Below, one piece after another: positions 1 to 64,000 of a stretch of DNA of 64,000 nucleotides. Under the pieces are notes generated by a model. The model saw only the letters and a program-made list of their open reading frames with translations, had not been told where the DNA came from and ran no database searches. The stretch comes from Schlesneria sp. (GTDB lineage Bacteria > Planctomycetota > Planctomycetia > Planctomycetales > Planctomycetaceae): positions 1 to 64,000 of the forward strand of contig JAQGHU010000039.1 of NCBI GenBank assembly GCA_028291515.1, written 5' to 3'. Both the position numbers and the translations under genes were made by a program. The stretch's first letter is position 1, and every line of letters begins with the position of its first letter.

Positions 1-160
1 GAAACGTCCGGCCCTTCAGGCCTTTGGAGGTCTAATAATGGGCTTAATTCCAGGGCCGAAGGGCCCTGGCTGGACAAAGTACCGGCCCCTTGGGCCTGAG
101 GACAATGAACCGACCGACGATCATTCAGGTTGCTCTGGGGAAGATGTGTAGATACCTATG
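1..160. repeat. Palindrome-rich intergenic repeat at left edge
   Basis: No gene is supported here. Three short inverted repeats follow each other: GGCC-cttca-GGCC at 10-22, CAGGGCC/GGCCCTG at 51-68 and GGCCC-ctt-GGGCC at 84-96. The stretch ends with a partial copy (161-179, ctccaagtccgtggcaccc) of a repeat found again at 6933, 16848 and 39611. This is the kind of dispersed intergenic repeat common in planctomycete chromosomes; the function is unknown. Confidence 0.45.
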
Positions 161-197
161 CTCCAAGTCCGTGGCACCCGATCGCGGCTCACCTGGC

Positions 198-770
198 TTA
201 CTTTGGAGCGGCATCAACTCGCGCGACGATTGCCTGCCAGATGTCGAGGACATCGAGCTTGGTGGCCCATGCTGCGATGTCTGCGCGATCGATCTCGTCA
301 CCGCTTGTCTGGAGCATGGCGGCGATGTCTCGTAGGTGCTTGTCCGACTGGCCTTCGCGGTAGTACAGAAGTTTGCCGAGGATCACATCCTCTGGGGCGG
401 CGATGTCGCATTGTTGGCCTGGATACAGTTCCACCTTGCGTCGCCGTTCGAGTTGCCTGCGGCCCCATTCATCCTGCCGAGCAATCATGAAATCGATCTT
501 CATCCCCGATTTGGGATGCAGAACATTGAACTGCTTCCGATGCCGCACCGCTTCAATCGCGGCGGGCAAACTGACATAGTAGTCGGGACCATCGAAGGCC
601 TGACAAAGCATTTCGGCGGACGCAAAAGTGAGATCCACGACGATATCAAAATCGAGCGTTAGTCGCGGTTCGCCGTAACGCATGCTGGCGAGAGAACCGA
701 CGAGCATATAGGGAATGCCAAGCGTCTCGGTAGCACGAATCGCCGTCGCCAGCAGTTCACCGCTCTCCAC
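198..770 (-). CDS. Nucleotidyltransferase-fold protein, probable toxin of a TA pair
   Basis: 190 residues. The N-terminal part carries the hallmark of the minimal nucleotidyltransferase fold: G25-S26 followed by Asp40-x-Asp42 (VGSLAS...LDFDIVV), with a possible third acidic residue at Asp93 (KIDFMIA). This is the pattern of AbiEii/MNT-like and DUF6036-like proteins, which are often toxins or modifiers that transfer nucleotides to tRNA or protein. The start is GTG at 770, inside the last codons of the upstream small gene (757-978), so the two are translationally coupled (14-bp overlap). No signal peptide or membrane segment. The fold is well supported; toxicity and target are inferred from gene order only. 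Confidence 0.75.
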   Translation of the reverse strand: MESGELLATAIRATETLGIPYMLVGSLASMRYGEPRLTLDFDIVVDLTFASAEMLCQAFDGPDYYVSLPAAIEAVRHRKQFNVLHPKSGMKIDFMIARQDEWGRRQLERRRKVELYPGQQCDIAAPEDVILGKLLYYREGQSDKHLRDIAAMLQTSGDEIDRADIAAWATKLDVLDIWQAIVARVDAAPK

Positions 771-978
771 GGTTCATCCTCTGTGCAACAGCATCGTCGA
801 TTTCCGGCTGCGTCCATTCCGGATGCTGACTACGAATGCGACTGAAGAGCACCCGGCGCGCCAAATTCTGCATCTCAAATGCCATCCCCAACTTCTCGGC
901 CGGCGACTTGGCCTTCAGCATCGCCACGACTTCGGGGTCGAGCAACTCGATTCGGCGCGGGTCGAGGGGTGGATGCAT
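757..978 (-). CDS. Small antitoxin-like protein (Rv0078B-type)
   Basis: 73 residues from ATG 978 (MHPPLDPR...). A longer open frame exists upstream to 1065, but that extension reads through the inverted repeat at 1011-1032, so it is unlikely to be coding. The protein has a central LLDPEVVAMLKAKSPAEKL motif and a C-terminal Q-HPEWT-x-x-x-I-x-x-x-VA-x-RM motif, like small proteins annotated as Rv0078B-related antitoxins, which are usually encoded next to a nucleotidyltransferase-like partner. It overlaps the next gene, as TA operons often do. No convincing Shine-Dalgarno sequence is visible before ATG 978. The family assignment is from memory of the motif and not from a search. Confidence 0.65.
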   Translation of the reverse strand: MHPPLDPRRIELLDPEVVAMLKAKSPAEKLGMAFEMQNLARRVLFSRIRSQHPEWTQPEIDDAVAQRMNRGER

Positions 979-1065
979 GGAACTTAGTCGAGTGCAAAAT
1001 GGGGGTACTGACCAGCTAATTTGGACATGGCGATCCGAGGCCAGAGGAGCGGAGCGATTCGCCAC

Positions 1066-1281
1066 CTAATCGAACAATGTACCAATCGCTACGCAAAATG
1101 CGGAGTACGTATCGAACAGCGTACGAAACCTCGTGCCGATCACCCGCTTCCAGGCCAGTTCATTGGGCGGCGTCGGCCACAACATCACGACTGGCGCTGC
1201 TAATGCAAGGCAAACAGTGATTGCACACAGAGCGATAAGCACCAATGAAAACTTGAGAATCTGTAGCGTCAGTTGAGCCAT
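1066..1281 (-). CDS. Small single-pass membrane protein, hypothetical
   Basis: 71 residues with one strong hydrophobic segment at about residues 5-35 (LQILKFSLVLIAL...APVVMLW) followed by a basic stretch. A purine-rich sequence (AAAGGCGGGT) lies about ten bases before the ATG at 1281. I do not recognise the family. It lies just inside the left end of the IS-like segment and reads toward it. It may be a real small membrane protein or a chance frame; the hydrophobic segment and RBS favour the former. Confidence 0.35.
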   Translation of the reverse strand: MAQLTLQILKFSLVLIALCAITVCLALAAPVVMLWPTPPNELAWKRVIGTRFRTLFDTYSAFCVAIGTLFD

Positions 1282-1383
1282 TCAACTATACCCGCCTTTC
1301 GAGTACTGCTACTCAAACGAAACAAGCCCAAGCATATCGCCGGGGCTTGTCGGGTGCGATAGGGTTCACCATCAACGAAAAAA

Positions 1384-1412
1384 CCTCCAGCCACAATGAA
1401 TGTGACTGGAGG
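1384..1412 (-). terminator. Hairpin with minus-strand T-run
   Basis: CCTCCAGcCACA and TGTGaCTGGAGG (one mismatched pair) form a 12-bp stem with a 5-nt loop. Read on the minus strand the hairpin is followed directly by six T residues, the layout of an intrinsic terminator. No clear minus-strand gene lies upstream of it (the next minus-strand gene is far away), so it may end a short unannotated transcript. The rest of the gap 1282-1611 shows no other feature. Confidence 0.35.
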
Positions 1413-1611
1413 AGCGGCCGTCCCTTGCCGTCGACCCAGATTTGATAGGTCCTAACTGCCATGTCTCGCCCTCGCATTGTTGCAATAACAGATCGCTGGG
1501 CTGTCTAATTCGGCAAGCGGCTGGAGTAGTGGTGATTTCTGTTCAGTTGTGCATCACAACCGGTTGTTCGAGGATGCGTTTCGACGATTACTGCCGGTGA
1601 GGCCTAACCCC

Positions 1612-2049
1612 ATGCACACTTTCTTCCACGGCTGGCGACGAAAGGCGGGGGTAGTCACGCTATTGATGGCGTGCGTGCTGGTGGCGATGTGGGTACGAAG
1701 CTTCCATCAAAGGGATGCTGTCATCGCTAGGCTGTCTGCGCCGCTCTACGAATTGGAGTCGTTCTGTGGAGGAATTCTCGTTGGCCGGACAGCACCCAGT
1801 CCCGTTCCAATTCACTTGCATTGGTGGTCATTCCCAATCTATGAGGGTGACAAGTGGGATCAAGATTGGTTTCTCCAGGACTTTACGGTTGATCGGCAGT
1901 CGAGTGGATTTCGTTATCGTCGTGGTACTTTGAACGTCGCTGGCGAAACTCACTTTTGGCTGCTGATCGTTCCGTACTGGTCACTGATACTTCCTCTGAC
2001 CCTTCTCTCCGCCTACCTGATTCTCTGGAAGCCACGGAAGCGGTCGTGA
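1612..2049 (+). CDS. Planctomycete small membrane protein, paralogue of 7037-7540
   Basis: 145 residues from ATG 1612 (MHTFFHGWRRKAG), preceded by GTGAGG about ten bases upstream; an earlier ATG at 1549 has less support. Two hydrophobic segments lie near residues 13-29 and 113-135, with a short soluble part between. The N-terminal motif W-x-R-x-A-G-x-V-T-L-x-M-A and the C-terminal PYWS-L-PLTLLSAYL-LW-PRK are shared with a family that is repeated many times in planctomycete genomes. The second copy here is on the minus strand at 7037-7540. No function is known. The gene sits inside the IS-like segment. Confidence 0.65.
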   Translation: MHTFFHGWRRKAGVVTLLMACVLVAMWVRSFHQRDAVIARLSAPLYELESFCGGILVGRTAPSPVPIHLHWWSFPIYEGDKWDQDWFLQDFTVDRQSSGFRYRRGTLNVAGETHFWLLIVPYWSLILPLTLLSAYLILWKPRKRS

Positions 2050-2088
2050 TATGCTGGGGTTTCGTTCGTTCTGTGAAGGAGACGCAGT

Positions 2089-2340
2089 GTGACTGAGGAA
2101 GAAGCCATACAAGTTGCAAGGGCTTTCGCAAAAACCAACAGCGTAGCGTGGCGTCCGCCTATCACTGCCCGTAGATCAACGTTCAGGAAAAAGGGCTGGA
2201 TCAGTATGTTCTGCCGCGACCGAAATGTCTGGGTTGTGCATACGCTTTCATATCCGGGCATGCTTGGTGGCGGCAGCGCGAGCATCCATGTGGACGAGAA
2301 GACTGGCCGCGTGCTGATGTGTAACGTCTACGATGAGTGA
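2089..2340 (+). CDS. Small hypothetical protein, PepSY/NTF2-like tail
   Basis: 83 residues. The start is GTG at 2089, chosen because GAAGGAG lies 8-14 bases upstream. The C-terminal part, G-G-S-A-S-I-H-V-D-E-K-T-G-R-V-L, has the look of a PepSY-like or NTF2-fold immunity protein strand pair ('V-D-x-x-T-G-x-V'), but the match is too short to assign. No signal peptide or membrane segment. It follows the membrane-protein gene at 1612-2049 by 39 bp and probably shares its transcript. It ends just before the right inverted end of the IS-like segment. Confidence 0.5.
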   Translation: MTEEEAIQVARAFAKTNSVAWRPPITARRSTFRKKGWISMFCRDRNVWVVHTLSYPGMLGGGSASIHVDEKTGRVLMCNVYDE

Positions 2341-2577
2341 TCAGTCATTAACACTGAATGCTGGTCAGTACCGACCGCCATGTCCAAATTAGCTGGTTTG
2401 TACCGAAACGGGAGCGGGAAACTATTCACTGTCGCGAAGTCATCACGCCACGACCTCGATTTGAAGGAGTTGGGCAGCAGATAGGTGGCGGACTTGCACT
2501 TGTGGGCCGAAACGCCAAGATGAGACTTGTGTTCGTTTATATGAACCCTCACTCGCTCGGAGGCGTTCGACCTCATC

Positions 2578-3861
2578 ATGCGCTCTTTCTCTTTCTGTAT
2601 GTTTGTTGGCGTCACATTGTTTGTCGTCAGCGAAATGCGAGCCGAGGACTGGCCGCAGTTTCGCGGGCCGACGGGGCTTGGGTCTACCTCGCAAACAACG
2701 TTGCCGGTGACATGGGGTGCGCCCGATGACACCAACGTCGTGTGGAAGTCGCCGCTGATCGGTGAGGGGCACGCCAGTCCGATCGTGATCGGAGATCGAG
2801 TCTTCGTCTGTACGGCTTACTGGCCGGACGCCGCCGCCGATCGCAAGCAGGTGATCCCGGAACATCATGTTTTGTGTTATTCGGTTGCCGACGGAAAGCC
2901 GATGTGGGACGCCAAGGTGGAACCGGGTCCGTGGCGGCGCGACGACTTTCGCAGCGGGCCCGGGGGTGGCTACGCCGCTCCGACGCCAGCGACTGACGGC
3001 ACGCGGGTCTACGCCGTGTTTGGCTCGTCCGTCATCGCCGCAGTCGATTTCAACGGCAACGTCGTCTGGCGCAAAGAAATCAAGCCGCATAACTTTGATG
3101 TCACAGTCGGCAGCAGCCCCATCCTGTTCGAAGGCTGCGTGCTGATGTTGTGTGCGATGACCAATAAAAAGGATTCCAAACTTATCGCCTATGACTGTGT
3201 GGATGGTTCAATTCGTCGCGAGATTCCGTTGCCACTGGCGGGATTCGCTCATAGCACTCCGGTGAAGATCGAGGTCGCGGGCAAGCCGCAATTGATCATC
3301 GCGGCCTCCAGTTCTGGTGAGGCTGACGGGGGAATTCAGAGCGTCGATCCGCGAAGCGGAGATATCTTGTGGTGGTGTCGCGGTGGCGGCGAAGCGGCAT
3401 CTCCGGCGTTTGGTGCCGGTATTGTCTATTGCGATTCGGGACGCGGCGGCCCCGGCGTGGCGATTGATCCCACGGGGACGGGCGACGTCACGAAGACGCA
3501 TATCAAGTGGCGAATCAACACCATCCCCGAAGCGATCGGATCACCGACCATCATCGGCAATCGAGTCTATCGCCTGCACACTCCCAATATCCTGAAGTGC
3601 TGGAATGCCGAGACCGGCGAGCAGGTTTACGCTCAGCGGCTGGACAAATTGACCAGCAGTTGGGCCAGCCCGATCGCTGATGCGGCAGGGCATTTGTACT
3701 TTGCCAGCGCGGGCGTGAGCTACGTCATACAGACCGGCGACGAATTCAAGGTTCTGGCGATCAACGATCTTGGCGACCCCAATCATGCCTCCGCTGCCGT
3801 CGCCAACGGCAAGATGTTCCTGGTGGGAACTCATCACGTCTTCTGTGTCGGCGCGAAGTGA
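2578..3861 (+). CDS. Exported PQQ-type beta-propeller protein
   Basis: 427 residues. A signal peptide (about 1-22, ending MRAED) is followed at residue 25 by W-P-Q-F-R-G-P-T-G, the standard opening of the planctomycete BamB/quinoprotein-like propellers. Repeated blade motifs follow (VYAVFGSSVIAAVDFNGNVVWRKE, YRLHTPNILKCWNAETGEQVYAQ and similar). Such proteins fold as seven- or eight-bladed propellers; some bind PQQ, but most planctomycete members have no known ligand and I cannot show one here. The family length (about 400-450) fits a complete gene. It overlaps the leader of the next gene and probably forms an operon with the two exported proteins downstream. Confidence 0.88.
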   Translation: MRSFSFCMFVGVTLFVVSEMRAEDWPQFRGPTGLGSTSQTTLPVTWGAPDDTNVVWKSPLIGEGHASPIVIGDRVFVCTAYWPDAAADRKQVIPEHHVLCYSVADGKPMWDAKVEPGPWRRDDFRSGPGGGYAAPTPATDGTRVYAVFGSSVIAAVDFNGNVVWRKEIKPHNFDVTVGSSPILFEGCVLMLCAMTNKKDSKLIAYDCVDGSIRREIPLPLAGFAHSTPVKIEVAGKPQLIIAASSSGEADGGIQSVDPRSGDILWWCRGGGEAASPAFGAGIVYCDSGRGGPGVAIDPTGTGDVTKTHIKWRINTIPEAIGSPTIIGNRVYRLHTPNILKCWNAETGEQVYAQRLDKLTSSWASPIADAAGHLYFASAGVSYVIQTGDEFKVLAINDLGDPNHASAAVANGKMFLVGTHHVFCVGAK

Positions 3862-3887
3862 CCTTGCGCATCGCGCCTGGAGGTATC

Positions 3888-5306
3888 ATGCTCTTTCGGC
3901 CGTTCCTGTTCGTGGCCTGCGTGCTGACCATGGGTGAGCTCTATGCCCAGGACGCTGCGCAGCCTGCAGAACTTCGACTCTTCGATTTCGAAGACGCTGC
4001 CGACGAATCAGCGTGGAAGAAGCTTGAACTGCCGGACAGCAAGATCAAAGAACCACCCGCCCGTATTGAGCGTGTTGCCGAGAACGCGACTACTGGACAG
4101 CACAGTCTAAAGATCACATTTGCAGGGGGGGTCTGGCCGACAGTGATCACGACTCGCGTCCCCGAAGACTGGACGTCGTGGCATACTTTTCATGCGGAGG
4201 TGACGGCCACGCGACCTTGCGTCGTTGGATTCTGCGTCATGCAGGAAGCGAGTTCGCGAGCCCCCGGTTGGGATGGCGGTGTCAGTCGCTGGGCGAAGAC
4301 GCAATTCCTGCAGCCGGGCCGAAACGCGATCTCTGCCAGTCTGCACCCTAATGAATGGAGCGCCCTGCGAACCAAACTTGAAAATGGCCGCGTTCTGGGC
4401 AAAGTCGTCAGTCTGGAGATCTTCCTGTATCGGCCACACGACGGTGAATCGATTTTCGTCGACAACATTCGTGTCTCTGCCATGAAGGAGGCGACGCCAC
4501 CCGCAATCAAGATTCCATTCAAAGTCCTGGGAACGGATCTGACCGTGACCGGCGTTCAAGAGTTGGGAAAGAAGCTGGCCGATCAGTGGACGATGCCAGA
4601 ATCCCGGACTTCCGAACAGCTCGAGACTCGATTCCGCTCACAATATGACGAGCTGAAGCGCAAGCATCCGCGCGCTGTATTGGCGGTGCTTCGCGATGGA
4701 GAAAAAGGGTATGACCGCAATGATCCGGAAAAGGTTTACTCCGGTTGGCAGGATGCGTACTGGTCGAGTCACGGTCCCGATAGTGTGACGGTTGACCGTA
4801 GCGAGAACTTCGGAAACTCGGCAACGCAGGAAATCTTTATGCGTCACCGCAGCCCGTTGATGCGAGTTGATTTATCGAGCATCCCGACAGGCTCAACCAT
4901 CCTGGCGGCACAGTTGCTGGTGGTCCGTGCTGGAGATCCGGCCAAGGAGCATTCACCACTCAAGCCGAACATGTGGGCCATCGAAGCCTGTAACCGCCCC
5001 TGGTCCGAGACCGAAGTCGATGCGTACCGCTATGCCGGCGACAAATACTGGAAGGCAATCGGTGGCATGTCTTGGGAAGGCGACGATCCCGATTTCTGGC
5101 CGGTCTATGTGGCACATGGTCCCAGCCAGCCCGATTGCTGCCATTGGGATTTTGTCCAATCCGTTCGCTTCTGGACGAACGGGCAGCACTCCAATCACGG
5201 CTTTATGCTTCATGGCGACTCGAAGGACTGGTTCCGGGCCTGGTTTCGCGAAGCGCCTGTCATCAAAAACCGTCCGGCGGTGCTTGTGATTTACGAACCG
5301 AAATAG
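3888..5306 (+). CDS. Exported protein with jelly-roll and DNRLRE-type domain
   Basis: 472 residues from ATG 3888, chosen because GGAGG lies five bases upstream; a longer frame from GTG 3858 overlaps the previous stop. Signal peptide about 1-21 (ending LYAQ). Residues about 27-195 look like a carbohydrate-binding-type beta-sandwich (LRLFDFEDAADE... SIFVDNIRVSA). Residues about 270-470 match the pattern of DNRLRE domains: an FGNSA start, repeated beta-strand motifs, a W-T-N-G-x-x-x-N-H-G-F-M-L motif and a final RPAVLVIYEPK. DNRLRE modules are found in extracellular surface and adhesion proteins. The substrate is unknown. It lies between two propeller genes. Confidence 0.75.
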   Translation: MLFRPFLFVACVLTMGELYAQDAAQPAELRLFDFEDAADESAWKKLELPDSKIKEPPARIERVAENATTGQHSLKITFAGGVWPTVITTRVPEDWTSWHTFHAEVTATRPCVVGFCVMQEASSRAPGWDGGVSRWAKTQFLQPGRNAISASLHPNEWSALRTKLENGRVLGKVVSLEIFLYRPHDGESIFVDNIRVSAMKEATPPAIKIPFKVLGTDLTVTGVQELGKKLADQWTMPESRTSEQLETRFRSQYDELKRKHPRAVLAVLRDGEKGYDRNDPEKVYSGWQDAYWSSHGPDSVTVDRSENFGNSATQEIFMRHRSPLMRVDLSSIPTGSTILAAQLLVVRAGDPAKEHSPLKPNMWAIEACNRPWSETEVDAYRYAGDKYWKAIGGMSWEGDDPDFWPVYVAHGPSQPDCCHWDFVQSVRFWTNGQHSNHGFMLHGDSKDWFRAWFREAPVIKNRPAVLVIYEPK

Positions 5307-5370
5307 TTCGCGCTCGGCTTGGACGCTTGCCGGAAATATCTCAACTGTGATGCCAACCAAGGAGTTCTGA

Positions 5371-6369
5371 ATGCTGCCCAGATTCGCCAGTGCAATCGTC
5401 TTCACGTTGACTCTGTCTATGACCGGACTGGCACAGGATTGGAATCCAGTCACGGTGGACCTGCTGAAGTCTGAAAAGTCCGGCTATGGCGGATTGTGTG
5501 GCGTAGTCGTTCATCCACCGACCGGCGATCTGATCATCAATTTGAGTGATCGGGGCCTGTTCCGGTCGAAGGACCAGGGCGCGACATGGCAACGTCTGGG
5601 AACGGTGGAACTGAAGGGACGCACCGAGACACCTCTGTGCATGATGATCGACCCGCTGGAACATAAGCGTCTTGTTTCGGCATTTGTTTACGGATCACCA
5701 ATCATCTTCAGTTCAGATTTGGGAGAGACTTGGAAACCGATTTCGTCACAATCGACCCACGTGGACTGGTGCGCTATCGACTGGAACGACCCCGAATCCA
5801 ATTTCATCCTGACGCTGAAGCACGAATCGGGGGATGCATTGCTCGCGTCACGCGATGGCGGAAAAAGCTTCGATGAAATTGGTAAAGGGTACGGTCCCGC
5901 GTGGATTTTCGATGGCCAGACCGCGGTCGTTGCGGAAGCCAAGTCGAAAACGATTACTCAACCCGGATTGCTTCGCACCACAGATTCAGGCAAGTCATTT
6001 CAGCGCTGTGGCGATGACTATGCCCGAGCATTGCCACGTTTCAAATCTGGAACGTTGTTCTGGCTGACAACCACCGGGCTGATCAGTTCGGCTGACCAAG
6101 GCCAGTCATGGAAGAAGCTTTCGGAACTGAAGGACGGAATCTGCGGCCCCGTTTTCGGGAAGGATGCCCAACACATGTTTGTTCTCACGTCCGGCGGCAT
6201 CCGCGAGTCTAAAGATGGCGGCACCACGTGGCTGTCGGCGATCGCGCTACCGGCAGGGATGAAGGGTGCCAATCTCCTGAGTTGGGTCGAGTATGATTCC
6301 GTCCACGACATCGTCTACGTGATGAAGATGAGCTCGGAACTGTATCAATGGCGTCGAGTCGGAAAATAG
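5371..6369 (+). CDS. Exported Asp-box (sialidase-like) beta-propeller protein
   Basis: 332 residues with signal peptide 1-21 (LTGLAQ-type cleavage). Six Asp-box motifs S-x-D-x-G-x-T/S-W/F are visible (for example SKDQGATW at 66-73, SSDLGETW, SRDGGKSF, TTDSGKSF, SADQGQSW, SKDGGTTW), which predicts a six-bladed propeller of the sialidase/VPS10/glycosyl-hydrolase-type group. The catalytic arginine triad of true sialidases is not evident, so enzyme activity should not be assumed. GGAGT precedes the ATG. It is the last gene of the three-gene exported set starting at 2578. The following 298 bp (6370-6667) show no feature that I can identify. Confidence 0.8.
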   Translation: MLPRFASAIVFTLTLSMTGLAQDWNPVTVDLLKSEKSGYGGLCGVVVHPPTGDLIINLSDRGLFRSKDQGATWQRLGTVELKGRTETPLCMMIDPLEHKRLVSAFVYGSPIIFSSDLGETWKPISSQSTHVDWCAIDWNDPESNFILTLKHESGDALLASRDGGKSFDEIGKGYGPAWIFDGQTAVVAEAKSKTITQPGLLRTTDSGKSFQRCGDDYARALPRFKSGTLFWLTTTGLISSADQGQSWKKLSELKDGICGPVFGKDAQHMFVLTSGGIRESKDGGTTWLSAIALPAGMKGANLLSWVEYDSVHDIVYVMKMSSELYQWRRVGK

Positions 6370-6667
6370 CAGAACGCCGGATCGTCGGATACCGATTGGT
6401 AATATAGGCCGTCGACGCCATTGGGCGGCTAACCGACGTGGGATCAGTCGCGGGCCGAGACTGAGTAGCAAATTTTCAGGCCATCCTCGGGACCTCGTAA
6501 AGTACGCCATTTCATCGTCACGAGATTTGCAGCATTGAATTCCCGTTGTATTCGTCAGAGGAGACAAGCTCAATCCGCTGGTCGAATGCGATCTTGTCAT
6601 GACCTTTCTGGTCAGGCATTAACCAAATCAGGTCGTCTATGAAATTACCATTTGAAGGGAGATCAAA

Positions 6668-6880
6668 ATGCTCAACACAATCCCCAATCCACGCGATTAT
6701 GTGATTCAACGTGCCAGTGAAACGCTCTGCGAGTGGTGGACCGGAAGTGGCTGGTCTGAACATCCTGAGGATGCGCGGCACTATGAAGTCGAACCGAACG
6801 CGAGCATCGAAACTGGTGACGAATCGGCCAAAGCGGAACCGTTAGGCACCCCGACCACGGGGGCGCAGATGGAACCATAG
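6668..6880 (+). CDS. Small acidic hypothetical protein
   Basis: 70 residues, rich in Glu, with a motif CEWWTGSGWSEHPEDAR near residues 20-37. A good ribosome-binding site (GAAGGGAG) lies 8 to 15 bases before the ATG. No signal peptide or membrane segment, and I recognise no family. The open frame, RBS and planctomycete-like codon use support a real gene; the C-terminal third is low in complexity. Confidence 0.5.
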   Translation: MLNTIPNPRDYVIQRASETLCEWWTGSGWSEHPEDARHYEVEPNASIETGDESAKAEPLGTPTTGAQMEP

Positions 6881-6896
6881 TACCAAGATCCGAGGC

Positions 6897-6979
6897 AGCC
6901 ACGGATGCACACGGATTACGGCTTCAAGAGAAGACACGGCCATGTCGAGGACTCCAAGTCCTCCAAGTCCGTGGCACCC
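6897..6979. repeat. Two dispersed intergenic repeats side by side
   Basis: 6897-6918 (gccacggatgcacacggatt) is one of three copies of a 'ccacggatg-n-acac' repeat (others at 14862 and 21442). 6933-6979 is a copy of the 'gacacggccatgtcgaggactccaag' family with an internal duplication of tccaagtcc; other copies are at 16848-16885 and 39611-39648, with a partial one at 161-179. Confidence 0.6.
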
Positions 6980-7036
6980 AAGCTTCAGACATTTCACGAG
7001 CGGAATCGCTCACCCTCATTTGGCATCGTCTTCGTT

Positions 7037-7540
7037 TCACAGGCGCTCGCTCATCGGTCCGCGTATTGATGCAGCGCGGCTCAGCTGGAGCGGCGATGCC
7101 ACAGCGACTGGACGCTGTTGATGATTGCTTCGGAAGCGAGGAAGGGAAAGACTCCAGTTGGGGAGTGGCCCTGGATTTGACAGCAGCAACAGCGCGGATG
7201 CGATCGTCAAGGGAATGGCGATGGTCCAGTAATCGAGGGAGACACTGGCTGGGCGATACTTTTTCGGGGTCAACGTCGTCCCGGAGAAACCTCCTCCTAC
7301 GGGAATCAGCATTGATCCCCAGCCGTTTATCCGGCGTGTCGCCCGATCACCGGTCAAATCCCAGGACCACCAGGAGATCGCGCCATTTAACGAGTAGATA
7401 ATGTGCTGTCGATCGCCGATGGCGAAATCAACGTGGTCATAGCAACAGAGGCTACGCACCCACGTCCCCGTGACAGCGAGTGCCATCACCAATGTGACGC
7501 AGCCTGCCTGGCGATTCCAACTGTGTAAGAATTCACGCAT
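7037..7540 (-). CDS. Planctomycete small membrane protein, paralogue of 1612-2049
   Basis: 167 residues. The N-terminal motif SWNRQAGCVTLVMA and the central W-W-S-W-D plus YWTIAIPLTIASALLL segment match the family of 1612-2049. Hydrophobic segments are at about 13-30 and 103-121. Between them lies a short domain with a Tyr/Trp-rich strand (IYSLNGAISWWSWDL). The C-terminal 40 residues are basic and low in complexity and unlike the paralogue, so the true stop context may have changed by mutation. The RBS is weak (GGGGAA about ten bases upstream). Function unknown. Confidence 0.6.
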   Translation of the reverse strand: MREFLHSWNRQAGCVTLVMALAVTGTWVRSLCCYDHVDFAIGDRQHIIYSLNGAISWWSWDLTGDRATRRINGWGSMLIPVGGGFSGTTLTPKKYRPASVSLDYWTIAIPLTIASALLLLSNPGPLPNWSLSLPRFRSNHQQRPVAVASPLQLSRAASIRGPMSERL

Positions 7541-7724
7541 CGGAGCGGTTCCCCATGACGCTCAGAATCGGTCGTTTAAACTTCTCGAGGAAGTTCCCGT
7601 GCTACTTCGTGATGTGTTCGTGAACTGGCAGCCAAAACGTTTTGCGGCGTTCCCGACTGCGAATTGGATTTATTGAGAGATGCTGACGATGTGATGGGGC
7701 TTATTCTGTCGAGACTCAGCGACA

Positions 7725-7760
7725 CTTTCCAGCGTTTTTATCGCTCGATACGCTGGAAAG
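7725..7760. repeat. Perfect 11-bp inverted repeat (hairpin)
   Basis: CTTTCCAGCGT at 7725-7735 pairs perfectly with ACGCTGGAAAG at 7750-7760 across a 14-nt loop. No T-run follows on either strand, so it is not a standard terminator. It stands alone between the membrane-protein gene and the REPIN-like repeat, in a gap of 520 bp. Confidence 0.55.
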
Positions 7761-7818
7761 CGTACTCATCCAACGGTGAAAAGTAGCTCAGATTTGATCG
7801 CCTGGGCCGCTTCTGTTC

Positions 7819-7953
7819 GTCATTCCCGCGCAGGCGGGAATCCGGTTCATTGGATCGGTTCACCACTGAAGCTGGGAATCGAACGAGATTTCAGGGTTCT
7901 GACATCGACATCGTCTCGACGACTCACTGAATTCCCTCCTGCGCGGGAATGAC
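7819..7953. repeat. REPIN-like pair of inverted REP sequences
   Basis: Two 25-bp arms in inverted orientation, 7819-7843 (gtcattcccgcgcaggcggg...) and 7929-7953, match at 23 of 25 positions. Each arm contains its own smaller palindrome (CCCGC...GCGGG). Sequences of the form ATTCCC-n8-GGGAAT are known as REP/dRS3-type repeats in many bacteria, and two inverted REPs about 90 bp apart are the structure called a REPIN, mobilised by RAYT transposases. No RAYT gene is in the window. Confidence 0.6.
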
Positions 7954-7984
7954 GCAAGTCGCGGCAACTTCGACGAATCCTTGT

Positions 7985-8035
7985 GGTGGGACAATCCCAC
8001 CTAGAGTACAATGTCAGCGTGTGGTACAACACCAC
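7985..8035 (+). promoter_or_regulatory. Promoter with two operator-like inverted repeats before TA operon
   Basis: Two inverted repeats with similar spacers precede the antitoxin gene: GGTGGG-acaat-CCCACC (7985-8001) and GTGGT-acaac-ACCAC (8021-8035). A -10-like TACAAT sits between them at 8007-8012; the -35 element is not clear. This layout, one site overlapping the upstream promoter part and the other near the predicted transcription start, is typical of operators bound by TA antitoxins for autoregulation. The inverted repeats are directly visible; binding is inferred. Confidence 0.5.
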
Positions 8036-8060
8036 CCACTATGTCGAAAAGGGCAGAAGC

Positions 8061-8339
8061 ATGCATACGGAAACTCGCACAACTGATGCGAAAGCTCGTC
8101 TCGTTTTACCGAAGTCATTCGCCAATGCGACCGTGATTGTCGAACAAATCAGCGACACGGAAGTTCGAGTTCGTCGCGCCAAAGTCGTTGCCGAGGACGA
8201 ATTATCTTTTCCAGAAGAAGCGAGTTCACCTCTCTCTGACAACGATCGCGATCGGTTTTTGGAGCTCTTGGCGAAGCCGCCATCAGCGAACCGAGCACTC
8301 AAGAAGGCGGCAGGGCGTCATAAGGCCCGGCATGCTTGA
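8061..8339 (+). CDS. Antitoxin of GNAT toxin, AbrB-like N-terminus
   Basis: 92 residues from ATG 8061, with AAAAGGG 7 bases upstream; the longer frame from 7983 reads through the operator region. The N-terminal half (AKARLVLPKSFANATVIVEQ) resembles the half-barrel of AbrB/MazE-type DNA-binding antitoxins rather than a ribbon-helix-helix. The C-terminal part (LSDNDRDRFLELLAKPPSANRAL) matches the toxin-neutralising tail of TacA/DUF1778 antitoxins. The stop overlaps the start of the toxin gene by 8 bp. It should bind the two inverted repeats upstream and block the acetyltransferase. Confidence 0.7.
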   Translation: MHTETRTTDAKARLVLPKSFANATVIVEQISDTEVRVRRAKVVAEDELSFPEEASSPLSDNDRDRFLELLAKPPSANRALKKAAGRHKARHA

Positions 8340-8835
8340 TTGGATGATCGAGCAATTTTCCGCAGAGCATGACCGATCTGCGTTCAGTTGCGGGAAGCAA
8401 GCTCTTGATGATTTTATTCGTACACGCGTCAGTCAATATGAAAAGCGGCGGCTCGGAAAAACTTTCGTCGCAGTCGCGGCCGGCGAAAAACGCGTAATCG
8501 GATATTACACACTGGCTGCTAGCGCAGTTTCCTTCGCAAACCTTCCGACCGGTGCGTCGCGAAAGCTGCCAAAGCATCCCATCCCGGTGGTCCTGTTGGC
8601 ACGGCTGGCGGTCGACCAATCGGCCCAAGGGAAGCGTTTGGGTGAAGGATTGCTGCTTGATGCTCTGCAGCGCACCTTGGACCTGTCTTCCGACCTTGGG
8701 ATTCACGCGGTCGAAGTTGATGCCTTGGATGACGCAGCCGCAGCGTTCTATCGCAAGTATGGGTTCTCGTCGCTGATCGATGACCCGCTGCATTTGTATC
8801 TACCGATTGCAACGATCGGTGAGGTTCTGGCCTAA
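8332..8835 (+). CDS. GNAT acetyltransferase, TacT-type toxin
   Basis: 167 residues from ATG 8332, with AAGG 6 bases upstream. It has the TacT-family layout: an N-terminal F-x-C-G-x-x-x-L-D-x-F-I motif, the acetyl-CoA binding loop Q99-G-K-R-L-G104 after RLAVD, and the C-terminal A-A-x-F-Y140-x-K-Y-G-F motif with the conserved tyrosine. TacT toxins acetylate the amino group of charged aminoacyl-tRNA and stop translation. The length is normal. The gene is coupled to the antitoxin at 8061-8339 and ends 17 bp from the convergent gene at 8853. Confidence 0.85.
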   Translation: MLDWMIEQFSAEHDRSAFSCGKQALDDFIRTRVSQYEKRRLGKTFVAVAAGEKRVIGYYTLAASAVSFANLPTGASRKLPKHPIPVVLLARLAVDQSAQGKRLGEGLLLDALQRTLDLSSDLGIHAVEVDALDDAAAAFYRKYGFSSLIDDPLHLYLPIATIGEVLA

Positions 8836-8852
8836 CGCGCTCACAGAGATCT

Positions 8853-10250
8853 TCATTCTTCCAATTGGTTATCACTCACTTTGACGTGTTCGGGAACCTG
8901 TATCCCGCAGTTGGCTCGGCAGTGGGCGATGGAGTTGGATTTGCCGGGGCCGGTCCATTTGATGCTGGCTTCCGTAAGCTTCTTTTCGCGGGTGTCGAGG
9001 AACGAGCAACCAGTGAGCATCGTTTCGGAGCAGTCTTCGGCGTACAGGCCGAACGGGGTTCCTTCCAGGACTTGCAGGCCGGTCAATGTCATCTGGCGGC
9101 AGCGGATTAGTTCGATCAGGCCCTGGCGTTTGATGGGAATAACTCCTGCGACGGTGTGTTCGCCGGCTTGAGCATCTTGGATCTGCAGGCCGGTCATTGT
9201 GCAGTTCTGGCAATCGACCAGGCGGATGCCGGTGCAAAGTTCTTTGTCTTTGTAGTCGGGGTTGTGGCCGAAGCAGTTCGCACCAATCACCAGGTTCTGG
9301 CATTCTTCGGCCAGCAGATTGCGATTGTGACCGCTGTAGATGTAGTTCCCTTCGAACGTGATGCCCCGAGCGAGTGTCAGATGGACATTAGTTTCCTGGC
9401 TGCCGATCAAGTTGCTGCTGATGCACCACATCCCGGTGAGATGCGCATGTTCAGACGGGCCGCCGATGAAACGGATGTTGGCTCCATTGGGACTGTAGGT
9501 CGCCTGGATCGTATTGCTGGAGATCGTCCCTTCGCGAACGGTGCCACCTTGTGAGCAATCGATGTAGATCTCGGCGGTGGGCACGTCGGCGACTTCGGGC
9601 CGATTGAAGCCACGGTAGTTGTTGTATTCGATATCGTTGCCGGTGATCTGCAGATTGCGGATCTCGCTGCCTTCGATACGGATGCCACCCAGGCGGTTGT
9701 AGCTGATGTGGCTGCCGATGATGTTCGCCTGATGCAGATTGACCTTATCGAGCCAGACGCCGATTCCGGTGTTGTGATAGATGTGACAGTGACTGATCAG
9801 AACATTCCGGCAACGTCGCGTGACATGCACCGCGTGGCGGACCTTGCGGATCAGCACGCTGGTCAAAGTCGGCTGCATGATGCCGTTAAAGCGGACTCCA
9901 TCGGCTTCGGGGTGTTTTCCTTCAATCTCGATCTGGCTGATCGTGGGCATTCGTTCGGACTGCCAGACTTCGGGCTTGAAGCTGTTGGGGTCCGCCGAGC
10001 CTTCGTGATGGCCGAGGAACTCGAACACCGGCCCGGCCCCGTGCATGATCAGCTTCGCCGTGCCGCCGGAACCGTGAATGGCGAGGCGTCCGGTCTTGGA
10101 GAGATCGAAGGTGATCGTGCGGGTGATGCGGTACTCGCCGCGAGGGAACTCCAGCAGACCGTCGCCGCCGTCGTGCCGGGCGTGCTCGATAGCGGCGGTG
10201 TCGTCGGCCAAGCCGTCGCCCATGGCTCCAAAATCGCGGACGTTGGTCAT
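8853..10250 (-). CDS. Right-handed beta-helix protein, pectate lyase superfamily
   Basis: 465 residues from ATG 10250. The N-terminus V-R-D-F-G-A-M-G-D-G-x-A-D-D-T-A-A-I is the signature of the pectate-lyase-3 (glycosyl hydrolase 28-like) superfamily. The rest is a ladder of about 20-25-residue repeats (ISHCHIYHNTGIGVWLD, ITGNDIEYNN, ISSNTIQAT and so on), as in parallel beta-helices. Upstream in-frame codons run through the hairpin repeat at 10283-10353 and are unlikely to be coding. No signal peptide is present, which is unusual for a polysaccharide lyase. The substrate cannot be read from the sequence. Confidence 0.82.
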   Translation of the reverse strand: MTNVRDFGAMGDGLADDTAAIEHARHDGGDGLLEFPRGEYRITRTITFDLSKTGRLAIHGSGGTAKLIMHGAGPVFEFLGHHEGSADPNSFKPEVWQSERMPTISQIEIEGKHPEADGVRFNGIMQPTLTSVLIRKVRHAVHVTRRCRNVLISHCHIYHNTGIGVWLDKVNLHQANIIGSHISYNRLGGIRIEGSEIRNLQITGNDIEYNNYRGFNRPEVADVPTAEIYIDCSQGGTVREGTISSNTIQATYSPNGANIRFIGGPSEHAHLTGMWCISSNLIGSQETNVHLTLARGITFEGNYIYSGHNRNLLAEECQNLVIGANCFGHNPDYKDKELCTGIRLVDCQNCTMTGLQIQDAQAGEHTVAGVIPIKRQGLIELIRCRQMTLTGLQVLEGTPFGLYAEDCSETMLTGCSFLDTREKKLTEASIKWTGPGKSNSIAHCRANCGIQVPEHVKVSDNQLEE

Positions 10251-10282
10251 CGGGTGGATCCTGTCGGAAGAGATTGGTTTTT

Positions 10283-10353
10283 GTAGGCGATGCTTCAGCA
10301 ATACTCTTGGCAGAGGCGGAAGGCCAAGAGAGATATGCTGAAGCATAACCTAC
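10283..10353. repeat. Long nested hairpin repeat
   Basis: A two-part palindrome: outer arms GTAGG-cg-ATGCTTCAGCA (10283-10300) and TGCTGAAGCAT-aa-CCTAC (10336-10353), inner arms CTCTTGGC (10304-10311) and GCCAAGAG (10323-10330), loop agaggcggaag. Only a few bases are unpaired. The outer arm recurs as a shorter hairpin at 37496-37518. It lies between the divergent genes at 8853-10250 and 10485-11897. Confidence 0.6.
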
Positions 10354-10484
10354 GTGGGAGGATACAGTTGTGGTGCGGGAGCTGAAATTAACGAAGACTT
10401 CGGAATGGCGATTTTGTAAATGGTGGACTCTGTGATACGATCCCGCTTCGACGCACGCGGGGTGATACGGAAGGCAAGACGATC

Positions 10485-11897
10485 GTGGCGAGTGTGGGGG
10501 CGACAGAGGCCGCAGCAGATAGCGCACAGGGCGAACTTGCCCCGCCGCCTCTAGTGAAGTCCCCTACCCTGAAGCGTGATTTGCGGTTCAACGTCGCCGA
10601 TGGTGCCAGTTATGGCGTGATGGTCGGGGGCGGCGAAACCTATCTGCAGGCGTTCGTCCTGGCGATTGGATTGGGCGAAGTCTTTGTCGGACTGGTCGCC
10701 AGCCTGCCGGTGCTGATTGGTAGTCTGCTGCAATTGATCTCGCCGATGGCGGTGAGACATCTGAAATCGCATAAGCAGTGGGTGATTTTCTGTGCGGGCC
10801 TGCAGGCGTTGTGCTTCGTCCCGCTGATCGCCGCGGCCGTGTACGGGCAAATTTCGGAAATAGCCGTGCTGGCGGTCGCTTCGGTCTATTGGGCGGCGGG
10901 GTTGGGAACCAGTCCGGCGTGGAATACGTGGCAAGGGACTTTGGTTCCGCGTGAAATTCGAGCGAAGTTCTTCGCGAAGCGATCTCGCATCAGCCAGGCC
11001 GCCACACTGGCGGGGTTCCTGGTGGGTGGGTTCGCACTGCAATACGGCAAGAATACAGGCGATCCCGCTCAGGTGCTGATGATCTTCTGCTGGTTGTTTG
11101 GAATCTCATGCGTGTGCCGGATCTTGTCGACGGTCTGCTTGTGGGCTCAAAGTGAGCCGACGCCGATCCCGTCGAACATGCGTTTCCTGACTCTTCGCGA
11201 ACAGTGGCGCAAGTTCTCGCGCGGATCGTCGGGACGCCTGCTGGTGTCGGCCGTTGGCATGCAGGTGGGTGTGCATGTCGCGGGGCCGTTCTTCTCGCCC
11301 TATATGCTGAAGGAACTGAAGTGGGATTACACTCAGTTCGCCATCGTGCTGGGCGTGTCGTATGTCGCGAAGATTGCGTGCCTGCCGGCGTGGGGGCGGC
11401 TAGCTCATCGAATGGGGGCTCATCGGCTGCTGTGGATTGGTGCGATCGGCATCGTGCCCCTGGCGGGTGGTTGGGTCGTTAGTGCCAACTACTATTGGCT
11501 GCTGGTGCTGCAGGTCATGGCGGGAGCCGCGTGGGGCGCTTACGAACTGGCACTGGTGCTGTTGTTCTTCGAGACCATTCCGGAATCGGAACGAACCAGC
11601 CTGCTGACGGTCTATAACGTCGCGAACTCGGCCGCGCTGGCAGCGGGATCGTTGATCGGCGCGGCGATCCTGAAAGGGGTCGGCGTTTCGATTGTGGGAT
11701 ATCTGTGGGTCTTCGCGGCGTCGACCCTGATTCGTGGGCTGGCCTTGCTGTTGCTGAGGCGAGTTCCGATGACGGTCGTGCTCTCTGACAATGTGCCGGT
11801 GCGAACGCTGACGATTCGCGCCGCCAGCGAAACGCTGGATTCGCCCATTCTGTCGGGGCTGCCTGATCAGGTGAATGAAGCACATGAAGGGAAGTAA
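10485..11897 (+). CDS. Major facilitator superfamily transporter
   Basis: 470 residues. The start is GTG at 10485, preceded by GGAAGG ten bases upstream. About twelve hydrophobic segments are visible, with a soluble N-terminus of about 30 residues and the charged MFS-type loop after TM2-TM3. The segment QRISQAATLAGFLVGG-like region (KRSRISQAATLAGF) and PESERTSLLTVYNV loop fit MFS permeases found in planctomycetes. The substrate is unknown. It is transcribed away from the beta-helix gene, so both may share the regulatory region that contains the nested hairpin. Confidence 0.8.
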   Translation: MASVGATEAAADSAQGELAPPPLVKSPTLKRDLRFNVADGASYGVMVGGGETYLQAFVLAIGLGEVFVGLVASLPVLIGSLLQLISPMAVRHLKSHKQWVIFCAGLQALCFVPLIAAAVYGQISEIAVLAVASVYWAAGLGTSPAWNTWQGTLVPREIRAKFFAKRSRISQAATLAGFLVGGFALQYGKNTGDPAQVLMIFCWLFGISCVCRILSTVCLWAQSEPTPIPSNMRFLTLREQWRKFSRGSSGRLLVSAVGMQVGVHVAGPFFSPYMLKELKWDYTQFAIVLGVSYVAKIACLPAWGRLAHRMGAHRLLWIGAIGIVPLAGGWVVSANYYWLLVLQVMAGAAWGAYELALVLLFFETIPESERTSLLTVYNVANSAALAAGSLIGAAILKGVGVSIVGYLWVFAASTLIRGLALLLLRRVPMTVVLSDNVPVRTLTIRAASETLDSPILSGLPDQVNEAHEGK

Positions 11898-11937
11898 GAG
11901 CCAATTGTGCAGCACTGGAAATGCTGTGGCTTAGGAA

Positions 11938-12088
11938 ATAAAAAACTCCCGAGGAAGATCTAAGCTTCCGCGGGAGCTCCGTGCGAAGGGACAATATAAT
12001 AGCAGTCGAACAACGGTCCACGCAGGACGCACGGGATGGAATACGAGTGAATGCGAACAAGAAACCGACAAGAACGTAGAAATGAACT
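11938..12088 (-). ncRNA. Candidate small RNA of about 150 nt
   Basis: On the minus strand a promoter-like pair (TTTTCA, 17 bp, TATAAAT) at 12124-12095 is followed after about 150 bp by an intrinsic terminator at 11976-11940. No convincing protein frame lies between. The predicted RNA contains further pairing: CCGTGCG with CGCACGG just before the terminator, and GTCC-TGCGT-GGAC. This is a prediction from sequence signals; I do not recognise a known RNA family. Confidence 0.4.
11940..11976 (-). terminator. Intrinsic terminator of candidate small RNA
   Basis: CTCCCGaGGAAG (11946-11957) pairs with CTTCCgCGGGAG (11965-11976), one mismatch, 7-nt loop. On the minus strand six T residues follow the stem. 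On the plus strand no T-run follows, so it does not obviously end the MFS gene. Confidence 0.55.
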
Positions 12089-12094
12089 GGGGCG

Positions 12095-12124
12095 ATTTAT
12101 ACCGGTCGGCGACCAGTTTGAAAA
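12095..12124 (-). promoter_or_regulatory. Candidate sigma70-type promoter on minus strand
   Basis: Minus-strand TTTTCA (-35, four of six consensus bases) and TATAAAT (-10) are separated by 17 bp. The spacer contains the palindrome GGTCGCCGACC. It would drive the candidate RNA toward 11940. Confidence 0.35.
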
Positions 12125-12211
12125 TCCAAGTTCCCGCGGAATTAACAATTGGCTGTGTCGAGCGCATCATTTTGCAGCAGACGCAACGTCTGATAGGGGT
12201 TGAATGGGAAG

Positions 12212-12784
12212 ATGGTCCTCTCAATTCGATTTGAGCAAGCGGTGGCATATACGTTGATCGTGCATTCCGGCCAATTGCGGAAGTCGACATCGATTCCGTA
12301 TGTGTCACATCTATTGGCGGTTGCCGGGCTGGTTTTGGAACACGGCGGCGATGAAGACGAAGCAATTGCCGCTTTGCTGCACGACGCCGTGGAGGATGCG
12401 GGCGGGCAACCTCGGCTGGTGGATATTCGCCATCGATTCGGCGAACGGGTCGCGGATATCGTCCTAGGATGCACCGATACTGACGTGATGCCAAAGCCAC
12501 CGTGGCGAGCCCGCAAGGAAGCCTACATCACGCATCTCGAAAACGTGTCGCCGTCGGCGCGATTGGTGTCGTGCTGTGACAAGTTGCACAATTGCCGGAC
12601 GATCGTGTCGGATCTTTATGTCCACGGCGATAGTGTGTGGAAAAAGTTCACCGGCGGGCGCGACGGCACCTTGTGGTACTACGTCGCGCTGCTGGCTGAA
12701 TACCGCCGACTGGAAGTCCCCCGACCTCTGCTCAATGAGTTGGAACGGACAGTTCACGCCATGCAGACGCTGGCCGCGAAATAG
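12212..12784 (+). CDS. HD-domain hydrolase of RelA/SpoT (MESH1-like) type
   Basis: 190 residues from ATG 12212 (AGGGG about 13 bases upstream); TTG at 12200 is an alternative start. The HD metal motif is complete: His33 (YVSH), His57-Asp58 (ALLHD) followed by AVEDAG, and Asp123 in CDKLHN. The order H...HD...ED...DKLHN is that of the hydrolase domain of SpoT and of stand-alone small alarmone hydrolases. There is no synthetase, TGS or ACT domain. It could degrade (p)ppGpp or a related nucleotide, but HD proteins of this size also act on other phosphates. It faces the gene at 12821 with a 36-bp gap. Confidence 0.78.
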   Translation: MVLSIRFEQAVAYTLIVHSGQLRKSTSIPYVSHLLAVAGLVLEHGGDEDEAIAALLHDAVEDAGGQPRLVDIRHRFGERVADIVLGCTDTDVMPKPPWRARKEAYITHLENVSPSARLVSCCDKLHNCRTIVSDLYVHGDSVWKKFTGGRDGTLWYYVALLAEYRRLEVPRPLLNELERTVHAMQTLAAK

Positions 12785-12820
12785 CAGGTCCGGTGCAAGT
12801 TCCCGGTCGCGCGCTTTTCA

Positions 12821-13822
12821 TCAGTGCGGTGGTAACGAAGTTGGTTTGGATTCGGGAGTCGGTGGCAGTGTCGCACCTGCGGAAGCGACCTCATCGAGTT
12901 GATTCAGCAGATCAACGATCTCTTCATGGAGGCGTTGTGTTTGGCGGATGACGAGTGATGTATTCGTCGAGCGAAGATTTCCCTCACGCGACAGGTGGCG
13001 TCCACCACCACCGACGCCGCCGACCACACCGGAACCAGGCGCCCCACCGGGTGCCCGCGCGCCGAAGCCCCCGCCCCGAGGTTGCTCGGGCGGTGCGATT
13101 GGTGTCCAGGTCTCCGGGGCGATCGTGCTGCGAATGATCTGGTCCAGTTCAGTCGGCGTCACGCCCTTCAATCGAGAGACATCATAGACGCGGGTCTCAA
13201 AATGTTCGTTGGCTTTCGCCGCTAAGGTGATAACGAGAACCTCATTCTTGATAATGTAGTCCAAGGCAAGCGGTTCCAGAATCATGGCGAGCGCACTTTT
13301 TAGTGTGGTGCCCGTCATCACCAACGTGACCTGCTGATCAGTCGCGACACCTTCATTCTGCAGAGCCTGCTTATCCAGCCAGATTTCGATATGGTGCAGG
13401 TCTTCCAGATAGTTGAGCGCTTCCTCCAATGGGTTGTCGGTGAAACTCACTTCTGTCGGGTGTTCCAAAGCGGCTTCGATTTTCTTCACCAACGGGCTGC
13501 GCAGTTTGCGATCCCAATTCTTGGATGGTGCTCTCGGTGGAATTGAGGGAGCGACTGCGACCACCCCGTCTGATCCAGCAGGCTTCTGCTCTTGCTCTGG
13601 AAGCAGACCGAAAACAATCGCTCCTCCTCGTTTCGCTGATGGTCGCTGCGGCGCTTCATCTTGGTCGGCAGGAAACGGTCGCGCGAAGCTTGTTTCCAGT
13701 TTGACTCCGGTCTGATCATTCACTTGTTGTGGATCGCCGACTGCATCGGAAGCGCTCACACCTGCGACAACCAGCCCCACAGTTGCAACCATTGCCAGAC
13801 AAATTTTCGTCAGCATCGTCAT
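12821..13822 (-). CDS. Exported STN-domain (secretin N-terminal-like) protein
   Basis: 333 residues from ATG 13822, chosen because GGAAGGAT lies 9-16 bases upstream. Signal peptide about 1-25. Residues about 115-200 form a short secretin/TonB N-terminal-type domain (NPLEEALNYLEDLHHIEIWLDKQAL ... LVMTGTTLKSALAMILEPLALDYIIKNEVLVIT). Then comes VYDVSRL...LDQIIRSTIAPETW, a Gly-rich loop (GGGFGARAPGG...GGVGGGG) and LVIRQTQRLHEEIVDLLNQL. This architecture is common in planctomycetes as stand-alone exported proteins without the secretin pore. The role is unknown. Confidence 0.75.
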   Translation of the reverse strand: MTMLTKICLAMVATVGLVVAGVSASDAVGDPQQVNDQTGVKLETSFARPFPADQDEAPQRPSAKRGGAIVFGLLPEQEQKPAGSDGVVAVAPSIPPRAPSKNWDRKLRSPLVKKIEAALEHPTEVSFTDNPLEEALNYLEDLHHIEIWLDKQALQNEGVATDQQVTLVMTGTTLKSALAMILEPLALDYIIKNEVLVITLAAKANEHFETRVYDVSRLKGVTPTELDQIIRSTIAPETWTPIAPPEQPRGGGFGARAPGGAPGSGVVGGVGGGGRHLSREGNLRSTNTSLVIRQTQRLHEEIVDLLNQLDEVASAGATLPPTPESKPTSLPPH

Positions 13823-14137
13823 GGTAGCCAGATCCTTCCGCGAGAGTTCCAGAGCGCGATACACATCTTCAATATCGTTTCAATGACGAAGCGCCCAAAC
13901 ACAGACGCCCAACACCAGAGCACGATTCGATCAGGAATCGGGTGCGAGATGAGCAACAGTGTCAGGAAGTGTGACAGACGTGATGTGCCAGTATAGTACC
14001 TATCGACAATTATTCCGGCGAGAATTTTTTGGGGAAAATCGAAGTCTTCGCAATCGAGAACCAGGGTCGCGGAATCCGTTGGAGATTGGGACGAATGCGT
14101 TCTTCGGAGATGGTCTTGGCAAGAACCAGAGATCGGG
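13823..14137. other. Intergenic stretch without recognisable gene
   Basis: Promoter side of the STN-domain gene and leader of a gene remnant. I see no gene, clear terminator or repeat. Confidence 0.5.
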
Positions 14138-14383
14138 ATGACTCCGCGCGATCGCAATCCTCACGCGTCACTGGTCTGGCTGGGGGACTCTGATCGAGCC
14201 ATCATCTTGAATGCTGAAGGCGAATTGATCGTGGCTCGCCTTGGTCCCGACGGCTATCACGAGCAGGGTGGGACCAAGGTTACGGAGTTCACGTGGGCTC
14301 ACCCGGCCTTCGCGGGGAACCGCGTGTTTGCGCGGACAGACAAGGAACTGGTCTGCGTCTCGCTGGAAGAGGGAGCGCCATAG
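14138..14383 (+). pseudogene. C-terminal remnant of a PQQ/BamB-like propeller gene
   Basis: 81 codons that read exactly like the last 80 residues of exported BamB-like propellers: RNPHASLVWLGDSDRAIILNAEGELIVARLGPDGYHE ... TWAHPAFAGNRVFARTDKELVCVSLEE. Complete homologues are about 400-450 residues with a signal peptide; the upstream 300 bp contain no in-frame continuation. So this is a truncated gene, with the 5' part deleted. It is not a relic of the 2578-3861 gene, whose C-terminus is different. Confidence 0.65.
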
Positions 14384-14448
14384 CCATGTGGCCGACAGAC
14401 CTGATCAGGAATCGCAACGATTCAATCTGATCGCCAAAGCCGTTGTTG

Positions 14449-14607
14449 CTATTGGAAGAAGTCTGCCAGCATGCCAAAGAATCCGCAGGCGTTCAGGCAG
14501 ATATCGTAAAGGATGCCGCGCAGCAGGTTTCTGGGGCCTTCGATGGACCAGGCGACAACGATGACAAATGCAAATGGGCTCGCTTTTTCGACAACGAGGT
14601 CGCGCAT
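14449..14607 (-). CDS. Small hydrophobic protein, 52 residues
   Basis: 52 residues from ATG 14607 with a strong ribosome-binding site (AGAGGAG, spacing 6). The sequence has two hydrophobic stretches (FAFVIVVAWSI and LYDICLNACGFFGMLADFF) joined by EGPRNLLRG, so it is probably a small membrane-associated protein. I do not recognise the family. The strong RBS is the main reason for preferring it to the overlapping plus-strand frame at 14443-14829. Confidence 0.5.
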   Translation of the reverse strand: MRDLVVEKASPFAFVIVVAWSIEGPRNLLRGILYDICLNACGFFGMLADFFQ

Positions 14608-15093
14608 CTTCCACTCCTCTTGGAAAATGAAGGCAAGTTGGCGGCCCGACAATTTTTGTTACGTGAAAGCAGCAATTCAAGATGTGATTGCGAATCGCTG
14701 TGCTTCCGATGTGACGCCGCAAACCTAGATCGAATGTCGAATCTGTGTGTCGGAATCTTTGGTTGGCGTAGGGCAAACTCTGAAATCGTCGGCTCGACTG
14801 CTGACTGTGACGACTATGACGGCGATTAGGGCGGCCTGTCGGGCGAGAAGAGAGAGAATTGGCCACGGATGGACACTGATAAACACAGATTAAGAGAATT
14901 CAGATGTTCCCGCGCGGATGGAATGATGCGCTGAACGGACAATTGAGGGAGCAAACGGCTGAACTTCGACCAGGTTGTGGCATCTTGTTTGCGGTGATCT
15001 GTCAGTACGAATTTACCCCGATTTACCCTGAAGATCGCCGTTCGAAGGACCAATTTAGATTGGGCAACTTTGTGAGCGCCAGAAGGAGTTACC
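14608..15093. other. Intergenic stretch with one dispersed repeat
   Basis: The only recognisable element is a copy of the 'ccacggatg' repeat at 14862-14892 (ggccacggatggacactgat and following bases). The last 100 bp hold the promoter side of the exported-protein gene at 15094. No gene is supported. Confidence 0.5.
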
Positions 15094-15477
15094 ATGCTTC
15101 AGTTCGTGAAATCCAGCCTGTTCGCCGCGAGTACTGTCGCGGCCCTGTTCGGAACCCAAGTTCTTTCGCGGCAGGCTAACGCGGAAGATCCACCACCGCC
15201 GAAAGCAGCGGAACTGGTGAACCCAACGGGCGAGCATCACGTTTTGAATTCATCACCTGTCTTGGATCGGCGGCATTCTGATTCGGCCGACACCGAGGCG
15301 CGAATCAGGAAATCGAGGCGATATTATTACGCGCCGTACGTTTACCAGCCGTCCTACTACTATTACTACTACCCCAATACGAATCCCGGCATGACGACCG
15401 GTCCCGCGATGTACTTCCCCGATCCGCTCAATAGCGTCTCGGGATACACGGCAGACGGGTTCGGTTACGGATTCTGA
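15094..15477 (+). CDS. Exported Tyr-rich small protein
   Basis: 127 residues with an excellent RBS (AGAAGGAG) and a signal peptide about 1-30 (…RQANAED). The mature part is rich in Pro, Arg and Tyr, with a run of six tyrosines near residues 89-94 and a Gly/Tyr-rich C-terminus (GYTADGFGYGF). No known domain. It has its own terminator at 15521, so it is probably a single-gene transcript. Similar small Tyr-rich exported proteins occur in planctomycetes; a structural or cell-surface role is possible but not shown. Confidence 0.65.
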   Translation: MLQFVKSSLFAASTVAALFGTQVLSRQANAEDPPPPKAAELVNPTGEHHVLNSSPVLDRRHSDSADTEARIRKSRRYYYAPYVYQPSYYYYYYPNTNPGMTTGPAMYFPDPLNSVSGYTADGFGYGF

Positions 15478-15520
15478 ACCATGCAGGTTCGAACAACTTA
15501 GAAATCAGTCAATCATCGAG

Positions 15521-15546
15521 CGGCGGTCTTTACGACCGCCGTTTTT
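15521..15546 (+). terminator. Intrinsic terminator of 15094-15477
   Basis: CGGCGGTC (15521-15528) pairs perfectly with GACCGCCG (15534-15541), 5-nt loop, followed by TTTTTG. It ends the exported-protein transcript. Confidence 0.85.
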
Positions 15547-15561
15547 GTTTAGCCAACCGGG

Positions 15562-16104
15562 CTAAATACTTTCCAGCCGCGCCATAGCGATGAGCATGAC
15601 CTCGGGAAACTGAGTGACCCCAACTTGCCGCAGCATGTTCATAATCTGCGCGGTCGTGTACTGCGAATGCGTACAGACATGTAACAGAATATCGCCGCGT
15701 CGAGTCGTGAAGCGTACTCCGGTTGCAGACACGACCTTGGGGATCAGATCTTCCAGCCTGTCGGGAGCGAGCGACGTCAGATAATCGTTCCAACGTCCGT
15801 CGAGTAACAACCACTTTTGCTTCAGTTCGTCGATGCTCGCAATCGGTCCCTCCCCTTGCTGATTACCGGGAATCATTCTGGGCAGATCACCCGGCACGAG
15901 CGGTTGTTCATCTCCCAGCAAAGTTTCCAGCCAGACATATTCGGCAGCATACAAGTGAACGAGCGACTTCCAGACGGATCCTTGGCCAATCGGATAGGCG
16001 GCTCTCAATTGGACATCCGTCAATTGGGAAGCGGCATTCAGCAGATTGATATTCACCCAGACTCGATGTTGGTGAAGCCGTCTGATCAAATCTGTCGCAT
16101 TCAT
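15562..16104 (-). CDS. DinB-fold protein
   Basis: 180 residues forming a four-helix bundle of the DinB/YfiT type. Typical signs are the N-terminal L-I-R-x-L-H-x-H-R-x-W-x-N-x-x-L, the W-K-S-L-V-H-L-Y-A-A-E-Y-V-W motif with one putative metal His (about residue 50), and the C-terminal H-V-C-T-H-S-Q-Y-T-T-A-Q-I-M-N-M-L-R-Q-x-G-V motif with the other His pair. DinB-fold proteins include bacillithiol- and mycothiol-dependent transferases, but most have no known substrate. Its 3' end faces the terminator at 15521-15546. Confidence 0.75.
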   Translation of the reverse strand: MNATDLIRRLHQHRVWVNINLLNAASQLTDVQLRAAYPIGQGSVWKSLVHLYAAEYVWLETLLGDEQPLVPGDLPRMIPGNQQGEGPIASIDELKQKWLLLDGRWNDYLTSLAPDRLEDLIPKVVSATGVRFTTRRGDILLHVCTHSQYTTAQIMNMLRQVGVTQFPEVMLIAMARLESI

Positions 16105-16392
16105 TTACTGGTTTCCTGAGAGCATCTTGAAATTGGGTTGGATTCATGATCCGTGATGAAAAGCTTGAGTTCAAGCTGAGACGCGCGTCATGGTTACTGT
16201 CACGGACACCTGTTTCATGACACCACGAATGAGAGTTGCGTTCGGTAAAAAGCGGCGTCACTCCACTCCGCAGGTGCGTGGAATACTGTTGACGCCGATG
16301 CCTAGTCTATCTATGCTTAAAACCTAACTTGTCTATGCATCGATTCAAAAGTCGCTCCTGGGATCGAACGGAGTTTGTCGGAGGTGATGATT

Positions 16393-16740
16393 GTGGACTC
16401 GCGGTTGCTGTCTGGGGCGGTCGAGATGTTGATGCTGGAAGTGATCTCGCACGGACCCACTTACGGGTACGAGATCACTCAGACGGTCGAGAGCCGTTCG
16501 CAAGGATATTTCGAGTTGAAAGAGGGAAGCCTGTACCCCGCGTTGCATCGGCTGGAAGAACAGAAGTTGGTGAAGTCATCGTGGCAGGAAGTGGATGGTC
16601 GGCGGCGAAAATATTACGAATTGACGACGGCGGGCCGCAAAGCATTGGCCGTGAAGAAAACGGAATGGAACGCATTCGCTAGTGGGATTCAAGGGGTTTT
16701 GGGCGGAGGCGATTCGGCGAGCTTGATGCCCGTGATTTAA
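16393..16740 (+). CDS. PadR-family transcriptional regulator
   Basis: 115 residues from GTG 16393, preferred because GGAGGT ends 7 bases upstream; in-frame TTG 16375, GTG 16384 and ATG 16387 are alternatives. Winged-helix PadR signature: LLSGAVEMLMLEVIS-H-GPTYGYEI ... FELKEGSLYPALHRLEEQKLVKSSW ... GRRRKYYELTTAGRKAL. PadR proteins without a long C-terminal domain are often encoded next to a membrane protein that they regulate, as here. The upstream region has two CTATGC motifs in tandem (about 16311 and 16333), possible operator sites, though not the classical ATGT-n-ACAT. Confidence 0.88.
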   Translation: MDSRLLSGAVEMLMLEVISHGPTYGYEITQTVESRSQGYFELKEGSLYPALHRLEEQKLVKSSWQEVDGRRRKYYELTTAGRKALAVKKTEWNAFASGIQGVLGGGDSASLMPVI

Positions 16741-16790
16741 CAATGGTGCAGGAGGGCAGTTTGCAGTTGTGGAACCTTGCCAAAACGATC

Positions 16791-16885
16791 GCAAATTGCG
16801 AATTGCGAATTGCAAAATGCAAATTGAAAATTGGAAGACGGGGAGAAGACACGGCCATGTCGAGGACTCCAAGTCCGTGGCACCC
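16791..16885. repeat. A/T-rich short tandem repeat followed by dispersed repeat
   Basis: 16791-16834 is a degenerate 6-8-bp tandem repeat of aattgcg/aattgc/aaaatgc/aaattg. 16848-16885 is a copy of the 'gacacggccatgtcgaggactccaag' family. Together they fill the gap between the PadR gene and its membrane partner. Confidence 0.55.
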
Positions 16886-16915
16886 AGATCCACAATTCAC
16901 GCGCAGGAACAGTCG

Positions 16916-18184
16916 ATGCTGGAGACTGACGAGATCACGAAGAGCCTGCCGCCACCTCGCGACGATGAACCGGCGTCTCTAAGGCAGGACATCGTGGATG
17001 AAATTCGAGATCACATGCAGTGCAGTCTTCGTCGCGAGTTGCTGGTGGGTCGTGGAGATGAGACACAGGCACGGCAACGAGTACTGGACAGATTTGGGAA
17101 TCCTCATGTCGTCGCGCGAAGACTTTGGTTTCAGGCCATGTGGAGCAAGATCATGACTCAGCGACTGGTGATTGGCAGCCTGGTGTGCTCGATCGTCGTC
17201 TCAATCACACTGGTCGTGATAGTGGGCCTGTTGATGGGGCGAATGGACCAGCAGCAGCGCGATCAGCAAGCGTTTAACATCGCATTGATCGAAAAGATGG
17301 GATCGTTGATGGTGCCTCCCGTTGCAGCGGCACCGCGCGATCCGAACTGGAATCATCTGCAGATTCGGATGACAGGAGGGACCGAGAGTGGGCCTCCCGC
17401 CTCGGGCGTCCAAGTTCTCGTTAGCCGACAGCCGAGGATCGGGGAGGATCTGCCAACACCATCGGAACCGCCAAGGTCAGTTATTGTTGATCCGTCGGGC
17501 TTGGCCGATTGCGGCGATGTCCCCCCTGGAAATTACAGGGTCATGGTGGTCACGGCATGGGGTGAGCGAACTAATTTGAATGTCACCGTAAAACCCGGCG
17601 CTGACCATCTTGAGCGGATTATCGTTCCCGTGAAGACACCGGCACCCACTAAAGTTTCCCTCCAAGTCGAAGGAATCAAGCCCGGCCCGAAGTCAAAACA
17701 TCTCTTAGTGGCTCGTTTCGGTTCGTGTGATCGAGATTTCGCCGGCCGGAGTTGGACGACTGGGGGAGAGATATTTGGCAGATCCATCGTGCTCCTGGCG
17801 ATCGACACCAATCGTCGTGCTTGGCTTGCCGAAATCCCGATGGAAATGTTAACAGATTCGTTGTACGCATTGCCGCTCCCGGCCCTTGTCGCGAGAGCGA
17901 ACTGGAGTCCACTCGATTCGACAGAGCAAATTAGTCTTCCAGCGAATCGCTATTACCTTAGCTTTGTCCGTGTCGCTTTGAACGAAGATGTAAGCTTTGA
18001 CAGTCCACAATGGCGAAGTTCTATCGGGTCGGACACCTACGACATGCCAGAGAAGTACAACGTCGGTGACTGGCGATGGCAAAGCTTCACGGCCAACGCC
18101 GCAGAACCGAATCTCTGGAAAATCATCATTCCGAATGAGATTTTTGAAATCGACGCACAACCGTCAATCCCCGGGACTAACTAA
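16916..18184 (+). CDS. HAAS-like N-terminal membrane protein, PadR partner
   Basis: 422 residues from ATG 16916; upstream in-frame sequence is repeat DNA and is excluded. Residues 20-75 form a helical HAAS/permease-prefix-like segment (LRQDIVDEIRDHMQ ... RVLDRFGNPHVVARRLW). One membrane segment lies at about 84-107. The remaining 310 residues are outside the cytoplasm, with a carboxypeptidase-regulatory/transthyretin-like part (SGLADCGDVPPGNYRVMVVTAWGE) and no known catalytic motif. PadR-HAAS pairs are often anti-sigma-like switches or membrane stress sensors; here the sensing part would be the exported domain. Function inferred from context. Confidence 0.68.
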   Translation: MLETDEITKSLPPPRDDEPASLRQDIVDEIRDHMQCSLRRELLVGRGDETQARQRVLDRFGNPHVVARRLWFQAMWSKIMTQRLVIGSLVCSIVVSITLVVIVGLLMGRMDQQQRDQQAFNIALIEKMGSLMVPPVAAAPRDPNWNHLQIRMTGGTESGPPASGVQVLVSRQPRIGEDLPTPSEPPRSVIVDPSGLADCGDVPPGNYRVMVVTAWGERTNLNVTVKPGADHLERIIVPVKTPAPTKVSLQVEGIKPGPKSKHLLVARFGSCDRDFAGRSWTTGGEIFGRSIVLLAIDTNRRAWLAEIPMEMLTDSLYALPLPALVARANWSPLDSTEQISLPANRYYLSFVRVALNEDVSFDSPQWRSSIGSDTYDMPEKYNVGDWRWQSFTANAAEPNLWKIIIPNEIFEIDAQPSIPGTN

Positions 18185-18318
18185 CTCGGTGGTCGCGCAA
18201 GCGGACTGAAGTATCGAGTCATCGATTGCCAAATGGTCGATGGTTGGGGAATAATTGAAATTGCCCGCTTGCTACTTCCCCCGCCTCGATGAGAGTTGCC
18301 GCCAGGCAGCGTTACCAC

Positions 18319-21300
18319 ATGACTCACCGCTTGCGCTCTCTTTCCTTTGTTGCAATCCTGGTCTCCTTGACGGCGTGGTTGCTTTGGGATGACCTGTCGA
18401 CGGCAGACGACAAGCCCGTTGTGGGGGTGACCGAGACTGAAGTCTCTGCCGACGAGAAGCAGTTTCAAGAGTTCGTCAAACCGTTGATTCGGCAACACTG
18501 CGTCCGTTGTCACAACGTCGACAATATGAAATCGGGCATTCGAGTCGACCAGCTTTCGGCGACCCCTGAAGATCGGCAACTGTTTTTGTGGAAGGATATT
18601 CTGAAGCAGGTCGACGAGGGGGCGATGCCGCCGGATGAGGAGCCTCAGCCGAGTGATGACGAGCGAAAGAAGTTGACCGAGTGGATTCAGCGGACGATGA
18701 CCACCGCGATGACTCGCAACACGCAACGAAATGGGTCTGTTCGAAGATTGACCGTGTCGCAGTATCGAAACACCTTGCGAGACCTGCTGGGGCTGGACGA
18801 AGATCTGACCGAGGCGCTGCCGCCCGATGGAATCAGTAAAGATGGCTTCGCCAACAATGCTCAGACGATGGTGTTGTCGCCATTGCAGGTCGAGGCCTAT
18901 TTCGACATCGCCGAGAAGTCGCTCGACCTGTGCATTGTCGATGAGAAGTCGAAGCCTGCCATTCAAAACTTTCGGATGGACCTGGGTCGCAAGATCAACG
19001 CGACCCCCTGCCCTGACAATCTGGTGTTGGGTGCGAACAGCTTTCTGCTGAACAACGCGGACTTCACGGTGACGCAACTGACTCCGCAGAAGCCGTTCGC
19101 GTATGAGCCGTTTTTCATGCAGACGAAGTTCGACTTCATCGAAGGCTACGTCGGTAACGACACGATCCGCGAATGGCGCAAGTTCGACAGTATCTATCAT
19201 GCGGTATTTGCCTGCCTGCGCGGCTCGCCCGGATACCCGAAAGGGGAGGCGTTTCAAACGGTCCCTGAAGGGTTGCTGTTGCGACCGGCGATCCCGAATT
19301 CGGAGATCTTTGGCGTCTCGAACACCTATGGCCCGATGGCGAACTTCAAGATCTCATTGCGAGAGTTGCCGGATCGCGGCAACTTTCGTGTGACGGTGAA
19401 GGCCGCTCGATATGACGATGCGCTGTTGCTGAATCCGTCGAGCGATGCTGCCGCGGGTCCCACGGCCGCGACGATGGTGACCGTGGACATTTTGGAGAAG
19501 TCTGCCGAATCCACGGTCACGATCACCGATCCGGGGATTTATCAAATCGATGTTTCACGCATTGCGGGAGAAAGCAAAGGGGTCATCTCGCTGCAGTTGG
19601 GTGAGCGGCTGTTTGCGGGGACATTGCCGGACTACAAGAAGCCGGGTTCGAATGATGCCGTCACGCAATCAGCAAGTTCGTTCGCAGCCGTGCGTCTACC
19701 GCAAGGGAGTACGAAGCTGGTTGCTCGTTACGGCGATAATTCGACACTCCGGAGCCTGGTATTCAGTCGAGTTGACGATGACAGCATTCTGGCCCAACGA
19801 TTCAAAGCATTTGAAAGTCGCATGCCTTCGGTCGGTGTCTACATGGGCTTGCGTCGCGACTGCGGCAGTACCCTGGCGCGAGTGAGTACACCTCAAGCCG
19901 TGGGGAGCGCACTGCACGAGTACACCTTCGCTGGCCCGATCAATGACTTCCCCAGTCCTGAGGTCGAGAAGGACAACGTCAACTACCTGGCGGGGATTCG
20001 CGAGATCGGTATTCGCAGCGAATACACCGACGGCCGCGATATGCCGCGACTGTTGATTCGCTCGATCGAATTCGAAGGGCCCTACTACGCGGAGTGGCCG
20101 CCGGAGCCGCACCGCAACATCTTCATCGAGTCACCGCATAAGAACGATCCTGAGACGTACGCTCGCGAGATCATTCAGTCATTCACGACGCGGGCCTTTC
20201 GGAGACCTGCGACCGACGACGAGCAGGCTGCGATTTTCAATATCTGGAAACAGACGTACGCCGAGAAGCAGGATTTCTCACAGAGCATCAAGGACGCCCT
20301 GCTGGCGGTCCTGACGGCACCTCAGTTTTTGTTCCTGATCGAAAACAGTTCGGGCCCTGAACCCGAAGACCTGACTGACCATGAACTGGCGGCGAAGCTG
20401 TCGTACTTCTTGTGGAATACGGCTCCAGATCAACAGCTGCTGGAACTGGCGGCGAAGAACTCATTGCGTGAGTCGGTCGACGCGCAGATAGATCGGATGA
20501 TCCAAGATCATCGCTTCGTGCAGGGGATGCAGCAGTTCGTCTCGCAATGGCTGAGCCTCGACAAGTTCGACGTGGTGTCGATCGACGAGAAACGCTTTCC
20601 GAAGTTGAGTCGCGTTACCAAGAGCCACCTCAGGCAGGAGCCGATTCAGTTCGTGCGGCATCTGATTCAACAGAACCTGTCGCTGAAGAATCTGATTCAG
20701 GCCGATTTCATCATGGCCGATGAAGTGGTCGCCAGTTACTACAACCTGGGCGATCGCACCGAGAGTGGATTCAATTTTGTGCCGCTCAAGCATGACAACG
20801 AAAACCTGGGGGGCGTGCTGACCGCGGCCGGGATTCTGGCCGGGCTGTCTGATGGACGAGAACCCAACCCGGTCAAACGCGGAGCGTGGTTCGCTCGCAA
20901 GATCGTTGCTGAACCACCAGACGATCCGCCGCCAAACGTTCCCAAGCTACCGGAAGATGACACCGCCAAGTTGACTCTGCGGCAGAGGCTGGAGCAGCAT
21001 CGCAATCAGGAAGGCTGCGCGAAGTGCCATACGGGAATCGATCCGTGGGGCTTGCCGTTCGAGAAATACGACGCGGCTGGCCGCTTCCGAAACGAAGCTG
21101 TCGAGTCGAGTTCGAAGCTACCAGACGGAGCTGAAGTGAGTGACGTCAACAGCCTGAAAGCCCATCTAATCAATGATCGTTTGGAACAGGTCGCATTCAG
21201 TTATCTGAAGCATCTGGCGTGTTATGCCACTGGTCGCAGTCTGACTTACAACGAGTTGGTGTTTCTGCAGAAAGAGAGCCAGGAGTTGCGATCGCAGGGT

Positions 21301-21360
21301 TATGGAACTCGCGATTTGCTGAAGTTTGTCGTGAAGAGCGACATCTTCATGAAGAAGTGA
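18319..21360 (+). CDS. Exported cytochrome-c/DUF1587-DUF1592-DUF1588-DUF1585 protein
   Basis: 1013 residues from ATG 18319 (ATG 18289 is also in frame; neither has a strong RBS). A signal or anchor segment (SLSFVAILVSLTAWLLW) is followed by a planctomycete cytochrome-c domain with CVRCH (FVKPLIRQHCVRCHNVD), then DUF1587 (RRLTVSQYRNTLRDLLGL), DUF1592/DUF1595 (AYARE-IIQSFTTRAFRRP), DUF1588 with a second haem motif CAKCH in GCAKCHTGIDPWGLPFEKYDA, and DUF1585 at the end (LACYATGRSLTYNE). This full-length architecture is very common in planctomycetes and is predicted to be a periplasmic redox protein. The next gene, a DUF1552 protein, is its usual partner. Confidence 0.88.
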   Translation: MTHRLRSLSFVAILVSLTAWLLWDDLSTADDKPVVGVTETEVSADEKQFQEFVKPLIRQHCVRCHNVDNMKSGIRVDQLSATPEDRQLFLWKDILKQVDEGAMPPDEEPQPSDDERKKLTEWIQRTMTTAMTRNTQRNGSVRRLTVSQYRNTLRDLLGLDEDLTEALPPDGISKDGFANNAQTMVLSPLQVEAYFDIAEKSLDLCIVDEKSKPAIQNFRMDLGRKINATPCPDNLVLGANSFLLNNADFTVTQLTPQKPFAYEPFFMQTKFDFIEGYVGNDTIREWRKFDSIYHAVFACLRGSPGYPKGEAFQTVPEGLLLRPAIPNSEIFGVSNTYGPMANFKISLRELPDRGNFRVTVKAARYDDALLLNPSSDAAAGPTAATMVTVDILEKSAESTVTITDPGIYQIDVSRIAGESKGVISLQLGERLFAGTLPDYKKPGSNDAVTQSASSFAAVRLPQGSTKLVARYGDNSTLRSLVFSRVDDDSILAQRFKAFESRMPSVGVYMGLRRDCGSTLARVSTPQAVGSALHEYTFAGPINDFPSPEVEKDNVNYLAGIREIGIRSEYTDGRDMPRLLIRSIEFEGPYYAEWPPEPHRNIFIESPHKNDPETYAREIIQSFTTRAFRRPATDDEQAAIFNIWKQTYAEKQDFSQSIKDALLAVLTAPQFLFLIENSSGPEPEDLTDHELAAKLSYFLWNTAPDQQLLELAAKNSLRESVDAQIDRMIQDHRFVQGMQQFVSQWLSLDKFDVVSIDEKRFPKLSRVTKSHLRQEPIQFVRHLIQQNLSLKNLIQADFIMADEVVASYYNLGDRTESGFNFVPLKHDNENLGGVLTAAGILAGLSDGREPNPVKRGAWFARKIVAEPPDDPPPNVPKLPEDDTAKLTLRQRLEQHRNQEGCAKCHTGIDPWGLPFEKYDAAGRFRNEAVESSSKLPDGAEVSDVNSLKAHLINDRLEQVAFSYLKHLACYATGRSLTYNELVFLQKESQELRSQGYGTRDLLKFVVKSDIFMKK

Positions 21361-21441
21361 CGGAGAATGATCGAGTCAGAAGAAATCCGTTTTTCACGCG
21401 AAGCCGCGGAGGCGCGAAGAGAAAAATAGGAGAAGATTTTT

Positions 21442-21474
21442 AGCCACGGATGAAACACGGAATGAACACGGATG
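21442..21474. repeat. Copy of dispersed 'ccacggatg' repeat
   Basis: tagccacggatgaaacacgg and the next 14 bases; related copies at 6897 and 14862. It lies in the 309-bp gap between the two genes of the DUF1587/DUF1552 pair. Confidence 0.5.
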
Positions 21475-21597
21475 AGGAGGGGATTTTGAGTGAACTATTT
21501 CTCTGAGCGACGTGCGAACGAAAGAACCTTGTGTTCGTTTGAACGGAATGCATAAGATTATGCTGAAGTGAACTCTTGAACCGTGTCGCCATACCTG

Positions 21598-21629
21598 ACG
21601 CGCGGGGCGATGCCCACGCGGTTAAACGA
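21598..21629. repeat. Copy of 'cggggcgatgcccacgcgg' repeat
   Basis: Nearly identical copies are at 32555-32587 and 42248-42279 (core cgcggggcgatgcccacgcg, then ttaaacga). The core can form a GC-rich hairpin with the loop gat. Confidence 0.65.
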
Positions 21630-21669
21630 TTCCCCGCCAACCTGCCCTGCCTCGATTGGATTCGACTTC

Positions 21670-23004
21670 ATGACTAGCGTTCGACTTGATCGCCGATCCG
21701 TGTTGAAAGGTCTGGCCGGGGTGACTTTGGCGCTGCCGATCCTGGAGGCGATGGGGAAGGAAGTCGTGAATCAAGCGCCGCGACGATTCTGCGCGCTCTA
21801 CACGGCCAACGGGATGTCGTTGCCGAACCCGAAGCACGCGATGTCCGAGTGGAGTTGGTTTCCGACGAAGGAAGGACGTGACTTTGAGTTCGGGAAGTCG
21901 ACTGAGTCGCTGAACCCCTTTCGCGACCAAGTGAGCTTTCTGGGTGGATTGCAGCACGCGAACGGCGGCAAGGCCGATCCGCATCTTTGCTCTGACATGT
22001 GGCTGACAGGTGCGCCGTTGCATGATCCGAAGCCAGGGACATTCAACTCAGTCGCGCTGGATCAGGTGATCGCGCTGCATACGAAGAAGTATTGCCGACA
22101 GCCGTCGCTGGTCTTGTCGATCGATGCGGGAGTTGGGTTTCTGTCGCGGACCGGAACGATTTCCTACAACTTGGAAGGGAAGCCAATCCCTGCCGAAAAC
22201 AATCCGCGGCGCGTGTTTGATCGACTATTTCGAGGTGACAAGTCGTCACTGGAAGCACAGCGCGAACAATTGCGGAAGCGGATCAAGCTGGTCGATGCCG
22301 TATTGGAGAGTGCGAAGTCGCTGCATAAGCAACTGGGCAAGTCGGACAGTGAGCGAATGGATCAGTATCTGACATCGCTCGATGAGATCGAAAGCCGATT
22401 GACGGCGTCGGAGAAGTGGATCGATATTCCGATCAAGACTCAGGATTACAGCCATTTGAATCTGGAGGCAAATTCGGAAGGGGAGCCGGGGGAATACTAT
22501 CGCAACATGTTCGACCTGATTGCCCTCGCGTTCGATGCGGATATCACTCGTTCGGTCACGTTCATGCTGAATCGCGAAGATGGGATGGGGGTCAGCGATA
22601 CGTTCCCGATCAAGCTAGGCCTGAAACGAACTCATCACAATTTGTCGCATGCGGAAGACAAAGAAGGCCAGTTGGCATTCGCGAAGTACGACCAGTTCCT
22701 GACTGAACAGGTCGCTCATTTCCTGGGGCGACTGAAGCAGTACCAGGACATGGAATCGAGCGTGCTGGAGAACACGATTGTGCTGTTTGGTAGCGGAGCG
22801 AGTACGACTCATAACCCGACCAACATCCCGACGATGTTGGCGGGCGGAACGAAGATGGGGCTGAAACACGGCACGTACTGGCGGAAGCCCAAAACACCGA
22901 TGTCGAACGTCCACCTGAGCATCCTGCACTCGATGGGGATCGAAGAGTCTGCGTTCTCTGATAGTACGGGGACCATCAGCGAATCGATCTTCACAAAGGT
23001 GTAG
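21670..23004 (+). CDS. DUF1552 exported protein, partner of the cytochrome-type gene
   Basis: 444 residues from ATG 21670; the open frame upstream is repeat DNA. The N-terminus carries a Tat-type signal ([20 protein letters not shown]). The body has the DUF1552 signature: [53 protein letters not shown] and the C-terminal [27 protein letters not shown], related to the DUF1501/alkaline-phosphatase-like fold. These proteins are encoded downstream of DUF1587-DUF1585 cytochromes in planctomycetes and are thought to form one periplasmic system; the reaction is unknown. Confidence 0.85.
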
Positions 23005-23088
23005 ATCGCGGATGAGAATGCAGTCGGTTCGAGATGTGGGCCGCCGTCTCTTGCGTTCAAGCAGGAACTGTCATCGAACTCTTCTGTC

Positions 23089-23170
23089 GTCCCTGCTGGG
23101 ACTCATGAACATCAATCGCCGTACCCACCACTGGAAGTGGTGGGCTATTGTCGGTCGTCCCTACCGGGAC
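23089..23170. repeat. Three-hairpin dispersed element
   Basis: GTCCC-tgct-GGGAC (23089-23102), CCCACCACT-gga-AGTGGTGGG (23124-23144) and GTCCC-tacc-GGGAC (23157-23170) follow each other. The outer hairpins are near copies of each other. It lies in a 441-bp gap (23005-23445) with no supported gene. The rest of the gap shows only a short copy of the tacctatgctccaa motif seen at 153. Confidence 0.6.
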
Positions 23171-23445
23171 TAAGACAATTCAACATTCGATTCCTTGTTC
23201 ATGACTGCAAGGTGCAGTTACCTATGCTCCAAAGCACTGGCTTCCTTAGCGCCCAAAACTCGTGAGTTCGGTGAGCAGGCACGCGAACAGCCGTTAAGTC
23301 GGATAACTATTTGAGGCCAGCATGTCGCCAGCGAAGAATGACGCAGCTCGCGTTGTTTGTTATGTTCGTGAAGTCGCGACACGCGTTTGGCGATGGCATT
23401 GTCGATGCCGATGGAACTTGCTGCTTACAACGTCGAGATTTCAAT

Positions 23446-24888
23446 ATGCGATTTTGCTCCTTGTGGCTCAGTCTGGTCGCACTTGTCATTGGTGATCAGA
23501 ACATTGCGTTCGCGCAGAAGCCGGCCCTGAACGACAGCATCAGTCGACGTGGCGAAGAGACCTGGGCTGTTGCCAAGCAGATCTGGCAGTTTGCTGAGCC
23601 TGGTTATCAGGAGACGCAGTCGTCGAAGCTGCTGGCGGATACGCTGGAAAAGGCGGGGTTTGTCGTCAAGCGCGGGGTGGCGGACATTCCGACGGCGTTC
23701 ACAGCCACATATGGTGAGGGGAAGCCGGTCATCGGGATCATGGGGGAATACGATGCCTTGCCGGGTTTGTCGCAGCAGGCGGTTCCCGAGCAGTTGCCTC
23801 GCGAAGGAGCATCCTACGGGCATGGGTGCGGGCATCACATGTTTGGGGCAGCGTCGATGTCGGCCGCGATCGCGATTGCCGAGCAGATCAAGGCGGGGCA
23901 GATTCGTGGGACAGTCCGTTTCTATGGGTGTCCTGCCGAAGAGGGTGGCAGCGGCAAGACGTTTATGGTGCGTGCCGGGTTGTTCAACGATTGCGATGCG
24001 GCCCTGCACTGGCATCCGTCCTCGCGAAATTCGGCAGGTGACGGATCGTGCCTGGCGCGGGCTGCGGTGAAGTTTCGCTTTAAGGGGACGAGTGCTCACG
24101 CCGCGGGTTCGCCCGATTTGGGGCGGTCGGCGGTGGATGCGGTCGAGTTGGCCGCTCACGCTTCCGAGTTGATGCGCGAACATACGCCGGACTTTACCCG
24201 GATCCACCATGTCATCACGGCCGGTGGCGGGGCTCCCAATGTCGTGCCTGATTTCGGGGAGGTCTTCTTCTACCTGCGGCATCCCAAGGCGGAGATCGTG
24301 AAGGAGCTTTACCCGCGCCTGTTAAAGTGTGCTCAGGGAGCGGCGTTGGCCACCGATACCAAACTCGAAGAAGTTTATCTCGGCGGGACGATGGAAATCA
24401 TGCCGAACGAAACGCTGGCGCAGGTGGCCATGAACAACCTGAAACACCTGAACGATCTGAAGTACACGCCTGAAGAGCTTGAGTTTGCCGCGCGGATCCA
24501 GTCGACTCTGATCAAGCCACTACCACTCGATACGTTGACCCAGGTATTTAATACCAGCACCGATGTCGGCAAAGGTTCGACAGATGTCGGCGACGTTTCC
24601 TGGGTGGTGCCGACGACCGGGTTCACTACGTCGTGTTATGTGCCGGGAACGGGAGCCCACTCATGGCAGGCCGTCGCTGCCGGCGGGATGTCGATCGGAA
24701 GGAATGGGATGCAATTGGCAGCCCGAACGATGGCCGCCACGGCGTGGGATCTGTTCCAACAGCCCGAAACTCTCGCCGCCGCCAAAGCGGAGTTCGCCAA
24801 GCGGTTGGAAGGTCGCAAGTACGACCCGTTGCTGCTACCTGGGCAGAAGGCGCCATTGGATTACCGAAACTCTCCGGTCGCCCAATAG
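23446..24888 (+). CDS. Exported M20-family amidohydrolase
   Basis: 480 residues from ATG 23446, with a signal peptide about 1-24 (…NIAFAQ). It belongs to the M20/AbgB-like amidohydrolases: GIMGEYDALPGLSQ carries the Asp of the metal site, GHGCGHHMFGAAS the Cys-x-His-His motif, and CPAEEGGSGKTFM the catalytic Glu-Glu pair. The dimerisation domain has KGTSAHAAGSPDLGRSAVDAV, and the C-terminal part has DVGDVSWVVPT and GTGAHSWQ. The family includes p-aminobenzoyl-glutamate hydrolase and N-acyl amino acid amidohydrolases; the substrate cannot be read here. The 5' open frame up to 23311 has no RBS. Single gene by spacing. Confidence 0.85.
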   Translation: MRFCSLWLSLVALVIGDQNIAFAQKPALNDSISRRGEETWAVAKQIWQFAEPGYQETQSSKLLADTLEKAGFVVKRGVADIPTAFTATYGEGKPVIGIMGEYDALPGLSQQAVPEQLPREGASYGHGCGHHMFGAASMSAAIAIAEQIKAGQIRGTVRFYGCPAEEGGSGKTFMVRAGLFNDCDAALHWHPSSRNSAGDGSCLARAAVKFRFKGTSAHAAGSPDLGRSAVDAVELAAHASELMREHTPDFTRIHHVITAGGGAPNVVPDFGEVFFYLRHPKAEIVKELYPRLLKCAQGAALATDTKLEEVYLGGTMEIMPNETLAQVAMNNLKHLNDLKYTPEELEFAARIQSTLIKPLPLDTLTQVFNTSTDVGKGSTDVGDVSWVVPTTGFTTSCYVPGTGAHSWQAVAAGGMSIGRNGMQLAARTMAATAWDLFQQPETLAAAKAEFAKRLEGRKYDPLLLPGQKAPLDYRNSPVAQ

Positions 24889-25054
24889 AACGACAGACGG
24901 TGCGGCGTGGCGACAAAATTCTCACGAACTCATGTCGCATGATCGATTTACAGACAAATCGCTCTTGCCTTGCGCCATTCTGCGCAACAAAATAGCGCCA
25001 GCACTTCGGTATTTGTCGTTTCTTCATCGAAGATTCATTTCCAAGGGATTCGCC

Positions 25055-25981
<927 letters not shown>

Positions 25982-26088
25982 AGTCGGCATCGATCAATGT
26001 ACCTGCTCTCCCAACCACATTGCCGCATCATTCGGCAGCGGACGATGTCAGAACGTAAACTTGTCGCGCACCAGAGAGGATAGTCCGG

Positions 26089-26541
26089 ATGATGCCATCA
26101 CTTAATCGCGTTTCTTGTTGGTCGATTTCATCGATGGTGATCGTTTGCTTCGCTCTCTGCTCTTGTTTCGGCGGTGGTCCGAAGCCGGTGAAGGTCCATC
26201 GCGTTTCCGGAATCGTCACGGTGAAAGATTCGCCCGCACCAAACATCATTGTTCACTTTGTCCCAAACCCCGGCCGCCCCAGCATCGGAGTGACGAACGC
26301 CCAAGGGCAATTTGACATGCAGTATCAAAGTGATCGGGCAGGAGTGTTGCCCGGCGAACATAAAGTCTGGGTGGAATATAAGCCAAGCAGTCCCGCAGAG
26401 GAAATGAAGATCCGAGCGGGGAATAGTCCGTTGTCTGCCGAGATGCAGGAGGCGCTGAAGAAATACGGCACTCTTGAAACGACTCCCTATCGAGTCACCG
26501 TCGACAAGGATCAAAAGGACCTGGCGATCAAGCTGGACTAG
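26089..26541 (+). CDS. Transthyretin-like small lipoprotein, DUF1559 partner
   Basis: 150 residues; ATG 26089 or 26092 both follow GAGAGGAT. Hydrophobic signal with a lipobox-like LCSC (Cys26) and then a carboxypeptidase-regulatory/transthyretin-type sandwich: VKVHRVSGIVTVKDSPAPNIIVHFVPNPGRPSIGVTNAQGQFDMQYQ ... GVLPGEHKVWVEY. The C-terminal segment (EALKKYGTLETTPYRVTVDKDQKDLAIKLD) is typical of the small lipoproteins encoded after DUF1559 genes. An exported, lipid-anchored partner of the upstream pseudopilin-like protein is likely. Confidence 0.82.
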   Translation: MMPSLNRVSCWSISSMVIVCFALCSCFGGGPKPVKVHRVSGIVTVKDSPAPNIIVHFVPNPGRPSIGVTNAQGQFDMQYQSDRAGVLPGEHKVWVEYKPSSPAEEMKIRAGNSPLSAEMQEALKKYGTLETTPYRVTVDKDQKDLAIKLD

Positions 26542-26677
26542 TGCATTGTCACACCAAAGAATGGGGGGTTGGGTTTCTCCGTCCAACAATCCAAACTCCT
26601 AAGGCTCTGGGGGGTTCGGGCAAGGCCCTCAACCCCACCCACCCTAAAATTAAGCGGTGACAAAGCACTAGCCCGAG

Positions 26678-29035
26678 TTATTCACGGCGGGAGGCAGACA
26701 GCGAGTCGACAGCCGTGGCTCCTGCAATCTTGTCGATCATCTTTTGCTCGATCTGACCATCCGGGGTTAAACCCGCCAGGTATTGCAACCGCAGGTTATA
26801 GTCGTGGTTGATCTGCGCGTCCTTCAACCACGACTTCAAGTCGCAGCCATAGGCGGCAAACATGTGCTGCAGTGTTTCGGCACTTTCGATTTCGACTTCG
26901 ATGAACGACTGGCCGACCTGAGAATTCGACAGGACATTCCGCACCACGACGGCAGGATCGCAGGTCGATTCCATCGAGCCAATCGCGACGGCATCGTAAC
27001 CCTTCTGACGGGTCTGGCCGCTCCAAATGGTGGCGAAGGGAAACGCTTCGATGAACGTCGCCAGTTCGCACTTCACCGCGGCTTCATTCGATTCGTAGAG
27101 CGGAATCCATTGGGCAACAACGCCCCCGCGGTTCAGATGCTTGCGGCACAAGTCGAAGAATTCGGTCGTGTAGAGCGAAGCCGCTCCCTTCACCCACGGG
27201 TGAATCGGGTCGGTCGTGATGACATCGAATGTCTCTTTGGTTGTGGCCAGGAAATGCCGCGCATCGTCGACAACGATTTGCGTGCGAGGATCGTTAAGCA
27301 CGCCATAGTTCTGGATCGCAAAGTTCTCGCGAGCCGCATTGATCACGGATGACTCCATTTCGCAGATCACGACCCGCTCGATCGACGGATGCAGTAGCAG
27401 CGAACCCGCGGTCATCCCGCTGCCGCATCCCACCACGAGTGCCGTTCGAGGAGCTTTATGAGACAACGCGGGGAGATGACCGAGCATCCGTTGAGTTCGC
27501 ATATCGATCATGCTGGTTGTCGCTTCGACCTTGCCGCTAATGTGAAAGCAGCGATTGCCGATCGTCGAAGTCGCCACCACCACCGTCGAATCGACCCCTT
27601 CACTGACGTAATGAAACTCGCGAATCTTATCCCAACTCTCAATGTTATGACCAAAAGCCAGCAGCCCGCGAGGCACCGTAGGGACGACGAGCATTGCGAT
27701 CGGACACAAGCAGGCCAGTCCCGCGATCAGGGCCAGTCGCGGCTTGAATGCCAATGTCGTCCGATCGGCGAAGGCCAGGTAACCCAGCATGACGAGGCCA
27801 GCGACCCCCGCGATGATCACCAGGCACTGCTCGGCCCGTTGGCTTCCCCAGGTTGGGATCGCGATCAGGCTGATGCCGATGGCTCCGATAATCGCACCGA
27901 GCGTATTGCAGAAATAGAGCTTTCCGACCATCAGTCCGTTATCGGTTTGTTCGTCGGCCGCAGCAGCGACAGCCAGCGGAAAGCTGGCTCCCCACAGACA
28001 GGTCGCGGGAAGTAACGCCACCAACGTTCGCGCAACATCCAAGCTGATTCGCAGCCAGGCCGATTGATCGGCAGGATGCCAGGCCAACCACCGCGGCAGG
28101 ACCGATCCGATGACGAAAGCCGAATAGGGAATCGCCAGCAGCAACAACAACTGACAAGCCGCGAGTGCTCGGCCGGGTGAAGAGATTCGTCGTCCCAACA
28201 TGGCCCCCACGCTGCTGCCGATCCCCAATCCCAGCAGAAAGACAGCCAGCACGATCGAGAATGTATAGGCCGTGGGGCCGAGCAAGAGTCCCAACAGCCG
28301 CGTCCAGATCACTTCCGCTCCCAGCGCGGTCAATCCGGAGAGGCCGATGACGAATCCAATGACGTTCGTTTTTCGGCCCGATGCGATCAGAGTCGGTTCG
28401 CTGCTCGCAACGGCCGCAGTATAGGGACTCGACTGCGCGGCCAGCACGGCAATCAAAGCCACGGCGGCGTTGATCCCTGCGGCCACGCAGGTGGCCGTGG
28501 CGACATCGTATTGTGGCAGCAGATACAAACCCGCGAGCAGACTGCCAAGAACCGCACCGAAGGTATTGGCACCATAGAACAGACCCAGCCGTGACAATCC
28601 TTCGCGCGATGTTTCCACCCAGCGAGCCATCGCGGGCAACGTCGCCCCCATCAAGACCGTCGGCGGCAGCAACACCACCAGAGCGACAGCAGATCGCATC
28701 CAGAGATCATTCGTTCCCAATCCCAGCGACCAGTACAACTGGCCGACGGCGGGAAGCGACCAGAGCGCGATCAGACCGAAGACCCCGATTAACAATTCTA
28801 AGGCCGCGTACACTCGCAGCGGATGAAAACGAGCGGAGATCACTCGCGGCAGAGCCAGGCTGCCCAGGCACATACCACCCATGAAGCTGGTCAAGAGAAT
28901 CGCCAGCGAGATCGCCGAGGCCCCCATCACCAGTCCGAGTTGCTGAAACCAGACGACTTCATAGATGAGTGCCGAGCATCCGCTACCAACAAATAATCCC
29001 AGCAATGTGCCGCTCGTCGCCTGGTTCCGGTCCAT
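26678..29035 (-). CDS. Membrane-fused spermidine-synthase-like protein
   Basis: 785 residues. The first two-thirds (about 1-490) contain at least twelve hydrophobic segments of the transporter-like type that precedes spermidine-synthase domains in many bacteria (GSGCSALIYEVVWFQQL at the start). The C-terminal third is an aminopropyltransferase/methyltransferase fold: ALVVGCGSGMTAGSLL (cofactor loop), VVICEMESSVI, DDARHFLATTKETFDVITTDPIHPW with the Asp-Pro-x-x-P-like motif. True polyamine synthesis is uncertain, because key substrate residues cannot be checked by eye. AAGGGG precedes ATG 29035. Convergent with the TTR lipoprotein. Confidence 0.8.
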   Translation of the reverse strand: MDRNQATSGTLLGLFVGSGCSALIYEVVWFQQLGLVMGASAISLAILLTSFMGGMCLGSLALPRVISARFHPLRVYAALELLIGVFGLIALWSLPAVGQLYWSLGLGTNDLWMRSAVALVVLLPPTVLMGATLPAMARWVETSREGLSRLGLFYGANTFGAVLGSLLAGLYLLPQYDVATATCVAAGINAAVALIAVLAAQSSPYTAAVASSEPTLIASGRKTNVIGFVIGLSGLTALGAEVIWTRLLGLLLGPTAYTFSIVLAVFLLGLGIGSSVGAMLGRRISSPGRALAACQLLLLLAIPYSAFVIGSVLPRWLAWHPADQSAWLRISLDVARTLVALLPATCLWGASFPLAVAAAADEQTDNGLMVGKLYFCNTLGAIIGAIGISLIAIPTWGSQRAEQCLVIIAGVAGLVMLGYLAFADRTTLAFKPRLALIAGLACLCPIAMLVVPTVPRGLLAFGHNIESWDKIREFHYVSEGVDSTVVVATSTIGNRCFHISGKVEATTSMIDMRTQRMLGHLPALSHKAPRTALVVGCGSGMTAGSLLLHPSIERVVICEMESSVINAARENFAIQNYGVLNDPRTQIVVDDARHFLATTKETFDVITTDPIHPWVKGAASLYTTEFFDLCRKHLNRGGVVAQWIPLYESNEAAVKCELATFIEAFPFATIWSGQTRQKGYDAVAIGSMESTCDPAVVVRNVLSNSQVGQSFIEVEIESAETLQHMFAAYGCDLKSWLKDAQINHDYNLRLQYLAGLTPDGQIEQKMIDKIAGATAVDSLSASRRE

Positions 29036-29299
29036 GGAATTCGCCCCTTATCCAGTGAAGTGAAGCCAGGCGAAACGTATCAAATTTCGCAAAATCGACC
29101 AATATCTCTCAAGAAAACGCGTGATCGTGCCGAGAGCGGCCGAAGCTGATCTTGTTGGGCCTGCCGATTTTCACTACGTTTCCTCCCTCCAACTCCTGTC
29201 CACAATTCATAGTTTGTCATTTGCCGGTCGGCACGCGCTTCACTCGAAGTCGTTTGCTGATCGAATGATATGATGCTCCACAACATCTCAGGTTCAGCA

Positions 29300-30598
29300 A
29301 TGTTTCGATCGGTCGGGCCGCTGTTGCTCGGACTTGGCTTATGCGCCGCCTGCGGGTGTGCATCAGTCGGGGCGGGCCGTAGCACGAAGCTGACCGAGCG
29401 TGCGTCTTGGGGACGGAGCCGCATCGAGAAGGAATCGGTGACCAAAAACGATGACTCAGCCGTCGTCTCGTTCCGAGCCCCTCGGCGAGATCCGGAAACG
29501 CCTGCGGACTCGAAAGATTCATCGTTCCCCGGCCATTCGGCAGAGCTTCCGCTCGTCGCTTCCAATAGCCCTGATCGAGTGCCTCTGGTCACACATGCTG
29601 GATACGAAGACGAGTCGCCTCGCACGCTGAATTCAAAAACAGACTCGGTCGAGTTCGAATCGGGCGTCATCGACGCCCATTACCGCTCGGACCGCGATGC
29701 CTCGGACAATCCGATCCAACTGCAGGGACTGCAAGCCATCTCGGAACCGATGGACGCCGAAGAGCCTGGTGGAATCGACGAATGGGCGCAGCGGCCAAAG
29801 CAGGCTGAAGTTCGGCAGGCAGACTTGGATTCTGATTCAACCAGCATCAGCTTGACCTCACATCAGGCCAACCAACGACCAAGTCCATGGCAGGCGGAGC
29901 TCGACCAGTTGATCGTACGAGCCGAACGCGAATTGGCCTCGTTGTCGCCGCGAAATGCCGACACGGCAGCGGAATATCGCCGGTTGCAAGTACATTTACG
30001 CTTCCTATATTTGTTGGCCCGGCATCCCGAACAAGCTCTGACAGTGATCCCATCGCTCGACCCGGCCGATCAGGAGTATTGGCAGGAGATGGTGTGGGCG
30101 ATCACCAATTCGCTCGATCCCGACGAGCAGTTGTCGCCTCGTGATCGGGCCGCTCATACGATCCCACGAATCAACAATGCGTTGCGACGCCTGCGCGAGC
30201 AAGCCGACTTATCGATCCGAAACAGTGCGTTCTGCGAGGAGATCTCGTACTACGGCAACTACAAGCGGTTCCCCCGTGAAGAGTTCGTGCCCGGGCAACC
30301 CGTCTTGCTGTATGCCGAAATCGAGAACTTCCGCAGTGAACCCTCCCCAACGGGCGAGTATCGAACGCTGCTGCGGTCGCTGGTCGAAATTGTCGGTCCG
30401 AATGGTCAGATCCGCTGGAAAAAGAGCTTCGCGGCGACTGAAGATCTGTGCCGCAATCCGCGACGCGACTACTTCCACAACTATCAGTTCACCATCCCCG
30501 ATCGTCTGCCGCTGGGGCCTCATACTCTGAAGCTGACCGTTGTCGACGAACTGAGCGGTAAACAAGCGACCAGCATGATCAAATTCACGGTCAAGTAG
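29300..30598 (+). CDS. Planctomycete lipoprotein with conserved C-terminal domain
   Basis: 432 residues from ATG 29300 (29270 is in frame but poorer). Short hydrophobic signal followed by Cys18/Cys20 (LCAACGCAS), so probably a lipoprotein. Residues 25-190 are disordered, acidic and Ser/Asp-rich. The C-terminal half is well ordered: a helical part (DQLIVRAERELASLSPRNADTAAEYRRLQVHLRFLYLLARHPEQAL) and a beta-sandwich (ISYYGNYKRFPREEF-PGQPVLLYAEIENF ... TEDLCRNPRRDYFHNYQFTIPDRL-LGPHTLKLTVVDELSGK). I recall this pair of domains from hypothetical proteins in planctomycetes; its function is unknown. Confidence 0.65.
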   Translation: MFRSVGPLLLGLGLCAACGCASVGAGRSTKLTERASWGRSRIEKESVTKNDDSAVVSFRAPRRDPETPADSKDSSFPGHSAELPLVASNSPDRVPLVTHAGYEDESPRTLNSKTDSVEFESGVIDAHYRSDRDASDNPIQLQGLQAISEPMDAEEPGGIDEWAQRPKQAEVRQADLDSDSTSISLTSHQANQRPSPWQAELDQLIVRAERELASLSPRNADTAAEYRRLQVHLRFLYLLARHPEQALTVIPSLDPADQEYWQEMVWAITNSLDPDEQLSPRDRAAHTIPRINNALRRLREQADLSIRNSAFCEEISYYGNYKRFPREEFVPGQPVLLYAEIENFRSEPSPTGEYRTLLRSLVEIVGPNGQIRWKKSFAATEDLCRNPRRDYFHNYQFTIPDRLPLGPHTLKLTVVDELSGKQATSMIKFTVK

Positions 30599-30757
30599 TC
30601 GTAGTCGCCCATCGCGATTCAAGGCCAGGACATCTCCGCCAAATCCTCCGGTCACCAAAGTGACCTTCGCGCGGGACGACATTTCAGAATAATCCCCAGA
30701 GCGTGGTTCCGATCGAACGGAATCCGCGCCGCATTTTGGATTTGGGGGACGCTGGTC

Positions 30758-32464
30758 ATGGATTCAGACCTGAAACCGCACGATGGTGGGCATGCCTGGT
30801 GGCGCGAACGCGAACTGTGGCTGCTGGTGCTGCTGATGGGCGGCATTTATCTGACGAACCTGGATGGCACTACCATTCGTGGTGAGGAATCTCGTCGAGG
30901 TCGCATCGCGTGGGAAATGCTGCAGAGCGGCAACTGGCTGGTTCCGACCATGCAGGAACGTCCCGTCTTCTATCGGCCCCCGCTGCAGAATGCTTTGATT
31001 GCCAGCGTGGCCGCCGTGCATGGGGAAGTTGATGCCTGGTCGCTGCGGCTGCCGAGCGTTATCGCGATCTTGCTGCTGGTCGTTTTGATCTACGGCTACG
31101 GTCGCAGTTTCCTGTCCAAGTTGGGAGCCTTTGCTACCGCCTTGGGGTTCGCTTCGATGGGCCAGGTGCTGGAACTAGGCCGATTGGGCGAGACCGAAGC
31201 GGTCTTCACGCTGTTCGTGGCTGGTAGCCTGCTGACCTGGCGTTGGTGTCTGAATACGGATCGGTCTCCCTGGTTCATGTGGACGGCCAGCTATGCGTTG
31301 GCTGCGGCAGCGACCCTGACCAAGGGACCGCAGGCACCGATGTACTTTGTCGGTGGGGTCTGGTTGTTTCTGATCGTGACTCGCCGCTGGCGGATGTTGC
31401 TTACGCTGCCGCACATCGCAGGGATCGCGGTCGCACTCAGCGTGCTGGCGTTGTGGCAGGTTCCTTATGCGATGCAGATGGGTGTGGCCACATCGTTTCG
31501 AGTCTACGTCGGCGATGTGGCCTCTCGTTTCGGAGATATGAAAGCTGCGACTGTCATCAAGCATTTGATTTCGTTCCCGTTGGAGATTGTGTTTGGATCG
31601 TTGCTGCCCTGGTCGCTGTTGCTGCTGTGCTATGCCAGCCGACAGTTTCGACAGGATTTGGGACGACTGCGAGAAAACGCCTTGTTCCTGGCAGTCTGCA
31701 TCGCGATCAGCTTTCCTTCCGTCTGGATTCCGGCGACGGCCAGCTTGCGCTACTACATGCCGATCTTCCCGATCTTCGCCTGCCTGGCGGGGATCGCGAT
31801 TGAGCGGATTGCGGCTTACGCGCCCAACTCCCTTTGGGTGAATCTGTTCACACGTTATCAACGCACCTTAGCTCTGGTCGCATTGGGGACCGGGGTTGTC
31901 GTGCTGGTCGCGTCGATTGGAATTCCAAGATTGGATCTGGCACAGTCGATCCCGTTCGCGATCGCCTATTTTGCAGCGTGCGCAATGCTGGCCGGTATTG
32001 GCTGGTGGGCGGCTCGCAGTCTGACTCCGCGCGGAATCATGATCGGCATGACGACAACGGCCTGCTTTTTGGGGCTGACTTACAGCACGCTGCTGGTTTT
32101 TGTGCGCCAGAAGATTAGCGAGGACGCTCCGGGGGCGATCGCTCAACTTCGCGAGAAGCTTCCCAAGGGAGAACACCTGGTCAGCGTGGGGCCTGCGCAT
32201 CACCTGTTTCTGCTCTTGTACGGCGAACCGGTCAGGCATATCCCGCTGGATCATGTCAGCGATCTGGATCAGACGGACAGCGATTACTTCTGCTTCTGGG
32301 TCTGGTCGGGTGGAGTCAAACCTGCCGACATCCCGTTTGCATGGGAACAAGTGGCCGCGATTTCATGCGATCGGAACCGACGCACCAATCCGATTGATAC
32401 GGTGATTGTCGGTCGTCGGATTCGATCGCCACAGATGGCCGCACGACCTGATTCGCTGGAGTGA
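30758..32464 (+). CDS. ArnT/PMT-like GT39-family glycosyltransferase
   Basis: 568 residues, about eleven hydrophobic segments. The first loop contains D-G-T-T-I-R-G-E-E-S-R-R-G-R-I-A-W-E-M and, later, ERPVFYRPPLQNAL, the pattern of GT83/GT39 enzymes such as ArnT, which transfer a sugar from a polyprenyl-phosphate carrier to lipid or protein outside the membrane. The catalytic acidic pair would be Glu-Glu instead of the usual Asp-Glu. No substrate can be assigned. A polyprenyl-phosphate sugar donor could be made by the GT2 enzyme at 41219. Confidence 0.8.
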   Translation: MDSDLKPHDGGHAWWRERELWLLVLLMGGIYLTNLDGTTIRGEESRRGRIAWEMLQSGNWLVPTMQERPVFYRPPLQNALIASVAAVHGEVDAWSLRLPSVIAILLLVVLIYGYGRSFLSKLGAFATALGFASMGQVLELGRLGETEAVFTLFVAGSLLTWRWCLNTDRSPWFMWTASYALAAAATLTKGPQAPMYFVGGVWLFLIVTRRWRMLLTLPHIAGIAVALSVLALWQVPYAMQMGVATSFRVYVGDVASRFGDMKAATVIKHLISFPLEIVFGSLLPWSLLLLCYASRQFRQDLGRLRENALFLAVCIAISFPSVWIPATASLRYYMPIFPIFACLAGIAIERIAAYAPNSLWVNLFTRYQRTLALVALGTGVVVLVASIGIPRLDLAQSIPFAIAYFAACAMLAGIGWWAARSLTPRGIMIGMTTTACFLGLTYSTLLVFVRQKISEDAPGAIAQLREKLPKGEHLVSVGPAHHLFLLLYGEPVRHIPLDHVSDLDQTDSDYFCFWVWSGGVKPADIPFAWEQVAAISCDRNRRTNPIDTVIVGRRIRSPQMAARPDSLE

Positions 32465-32554
32465 GTCGCTGATACTGCGACTGCGCATGAGTCCCATCTG
32501 TCATAGGTCCTATTTCGATGGGACGGATACGACCCATCGGACCGATGTTTACTA

Positions 32555-32587
32555 GTCGCGCGGGGCGATGCCCGCGCGGCTAAACGA
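32555..32587. repeat. Copy of 'cggggcgatgcccgcgcgg' repeat
   Basis: Third type-B copy; here the second arm reads cccgcgcggc instead of cccacgcggt. It lies five bases beyond the 3' end of the glpD-like gene. Confidence 0.65.
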
Positions 32588-32592
32588 TCGAT

Positions 32593-34326
32593 TTAGAGAA
32601 CTAAGCGTCCGTAGTGTTGTTTCAATCGCTGAATGGATTGTTCAACCGCCTGCGCTGTGTCCGTGGAACTGAGTCGGCCTGTCGTCACCAGACACTGCGC
32701 CAGATCCTGCAGCATCGCGTGTGTTACCACAGGAGTGAAGATCAGCATTAATCGTCGCTCGATCAGGTCGTCCAGCGTGGTCACCCATTCGTGCTGAATC
32801 ACCCATTGAACTGTTCGACGCGACCAGGGCGAATCGGCGATGGGGATTCGTTCGATTGTGGCAACTTGCCTCAAGATCGCCTTGCTCTGCATCCCATACA
32901 ATGGCCACATCGCAGCGACTTCGTCGACTGTTGTGTCGAAGTCAGAAGCCCACTGCTGCCACAACTCAGTCCATGATTGAGGATCGCGAGGAAAGTCGAC
33001 GCTGCCGAGTATGGGGCGTCGATCTGTCGTTGCCTCACGTTGTTGTCCCAAGTGCTTCAAGACACGGTTACTGATCTGGCATGCGACCGATCGAAATGTT
33101 GTCAGCTTGCCGCCGACAAGAGTCACGACGGGAACGCCATGCAAGTGATGTTCGGCCAGCGAGTGGTCTCGTGAAACGGCGGCGTTGCTCGTGTCTGTCG
33201 ATCGGGGCAGCGGGCGAACACCGCTGTAGTGCGACTCGATGTCGGATTGGCTCAGTGTCATCCCGAAGACACTTTCCACGACGTTTACCAGATACTGCAG
33301 TTCTTCTGCTGACGCGACAGCCTCGTCAGGTGGCCCGGACCATTCTTCATCGGTTGTACCCACCAATACGGCATCACCGAACGGCAGGATGAACGCCAGC
33401 CGACGGTCGACGGTCTCGGCATAGATTCCTTGATCGCCGAGTCTCTGGATGAGTGTCGCGTTGCGCGTGACGAGGTGGCTTCCCTTCGTTCCGGCGAACA
33501 TGGGAATCGTCGCAGCATCAATTCCTTTCAGCGTGAGATCGCCCCAGGCTCCGCTACAGTTAATCACCATTTGAGGTCGCAATGTGACTGCAACCGCACC
33601 TTCATGGTCGGCAACCTGGATCGTTGAATCCTGCCAGCGGATCTGTGCATGAGGGACGATCTGAAACGCCAGGCCGCGTTCTTTGGCGATCGATTCCGCT
33701 TCGGCAAGCAGCGCGATCACGCACCGTTCCGGGAATCGCATTTGCGCGTCGGAGTACTCACACATCCACTGATAGCGATTCGTGTCGATGCGCGGTTGCG
33801 CGGACATGACAGAGTTATTCATTTCAGACGAGTGATTGGCGACTGCTCCGCGACTCTTGGGCAATCCGTCGCCCCACGAGAACAGGTCGTACATCCACAG
33901 CCCCATCCGTATCGGCCAGTAGCCACGCGGAGCCCGCCGCTCGCTTCGTCCCATCAAGCGGCGACCAAGTCGAGTGCGCGCCAGCTTGAAGAAACCGAGC
34001 CCCGATCGCAGCAATCCCGACCAGCGTTTATTCGTGGGGACAAACAATCGCAATGGCCGCACAAATTGTGGAGCCAGCTTCAACAGCCTTTCACGCTCTG
34101 CCAGCGATTCGCGAACGAGATGGACATCGCCATATTCCAGGTAGCGCAGTCCCCCATGAATCAGCCGCGACGACTTGGAAGTGGCTCCGCCCGCGAGGTC
34201 GCCCGTGTCAGCCAGGACAACTGAAACGCCATTCAAAACCAGTTCGCGAGCGACGGCGGCACCATGAATTCCGCCCCCTAAAATCAGGATCGAGTTACTT
34301 GAAGGCAAAGGGAGATCAGCAGTCAT
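32593..34326 (-). CDS. glpD: Glycerol-3-phosphate dehydrogenase, FAD-dependent (GlpD-like)
   Basis: 577 residues from ATG 34326; the upstream in-frame extension to 34458 has no RBS. The N-terminus has the dinucleotide-binding motif ILILGGGIHGAAVARELVLNGVSV followed by the GlpD family sequence TGDLAGGATSKSSRLIHGGLRYLEYGDVHLVRESLAERERLL. The central part has GTTDEEWSG, and the C-terminal half (VTLVGGKLTTFRSVACQ) fits the family. Membrane-associated GlpD oxidises glycerol-3-phosphate to dihydroxyacetone phosphate and passes electrons to quinone. Length is as expected (about 500-580). The C-terminal cap domain (DFDTTVDEVAAMWPLYG) is typical of the family. Confidence 0.85.
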   Translation of the reverse strand: MTADLPLPSSNSILILGGGIHGAAVARELVLNGVSVVLADTGDLAGGATSKSSRLIHGGLRYLEYGDVHLVRESLAERERLLKLAPQFVRPLRLFVPTNKRWSGLLRSGLGFFKLARTRLGRRLMGRSERRAPRGYWPIRMGLWMYDLFSWGDGLPKSRGAVANHSSEMNNSVMSAQPRIDTNRYQWMCEYSDAQMRFPERCVIALLAEAESIAKERGLAFQIVPHAQIRWQDSTIQVADHEGAVAVTLRPQMVINCSGAWGDLTLKGIDAATIPMFAGTKGSHLVTRNATLIQRLGDQGIYAETVDRRLAFILPFGDAVLVGTTDEEWSGPPDEAVASAEELQYLVNVVESVFGMTLSQSDIESHYSGVRPLPRSTDTSNAAVSRDHSLAEHHLHGVPVVTLVGGKLTTFRSVACQISNRVLKHLGQQREATTDRRPILGSVDFPRDPQSWTELWQQWASDFDTTVDEVAAMWPLYGMQSKAILRQVATIERIPIADSPWSRRTVQWVIQHEWVTTLDDLIERRLMLIFTPVVTHAMLQDLAQCLVTTGRLSSTDTAQAVEQSIQRLKQHYGRLVL

Positions 34327-34491
34327 TCGATCAGATTCGCGGTAATAGAGGGACAAGCAATTCGAGACTCGCAATCTGATCCACAACCTGGATATGCTGC
34401 GAAGAATCCACTTAGAGGCATAATGTCTATAGTCATCTCTGGTCGGTCGAGAGCACATCTTAAGATATTTGCGACACGAAAGCTGGCCTGA

Positions 34492-35967
34492 ATGTATCGG
34501 CGATTTCGAGATTGGATTCGACCGTGGAATTGGTCGACGCGACGTTGGGTATTCGTCTTAGTCAGCTTGATGTTAGCGTCTCCGTTCTTGACGCGCTGGT
34601 ACTGCCTGTGGCAGGTCCCCGATGTGGCCCTGCCGTTTGACGAAGCGGAGTTTTTACGCGGTGAGGAAGTCGCGGAAGAAGACGATGCTTACGTTAACTA
34701 TCATGCAGCGATTCGATCTGTCGTTGCCAATGGTTCGAAATGGGTCGCCACCGGAAAGTCCACTGCGGACGTCTGGTCAGCCATCGAGGAAGCCCTCAAC
34801 AATCAAGATCAGCCTCGGGACCCACAGGTGGATCAATGGGTTCGCGACAATGGCGAAACCTTGCACCAGTATCGGCTGGGGGGCGAAAAGCCGCTGGCCA
34901 AAGGGCCCGCTTTCCGCACGATGGACGCCAACACGCTGCTGACCGCTCACAATGATTTGCGGAAGTTGGCGCAGTTGGCTCGCATCCAAGGCCTGATTTG
35001 CGAAGCGGGTGGTGACATCGATACGGCATGGCAGTGGCATCGTGCGAACCTGCAATGTGCTCGTCATGCAGAGACACCAAAGATCGCTATTTGCCGCTTT
35101 GTCGGAATGGCGGTTCGGTCTCAGGCTAGCTATGGAATTGTTCGCTGGTCAGAGTCATCCGCCGTGACTGCCGGTCACCTGCGATCGGCGCGGAAAGACG
35201 TTCAGATCGAGGCGGCGCGGCGGACGGTTCAATCTGATTGTTCCTTCGGCGAATATCTCGTAGGTCGCAATACGCTGAATCGAAAAGATGCGCCAAATCA
35301 TCTCCTTCCTGCTTGGAATCGAGGCCTCACCGCCGACCCCGCCTGGCTGCCGCTAAAGCGGATCGGACTGTGGTTCGTGGGCCAGCCGGAAGTGACCTTG
35401 CGCCTGCAGCGACAATTGCTGCTCAACAACTGTAACTCAATAAACCTGCCGCTGTATCGACGGGCGGCGGCGATCCCTTGCGATGCCGCTGTGGTCATCG
35501 AAACTCGAGAGTCGCTTGCTCGGGGGCAACTCGAACCACGAGCACTAGCTTCAGTACAGACGAATTCACCTTGGCGTCTGGGCGAATACGCTCCCTCCGT
35601 TTCAATGCCGATGCTTGATGAGTCGATTCGTCGAGAAGACGCGCGGCTGTTCGCGCTCACCATTTTGCTGGCGTGCCAGGAATACTACCGCGATCACGCC
35701 GAATTCCCCGCCGCGATCAAAGATTTGGTTCCAGACTATTTGGATGCAATTCCTTTTGATCCGATGCTCGCCACCGCCGTTCCAATGCAGTATCGACGGG
35801 ATACGGACGGAAACGCGGTCGTGTGGAGCGTTGGCCAGAACCAAATTGACGATGGCGGAGACGTGAATGCGTTGGGTCGTTTGGACAAGGACACCGGGTA
35901 TCGAATTGTTTCTCCATTGGTCCGCATGCCGTCAGCTTTGGAACCAGTGAACATTTTGCGACGGTAA
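34492..35967 (+). CDS. Membrane protein with pseudopilin-like C-terminal tail
   Basis: 491 residues. One N-terminal membrane segment (about 17-40, WVFVLVSLMLASPFLTRWY), then a large extracytoplasmic part of mostly helices (DAYVNYHAAIRSVV..., LTAHNDLRKLAQLARIQGLICEAGGDIDTAWQWHR). The last 110 residues (LTILLACQEYYRDHAEFPAAIKDLVPDYLDAIPFDPM ... YRRDTDGNAVVWSVGQNQIDDGG) read like the globular C-terminal part of GspG-type pseudopilins, without a prepilin N-terminus. The gene directly downstream is a paralogue with the same layout. Role unknown. Confidence 0.6.
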   Translation: MYRRFRDWIRPWNWSTRRWVFVLVSLMLASPFLTRWYCLWQVPDVALPFDEAEFLRGEEVAEEDDAYVNYHAAIRSVVANGSKWVATGKSTADVWSAIEEALNNQDQPRDPQVDQWVRDNGETLHQYRLGGEKPLAKGPAFRTMDANTLLTAHNDLRKLAQLARIQGLICEAGGDIDTAWQWHRANLQCARHAETPKIAICRFVGMAVRSQASYGIVRWSESSAVTAGHLRSARKDVQIEAARRTVQSDCSFGEYLVGRNTLNRKDAPNHLLPAWNRGLTADPAWLPLKRIGLWFVGQPEVTLRLQRQLLLNNCNSINLPLYRRAAAIPCDAAVVIETRESLARGQLEPRALASVQTNSPWRLGEYAPSVSMPMLDESIRREDARLFALTILLACQEYYRDHAEFPAAIKDLVPDYLDAIPFDPMLATAVPMQYRRDTDGNAVVWSVGQNQIDDGGDVNALGRLDKDTGYRIVSPLVRMPSALEPVNILRR

Positions 35968-35976
35968 CCTGAATCT

Positions 35977-37425
35977 ATGAGCCTAAACCAGCCAGTCACG
36001 ATAGAACAGCGGGACAACAACTCATCGGTCGCGTGGTGGAACCCACTCCATTGGCCCGCGGCGATCTGGGTGTTCTTGATCGTGTTGGGATTGATGACGA
36101 GTCCGTTTGTCATCCGGGCCTTCATGCTGGCGGGCATTCCCGATATGCCGGAGCCGTTTGATGAGGTCGCCTATTCGACGTGGGATGTCCCTGCTGATGA
36201 TGATGCCTTTACGTATTATCGAGAAGCAGTGGCCATGCATCAGAAGCTCGTGGCCGATCTGAAAGCGCAGGGGCTCACCGATATCCGCGAACCGGAAGAT
36301 TATCTGGATGTGCTGAAGAAAGGCTGGCCGGAAGCGACGGATTCGACAACGAAATGGTTAGAAATGCATGAGGAGTCGCTGGCCATCTGGCGGCGCGGTA
36401 CGCAGAAAGATCGGGGGCTCAATCTGGTGCCGTCCAAGTTAACGGTCAGCACAGACCCGAACGTCGTACAGATGCAACGGACGTTCATGAAATTGGCGAT
36501 ATTGGAAGAATCGAGATTGATCGCCAGCGGGAATCTCGAAGAAGCTCGACTGTGGGCTCGTGCCGCATTTCGTAGCGGTGGGCATACCAGCCATCGTGGT
36601 TGCCTGATCCAAGGACTCATCTGCGTTCCGATACATGCGATCTCTTCAGAGGGGCTTGTTCATTGGGCCGAGCAGCCCGGTGTGACCTCCGAGCAGCTTC
36701 AGCAAGCTCTGGTTGACGCCAGTTCCGACGACAAGCTTTATGAATCACTGTCGAATATTCTGAAGTCGGAGTATCTGCTCATGCGAACATTGCTTCGATC
36801 CTCCGATTGGAATCAACTGATTATGCCGCTCAATCCGAGCGTACCCACCGCCCAAGTGCCCGCCAAGATGATGAAGATGCTCTACTGGACGATCGGCGAG
36901 CCGGAAATTTGCTCGCGAAATTTGCGGCAGATCCTCGCCAATCAAATCCCCGAAATCGATAAGTCTGTCGCCTTGCGCCGCAAGATGGTCGGTATGGGCG
37001 TGGTCATGTTGTTCGACCCTGCCCCGTCAGCTTTGCTGCCGGAGAGGCAACTCGATCCTGCCGCGATCGATCGAGCGGTCAATCGCTCCTCAGTCACTCG
37101 CATGGTGCTGCCCGCGATGGCGCAAGTCGATAATCTCTTCCTGAAGCGAAAAGCACGTCAGGTAGCACTTGAAGCATTATTGGCGGCGCAGGCCTATCGA
37201 CGAGACCACGGCGAGTTTCCCGAGAGCCTTGCTCAACTCGTCCCGAAATATCTGGCGGCAGTGCCGTTAGATCCCTGTGATCCAGCGGGAGGCACCCTGC
37301 TCTATCGTCGCGATGAACCGGCCAAGGCTGTTGTCTGGAGCGTGAGTCAGGACCAGGCCGATGATGGCGGTGACATCGACACCACAAACGGTCTTGCGCC
37401 AGACTTGGGGTTTGAACTCAAGTGA
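35977..37425 (+). CDS. Paralogue of 34492-35967 with pseudopilin-like tail
   Basis: 482 residues. Same architecture as the upstream gene: one N-terminal membrane segment (about 28-50), then PDMPEPFDEVAYSTWDVPADDDAFTYYREAV in the place where the upstream protein has PDVALPFDEAEF...EEDDAYVNYHAAI, and a C-terminal tail LEALLAAQAYRRDHGEFPESLAQLVPKYLAAVPLDPCDP ... YRRDEPAKAVVWSVSQDQADDGGDID. It starts 9 bp after the upstream stop, so both are one transcript. The two are diverged (not a recent duplication). Function unknown. Confidence 0.6.
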   Translation: MSLNQPVTIEQRDNNSSVAWWNPLHWPAAIWVFLIVLGLMTSPFVIRAFMLAGIPDMPEPFDEVAYSTWDVPADDDAFTYYREAVAMHQKLVADLKAQGLTDIREPEDYLDVLKKGWPEATDSTTKWLEMHEESLAIWRRGTQKDRGLNLVPSKLTVSTDPNVVQMQRTFMKLAILEESRLIASGNLEEARLWARAAFRSGGHTSHRGCLIQGLICVPIHAISSEGLVHWAEQPGVTSEQLQQALVDASSDDKLYESLSNILKSEYLLMRTLLRSSDWNQLIMPLNPSVPTAQVPAKMMKMLYWTIGEPEICSRNLRQILANQIPEIDKSVALRRKMVGMGVVMLFDPAPSALLPERQLDPAAIDRAVNRSSVTRMVLPAMAQVDNLFLKRKARQVALEALLAAQAYRRDHGEFPESLAQLVPKYLAAVPLDPCDPAGGTLLYRRDEPAKAVVWSVSQDQADDGGDIDTTNGLAPDLGFELK

Positions 37426-37495
37426 TCGTGGAGAGGCAAAGCCGTCCGCGTGTTGACGCAGCGCGGCTCGCTTCGTGATGACGACATTGAAAAAG

Positions 37496-37518
37496 TTATG
37501 CTGAGGCATAACCTACGT
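37496..37518. repeat. Short hairpin repeat overlapping the lnt stop codon
   Basis: GTTATGC-tgag-GCATAAC, then ctacgt: the same arm as the outer stem of the element at 10283-10353. Its final cctacgt, read on the minus strand, supplies the last Thr codon and the stop TAG of the lnt gene. Confidence 0.55.
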
Positions 37519-39363
37519 TTTCGCGACGGCTCGCTTTGGAATCATGGTGCTGAGTACGATGAAGACTGCGGCCGAGCAGCAGAGCATGGCGAACCAATCA
37601 CCGAATCGGACGTACAGGCTGCTGCGGCTATCGAGGGGGATGGTGTGTACGAGAGCCGCATTCAGTTGCTTGTGCCAGGTTCCCGTCTTGGGGTCGCGGG
37701 CCGTAGTTCGGGGCGGGGCTGGGGCGTTTTTGAGGGAGTCGCCGTCGATGAAGACTTCGGGGTCCAGGATTGCCCCGTCGCCATCGATGATCGCGCTGAT
37801 TCCGGTGTTGACCGCTCGCACCAATGGTGTGCGACATTCGACAGCTCGGAAGGCGGAGGTGATCAGATGCTGATCGAGTTCGCTCGATCCGTGGAACCAG
37901 CCGTCGTTTGTCAAATTCACGAGCAGGTCGACGGGCTTCCCATTTTCGTATTCTGAGCCCGCAGCGACAACGCCGCGGACCAGATGCGGCACAGTGTCTT
38001 CGAAGCAGATCAGTGGAGCCATGCGCCACTTCCCGTATTCAAACAAGGCCGCTCCCTGCCCTTTGTCCAGACCCCATTCGCCGCGGTACGGACTAAAACC
38101 ACCAAGCCAGGGCAAATAGTCTTTCAATGGAATGTATTCGCCGAAAGGGACGCGGTGCATCTTGTCGTAGCGTCCTGCCAGACCAACGTCGGGACGGATG
38201 AATGCCGCCGAGTTGTACTGGTGAACACGCTTCTCATCGGCTTCGGCCGCGTTGATGCCGATGACCAGGGCAGCCCCTGTCCGCTGACTTTCAGTTGCCA
38301 GTGTCTTGCGAACTTCTTCGCTCTTCCAGACAGCGGGGTTTGCGTACGGAGCGACTGCTCGCAGTTGTTCGTCGGTCATGTCCTTCGCGGCGCTCAGGAT
38401 TGGCCAGGGGAACATGGATTCCGGCCAGACAATCACGTCAGGCTGTTCTCGTACGGTCCAGGCCATCAGCCGCAGATGAGTGGTAAATACTTCCTGAACT
38501 GCTGGCGGGGCGACTCGCAACGACGCCAGGAAGTTGCCCTGAATCAAAGCGACACGTGGTCCCGGCTTGAAATCGGCCTGGGCTCGTCGCACATAACCGT
38601 AGGTGATGGTCGAACCAAACAGTGCCACTGCAGCGGCGACTTGCACCAACTGGCCGAGCGTCAACCCGGCGGCGGTCACTGGTCCGGTTGAAGGATGAAC
38701 CAGGCGGCAGCGAATTGACCACGAATGCGGTACTAGCAACGCCAGCGCGGCTGAGCAGGTGGCGATCACAAAACTGACGCCATAGGCTCCGACCAGATCG
38801 CTGACCTGAATGAACTCTAACCAGCGATATTGCGAATGCCCCAAGTAATACCATGAGAAACCGGTCAACAGATGGGCCCGGGCAAATTCCAATCCGGTCC
38901 AGACGACGGGTGCAGCGACGACCAACGGCACCGACCAGCGATGCACCGCAATTCGCGAGATCGCGACGAACGCAACCGCGTACATGGCGACGTACAACGA
39001 GAGCGCCACCCAGGCGATATACATTGTGGGATCACCCAGACGCATCCATTGCAGTGTGGCCAATTGTCCGGCCAGGGCACTGAGATAAATGGCGCGATAC
39101 ATCCAGCGAGTGCGATGCTCGATGCGAACCAAGAGCAGCAGCGGAACCAATGCGATCCAGGCGAGCGGGCTAGCGTTGACGGGTGTGAAGCAACACCACA
39201 ATAGCCCTGCGGAAAGCAGTGACATCCCCCAGGCGCCCAGACTGCTCGTGCGGAAGCGATGCACGTTCTGAACCGAGCGAGCGGTCTGAATAATGTCATG
39301 CACCGATCGATCGGATCGTACCGCTTGCCGCTTTTCATCCAACGTCATCATCGCTCCGGACAT
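37513..39363 (-). CDS. lnt: Apolipoprotein N-acyltransferase
   Basis: 616 residues from ATG 39363 (GGAAGGA eight bases upstream). The N-terminal half has about seven membrane segments and the family motif GFSWYYLGHSQY. The C-terminal half is a nitrilase-fold domain with the complete catalytic triad: Glu315 (VWPESMFPWP), Lys401 (GRYDKMHRVPFGEY) and Cys453 (LICFEDTVP), plus NLTNDGWF and ITSAFRAVECRTPLVRAVNTGISA. Lnt adds the third acyl chain to the N-terminal Cys of lipoproteins in the inner membrane; several lipoproteins are encoded nearby (29300, 26089). The length is longer than the usual 510-550 because of a basic N-terminal extension and an insertion near the nitrilase domain. Confidence 0.9.
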   Translation of the reverse strand: MSGAMMTLDEKRQAVRSDRSVHDIIQTARSVQNVHRFRTSSLGAWGMSLLSAGLLWCCFTPVNASPLAWIALVPLLLLVRIEHRTRWMYRAIYLSALAGQLATLQWMRLGDPTMYIAWVALSLYVAMYAVAFVAISRIAVHRWSVPLVVAAPVVWTGLEFARAHLLTGFSWYYLGHSQYRWLEFIQVSDLVGAYGVSFVIATCSAALALLVPHSWSIRCRLVHPSTGPVTAAGLTLGQLVQVAAAVALFGSTITYGYVRRAQADFKPGPRVALIQGNFLASLRVAPPAVQEVFTTHLRLMAWTVREQPDVIVWPESMFPWPILSAAKDMTDEQLRAVAPYANPAVWKSEEVRKTLATESQRTGAALVIGINAAEADEKRVHQYNSAAFIRPDVGLAGRYDKMHRVPFGEYIPLKDYLPWLGGFSPYRGEWGLDKGQGAALFEYGKWRMAPLICFEDTVPHLVRGVVAAGSEYENGKPVDLLVNLTNDGWFHGSSELDQHLITSAFRAVECRTPLVRAVNTGISAIIDGDGAILDPEVFIDGDSLKNAPAPPRTTARDPKTGTWHKQLNAALVHTIPLDSRSSLYVRFGDWFAMLCCSAAVFIVLSTMIPKRAVAKT

Positions 39364-39704
39364 GAATCGGTCCTTCCGTGGAGATTCATCGCCACGTACG
39401 CATCGCGCGTACGACACTGCTTAAGCAACACCGACAATCGCCGGGCTTACCCAGTCATCTTAGTACAAGCGGAAATTCATGGGAACGGCGGTTTTTGCCG
39501 TTCTGTTTGAAGAACGAATTGCCGGGGCTGAATGATCGTTCGCAACCATGGTCGTTTCGGTTTGATGCCACACGCTCACCGTCTTTGATCGACCGTAAGC
39601 TTCGATCAAAGACACGGCCTTGTCGAGGACTCCAAAACCATGGCACCCCTAAGTCGCTGCCCGGTAATAAGAAGTGGCCTGTCGCTGGCAGGGCTCGGAT
39701 GTAT
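39364..39704. other. Intergenic region with two perfect hairpins and a dispersed repeat
   Basis: GAACGGC-ggttttt-GCCGTTC at 39483-39503 and GTCTTTGATCGA / TCGATCAAAGAC at 39581-39613 (12-bp perfect stem, 9-nt loop). The second hairpin runs directly into a type-A repeat copy (39611-39648). No gene. The second hairpin has no T-run at its end on either strand. Confidence 0.6.
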
Positions 39705-40904
39705 TCACCAAGCGAATGTATCCAATCGGTCACCCACTTCATATTGCCGCGCGATACCCGGCAACAACGCCATCGCGTTGGCGGCGACTGTTCCGCACAA
39801 GTCGGAGGAACCGTGCCACGGAACGAGCGTGACCACCGGGCCAGTCGATGTCCAAGTCAATCGCGCGGGATGATACGTGGGACGGTCGGCCCTCGCAGAG
39901 TGCGGATGCTCCAACGCGGCGGGTACTGCTTGCGGCCGCAGCGCGGGCTCACCCATTAAAAGTTTGAGGGCCGTCCGGACAAACAGTTCGCAACAGACAA
40001 GGCTGCTCACGGGATTGCCGGGCAGTCCGAAGACGTAGTTCACAGTCGACTCATCGCTTCGCCGACCGAACCAGACGGGCTTGCCGGGCTTCATTTCGAC
40101 TTTGTGAAAGAGTTCGGTGACGCCGGCAGCAGCCAGTTCGCTTGGCACAAGATCAAGTGTTCCCGCCGAGACACCTCCGGAGAGGACCAACATGTCGCAT
40201 TGAAGCCCCTGCTCGATCTTGGCGCGTAAGTCGATTCGATTGTCGCGAGCAATGCCGAGCGGAACGGCGATCGCTCCGGCGGCTTGAATCTGTGCCACCA
40301 GCATCGATTCATTGGAATTACGAATCTGGCCCGGTCCCGGTTCGTGGTCAACGGGAACCAACTCATCACCGGTGGCCAGGATCGCCACCGTGGGGCGACG
40401 ATGGACGCGGACTTGAGCTCGCCCCAGTTCGGCCAGGGCTCCGATTCGCGAACCGTTGAGCTTCGTTCCAGCTCGCAGGACGACATCACCGCTTCGCACG
40501 GAGGTGCCGCAAAGCACGATATTCGTCTGCGTTCCTTGAGGCGTTACGCGAACGAGGTCACCTTCCCGGACGGTGTCTTCGATCTTGACGACAATATCTG
40601 CGCCGATCGGAAGCGGAGCTCCTGTCATGATCTGGCTGGTCTGCCCGGATCCAATCGGTCGTGTCGGAACCATCCCGGCGGTGATGACTTCCACTACCTC
40701 CAGTGTCACCGTCCCCTGGTTGAGATCAGCGGATCGAATGGCATACCCATCCATCAAGGATTTGTCGAAAGGAGGGGAGTCGGCTGTGGACGAGATATCC
40801 TCTGCGAGCGTCAATCCCAGAGACTGCCCGAGTTCCACCGAGACTGGTTCGAGGGGTAGGACGGTGGCGAAGAGTCGATCGAAGGCGTCAGCGATGGTCA
40901 GCAT
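39705..40904 (-). CDS. moeA: Molybdopterin molybdenumtransferase
   Basis: 399 residues from ATG 40904. MoeA signature throughout: the N-terminal EDISSTADSPPFDKSLMDGYAIRSADL, central GAPLPIGADIVVKIEDT, GTSVRSGDVVLRAGTKLNGSRIGALAELG, ILATGDELVPVDHEPGPGQIRNSN, the catalytic-domain SGGVSAGTLDLV and C-terminal EMKPGKPVWFG ... VFGLPGNPVSSLVCCELFV. MoeA inserts molybdenum into adenylated molybdopterin (with MogA), completing molybdenum cofactor. The length is that of the family (about 400). The open frame upstream to 41096 is not coding; no strong RBS is seen. No other moa/mob gene is in the window. Confidence 0.92.
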   Translation of the reverse strand: MLTIADAFDRLFATVLPLEPVSVELGQSLGLTLAEDISSTADSPPFDKSLMDGYAIRSADLNQGTVTLEVVEVITAGMVPTRPIGSGQTSQIMTGAPLPIGADIVVKIEDTVREGDLVRVTPQGTQTNIVLCGTSVRSGDVVLRAGTKLNGSRIGALAELGRAQVRVHRRPTVAILATGDELVPVDHEPGPGQIRNSNESMLVAQIQAAGAIAVPLGIARDNRIDLRAKIEQGLQCDMLVLSGGVSAGTLDLVPSELAAAGVTELFHKVEMKPGKPVWFGRRSDESTVNYVFGLPGNPVSSLVCCELFVRTALKLLMGEPALRPQAVPAALEHPHSARADRPTYHPARLTWTSTGPVVTLVPWHGSSDLCGTVAANAMALLPGIARQYEVGDRLDTFAW

Positions 40905-41218
40905 GGATGCCGCTTTGAATTGAATGAGGATCACGACGCTGAAGTTTAGGACACCAGCCAGTGAGTTGAAAGCAGCGACAATTGCCGATGATGGACCTAA
41001 CAACCCATTCTTGGCCGTGCAATCAATAGCCATCTGCCCCAAAACGCACTCCCTTTTGAATGCGTTATCACTCCACAACAAATTACGCACACACACTTTA
41101 CAGCGTCAGTTTGACTTACCGAAGCGAGAGGCAACCCCTCTGGACTCGATCCTTACTTTCTGACAAACTTCGATCTCTCTTCTCCAAAACACAAGCTGAT
41201 TTCGGCACGGAAGCCACC
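40905..41218. other. Divergent promoter region, no other feature
   Basis: 314 bp between the divergent moeA and GT2 genes. I see no hairpin, repeat or small gene. Confidence 0.5.
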
Positions 41219-42202
41219 ATGAGCGTGTCTGTCATCGTTCCCATTTATAACGAAATAGAGAACATCCCGCTGTTGCACACCGCGGTCTCGCGAGTCCTGC
41301 AGAAGCTGGGGCGGCCCTACGAACTGATCCTTGTCAACGATGGGTCCAAGGATGGATCAGGCGAGGCACTTGAAGCGCTGGCTCGGCAGGATTCATCGGT
41401 AAAAGTCATCGAGTTTCGCAAGAACTATGGCCAGACCGCTGCGATGCAGGCAGGGATGCAGGCGGCGAGCATGGACACCCTCGTGCTGCTCGACGGCGAT
41501 CTGCAGAATGATCCCGAAGACATCCCGATGCTGCTCGCCAAACTTGACGAAGGTTACGACCTGATTCATGGCTGGCGAAAGAATCGTCAGGACACGTTCA
41601 TCAATCGCAAATTGCCATCGAAGATCGCCAACTGGCTGATCTCTAAAGTGACTGGCTTTCCTGTTCACGACCTGGGATGCACTCTGAAGGCGATTCGAAC
41701 CGACATCGCCCAGGAACTGCAGCTTTACGGTGAGATGCACCGGTTCATTCCAATTCTGGCTCATTGGCGTGGTGCGCGGTGTGCGGAAGTGGTAACGAAC
41801 CATCATCCACGTCGATTCGGTCAGTCGAAATATGGCATCTCGCGGACGACTCGTGTCATCCTGGATCTGATGACGGTGAAGTACTTCATCCAGTACGTCG
41901 TCAGCCCCATGAAACTGTTTGGCTCGATTGGACTGCTGTGCCTGCTGACCGGGTTTGTTTCCGGTGCCGTCACGTGCTGGATGAAGATGGGCCAGAGTGT
42001 CGACATGACAGGCAACCCGTTGCTGTTGTTGACCGTGATGTCGACGATGATGGGCGTGCAGTTCCTGTTCTTCGGAATGCTGGGCGAGTTGTGCTCGCGG
42101 ATTTACTTCGCGTCGACAAATCAGACGAATTACACGATTCGCCGGACGATGAACTTTGAGAACGCGGCCATTGAGATGAAATCACATCGCCGAGCAGCGT
42201 GA
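41219..42202 (+). CDS. GT2 glycosyltransferase, polyprenyl-phosphate type
   Basis: 327 residues from ATG 41219 (GGAAG six bases upstream); the longer frame to 41060 is not coding. GT-A fold: [40 protein letters not shown] (the DxD-type acidic motif), [43 protein letters not shown], then two C-terminal membrane segments (about 225-250 and 265-290). This architecture is that of the DPM1/ArnC/GtrB group, which links a sugar to undecaprenyl or dolichyl phosphate on the inner face of the membrane. It could supply the donor for the GT39-like enzyme at 30758, but the two are not adjacent. Confidence 0.88.
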
Positions 42203-42247
42203 TCTTTTGGACTTCCCAAAGACAATGGGACTGACAGGACCGAACTC

Positions 42248-42279
42248 ACGCGCGGGGCGATGCCCACGCGGTTAAACGA
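42248..42279. repeat. Copy of 'cggggcgatgcccacgcgg' repeat
   Basis: Identical in its core to the copy at 21598-21629. It lies 18 bp beyond the 3' end of the gene at 42298. Confidence 0.65.
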
Positions 42280-42297
42280 CTGCACCGAGACACGGTA

Positions 42298-43791
42298 CTA
42301 TTCCGGCTTGACTTCTTCGCCCTGTTGTGGGCGGATTGATTCGAAGTACTTGCGGATTGTCTGGCGATGGCCGAGCGGGATTTGCTCGTTCTCCAGTACG
42401 GCTTCGCTCATCTTCTTGTACTTCTGATAGACTTCTTTGTAGCCGCGCTGCGCTTCCTGGCGACCTTCCGAGGATGAGCTGGTTTCGAACTCCGAATCCC
42501 CTTCGCCCGCCGTTCCGTTAATCTGCTCACGATTCACGCTGGCACCGAGATTGGTTGATTCGCCGTCGATGTTTCCACTTTCGGTCATTCCGTAGGCAGT
42601 ACTCGGATTGTTCGATTTTTGCTTCTTTTTACCCGTCGCGTTGCTGTTCTTCTGACAGTTGCCTTTGCACTCGGTGAGTTGAGTCAGCTCAGCATTGAGA
42701 AGATCGTTGATTTTCTTTTTGCGAGCTTGCTTGGCCGCTTTGTCACCCAGCTTCTTGGCTCCGCTCTTGGTAGCGTCTGAGTCGTCACTCTCGATCCCTT
42801 CGGCGATTTCGTTGGCCGCTTCGCTGATCGATCCATCGCCAGCATCTCCCGATTTCTTGGCGGCCTTCTTCAGCTTCTCGGCGGTGTTGCGAGCTTCCTT
42901 GCGGTCGAATTCCAGATCGCTGAGCTCGGCCAGTTCCTTTGCCGCCTTATCATATTTCCCTTCGGCCAACGCCTGACCGGCCCCTTCCAATGCTTTTGCC
43001 GAAGCCATCGCTTCGCCGATTTCCTGAAGTTGCTGATCAACCTGTTCGAGACTAGCCTGACTTTGAGCCGATTGGATCGCGGCCTGCATTTCCGAGATCT
43101 TGGCCAGTGCTTCTTTCACGTCGACGCCGGGCTCTTTCAGTTCTTCAGTCTTCTGCTTCAATTCCTTCAGCAGTTGTTCCAGTTCAGGATCTGCATCCTT
43201 TTGGAATTCATCTTCCAGTTCTTTCAGGCTGTCGCTGATCTCTTCAGCCTGCGCGACGATCTGATCGTCCGGTGCCGTCGGAGCGGCTGACAGTTCCTGG
43301 TTCTGGAGAGGGATGAATGCGAACACAATAGCGGCAGCAGCGGCGATCAAAGCACTCGGCAACAGGCGCGGAGCTGTGAACGGGGCCACGGCATCGGGGG
43401 CGATGCGATCCAGATGCTGCATGGCATCTGCCAATTGCAGGTCCGCAAAGGATTGCTTATCGGAGGAAATCGTGCGATGAGAAAAATCCAACGCCGATTC
43501 CGTACGATCTTTCAACTGATAATGAAGGTCCACCGCTCGGGCGGCGGCGATCCAGTTCGGGCGCGGCATGAACCACACCAAGGCGGCGACCGCACCCAAC
43601 AATGGACCGGTGGCCAACGATATCAACGCGAACCAGCCACCATCGACCCATCCGACCCACAGCCGAGCGGCTCCGCAACCGATCCCAAAGGCCGCTCCCA
43701 GCAGCAAGCCACAAACGATCCATCCAGAAATTGATTGGAACAACTGACGCCGCTGGACGGGGTGCAACTTGGATCGAAGGGCTTCAGTCAT
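42298..43791 (-). CDS. DUF4175-like coiled-coil membrane protein
   Basis: 497 residues from ATG 43791 (AGAGGAGAG, spacing 6). Two N-terminal membrane segments (about 16-40 and 43-70), a third at about 133-155, then a long acidic, Gln/Lys/Glu-rich coiled coil (ISDSLKELEDEFQKDADPELEQLLKELKQKTEELKE ... AAKELAELSDLEFDRKEA). The C-terminus KEVYQKYKKMSEAVLENEQIPLGHRQTIRKYFESIRP is conserved in planctomycete proteins usually encoded near MoxR-DUF58-VWA clusters. A partial Asn/Thr/Ser-rich linker lies between the coil and the tail. It may be a partner of the cluster at 47.7-56.2 kb, but the genes are not adjacent here. Confidence 0.6.
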   Translation of the reverse strand: MTEALRSKLHPVQRRQLFQSISGWIVCGLLLGAAFGIGCGAARLWVGWVDGGWFALISLATGPLLGAVAALVWFMPRPNWIAAARAVDLHYQLKDRTESALDFSHRTISSDKQSFADLQLADAMQHLDRIAPDAVAPFTAPRLLPSALIAAAAAIVFAFIPLQNQELSAAPTAPDDQIVAQAEEISDSLKELEDEFQKDADPELEQLLKELKQKTEELKEPGVDVKEALAKISEMQAAIQSAQSQASLEQVDQQLQEIGEAMASAKALEGAGQALAEGKYDKAAKELAELSDLEFDRKEARNTAEKLKKAAKKSGDAGDGSISEAANEIAEGIESDDSDATKSGAKKLGDKAAKQARKKKINDLLNAELTQLTECKGNCQKNSNATGKKKQKSNNPSTAYGMTESGNIDGESTNLGASVNREQINGTAGEGDSEFETSSSSEGRQEAQRGYKEVYQKYKKMSEAVLENEQIPLGHRQTIRKYFESIRPQQGEEVKPE

Positions 43792-44231
43792 GAATCTCTC
43801 CTCTGGCTCGATAGGCCACGCGTCCAATTCACAAATTTGAAGGAACCCAGAAATGGGTCTCTGGCAAATGGTCGGCGCTGCTTAAGACAAAGCGTCTAAG
43901 AGGGTATCGCCCGAGATTTATTTGAGCAAGCACATTCTTTCTGGAATCGCAACCGGAAAAACTCAAGATTGGCCGTGGCGAGCTAACCCCTTGTACCGCG
44001 TCTGGGCCGCTGCCGTTGCGAGTGCTATAGTCGATGTCGCTGCGCTCCATCATCCGTAGTTCTCGAGGTTGTGATCCGTAGGGGCTGGTTTTTCGTACTA
44101 AGTTGCTAAAATCTGACCAGATACTATGTTCGGTGATTAGTGCGTCCGCAAAACGATGCAACGACACTTGCTGACAACGATTTGTCCGGCCGGTGCGAGT
44201 GACCCCTGCGGGCCAAAAAAGCAGGCTGCTC
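43792..44231. other. Divergent 440-bp gap, no recognised feature
   Basis: Promoter side for the coiled-coil membrane protein and for the kinase. I find no gene, repeat or hairpin that stands out. The frame starting at GTG 44193 is a possible longer start for the kinase. Confidence 0.5.
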
Positions 44232-45680
44232 ATGGAACCACGATGGCTTTGGCCATTCGAACTTATCGAGAAAATCGGTGAGGGCGGAATGGGCGTTGTT
44301 TATCGCGCCCGTTATTCAGGCAACGACCGCATGGTCGCCGTGAAGCTATTGCCCCAGGAAGTGGCGGCCGATGCGGTGCTGCTGGCGCGGTTCGAACGAG
44401 AACTGGATGTCCTTAAGCAACTGCATCATCCCAACATCGTCCGTTGCTTCGGCGGAACCTGCGAAAGCTCGCAACGATTTTACGCGATGGAACTCGTCGA
44501 CGGCGGAACACTCGGCGATCTGCTCGAAAAGAAAGGGCACCTCACCTGGGAGTTTGTGGTCGACTATGCCCTGCAGATGTGCGAAGCACTGCAGTACGCT
44601 CACCAGAACGGCGTGATTCATCGCGACGTGAAGCCAGGCAATTTTCTGTTGACGAAAAGCGGCCAGATCAAGCTGAGCGATTTTGGATTGGCATCGATTG
44701 CCACGACGAACCGCTTGACCGCCGCGGGACGCACAGTAGGAACGATTCAATATATGGCTCCGGAGCAGATCCGGGGCAAGACATTAACGGGACGCGCCGA
44801 CCTGTATGCGCTGGGCTGCGTTCTGTACGAGATGCTGTCTGGCTTCCCGCCCTACTCGGGGGAGAACGCAGCCACTGTGATGCAGCAGCATTTGACGGGG
44901 CCCATCCCGCATGCCGCCGCTGCGGTTCTGGACTGTCCGCTGAAGTTGGATCAGTTGATCTGCGAATTGCTCAGCAAAGACGCGGACCAGCGGCCTGCTA
45001 CGGCAGCCGAAGTCGGCTGGAGGCTGGAAGAGATTCTGCAGCCGGGTCGGCGCGTCACCGCAGTGGAGCCCGATTTTTTCGCGCCGGCAGTCACGTCGAC
45101 GAAGGTGTCGCCCCTGCAGAACATCACGGCCACTCCTTCCGATGCGTCGCTCCCCGCGGTTGGTGCGTTCGGTGGGTCTTCGATGCTGCCCTGGGGACTG
45201 GTCGCCGTGATGCTGCTGATCTGCGGAATGGTTCTATTAAAATGGCGAGCGACCGAAGCACGTCTGACGCATGCCGAACAACAATTCGTCCAATTGTTCC
45301 AGACTTCGGAACCGCCAACGCGTGTGGCGGCGGCGAAATCGCTAGGAGAATTCGGCCCTCTTCGGTCTTCGACAGTCCAGGCCTTGCGCGATGCGACCAA
45401 GGACACGAAACCCGAGATCCGTGTGGCGGCCTTGTCCACGTTGGCGAAACATGCTGCCGAGTGCCGATGGCTGCAAAATGAGATGCTGCACATCGAAAAG
45501 GTGGATGAGAACCCTGAGGTCCGCCATCAAGCGGGCATCACCGTTCAAGCCATGAAAAACGCACCGAGCGGATGGACAATCTGGTCGTTTCTGTTCTGGG
45601 GATTCATCCTGGCAGTCGTTGGAGGACTGGCCGTAGTCGGTTCAACGATCTGGCAGCGATTGAAGCCGATCGCAGCGTGA
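44232..45680 (+). CDS. Receptor-like Ser/Thr protein kinase with HEAT-like C-terminus
   Basis: 482 residues from ATG 44232 (GTG 44193 would add 13 residues). Complete Hanks kinase domain 8-270: G-loop IGEGGMG, Lys38 (VAVKLLP), catalytic H130-R-D132-V-K-P-G-N, D150-F-G, and the APE-type MAPEQ. Then a membrane segment at about 318-337, an extracytoplasmic part (360-445) with HEAT-like repeats (AAAKSLGEFGPLRSSTVQALRDATKDTKPEIRVAALSTLAKHA) and a second membrane segment at about 449-474. Planctomycetes have many such kinases. HEAT repeats outside the membrane may bind a protein or lipid ligand; the signal is unknown. Confidence 0.88.
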   Translation: MEPRWLWPFELIEKIGEGGMGVVYRARYSGNDRMVAVKLLPQEVAADAVLLARFERELDVLKQLHHPNIVRCFGGTCESSQRFYAMELVDGGTLGDLLEKKGHLTWEFVVDYALQMCEALQYAHQNGVIHRDVKPGNFLLTKSGQIKLSDFGLASIATTNRLTAAGRTVGTIQYMAPEQIRGKTLTGRADLYALGCVLYEMLSGFPPYSGENAATVMQQHLTGPIPHAAAAVLDCPLKLDQLICELLSKDADQRPATAAEVGWRLEEILQPGRRVTAVEPDFFAPAVTSTKVSPLQNITATPSDASLPAVGAFGGSSMLPWGLVAVMLLICGMVLLKWRATEARLTHAEQQFVQLFQTSEPPTRVAAAKSLGEFGPLRSSTVQALRDATKDTKPEIRVAALSTLAKHAAECRWLQNEMLHIEKVDENPEVRHQAGITVQAMKNAPSGWTIWSFLFWGFILAVVGGLAVVGSTIWQRLKPIAA

Positions 45681-45845
45681 ACACGCACAGAATCGCCTGA
45701 TGGTTCATCAACGCATTGGCACCGTGCCTACAGATGTGGCAGCGACGTTCGGAACTTCGCATCTTCCGCATCATTGAGCAATCTCACCCGGCTGCTCAGA
45801 ATGTGCAGCGTCGAAAAACTAACGCCTTGATCCGGAGAACGGCTG

Positions 45846-46946
45846 ATGCAGCGCCTGCTTGCGATGAGTAGTTTCGGGCTTCTGGTCTTGGTGGCGACCG
45901 CAGTCAATGCGGCGGAACCCACAACTTCGCACCGAAACGTCGTCTACATCACGTGGGATGGTTTCCGCTGGCAGGAGTTTTTCGGCGGAGCACAGGAGCT
46001 ATACATCAGCAAAGATGCCGGTGTCGCCGATGTGGACGGGTTGAAAAAGCGATTCTGGCGAGAGACGGAGCAGGAGCGACGCGAGACCCTGTTGCCATTT
46101 GTCTGGACGGTGATGGCCAAGCAAGGACAGGTCTTCGGCGATCAATCGAAGAACTCGATCGCCAAAATCCAGAACAAGCATAAATTCTCGTATCCCGGCT
46201 ACAGCGAGATGTTTTGCGGCTTTGCGGACGATGAACGCATCGCTTCCAATGGCAAGTTCCCGAATCCAAACGTGACGGTGCTAGAGTTCTTGAACGGTCG
46301 AACGGGATTCGAAGGCAAGGTGGCCGGGATCGCGACCTGGAATATCTTCCCGTTCATCTTGAATGAAGAGCGGGCCAAGATCTATGTCCATGCTGGCATC
46401 ACGCCGATTCCTGGAACCGAGTTGTCGGATCGACAGCACTTACTGAATGAGATGATCAAGGACACGGTTGTCCTGTGGCCGGACAACCAGATCGATTCCA
46501 TTACCATCCAGGCGGCTCGTGAGTACCTGATTCAGAAGAAGCCGCGCGTCTTGTACATCGGCCTGGGTGAGACCGACGAATGGGGACACGGTCGCCGCTA
46601 CGATCGCTATCTGAGCGCCGTCCACAGTTCGGATGATTTCTTGCGACGCCTCTGGGATTTGCTGCAAACTCTGCCCCAGTACAAAGACAATACGACGTTG
46701 ATCATTTCGCCGGACCACGGCCGTGGCGGAACGATTCGCGATTGGACCGATCACGGTGCCAAAGTCGAAGGAGCCGAGTTTGTGTGGATGACGGCGATGG
46801 GGCCACAAGTCCCGGCACTCGGTGTCCGCAGCGATGTCGAAGTGACACTCAGTCAGGTCGCAGCCTCAATCGCTCGCGCGGTCGGCGAAGACTTCAACGC
46901 GGCCAGCCCCAAGTCATCACAGCCTCATCCGGGGTTGTTCAAGTAG
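45846..46946 (+). CDS. Exported alkaline-phosphatase-superfamily protein
   Basis: 366 residues; RBS GGAGAA before ATG 45846; signal peptide about 1-22 (…VNAAEP). It belongs to the sulfatase/phosphodiesterase/alkaline phosphatase fold: NVVYITWDGFRWQEFF (Asp38 of the first metal site), KHKFSYPGYSEMF (probable nucleophile loop, Ser120), YIGLGETDEWGHGRRYDRY (Asp244, His248), LIISPDHGRGG (Asp290, His291) and WTDHGAKVEG (His303). The metal ligand set looks complete. Substrate unknown: could be a phosphodiesterase, phosphatase or phosphonate hydrolase. It stands alone; there is no sulfatase-maturase gene next to it. Confidence 0.78.
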   Translation: MQRLLAMSSFGLLVLVATAVNAAEPTTSHRNVVYITWDGFRWQEFFGGAQELYISKDAGVADVDGLKKRFWRETEQERRETLLPFVWTVMAKQGQVFGDQSKNSIAKIQNKHKFSYPGYSEMFCGFADDERIASNGKFPNPNVTVLEFLNGRTGFEGKVAGIATWNIFPFILNEERAKIYVHAGITPIPGTELSDRQHLLNEMIKDTVVLWPDNQIDSITIQAAREYLIQKKPRVLYIGLGETDEWGHGRRYDRYLSAVHSSDDFLRRLWDLLQTLPQYKDNTTLIISPDHGRGGTIRDWTDHGAKVEGAEFVWMTAMGPQVPALGVRSDVEVTLSQVAASIARAVGEDFNAASPKSSQPHPGLFK

Positions 46947-47072
46947 AGCGGCAACGCCACATTGTGCTCTTCTCCGCTACGACGAAAACCAAATCCCTGA
47001 AAACAAGCTAATCCTTGATGATTCACTTTTCATTTCTTCGAGCACGACGTCGGAGTCATCGGCTGTCAGTCT

Positions 47073-47594
47073 TCACAAGTCTTTGATCTGGTGCTTCATT
47101 TCTGCTTCGACAAGATGACGTACGGTTTCGATTTCAGAATGCTCGTGAGCAATGTCAACATTCAAGTCATCTATGAGCAATCCGTGTTCATCCAGAAGGA
47201 GCTCAATCAGACCGATATTCCTACCAGACAGATGATGTGTGTACGCTTTGTCTTTGCGTTGGATTGCATTGAGTAAGTCAACTATTGAGTTTTCAATTGT
47301 ATTTGCGACTGCAGACGGTGCATCTCCAACGTCAGCTGAAATCAGTTGGCGGCAAGAGGCCACAAATTCATCTACAATTGCAATACGTTGAAGCAAATGC
47401 GTCCATCCCACATCAATTGCCTGTCGAAATACTTCCCCAACTTCTGCCACGTTCCGGGTCTGTTTCAAGGATTGCTGGAACGCGGGCCACTGCCGTTCTG
47501 TGCAGGACAACGCAAAGGCAAATGCCGCACGAGACGACATCTGATCAATTGCGATTTTTACATCTTTCATGTGGTCAACCACGGCGTTGAACAT
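47073..47594 (-). CDS. DUF416-like hypothetical protein
   Basis: 173 residues from ATG 47594 (or 190 from 47645); the RBS is weak at both. Mostly helical. The motif MSSRAAFAFALSCTERQWPAFQQ near the N-terminus and the C-terminal AVANTIENSIVDLLNAIQRKD are like YjaG/DUF416 proteins, some of which appear as immunity or stress proteins, but the match is weak. The codon use and base composition are visibly richer in A and T than the flanking genes, which suggests later arrival. It lies just beyond the 3' end of the VWA cluster on the same strand, 90 bp away. Confidence 0.5.
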   Translation of the reverse strand: MFNAVVDHMKDVKIAIDQMSSRAAFAFALSCTERQWPAFQQSLKQTRNVAEVGEVFRQAIDVGWTHLLQRIAIVDEFVASCRQLISADVGDAPSAVANTIENSIVDLLNAIQRKDKAYTHHLSGRNIGLIELLLDEHGLLIDDLNVDIAHEHSEIETVRHLVEAEMKHQIKDL

Positions 47595-47684
47595 GACTGT
47601 GGTTTTCCAATACTGGGGCGGCTGATGCAAAAGGGACGGGTCCATTGAATGCCCACTTTCCCCGTCAACTGTCTCGCCACTCTA

Positions 47685-50444
47685 CTAGAATCGTCGTACC
47701 GGCCACCACAAACTGAAGTCAATTCTCCTCAGAGCAACGTCGAGAATGAACAGGATCAAAGCGGCGGTCGCCAAGTAAGGCCACAGAGGAGTCGTGCGCT
47801 GGACCGTGCGTGCTGCCAAAGCGGCCTCGCCGGCCGTCGCGCTTTTCGATGCTGTCGAGGACGCGGGCGCGAACAGATCTTCGGGAAGCGGGTTAAAGCG
47901 GCCATCTGTCGAATCAGCAAGAGACTTCAGCAAGTCGTTGTTCGTGGGATGCAGCCGCAGTTCATCGGGATAACCAACGATCAAGCCCCGTGTTTGCTGA
48001 TGTAGTAGCGTCCCACCTGCGGTCTTCTGAGTCAGATTGAGGTGATAAGCGCCAGACGCGGGAGTGTCGAATTCGGCGACGTAACGACCTGGGGCTGTTT
48101 GTTTCAGTTCGAGTTTCCGCTGACCGAGTTGTGGGTCGATAATCGTGGCCTCGGTGGTGGCTTGATTCAAGAATTTTCCGGCCGGGTCGATCGCATCCAT
48201 TGTGACGGTCGCTTTGCGACGATCCTGTTTCACGTCGACGATGACTCCCTTTACATCGTTCTTACGCATCGATTGCCGGATCACTTGTGCCCAGAACTTG
48301 CTGTAGCCAGGCCACGTCAGCCATTCGGCTCCCCAGCGGCTTTTGGCGTCTGAAGTGAAGGCGACTGTCGTTCCCAAGCCGTACCGCCACCAGGCCAACA
48401 GCGGATCGCCCGCTTCCGTTGCCAGGATCAGCTCGCACGTTGCCTTGGGGCGAGTGACCACATAGCCGAGCAGAAACGGGGCTGTTTCGAAATCGATATC
48501 GGCGAGTACCGGAGTGGGTCGCACGACTTGAGGGACGAATGGCTGTTCATTGATCGCGGATTTGCTGGCTGTCATTGTCTCTTTGGCGAAGATCTGCGGC
48601 AGCGAGCTGGGATCGAGTGCTTCAAAATACCTCCCCTGCCCGATCTTCGCAATTTCTTCCAGCACCTTGGAATCGCAACCCTCACCGACAGCGACCGTCG
48701 AACAGGTGATTCGAGCCGACGCCATGCTTTGCGCAATCCCCTCGAAGTCGCCTGGCGAGGAAATTCCGTCCGTCAGCATGATGACATGCTTCAACTTGGC
48801 AGTGGTCCCCACCAGTGTGTTGTAGGCTTCTTCCATCGCCGGGGCCATCGTGGTCCCGCCCCCTGCTTCGATGCGGCTGATATCGTCGATAATTCGAGCC
48901 TTATTGGCCGCCGACTGCATGTCGCTGACCCAGTAGAAATTGCCGTCGAAGGCGATGACGCCCAATTGATCACGCGGACCTAGCAATTCGGCCGCACTCT
49001 TCGCGGCCTCTTTGGCCATCTCAATCTTCTCGCCCCCCATCGACCCGGATTTGTCGATGACCAGCACCATCCCCAACGATGGTTTTTCCTTCTCTTTTTC
49101 GAAGTCGGAGCGAACGGGCAGAATTTCTTCGAGGACTGTTTTGTAGTAGCCACCCAACCCGAACGATTGATCGCCCCCCAGCATCATGAAACCGCCGCCC
49201 AGATCCTGAACATAAGTGCGGGCCAGTTCCATCTGACGCTGCGACAGGCTGGTTGCGGGAACGTTGGACAGGGCGAGCAGTTCATAGTTCTGCAGATCAG
49301 CGAGCGTGTCAGGCATGCCTTCGATCGGACGCACGTCAACTTCGATCTCTTCCTGCTGCAACGCCCAGACCAGTTGTTGAGCCAGCTTGGGATCGCTTTC
49401 GATCAGCAGCACGCGGGGTTTGCCCGTCGTGAAGACCAGCCCCGATTCCGTGTTGTTGTCGAGCAGCGTGTCGGTCTTCAGCCCGCCGATTTTGACCGTG
49501 TATTGAGCGAGTCGTTCGCCTGTGATGGATTGCTGAAACCGAAAGCGGTTCTCGCCCGATTTCAACTTACGATTCTCGCTGAGTACCTTGTGGGCTCCAC
49601 GAAATACCTCCACTAAACCTTCGTCTTCGTGATTTGAATTGATCACGACTTCGACATAGAACGGTTCTCCTTCGCGGACCTGCGCGGGGACTTCGACGGC
49701 CGCGACTTGCACTTCGGCATCGTCGCGAACTTTGAGCGGAATCGTGTCGATGGGGATTAGCGTTGACGATTTCGCAGCCTTCTCTCCCGCGCGGGCCGAC
49801 ACTGACTTCGCAACGGAGGCTGTTCCCAGCGCGGCTTGAAGTGCATCACCGATTGTCTGGTTTCCATCCGTCATGATGACAATGCGCGGGACGTAATCAG
49901 GCGGCATGGCCCCGGCTGCAGAGCGAATGGCAGCAGAGAGATCTGTCGCATTGCGATCCAAATCAACTCCTAATGAGTTGGGTGCTGTTGACCCCGCCGC
50001 GTTGATTGGTGTTGGTAATGCAAGCTTGGGACGTTCTTGTGAGAGTGATCCCGTCTGAGCAGCAAAGGGGAGGAACATCACCTTGTGAGCGGCACCACGC
50101 CCGTCGGCGAATGCTTTGTCGAGGTATTCATTGACTTGAGACTTCCGATCGGCGTCGGCTTTCTCTTTCGCAGCGGGATCCGCTTCGTCTTCGGCGACAC
50201 TCAAACTTTGATCAATCGCGACGATGACAAATTGCTGAGTCGTCGGCCGCAGCAGCGTCATCCCGCTGAGCGCGAGTGCCAGCAGGGAGACGATCACGCA
50301 GCGTGTCAGCAGCGACACCAGCAACTGACGTGGCGGGAAGTCAGACAGCGACCGACGGAAGTACCACACCAATAGTGGCACGACCACCAGTAGCGTGGCC
50401 ATCCACCACGGATGGATCAATTCCAGTGATAACGATTCGAGCAT
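47685..50444 (-). CDS. Double-VWA, amidotransferase-like membrane protein
   Basis: 919 residues from ATG 50444. Two membrane segments at about 12-28 and 44-62 precede an N-terminal VWA-like domain (D78-Q-S-L-S, MTD193GNQ). Then comes a beta-sandwich (about 240-340), a glutamine amidotransferase-like domain (PRVLLIESDPKLA ... GGGFMMLGGDQSFGLGGYY, about 343-435; no catalytic Cys visible), and a second VWA domain with a full MIDAS: D464-K-S-G-S, GGTTM, TDGISSPGDF. One more membrane segment near 890-908. This matches BatB-like proteins with fused amidotransferase-like domain. It is the last gene of the MoxR-DUF58-VWA-VWA operon. Confidence 0.85.
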   Translation of the reverse strand: MLESLSLELIHPWWMATLLVVVPLLVWYFRRSLSDFPPRQLLVSLLTRCVIVSLLALALSGMTLLRPTTQQFVIVAIDQSLSVAEDEADPAAKEKADADRKSQVNEYLDKAFADGRGAAHKVMFLPFAAQTGSLSQERPKLALPTPINAAGSTAPNSLGVDLDRNATDLSAAIRSAAGAMPPDYVPRIVIMTDGNQTIGDALQAALGTASVAKSVSARAGEKAAKSSTLIPIDTIPLKVRDDAEVQVAAVEVPAQVREGEPFYVEVVINSNHEDEGLVEVFRGAHKVLSENRKLKSGENRFRFQQSITGERLAQYTVKIGGLKTDTLLDNNTESGLVFTTGKPRVLLIESDPKLAQQLVWALQQEEIEVDVRPIEGMPDTLADLQNYELLALSNVPATSLSQRQMELARTYVQDLGGGFMMLGGDQSFGLGGYYKTVLEEILPVRSDFEKEKEKPSLGMVLVIDKSGSMGGEKIEMAKEAAKSAAELLGPRDQLGVIAFDGNFYWVSDMQSAANKARIIDDISRIEAGGGTTMAPAMEEAYNTLVGTTAKLKHVIMLTDGISSPGDFEGIAQSMASARITCSTVAVGEGCDSKVLEEIAKIGQGRYFEALDPSSLPQIFAKETMTASKSAINEQPFVPQVVRPTPVLADIDFETAPFLLGYVVTRPKATCELILATEAGDPLLAWWRYGLGTTVAFTSDAKSRWGAEWLTWPGYSKFWAQVIRQSMRKNDVKGVIVDVKQDRRKATVTMDAIDPAGKFLNQATTEATIIDPQLGQRKLELKQTAPGRYVAEFDTPASGAYHLNLTQKTAGGTLLHQQTRGLIVGYPDELRLHPTNNDLLKSLADSTDGRFNPLPEDLFAPASSTASKSATAGEAALAARTVQRTTPLWPYLATAALILFILDVALRRIDFSLWWPVRRF

Positions 50445-50480
50445 AAAAACGTCTCGTGTCAGGGACAATTCCCGTGAGCG

Positions 50481-52484
50481 TTAACTGATAACTCGTCGCT
50501 GGTACATCACCCATTCGAGCGTCGTCAAAACCAAGCCTGTCAACAGCAACCAGAACCAGACAGGTCGCGAACCAAGGCCCGCCAGGACAGGCGAAGCGGT
50601 GGTGCTATTCGCGAGTAGCTCTTCAGGCGGGCGAACATCCGACTCGGTGGCGCTCGCGAGATTGCAGGCAATTTCCAAGAGAGGTTCGTCTGTCGGTGTC
50701 TTGTCACTTGTCTTCGGTGCGATGGCCTTACCAAGATCTGCAGATCCCGGATCTTCGATGATGCTCCAGACGCCGCAATGGTCGAGCGGACCGATTGTCA
50801 TCCGCTCGATGGCTGGCAGGGTCTTCAGTTCTCCGGCGGGACTCTTCAACAATAGCGATGCGCTTTTGGCGGGGTGAGCAAAGTCGCTGCTGGAAATCGT
50901 CGCCAATGATCCCGCAGCCAGCGATTCTCGCAAGTCTTGCTTGTTTCCGGCGAACCAATGCAGCGCGTTGGCCACGGTGATCGGGAACGCCGTCCGAAGC
51001 GGCAGATCACCTTTATCGAGGTTCACCGTCAGCACCAGCACGCGTCCTTCGGGCCGGTTAACTGCGAAGAACAGAGGCTCCTTCGTCACCGCTTCAGCCA
51101 AGATCAGCGTCTGCTCAGGAAGGGTCGGGGTCAAGGAGCGGGCTTCGGGCATCAAGACATTGTCCATGCGGACGTGCGACATCAACGGACTGTCCTTGTC
51201 CTGCTTCGTCACGATCGGGTTGGCAATCTGCTCGCCAATGGCGAACAGATCGGTGGCGTTGGCGGGATCGATCACGAACACCTGGCCCGCAGGAAGCTTA
51301 TCTGGAGCCACGCGGTGATAGACCACAACGGTCCCGGCGGGGACGGTGGCGGGAGCTTCAGCAACTACGGTTAGTTTCACGAGCGGATTGACTTCGAAGA
51401 CTTTTTGCAGAAACAGATTGCCAGACGTGACGAGCAACACAGGTTGAATTTCACGTCGAGGTAACACAGCGGACGCGGTGTTATCGGCAGCCAGGGCATC
51501 GTCGTGCTTCAGCGTTGCCAGCAAGTGGCCTCCCAAAGCGGATGTCTTTTCGAAGACCTGACTCCATTTGCCGCCTGCGTCCAACTTCAAGGGAACGACA
51601 TCGATCGGTTCATCGTTCAAGTCAACTTCGAACCGACATTCGACCGGTTGATCGGATGCGTTCGTGACTTCCGCGAGGATCTCGTAGCCGAGGGGATCGA
51701 CCAGACTGCGGCGAACCTGGAATTGAGTGATGCCGACATTGGCGGCACGAGTTCCAATGATCTGCAGCTTGACCGGAGCTTGGGAGGTGGCATTGGAGAT
51801 TGGTGATGTGGCCGCCGCGTCCGTTGTGCCAGGGGGCTCACGCCCCCCGCTCAGCGGAGCAAGAGCGGAACTCAACTCTTCCACGCCACTGAATCGGCCA
51901 TCAGAAAAGACAACGACTTCCTGCTGCTTGCCGTCTTGTCGCTCACCCAACAATCGGCGAGCCAGCGCGACGGCATCGGCAACCTGCGATGGCCCATCGG
52001 TCGTCGCCAGAGATTGAACGGCGCTGCTGACTGTCTTCTGGCGAGACGTGAATCCGACGATGACTTGCGGCTGCGTCCCCGCGGCAACAAGCGCGAACTC
52101 GTCGCGGTGCCGCATCCCCGCGATCCACTGTTCTGCCTGACGTTTGGCCTCCGCGAGACGAGTCGGTTTGACATCCGTCGCATTCATACTCGCCGAGTTG
52201 TCGATGACAATCACAATCCGTCGAGCTGATCGCGCTTCCCAGAAGAAGTAAGGATCGGCGACAGCAAACGCCAACAGAGCCAACATGGCCAGTTGCAACA
52301 ACAGCGAAACCAAGTGCCGCAGTCGCTGCCAGATGGAACGCGGGTTCTGCTCTTCCAGCACCTGAGTCCAGAACATCACAGTCGAAACCGGCAACCGCCG
52401 CAATCGGATCTTCAAGATATAGAAGATGATGATCGGCACACCGAGCGCCAGCCACAACAACGAACCAGGGGATTCAAAAAACAT
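50481..52484 (-). CDS. BatA-like VWA membrane protein
   Basis: 667 residues from ATG 52484; the alternative TTG at 52538 has no RBS. Two N-terminal membrane segments (about 5-24 and 56-76) flank a basic loop; VWA domain 88-230 with MIDAS D95-N-S-A-S99 and FSDGRFSG. The rest is a beta-rich exported part with GATase-like fragments (VLLVTSGNLFLQKVFEV, RVLVLTVNLDKGDLPLRTAFPI) and a final membrane segment (PVWFWLLLTGLVLTTLEWVMY). BatA proteins are anchored in the inner membrane with the VWA in the periplasm. It is 60 bp from the DUF58 gene and 36 bp from the next VWA gene, so one transcript. Confidence 0.85.
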   Translation of the reverse strand: MFFESPGSLLWLALGVPIIIFYILKIRLRRLPVSTVMFWTQVLEEQNPRSIWQRLRHLVSLLLQLAMLALLAFAVADPYFFWEARSARRIVIVIDNSASMNATDVKPTRLAEAKRQAEQWIAGMRHRDEFALVAAGTQPQVIVGFTSRQKTVSSAVQSLATTDGPSQVADAVALARRLLGERQDGKQQEVVVFSDGRFSGVEELSSALAPLSGGREPPGTTDAAATSPISNATSQAPVKLQIIGTRAANVGITQFQVRRSLVDPLGYEILAEVTNASDQPVECRFEVDLNDEPIDVVPLKLDAGGKWSQVFEKTSALGGHLLATLKHDDALAADNTASAVLPRREIQPVLLVTSGNLFLQKVFEVNPLVKLTVVAEAPATVPAGTVVVYHRVAPDKLPAGQVFVIDPANATDLFAIGEQIANPIVTKQDKDSPLMSHVRMDNVLMPEARSLTPTLPEQTLILAEAVTKEPLFFAVNRPEGRVLVLTVNLDKGDLPLRTAFPITVANALHWFAGNKQDLRESLAAGSLATISSSDFAHPAKSASLLLKSPAGELKTLPAIERMTIGPLDHCGVWSIIEDPGSADLGKAIAPKTSDKTPTDEPLLEIACNLASATESDVRPPEELLANSTTASPVLAGLGSRPVWFWLLLTGLVLTTLEWVMYQRRVIS

Positions 52485-52544
52485 TGGAAATTGCTCTTGG
52501 ACGAAACTCACTGCGAACTTGCGTAAGTCGAGATTCAACGCTGA

Positions 52545-53420
52545 TCAACTGACCGCCCCTGCCGTTCGCATCATTCGCAGTATTAGATCTTCAAAGTCAA
52601 CTTCGTTGGTGGTCTGGGTACATCCCAAGCCGTATTTCTTGCCGTATCCCGCGACGCCCGCTTGGAAGTTATCGAAGACTTTGCGGTACTCTCGCAGGGC
52701 TCGTTCGGTGATGGTGACCTTACGGACCGAGTCGGTTTCCGCATCGACCAATTCGATCTCGCCGAGCATTTGCGGGCGTGCTTCGGCGGGGTCATGGATC
52801 TGAACCAGATGTGGTTCATAGGTACGATGCCTGAGGAGATCCAGGCCGCGTTCGTAGCCGTTCGGATCAAACAGATCACTGATGACGACGGCCAGACCGC
52901 GACGTTGTGGCCGGAGGGCGAAGCTGTTGACGATGCGACCCAGATTCGTATCGGTCCCCTGCGGTTCGAGTTTCTCCAGAAAGCGTAGCAGAGACAGGAT
53001 GCGGTCTTTGCCGCGAGTCAGTGGGAAGTCGGCAATGATTTCCTGCGAGTAGGCGATGATGCCGATGCGATCGAGATTTGACAGGGCGATATAGGCCAAG
53101 GCCGCTGTGACCTGGCGAGCCAGATCAAACTTAGGCGGATTGCCGAACCCCATGCTGCGCGAACAATCGATCAGGAAGTAGACATGCAAGTCTTCCTCTT
53201 CTTGGAATCGCTTCAGCAGCAGGTCGCCATGTCGCGCGTAGACGTTCCAGTCAAGGTGCCGGAAATCGTCGCCGGGAGTGTATTCGCGATGGTCGGCGAA
53301 TTCGATGCCACCACCCATCTGCTTCGTCCGCCGTTGAGCCAGAATGGACCCGCGGAAAACTCGGCGCGAAATCAGCGAGAGATATTCGAGCTTCTTCAGG
53401 AAATCGCCGTCGAACAGCAT
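52545..53420 (-). CDS. DUF58-family protein of MoxR system
   Basis: 291 residues; RBS GGAGAG before ATG 53420. Standard DUF58 domain (AEYREYTPGDDFRHLDWNVYARHGDLLLKRFQEEEDLHVYFLIDCSRSMGFG): here IEFADHREYTPGDDFRHLDWNVYARHGDLL is intact, followed by a VWA-like part with DCSRSM. DUF58 proteins act with MoxR-type AAA+ ATPases and VWA proteins in the assembly or activation of membrane and periplasmic complexes. It is separated from the MoxR gene by one inserted gene (53453-54943), which is unusual. Confidence 0.9.
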   Translation of the reverse strand: MLFDGDFLKKLEYLSLISRRVFRGSILAQRRTKQMGGGIEFADHREYTPGDDFRHLDWNVYARHGDLLLKRFQEEEDLHVYFLIDCSRSMGFGNPPKFDLARQVTAALAYIALSNLDRIGIIAYSQEIIADFPLTRGKDRILSLLRFLEKLEPQGTDTNLGRIVNSFALRPQRRGLAVVISDLFDPNGYERGLDLLRHRTYEPHLVQIHDPAEARPQMLGEIELVDAETDSVRKVTITERALREYRKVFDNFQAGVAGYGKKYGLGCTQTTNEVDFEDLILRMMRTAGAVS

Positions 53421-53452
53421 GCGGTCTCTCCGGTTTATCTTCAGCGGTCAAC

Positions 53453-54943
53453 TCAACGCGCCGTCGATGTCTCAAGCGATTCTTGCAAGGTGATGGTGAT
53501 GTGAGTCGACATGCCACTGGCTAACACGGGGGAGGCAAGTTGTTCAACACTCTTCGCGGCGACGGACCAGCCAGCGGAAGTCACGTGGAACCAGGCGACG
53601 TGCAACGGAAGATCGCGAAGTGTCGCTTCGCCTGACGAATTCGATATTGCTTCGAATCGCCCCGTTTTCTCACGGAAGTGCTCGATGTCGGCCTGCGGAT
53701 TAGCCAAAGAAGCTCGTGTTGTCCGCTGATAGTTGCAATAAGCAGGCTCCGAATTGCCGATTCCCCCAATTCGAAGGCTGGCTCGAACTCTGACGCCACT
53801 GACTGGATGTCCTACTTGATCAACAAAGGTCAGGATACATGAGGATGCGGGTTCCATTAGAAGGACCGGCTTCATTGTGTCGCGGCCCAGGCGGAACAGT
53901 TGCGGATAGCTATTTCCTTCTCGGATTTCAGGTTCCGGACCGTAACGAGTTGCGGCCGCAAGGAACTTTTCGATCTCAACGGGACGGGACACATATCCAT
54001 CACAGTAGGCCAAGAGTTCTAGATCGGCCATCGGCGGCAACGATGCGAACTCGAAAGAGCCATCGGCGCGAATATCGGCCCAGTCTTCCCACGCCAGTTG
54101 GCTGAACTCTGGGCGTTCGCTCATCGCGTCGCCTGGCAGGCAAACGCGGGCAAAGACGCGGCCGTTCCGGACAGGACGCGGAACTGCCGCATCGAGTTGT
54201 CCTTCCACTCGCGCGCCCGCCGACACCTTTGCGATCATCTCGGTAGGATCGTCACCCTCAGCATGAACCGGCATGATCATTGGCCAACTAAATTGAGGCG
54301 GACCATCCCCCGGAAGATGGACAATCCAACATCGACTGCACGCAGAATAGAAGCCTGCCGACTGAAACAGGCCTTCATCAGTCTTGGTCCAACGGACATT
54401 ACTCAGAGGAAAATTGAAAACCGCAGACAGGTCGTCCAGCGGAATGCCAGGGTCCGTCGAATACGCACCGACACGAATCTTGCGAGTTCGATACATCCCC
54501 GCTTGTCCATCCGCTTCGCCGACTATCTTGGGCTGCGCGGGATTTCGCTCTCCGCAAAAATAGTTGTCCGTGGAGAACTCAGGGTGATCACAACGAAATA
54601 TGAACCCCACGATCTCGTGAGACGTCAGTCCCGCACCACCGACCGCGTACTTGGGCATTTCAAATGAAGCGAATCCCTCATTGTCGCTAACTGGCCGCGG
54701 GATCGGTCCCCAGGCGTCATACGACCATTCGGACACGCGGGCCGGACTGGCAATCCGCATTCCCATCGGGGCGTACAGGCGAATGACTGCACCTTCGATC
54801 GGCTTTCGATCCTTCCAATCCACCACTTTGATACGCCAGATTCGCCACTCGATATTCGCTGGGCGCAAGGCGTTTGCTGGCTCATCGCTGCCATAGGTCG
54901 CAGCCCCTGCCAAGAACACCACCATGGTGAAAACAATTCTCAT
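53453..54943 (-). CDS. Exported protein with carboxypeptidase-regulatory repeats
   Basis: 496 residues from ATG 54943; signal peptide about 1-19 (MRIVFTMVVFLAGAATYG). The mature part has several beta-sandwich segments of the Big/carboxypeptidase-regulatory type (IEGAVIRLYAPMGMRI ..., GRVFARVCLPGDAMSERPEFSQLAWEDWADIRADGSFEFASLPPMADLELLAYCDGYVSR, and a last one with GHPVSGVRVRASLRIGG ... GEATLRDLPLHVAWFHVTSAGWS). It lies between MoxR and DUF58 and reads in the same direction, so it may be co-transcribed. No catalytic motif seen. Its role in the system is unknown. Confidence 0.65.
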   Translation of the reverse strand: MRIVFTMVVFLAGAATYGSDEPANALRPANIEWRIWRIKVVDWKDRKPIEGAVIRLYAPMGMRIASPARVSEWSYDAWGPIPRPVSDNEGFASFEMPKYAVGGAGLTSHEIVGFIFRCDHPEFSTDNYFCGERNPAQPKIVGEADGQAGMYRTRKIRVGAYSTDPGIPLDDLSAVFNFPLSNVRWTKTDEGLFQSAGFYSACSRCWIVHLPGDGPPQFSWPMIMPVHAEGDDPTEMIAKVSAGARVEGQLDAAVPRPVRNGRVFARVCLPGDAMSERPEFSQLAWEDWADIRADGSFEFASLPPMADLELLAYCDGYVSRPVEIEKFLAAATRYGPEPEIREGNSYPQLFRLGRDTMKPVLLMEPASSCILTFVDQVGHPVSGVRVRASLRIGGIGNSEPAYCNYQRTTRASLANPQADIEHFREKTGRFEAISNSSGEATLRDLPLHVAWFHVTSAGWSVAAKSVEQLASPVLASGMSTHITITLQESLETSTAR

Positions 54944-55177
54944 ACTCGTTACCCACTCAGAGACTCGAGTGGCAATTTGAGCGAACGCAATCCGATCGAT
55001 TGCTACTGACAACTTGAGGACTCCATGTCCCTGACACCACGATTCGCCTGTCATTCTGAAGCCATGATCCATCATGTTGAAACACGACACGTGTGACAGG
55101 TGTCCCAGTCTTTGAGCGAAATGACTATTAAACTGCATGGTTCTGGGACCTCACGGGGCGGTCACGATTCACGAGCA

Positions 55178-56170
55178 CTACGCTTGCGCTGCCTTCAAGA
55201 TCCCCTCGACAACCGTATCGGTTTGGATTCCTTCTGCCTGACCTTCGAAGTTTAGGATGATGCGATGTCGCAACACTCCTAGCGCGACCGCCTTCAGATC
55301 GTCTCGAGCGACATGATAGCGTCCATCCAGAATCGCCAGAATTTTTGCAGCGAGGATCATGGCTTGAGCACCGCGAGGGCTGCTGCCGTATCTCACATAT
55401 TTCCGCGTGATCTCCGGAGCCGTCGCGTGATCGGGGTGAGTCGCCAGGACCAGCGAAATTCCGTAGCGACGAACGTCGTCCGCGATGGGAATCTGTCGAG
55501 CCAACTGCGACATTGCCAAGACACGCTCACCGACCAAGACGGGTTGAGCTCGTGGCGTCGTCGCTTCAGTGGTTCGATCGAGAATCACTTCCAACTGTTC
55601 GAGCGTCGGGAATTTGACGATGAGCTTATTGAAGAACCGGTCTAGCTGGGCTTCTGGCAGCGGATAGGTTCCTTCCATTTCCAGCGGGTTCTGGGTCGCC
55701 AGCACGAAGAATGGTTCGGGCAGCTTGAACGTCTGGCCGGCGATGGTGACCGTGTGTTCCTGCATTGCCTCCAACAGTGCCGACTGCGTTTTTGGTGTCG
55801 CGCGATTGATTTCGTCAGCGAGCAGAATGTTGGTGAAGATCGGGCCCTGCTGAAATTCGAATTTCTTCTGCTTGTCGGGCGTCTCCAGCACGACGTTCGT
55901 GCCCAGCAAGTCGGCGGGCATCAGGTCGGGGGTGAACTGGACGCGATTGAACTTCAGATGCAGGGCGTCGGCCAATGTTCGGACTAGCATCGTCTTACCC
56001 AGGCCCGGAACGCCCTCCAGCAGCACATGTCCGCCGCCGATCAAGCAGGTCAGCGTCGCCTGCACGATCTCGTCGTTGCCGACAATCACCTTGCCGATTT
56101 CGTCGCGAAGAGTTTTGAAATCGGCCCGGAACTGATCGCACAGTTGCTGCGTCTCTGCTGTCGTCGACAT
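55178..56170 (-). CDS. MoxR-family AAA+ ATPase
   Basis: 330 residues from ATG 56170; the open frame to 56434 is not coding. Walker A G53-V-P-G-L-G-K-T60, Walker B ILLADEINRA (about 113-121), sensor 1 in FFVLATQNPLEMEGTYPLPEAQLDRFF and the MoxR-type C-terminal lid (DDLKAVALGVLRHRIILNFEGQAEGI). The length is normal (about 320-335). MoxR proteins act as chaperones with DUF58 and VWA proteins. It is the first gene of the minus-strand operon; divergent from the TPR gene at 56501. Confidence 0.93.
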   Translation of the reverse strand: MSTTAETQQLCDQFRADFKTLRDEIGKVIVGNDEIVQATLTCLIGGGHVLLEGVPGLGKTMLVRTLADALHLKFNRVQFTPDLMPADLLGTNVVLETPDKQKKFEFQQGPIFTNILLADEINRATPKTQSALLEAMQEHTVTIAGQTFKLPEPFFVLATQNPLEMEGTYPLPEAQLDRFFNKLIVKFPTLEQLEVILDRTTEATTPRAQPVLVGERVLAMSQLARQIPIADDVRRYGISLVLATHPDHATAPEITRKYVRYGSSPRGAQAMILAAKILAILDGRYHVARDDLKAVALGVLRHRIILNFEGQAEGIQTDTVVEGILKAAQA

Positions 56171-56500
56171 GCGTTGAAACTCCGGTGACTTAGTGAGCCG
56201 CTCCGGACGATGCCCGAGCGGTGAATCGACACTGATGGGGACTGAAGATGTTTGTACAACGAGGTTCGCGAGATTCTGTCGCTGCACGCTTCCCAACGCA
56301 AGCGGATCAAGACAGAATGCCTGACGCATCTCGCCGCACGATCGCGGCCAACAAGAGGGGAACGATGCCCGGCTTCGTTCCCTGATGACGCGGAGCGTCG
56401 TCCATATTCCAATCCTTTCGATCGTTGATATCACTACCGACTTCAGGCCGAACCCAGACGGGCTGCTGGCCTTTTTCTAAAAGCATCCGGAGTTCCTCCC
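56171..56500. other. Divergent regulatory region between MoxR and TPR genes
   Basis: 330 bp containing the promoters of both the MoxR operon and the giant TPR gene, so the two could be co-regulated. No palindromic operator stands out by eye. Confidence 0.5.
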
Positions 56501-59500
56501 ATGGTGTTCCTTCCCACTCGACCGCGAACGTGGATGGTTCTGGCTTGGACGCTCAGTCTGGCGTATTCGTTCCCGGTGATCGGTCAAGAGGCCGATCCCG
56601 AGGAAGTGCAGGCGGTGACGACGAACTCCAAGTTCGTGACGGTCCTGGAAAAGAATCCTCGCCGCGGCACAGCCCTCGACAAGGTTTATGGCTTCTATGT
56701 CGAACGCGGGACACTGGACGGTTTCATCAAGACTTATCGCGAAAGGGCAGCGGCAACGAAGGGAGCCGCCGCATCTTCGTCATGGATGATCGTCGGCTTG
56801 ATGGAATCGCTGCGCGGTCAAGATGCCGCATCGGTCGAAGCGTTCAGCCAGGCTGAGGAACTGGACGACAAGAACTATCTTTCGCCATACTACCTGGGAC
56901 AAGCGCTGGTTTTAGTCGGGCAACCCGACAAAGCCGCTGAGGCACTCGAACGAGCCATCCAGCGCAAACCGGCACCGGCCGATCAACTGGAAGTGTTCCA
57001 AACGCTGGGCCGGGTCTATCAGCGAGCCCAAAAGAATGATAAGGCTCTTGAAGTCTGGAACCGACTGGAAAAGCAGTTCCCCAATGACGCGCGTGTGCAG
57101 GAACAGATCGCCACGACGCTGTTGGAAGAGAACGAATTTGCGGCCGCGTTGCCGCGGTTTGAGAATTTGGCCAAGACATCGAAGGATAAATATCGTCAGT
57201 CGCAATTCCAAATGGAGGCGGCCGAGATCAAAGTTCGACTAGGCAAGTCGGACGAAGCGATCAAGGAATTCGAGAAGCTGCTCGGGCAACTGAACCCCGA
57301 CAACTGGCTGTTCCGCGAAGTTCGACGGCGAATCGAAAACGTCTACCTGCGTACCGACGATCAGGCGGGTTTGATTGGGTACTACGAAGCGTGGACGAAA
57401 AAGAATCCTGAAGATCTGGAAGCGATCTCGCGACTGGCTCGCTTGCTGGCAGGTCTGGGTCGCGGTGCTGAAGCCCAGTCCTGGCTCGAAAAGGGATTGA
57501 AATCGGCTCCATCGCGAAAGGAACTCCGAAACGCCCTGATCGCGCAATTGGTGTATGAACAGAAATTTCCCGAAGCAATCGCGCAGTATGAGCAACTCGA
57601 TAAGTACGAGCCCAATAATCCTGACACGTTGCGCGACTGGGGTCGGCTGATCCTGAAAGATACGAAACGCGACGAGGCAACTCGAAAGAAGGATGCCGGG
57701 ACCGTCTGGCGTCGACTGACGGCCGCCAAGCCCAAAGATCCCCTGATCGCTTCGCAAGTCGCCGAGCTATTCCGTCATGCCGAAATGATCGACGATGCAT
57801 TGGCCCTGTATCGCAAGTCCATTGAACTCGCTCCAGAATCGGCCCAATACAAGGAATATCTGGGCGAGTACTTCCATTCACTACAACGTAAAGACGAAGC
57901 GATGGCCACTTGGCGGCAGATGGCCGAGGGGAAGGCCAAAACAGCCGCGAATCTGGCGCGACTCGCCGAAGTTCTCGCGGGATTCGGCTACCTGAGTGAA
58001 GCCGTCGATTCGAATGCCGAAGCCTGCCAGCTGGATCCCAAAGACATCAATCTGCAGATCAAGCAGGCCGATCTGCTGTCTCAAGCGGAAAAGCATGACG
58101 AAGCACTCAAGCAATTGGCTGTTGTCCAGAAGCTGGCCGCCAATGATGAAGAGCGAGAAGCCTGGCTGCAGCGTGAGTTGAAAGAACTGCAGACGTTGGA
58201 GCAACTGAAGGATCGCATCACCGCGGCCCGCATGGAACTCGATGCCCTCACTGCCCCGACAACGGACAAGGAGAAAGCGGCACGATCAGAGAAGTGGTTC
58301 TGGCTGGCACGGGCCTATGAATCGGAGCGACAACTGAAGGAAGCCGCGGAAGCGGTTTCGAAAGCGGCTGACTTGGCACCGCAATCAGTTCCAATCCTGA
58401 TGTCAACGGCGCGTATTCTGGAAGCCCAGCAGAATCTGTTGGCCGCTGTTGAAACTAACACGAAGCTGGCTGCAATCGATCGTCGCTACCGGACAGAATA
58501 CCTGAAGAAAGTGGCGCAGTTGGAAGTCCAGTTGGGTCGTCGCGAAAAAGCGATCCAAGCAGGTCGCGATGTCCTGGCCGCTGCGCCCGGCAACCCAGAA
58601 CTCTACGAGTTCTTCTCGCAGCTTTGTTTCCAACTGGGCGAAAACGAAGAAGGGCTGCAAGCCTTGCGGCGGTCTGTTCGCGTGAACCCGACCGAGCCCA
58701 AGGGGCTGCTACTGCTGGCATCGGCATTGGGTGAGCAGTTTCGCACGGGCGAATCGATCGAACTGTATTGGCGAGCGTTCGACAAAGCCAACAATCTTGA
58801 AGACCGACTGTCGGTCGTGCCGCGGCTGACGGAGTTGTACCTGCAAACAAATCAATTCGACCGATTGCTGGAACGATTGGAGAATCGTCGTCGCGAGCCA
58901 AACCAACAGCGGGAAATGACCATTTGTATCGCGCAGGCTTACCAATCAGCGGGTGACGACGGCAACGCGCGACAAGAGTTGGAAAAGCTGCTGACGGAAG
59001 ACACGCGTGACACTCAGTTGCTGCAGCAACTGGTCAAGCTCTGCGAACAGGACGGCGATCTGGAAGCCGCAATCCGCTTCCAGCAACAGATGAACAAAAT
59101 CGCTCCCGGCAAGGAAGGGACGATGCGTCTGGCACAATTGCTGATGAAATCTGGTGATTCCGAAGAGGCGACTGCTTTGCTGACGCGAGCAACCGCCGAC
59201 GAAAAAGATCCCGAGCAGCTGATCAAGTCGGTCGACTCGCTGTTGACTCAGAAGAACTACGATCAGGTGCTGGGCATTCTGGAACGGTTAGTCCGCGACC
59301 AACCCAAGAACTGGGAGTTACTCTATCGCCAAGGAGTCGCCCTCGCGTCGACGAAACCCGAAGAAGCGACCCGTCGGTTCGACACCATACTGGCGATGAA
59401 CATCAATGATGATGAACAGACATTGATGGCGAAAAACCAGGCGAAAAAGAACACGGGGCGGCAGCGAAGTCCTGCCGTCCAATTTCGCGAGATGAACCCG

Positions 59501-62500
59501 TTCATGCAACGCCTGCAATATACGCATACCATCCGTCAGACCGTTGGACTGGACCAGAATAACTACTACAACTCTGGTTATGCGCAACAGCAACCGTTCT
59601 GGGCTCCGCACGATTTCGGAACGACCAGACTGGCCAGCTTGGCCTGGTTGCAACTGTTCGCCAAAAATGCCGGCAAAGAAGAGGATTTCTTGAAGCAACA
59701 CCGCGCGGCCGCGGAGAAATCGACGGATCGTCGCACCACTATCGATACCTATTACCTGGCAGCATTGAGGAACGATAGCAAAGAGCAGTATGAGATTCTG
59801 AAGAAGCTGTCGCAGCAACCTGGAGCTGACATCGGCATTAAGTCGACGTATCTGACTCTGCTTGGTTCGCGTGGCGGTCCTCAGGTCGCCGCCGTCGTAA
59901 ACGAGGAGACCGGTGAGCGAGAAATCAAGCTCGACCCACTGGATAAGGAGGAACTCGAACACGTCCTGGCGATCTACAAAGAGCTTGACGATGCCACATC
60001 GATGATGAACTACGGCCAGACTTTTCTGGAGGTGGTCGCCGCAGAACTCAAACGGGCCGGCCGCACCGAAGATGCCGACCAGATGTTTCAGCAGACTTTG
60101 CAGGCCGCGAAGTCCCCCGTGCAGATTGCGTCAGTCATGGCGGGAACGATTCAACGTGGTGACTACGCAACCACGATGAAACTGCTCGATCGACTGGTCG
60201 AACTAAAATCGGAAGCTTCTGCAAATACGACATCTGGCGGCTACAACTATGCGCAGTACGTTTCCACACCACAGTATCAAGCGCAGATCCTGGCGCAATT
60301 GATGGCCAAACGCGCCCAGAAGAAGGAACTCGGCGATGTCCTGGGACTGTGGGATCGGTATCTGGCAATCGCGGTCAGCAGACACGAGGCGGATAAGAAG
60401 CTGACGGCCGCCACAAGAAAACGAAACGCCAGCAATAACCCGTACGGCTCCCAAGGCTACTTTTATATCTGGCGAGGCAACAACCAGCAGTACGAGCAAG
60501 TCGACTTCCCCACTCCGAATGCCATCTATGATCATTCGTCCCTGCAGATGTTGCGGCAGACATTCGCGGTCTACAAAGATGTTGATTCGACAAAAAGTCT
60601 GATTGATCATTTCCAGCAGAAGTTAAAAGACGACAAGACCCCGGCGCAGCAACAAATCTTCTGGAAGCTGGGGCTCGGCTATCTCTTCTGGTGGAACGAC
60701 GACAAGGACGATTCCCTGACCGTACTGACGGAAGCCGCCAATTCGCTGGCCGGCGATGAAGAGATGGCGTTTGAGCTGGCTCGACTGCACGAGAAACGAG
60801 GAGATCCCCAGGAGGCATTGGCGATCATCGAGGCGCTTCCGGCCGCTGATCAGCAAACGATGCAAAAGCGTGAGATCGCCGCGTTGCGGCTGTCCGTGAA
60901 TAGCGGAAACATCGATCGCGCGCGGACCGCTGCCGAACGGTTGTTCGGTCTGCGACTCGATTCCAATCTGCAGATCCAACTCGCCAGACAAATGCATCAG
61001 TTGGGAATGCACGAACAGGCGGAAGCGGTGCTGTCTCGTGCGGGACGCCAGGCCGGCAACAAAACCGATGTCCTGATGAATCTGATGCAGCAGTATCAAT
61101 CACAAGGTAAGAACGACGTGGCGACCCAAATCGCTCATCAATTGCTGCGACGATCTGCTGGTACAGCGGCTCAGTACGCATTGAATAGCGGACGGCGTTC
61201 AGGTCGCGATGACAGTGGAGCACGCCAGCAAGCGCTGCAGGTCTTGAAACGATCGGGCAAGCTGCCGGAAATGACCAAGAAGGTCGAAGATCAACTGGCG
61301 CATTCACCGAAGTCTCAGAAGCTGATCGAGACGCTGATTGAGTATTACACGGCCGCAGACAATTCCAAGAAAGTGGCCGAATTGTCGGCGAAATACGCTG
61401 AAACGAAGGGAGACGATCCGCAATTCCGCTATCAGTTGGCGATGCAACTGGTTCGCGACGGCAAACACAAAGAGGCACTGGAACACTTTAAGGTCTCTCT
61501 CAAAAAAGATCCTCGCCTGCTGCGCAATGGGTACTGGGAGATTCAGAATGCGTTTGAGAATGCCGACAAACTGGATGATCTGGCGACTCTCTACGAAGAA
61601 ATCGACCTGAAGTCGTTCCGACAAAGCCCCTACGAACTGACAAACCTCATCAGCAATATGTCACGGCGCGATAAGACGAAGGATCGATCGATTTCGCTGT
61701 TCAAGAAAGCCTGGGCGGATCTGCCGGACCAACGGGCGCAATTGCTCTCTAACCTGAACAGCGATGTCCTCTGGAACATGCCTGAAATCTACGACTACGC
61801 ACGTCAGGGCATTATTCCGACGGAGACATCGCTCGCTCAAACAGGCGCGTGGACAGGATTTGGCAGCGTTCAGAGCTGGGGCAGCGAAGGGAAGATGACA
61901 ACCCTGCTAAGCCGTCTCCTGACCATGGCGGCGCAGTCGAAAAAACTGGACGCACTGGCCACTGAGATTACAGAAGCTCGTACCAAATTAAAGAATTGGC
62001 AAGCGGGTGAACCGCTGCTCGCCATGATCGATTTGCGTCGAGGTCGAGTCGACGAGGGCAAAGCGGTTTTTGAAAAGCTGTTGCCTACCATGAAAGGGGT
62101 CCAGCAGGTCGGCTACTACACGCATTGGGAGATCGCTCAGGAACTGATGGCTCATGAATCCTGTGTCGACCTGGCCATTCTCTATCTTGAAGCCGCGACC
62201 AAAGAACAAAGTTTGATGACGGGGAACGAATTCACTTATACGCCCGGAAAAGCGCTCGTGAACTTGTACCGCCAACGAGGACGAAAAGACGATGCGCGAC
62301 GCGTCATCCTGAAGGCCATCAATGACAAGACAACTGGCAACTATGGAAACAGAGAATACGAGGTCTATCGAAAGCTTCGAAATACGATCGCGCTCGGTAA
62401 AGAAGTACGCACGCTGGGCTACCCTGTCGATGCGATCCGCCTGTATCAGGAGGCACTCTCGAGAGGCGAAGACATGGTCACGGCGCAGCGCTATGGCGGC

Positions 62501-64000
62501 GACAACATTAAGAACGAGTTGCAAAACGGATTCGAAGCCGCAATGAAGGATTTGCAACCGGAGACGCTGCCAGAATTACTGACCGGATCATTGGGAGCCG
62601 ATGGCAAAGAAGCAGCGCCGGTCGATCTCGTACTGTTAGTGGAATCTCGCGATCTCGACAAAGCCCGCATGACGAGTGCGCTCGGTCGGCTGCTGGCAGA
62701 GCTTATCAAGAAGCCGGGCATGCTGCCTAAGACACGGGACGCGATTGCCGATGTCGTTTCGAAGCGTCCCGAAGATCTGTCGGTGCTCATCCTGGATGTC
62801 CAACTGGCGATTTCCACCGGTGATACGAAGACTACCGACAAAGTTCTCAAGCAATTGACAGAGGTTCTCGCCCATACACCTCTAGAGCCACAACCCGCCA
62901 AAGGTGGATTCACCGCGAATCAGAAAGCAGTGGCATTGCGGGAAACGGCACTGTGGCTGCTGGCTCGTGATTGCCTCAAGCAGGACAAGTTGCGAGACAG
63001 TGGAGAAATTTTGGCGGCACGGGCCTTGGAGGCATCGCGCCGGAACTCCGATAACGGTTACACGATGGCGATCCTCCGGGAATGGGGTCAAATCGCACTG
63101 GACGCAGGCGACAAGGAGACTGCTGAAAAGCGCTGGACCGAAATGCTTGATCTTGTCATTCCGAAGACGCCAACCAAAGCCAAGGATAAAGAAGAAAAGA
63201 AGACAAGCTGGCGCGAGCGGAGCGTTCTTCAAGAGGGAAACGAGCCGCTGCATTTGACCCGGTGGGAGCAGATGCTGGCCCCGGTGATTGCTTCGCAATT
63301 GGCCGTTCCAACACTTTCGATCCGGTCAGCCAACGCAACTCCATCAACGGGTGGGACAAAAGGCAACGTTGTCACGTTGGTCCAATTCGAACAGGCCGCT
63401 CAGATCGCGAAGCTCGCTGCGGAGCACGGTTTGACTGAACTCTCCGTCAAAGCGATCGCACAAGCCTTACACGCGGGACCACCTGTTGAGATGATGCAGG
63501 GAGATCAGGCGAGCTCTTCTGGCTTTCCGACGATCGCGCAGCCGCAAGCCAGTGAACAATCGCCGGTGCTGCAGAAAGTCGAGCAACGTCTGACGGCCGT
63601 CGCAGCCCTCTGGCAGAAGAAAGCGGTCGATGATGTCGTTATCTATGAAGTGCTGAAGCACGCGGTGCTACCGGAAACTCGTCCTTTGGAGCTGTTTCTG
63701 TATCCACGTCCGTTGGCCACGAACCCCAACCAGACGCCGCAAAGCGTCGGGTTATTGCTGGTGCAGGCGGCAGTCCGGGCGAAAAAAGTCGACGACCTGA
63801 ACGAAGCGATCGCGACGCGGTTAAAGCAACCGCTGGGAGAATTGGCCGGGCGAGTCCTGGCGACGCAACTGGCACTGGCAACCAACGACACTGCGGCTGT
63901 TCATCAGCAATTGGAGTTGCTCAGCACCCGACTGAAGCAAGATTCATTGCAGTATTCCAGTGAACTGGCCTGTCACGTCGCTGTTCCTGCATTGAGCATG
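56501..64000 (+). CDS. Giant exported TPR-repeat protein, partial (no stop in window)
   Basis: An open frame of 2500 codons from ATG 56501 to the window end with no stop; I spot-checked the reading frame at eight places. RBS GGAG, eight bases upstream. Signal peptide about 1-28 (TWMVLAWTLSLAYSFPVIGQEA). The mature part is a long series of TPR-type helical repeats, such as YYLGQALVLVGQPDKAAEALERAIQRKP and LALYRKSIELAPESAQYKEYLGEYFHSLQRKDEAMATW. Low-complexity inserts rich in Tyr, Asn, Gln and Gly lie near residues 1014-1040, 1245-1260 and 1310-1330, and another near 1779. Divergent from the MoxR gene and probably part of the same system, as a scaffold in the periplasm. The true length is unknown because the gene continues beyond the window. 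Confidence 0.9.
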   Translation, partial: MVFLPTRPRTWMVLAWTLSLAYSFPVIGQEADPEEVQAVTTNSKFVTVLEKNPRRGTALDKVYGFYVERGTLDGFIKTYRERAAATKGAAASSSWMIVGLMESLRGQDAASVEAFSQAEELDDKNYLSPYYLGQALVLVGQPDKAAEALERAIQRKPAPADQLEVFQTLGRVYQRAQKNDKALEVWNRLEKQFPNDARVQEQIATTLLEENEFAAALPRFENLAKTSKDKYRQSQFQMEAAEIKVRLGKSDEAIKEFEKLLGQLNPDNWLFREVRRRIENVYLRTDDQAGLIGYYEAWTKKNPEDLEAISRLARLLAGLGRGAEAQSWLEKGLKSAPSRKELRNALIAQLVYEQKFPEAIAQYEQLDKYEPNNPDTLRDWGRLILKDTKRDEATRKKDAGTVWRRLTAAKPKDPLIASQVAELFRHAEMIDDALALYRKSIELAPESAQYKEYLGEYFHSLQRKDEAMATWRQMAEGKAKTAANLARLAEVLAGFGYLSEAVDSNAEACQLDPKDINLQIKQADLLSQAEKHDEALKQLAVVQKLAANDEEREAWLQRELKELQTLEQLKDRITAARMELDALTAPTTDKEKAARSEKWFWLARAYESERQLKEAAEAVSKAADLAPQSVPILMSTARILEAQQNLLAAVETNTKLAAIDRRYRTEYLKKVAQLEVQLGRREKAIQAGRDVLAAAPGNPELYEFFSQLCFQLGENEEGLQALRRSVRVNPTEPKGLLLLASALGEQFRTGESIELYWRAFDKANNLEDRLSVVPRLTELYLQTNQFDRLLERLENRRREPNQQREMTICIAQAYQSAGDDGNARQELEKLLTEDTRDTQLLQQLVKLCEQDGDLEAAIRFQQQMNKIAPGKEGTMRLAQLLMKSGDSEEATALLTRATADEKDPEQLIKSVDSLLTQKNYDQVLGILERLVRDQPKNWELLYRQGVALASTKPEEATRRFDTILAMNINDDEQTLMAKNQAKKNTGRQRSPAVQFREMNPFMQRLQYTHTIRQTVGLDQNNYYNSGYAQQQPFWAPHDFGTTRLASLAWLQLFAKNAGKEEDFLKQHRAAAEKSTDRRTTIDTYYLAALRNDSKEQYEILKKLSQQPGADIGIKSTYLTLLGSRGGPQVAAVVNEETGEREIKLDPLDKEELEHVLAIYKELDDATSMMNYGQTFLEVVAAELKRAGRTEDADQMFQQTLQAAKSPVQIASVMAGTIQRGDYATTMKLLDRLVELKSEASANTTSGGYNYAQYVSTPQYQAQILAQLMAKRAQKKELGDVLGLWDRYLAIAVSRHEADKKLTAATRKRNASNNPYGSQGYFYIWRGNNQQYEQVDFPTPNAIYDHSSLQMLRQTFAVYKDVDSTKSLIDHFQQKLKDDKTPAQQQIFWKLGLGYLFWWNDDKDDSLTVLTEAANSLAGDEEMAFELARLHEKRGDPQEALAIIEALPAADQQTMQKREIAALRLSVNSGNIDRARTAAERLFGLRLDSNLQIQLARQMHQLGMHEQAEAVLSRAGRQAGNKTDVLMNLMQQYQSQGKNDVATQIAHQLLRRSAGTAAQYALNSGRRSGRDDSGARQQALQVLKRSGKLPEMTKKVEDQLAHSPKSQKLIETLIEYYTAADNSKKVAELSAKYAETKGDDPQFRYQLAMQLVRDGKHKEALEHFKVSLKKDPRLLRNGYWEIQNAFENADKLDDLATLYEEIDLKSFRQSPYELTNLISNMSRRDKTKDRSISLFKKAWADLPDQRAQLLSNLNSDVLWNMPEIYDYARQGIIPTETSLAQTGAWTGFGSVQSWGSEGKMTTLLSRLLTMAAQSKKLDALATEITEARTKLKNWQAGEPLLAMIDLRRGRVDEGKAVFEKLLPTMKGVQQVGYYTHWEIAQELMAHESCVDLAILYLEAATKEQSLMTGNEFTYTPGKALVNLYRQRGRKDDARRVILKAINDKTTGNYGNREYEVYRKLRNTIALGKEVRTLGYPVDAIRLYQEALSRGEDMVTAQRYGGDNIKNELQNGFEAAMKDLQPETLPELLTGSLGADGKEAAPVDLVLLVESRDLDKARMTSALGRLLAELIKKPGMLPKTRDAIADVVSKRPEDLSVLILDVQLAISTGDTKTTDKVLKQLTEVLAHTPLEPQPAKGGFTANQKAVALRETALWLLARDCLKQDKLRDSGEILAARALEASRRNSDNGYTMAILREWGQIALDAGDKETAEKRWTEMLDLVIPKTPTKAKDKEEKKTSWRERSVLQEGNEPLHLTRWEQMLAPVIASQLAVPTLSIRSANATPSTGGTKGNVVTLVQFEQAAQIAKLAAEHGLTELSVKAIAQALHAGPPVEMMQGDQASSSGFPTIAQPQASEQSPVLQKVEQRLTAVAALWQKKAVDDVVIYEVLKHAVLPETRPLELFLYPRPLATNPNQTPQSVGLLLVQAAVRAKKVDDLNEAIATRLKQPLGELAGRVLATQLALATNDTAAVHQQLELLSTRLKQDSLQYSSELACHVAVPALSM

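Follow-up and report, generated by a model that had tools for sequence, protein, structure and literature searches.

The window analysed here, a stretch of 64,000 nucleotides from a Schlesneria genome (G000), raises the question of what an uncharacterised giant gene, still open where the window ends, is doing back to back with genes for a MoxR ATPase and VWA proteins. A first, sequence-only reading of this region had proposed an exported TPR protein that belongs to the adjoining MoxR/VWA system and acts as its periplasmic scaffold, in the manner of the smaller TPR proteins of Bacteroidetes Bat operons. We followed the gene to its end, modelled parts of its protein and examined its surroundings and its company in other planctomycete genomes.

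Extent of the giant gene

The giant frame begins at 56501 on the plus strand and is unfinished at the window edge (56501..64000, residues 1-2500 of 4521, the probably exported TPR/alpha-solenoid part), and the same contig, C54 (140,835 bases), carries the remainder, with DUF1581/DUF1583 beta-sandwiches beyond the window. The earlier observation of at least 2500 uninterrupted codons was borne out when the frame was extended to its stop codon at C54:70066 (L002:14067): it comprises 4,521 codons with 0 internal stops, and its base composition by codon position (GC) is coding-like along its entire length. Relatives with frames of ~3,800-4,546 codons were found in many other assemblies, among them a single-contig genome (G003; 4,177 codons) and the complete named genomes of Pan216 (L140; 3,808) and Limnoglobus roseus (L131; 3,875), all measured from stop to stop, so that the actual proteins are slightly shorter. 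A frameshift or assembly error, which would have undone the sequence-only reading, was looked for both by frame extension and in the other assemblies; none was found, and such an artefact is ruled out by the unbroken 4521-codon frame and the comparable frames elsewhere.

Shortened or broken giant frames were seen in two MAG contigs (L143, 1,469 codons; L145, 77 codons) and are possibly assembly errors. Besides, G021 has a shortened copy with an internal TAG beside its MoxR operon (L170, G021:C1:2900000-2919900), which may be decaying, and a second copy of 4,266 codons elsewhere in the genome. Of 17 downstream stretches from relatives (L040-L056, including short ones), one had a match to the gene located 3' of the giant in the window's genome, which is of the isopropylmalate dehydrogenase type and was therefore taken as unrelated to the giant.

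N-terminal segment, TPRs and modelled solenoid

The giant is probably exported, judging from a hydrophobic N-terminal segment. The signal peptide of the earlier reading corresponds to a feature that is kept in relatives: the segment scored above 1.6 in 62 of 66 relatives, compared to 48 of 330 internal control stretches from the same proteins, and at a cut of 2.0 the counts were 59/66 and 10/330. Internal stretches were used as the control because the signal-peptide score picks the best start codon. No lipobox was found, there being no cysteine within the first 40 residues.

A TPR profile search, which had been suggested as a check, was run with Pfam; numerous TPR families matched in the N-terminal portion of the giant, followed by DUF1581, DUF1583_N and DUF1583. 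A TPR-consensus search (threshold 22) gave 17 matches, against a mean of 0.38 in shuffled sequences, and 15 of these begin within residues 92-904; canonical TPRs are found at residues ~90-940 only. Structure models, also suggested earlier, cover residues 1350-2500 and 2885-4075. The first of them (AlphaFold2, 30 aligned sequences; pLDDT 79.5, pTM 0.63) is a nearly all-helical hairpin solenoid, for which Foldseek placed TPR-type solenoid chains of the Ski, IFT-A, Paf1 and NatA complexes at or near the top, with TM-scores that were low for both whole models (multi-domain in one case, solenoid in the other), so that fold class alone is claimed. Residues 1350-2500 are predicted from this model to form a divergent TPR-like alpha-solenoid. 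The repeated TPR-like helices noticed in the window thus stand as canonical repeats up to about residue 940 and as a modelled divergent solenoid, not as canonical TPRs, across 1350-2500.

Among NCBIfam families, the TPR part is most like TIGR02917 (PrsT / PEP-CTERM TPR lipoprotein). Membership of this family was rejected, the score of 174.8 bits being below the cut-off of 312.2 bits, and the giant differs from PrsT in having no lipobox.

Predicted C-terminal beta-sandwiches

Pfam assigned DUF1583_N to residues 3065-3211 and 3687-3832 of the giant and DUF1583 to the region from residue 3839. The second model was built for the stretch of the relative L087 that matches giant residues 2885-4075, with 92% identity (pLDDT 82.4); it contains two pairs of beta-sandwiches with a helical stretch between them, plus a fifth sandwich. 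By VIA-align, this fifth sandwich resembles a GH43 accessory sandwich (Z 16.4, 3.3 A, 182 residues), followed closely by GH16 enzymes and L-type lectins, and model residues 602-946 resemble a 3-keto-glycoside eliminase (Z 14.3, 2.6 A, 166 residues). The VIA-align list mostly covered model residues 969-1181, and the remaining sandwiches were judged by DSSP, Pfam and the 3-keto-glycoside eliminase row. ExDxxE is the catalytic motif of the GH16/laminarinase type; it is absent from the sandwich part, its sole match in the giant being at residue 30, outside the domains, which speaks against a GH16-type enzyme for the ConA-like domains. In the models the sandwiches look like the lectin type, for which binding is likelier than cutting.

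This lectin/ConA-like C-terminus differs in length among relatives, and its DUF1583 part is optional, since three MoxR-linked copies (L144, L147 and L153) stop near 2,250-2,320 residues. It also occurs at loci with no MoxR match (L187, L188; G006:C240 and C276). PF20407 (DUF1583_N) is present at two loci only in G000. The second, on contig C79 (L036, G000:C79:25000-44999), encodes a 1,904-residue DUF1581/1583 protein, with no TPR by Pfam, which closes a same-strand cluster including MoxR, DUF58, BatA-like, DUF4175 and VWA/GATase genes. MoxR, DUF58, BatA-like and DUF1583 matches in the same order as on C79 were observed at G006:C212, and this order was not found within the stretch read at G011:C99. 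The lectin-like part has therefore come together with MoxR-VWA systems in two distinct arrangements, yet is not confined to them. DUF1581 and DUF1583, which are practically absent from the open-access searchable literature, gain both a fold and a context here.

Genes divergent from the giant

Outward from the giant, the minus strand of the window carries genes for a MoxR AAA+ ATPase (55178..56170; PF07726 1.6e-64, Walker A present), a putative exported protein (53453..54943; a CarboxypepD_reg-like match below cut-off), a DUF58 protein (52545..53420; PF01882 4.5e-46, no TM segment, a D-C-S-R-S MIDAS-like motif), a BatA-type VWA membrane protein (50481..52538; PF07584 and VWA_2, 3 hydrophobic segments, MIDAS-like DNSAS) and a VWA + GATase1-like membrane protein (47685..50468; 2+1 hydrophobic segments, two DxSxS motifs). 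The divergent adjacency of the giant and the MoxR/VWA genes, on which the first reading was built, is thus confirmed. The listed MoxR frame begins at 56434, but many homologues align just from ~residue 83-89, so that MoxR probably starts at a conserved Met at 56170, leaving a divergent intergenic region of 330 bp (56171..56500). No sigma-70-like sites were found in this spacer, a search that is little informative for planctomycetes. The putative exported protein between MoxR and DUF58 was present, among the loci tested, only in the close relative G011 (L031 and L088 represent one and the same contig), and is probably accessory. A sulfatase/metalloenzyme-like gene lies just past the cluster (45846-46946).

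In each of the two VWA proteins, the N-terminus carries two hydrophobic segments and the C-terminus one, and the positive loops lie opposite the VWA side; by the positive-inside rule, the VWA domains are predicted to be periplasmic. This agrees with the topology reported for the Borrelia homologue BB0173, whose VWA domain faces the periplasm (PMC5700661).

Conservation of the neighbourhood

For the named loci, one genome per species was scanned, and the best 80 of 130 passing loci, with titles all from Planctomycetota, were taken. This set is non-random: Schlesneria MAGs are over-represented and some assemblies contribute two loci. L145 was left out because of its broken frame, and 79 loci were counted. 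With linkage defined as a MoxR orthologue of more than 300 bits within the stretch, the giant was linked in 46 of these 79 loci (drawn from the best 80 of 130), 43 of them divergent and three downstream and co-directional (L134, L146, L162); L137 was counted as linked although its MoxR is 6.5 kb off. The median giant-MoxR gap in divergent loci is ~420 bp. In 25 loci no MoxR was found although 2.5 kb or more of sequence was available upstream, and eight others without a MoxR match had less than 2.5 kb upstream and were scored undecidable. Where divergent loci had at least 7.5 kb upstream (n=29), DUF58 was present in 25, and BatA and VWA/GATase as well in 24. The five shorter clusters consist of four from Schlesneria with a split cluster and L137, which is ended by the contig end. 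In the first relatives examined, a MoxR orthologue stands beside the giant even at 43-46% identity over its first 1,050 residues (L030, L034), and in L032 it lies ~6.5 kb away.

Seven of the 25 unlinked loci are Schlesneria second copies with a linked copy in the same assembly. In the genomes of the remaining 18, a search found one close DUF58 orthologue each (18/18, >365 bits; G328 and G339 appear to repeat G190 and G314). In the 13 genomes whose DUF58 surroundings were read, MoxR, DUF58 and BatA always occur together (13/13), with VWA/GATase in 12 and the giant adjoining in three; the giant is far from the operon in several genomes. On a tree made by a quick method, with one very long outgroup branch and hence open to a loose reading only, the linked state spans nearly all main branches, and unlinked loci are scattered tips or small groups. 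Within the genus Schlesneria, six genomes (G001, G002, G003, G005, G006 and G007; L020-L033, L092, L172-L177) have the cluster split over three places with all parts kept, namely the giant with MoxR, DUF58 alone, and BatA with VWA/GATase; G004 was too fragmented to score. Some genes (at L030, L204, L206 and L220) were seen by tblastn only, because long antisense frames had hidden them from the ORF lists.

At four Rhodopirellula/Stieleria-type loci in which the giant is unlinked to MoxR (L157, L158, L159, L161), a Ser/Thr-kinase-like match of 32-34% identity was observed ~1 kb upstream of the giant on the opposite strand (4/4 loci).

Co-occurrence across genomes

The giant was counted at E ≤ 1e-40 and, in a sample of 294 genomes of the phylum, a close DUF58 at E ≤ 1e-80. 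Among 40 relatives, 18 have both the giant and DUF58, none has DUF58 only, two have the giant only and 20 have neither; weak giant matches in G008, G034 and G038 (E 4.5e-12 to 9.3e-11) were left uncounted. The two giant-only genomes, G009 (in fragments) and G013, contain giant-like TPR frames. A VWA/GATase orthologue (>700 bits) is present in exactly the 18 genomes with the giant and DUF58, and a BatA orthologue passes 1e-60 in 17 of them, the remaining one (G019) showing BatA by tblastn at a contig end. In the 294-genome sample, which includes G000 and overlaps with the 40 relatives, DUF58 was detected in 12 genomes, the giant in 17 and both in 12 (Fisher p ~9e-18); related genomes are not independent, so that Fisher values are descriptive and the genus-level count in the 40 relatives (nine genera with both, 15 with neither) is safer. 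A close DUF58 is missing in 282 of the 294 sampled genomes, and the set is therefore not essential to the phylum.

The five giant-only genomes of this sample (G047, G048, G055, G118 and G239) are distant, and were counted so because their DUF58 genes (~35-40% identity) fall below the 1e-80 cut. In all of them except G047, MoxR, DUF58, BatA and VWA/GATase follow a giant of ~2,940-3,130 codons on the same strand. In G047, a 2,232-codon frame and another, unassigned one of 1,591 codons precede MoxR, DUF58 and BatA, and VWA/GATase was not found at this cluster. A profile made from four of these distant giants retrieved the window's giant at 2.9e-94, plus two more genomes. In G157, the giant, MoxR, DUF58, BatA and VWA/GATase are all on one strand; in G087, where the giant was found by the profile, the surroundings are ended by contig ends. 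In total, six distant lineages were found to carry a co-directional giant-MoxR-DUF58-BatA cluster, which includes VWA/GATase in five of them. At four distant loci (L197, L198, L200, L205), a gene of ~370-550 codons with no Pfam match was observed between the giant and MoxR.

Lack of a conserved MoxR/VWA neighbourhood in relatives had been named as what would speak against the sequence-only reading. What we found is a neighbourhood conserved in 46/79 loci and a near-perfect co-occurrence, and these, together with the distant clusters, bear out its claim that the giant belongs with the MoxR/VWA system. We regard it as very probable that the giant is a component of the MoxR-DUF58-BatA-VWA set.

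Proposed role and alternatives

As a whole, the explanation we favour, with reasonable though far from full confidence, is that the giant serves as a dedicated exported component, or periplasmic scaffold, of the planctomycete MoxR-DUF58-BatA-VWA system. Its observed basis consists of length, domains, neighbourhood, co-occurrence and distant gene order, and from this basis we infer cellular place, physical contact, ligand and remodelling. A periplasmic scaffold would be the best mechanism, with the place suggested by the N-terminal hydrophobic segment and the positive-inside topology. The giant would be exported by Sec, and its TPR/alpha-solenoid (perhaps as long as 2,900 residues) may form a ribbon in the periplasm, docked to the VWA (MIDAS) domains that the BatA-type and VWA/GATase membrane proteins would expose there, and the C-terminal ConA/lectin-like sandwiches might touch glycan or another envelope ligand. 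On the cytoplasmic side, MoxR and DUF58 would act as an ATP-driven chaperone assembling or remodelling the trans-envelope complex. A point against this mechanism is that a cytoplasmic MoxR would have to act on a periplasmic ribbon. Further points against it are the two relatives with giant-like frames and no DUF58 orthologue (G009, G013), the distance between giant and operon in several genomes, the optional DUF1583 part and the presence of DUF1583 at loci without MoxR.

The main rival to the scaffold is that the giant is a client, that is, a surface or S-layer-like adhesin or a polysaccharide-capturing fibre whose folding, export or assembly is driven by MoxR/VWA. We consider this unlikely, though it deserves to be taken seriously: it would suit the variable lectin/ConA-like C-terminus, and the large DUF1581/1583 protein of the second system on C79 has no TPR by Pfam. 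PMC5177795 also assigns more than 90% of giant genes to surface proteins or PKS/NRPS. However, it is the TPR part that is more widely kept, and L198, the only distant giant that was scanned with Pfam, has TPR/ARM-type families only and still stands in the cluster. Moreover, TPR solenoids typically act as scaffolds, not as adhesins.

The resemblance of the sandwiches to GH43 accessory sandwiches, GH16 enzymes, L-type lectins and a 3-keto-glycoside eliminase, together with the sulfatase/metalloenzyme-like gene just past the cluster, could also point to polysaccharide handling, in which the giant would be a periplasmic holder of glycans or enzymes, serving uptake and degradation, with MoxR/VWA as its activators. 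We think this improbable: ExDxxE is missing from the sandwich part and no glycoside hydrolase was found among the 11 scanned proteins. Far less probable still is that the set is a MoxR-vWA ternary system serving conflict or defence. Such systems have been described, planctomycetes included (PMC7159879), and the window's MoxR matches bpMoxR at 38.0 bits (cut-off 27), second to AAA_3 at 216 bits; however, the only PADLOC match was a weak one of MoxR to mad8 (18.8 bits), both the giant and the VWA proteins resemble membrane or exported proteins, and no beta-propeller or effector domain was detected by Pfam. A chance neighbourhood or long-frame artefact, for which no supporting point was found, is refuted by the co-occurrence and gene-order tests and by sequence conservation over the compared parts, and its probability is negligible.

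Beyond the scaffold itself, one may speculate, at rather long range, about a planctomycete-specific trans-envelope machine, in which periplasmic VWA domains would link an ATP-driven MoxR/DUF58 core to a solenoid ribbon, perhaps tens of nanometres long, tipped by glycan-binding sandwiches. It might serve an unusual envelope with a large periplasm, budding and polysaccharide capture, and the small TPR proteins of Bat systems would then be reduced ribbons. MoxR-VWA systems occur widely and have no settled role; here an extra, very large and probably exported part tracks the set almost perfectly. The giant is likely a missing part of a widespread, poorly understood bacterial system. An uncharacterised giant gene thus becomes a testable component, and it provides a handle on what VWA proteins bind.

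Comparison with known systems

Bat systems of Bacteroidetes and Spirochaetes consist of MoxR, DUF58, BatA/BatB (VWA), BatC/BatE (TPR) and BatD. The planctomycete set shares with them a MoxR AAA+ ATPase beside DUF58, and a BatA-type membrane protein (N-terminal aerotolerance domain and VWA), and it comes with a protein that has TPRs; to this extent the earlier comparison with Bacteroidetes Bat operons holds. It does not extend to identity of the two systems. BatD (PF13584) had no match in the whole genome G000, in a search whose control finds BatD in 2 of 14 genomes, including Bacteroides ihuae. The candidate counterpart of BatB has a VWA domain fused to a GATase1-like region, and the NCBIfam Leptospira Bat models score far under their cut-offs. 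The giant's TPRs follow a signal-like N-terminus as part of a component of ~2,200-4,500 residues, the long forms of which carry ConA-like domains, and BatC/BatE are not known to have lectin-like domains; at 4,521 residues the window's giant is indeed far larger than these, as had been anticipated. In addition, the planctomycete TPR gene is divergent from, or ahead of, the other genes. By its sequence features, the set is partly of Bat type and is not a classical Bat system, with BatD absent, a far larger TPR part and lectin-like domains.

According to PMC3557215, experiments had shown no specific function for the Bat proteins, and their VWA and TPR domains are proposed to help build a large complex; PMC5700661 likewise states no clear function. 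MoxR-vWA ternary conflict systems, planctomycetes included, are described in PMC7159879 (eLife 2020), which proposes that VWA domains capture a peptide and MoxR releases it in an altered form. Our set is like these in its MoxR + VWA core with a further component and in a MoxR above the bpMoxR cut-off; the further part here would be an exported giant TPR protein, and no VMAP, iSTAND, FtsH or beta-propeller was found among the cluster proteins by Pfam and PADLOC scans.

No title describing the giant TPR-lectin family was found in open-access literature searches, and a term search of PMC8567305 gave 0 matches. With the planctomycete giant genes of PMC5177795 and PMC12288469, the gene shares a length of more than 13 kb in a planctomycete, and Pan216, the subject of PMC12288469, has a member of the family (L140). 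The accessible parts of these two papers deal with counts, sizes and a few domains and not with this giant family, whereas here a conserved partner system is named for it.
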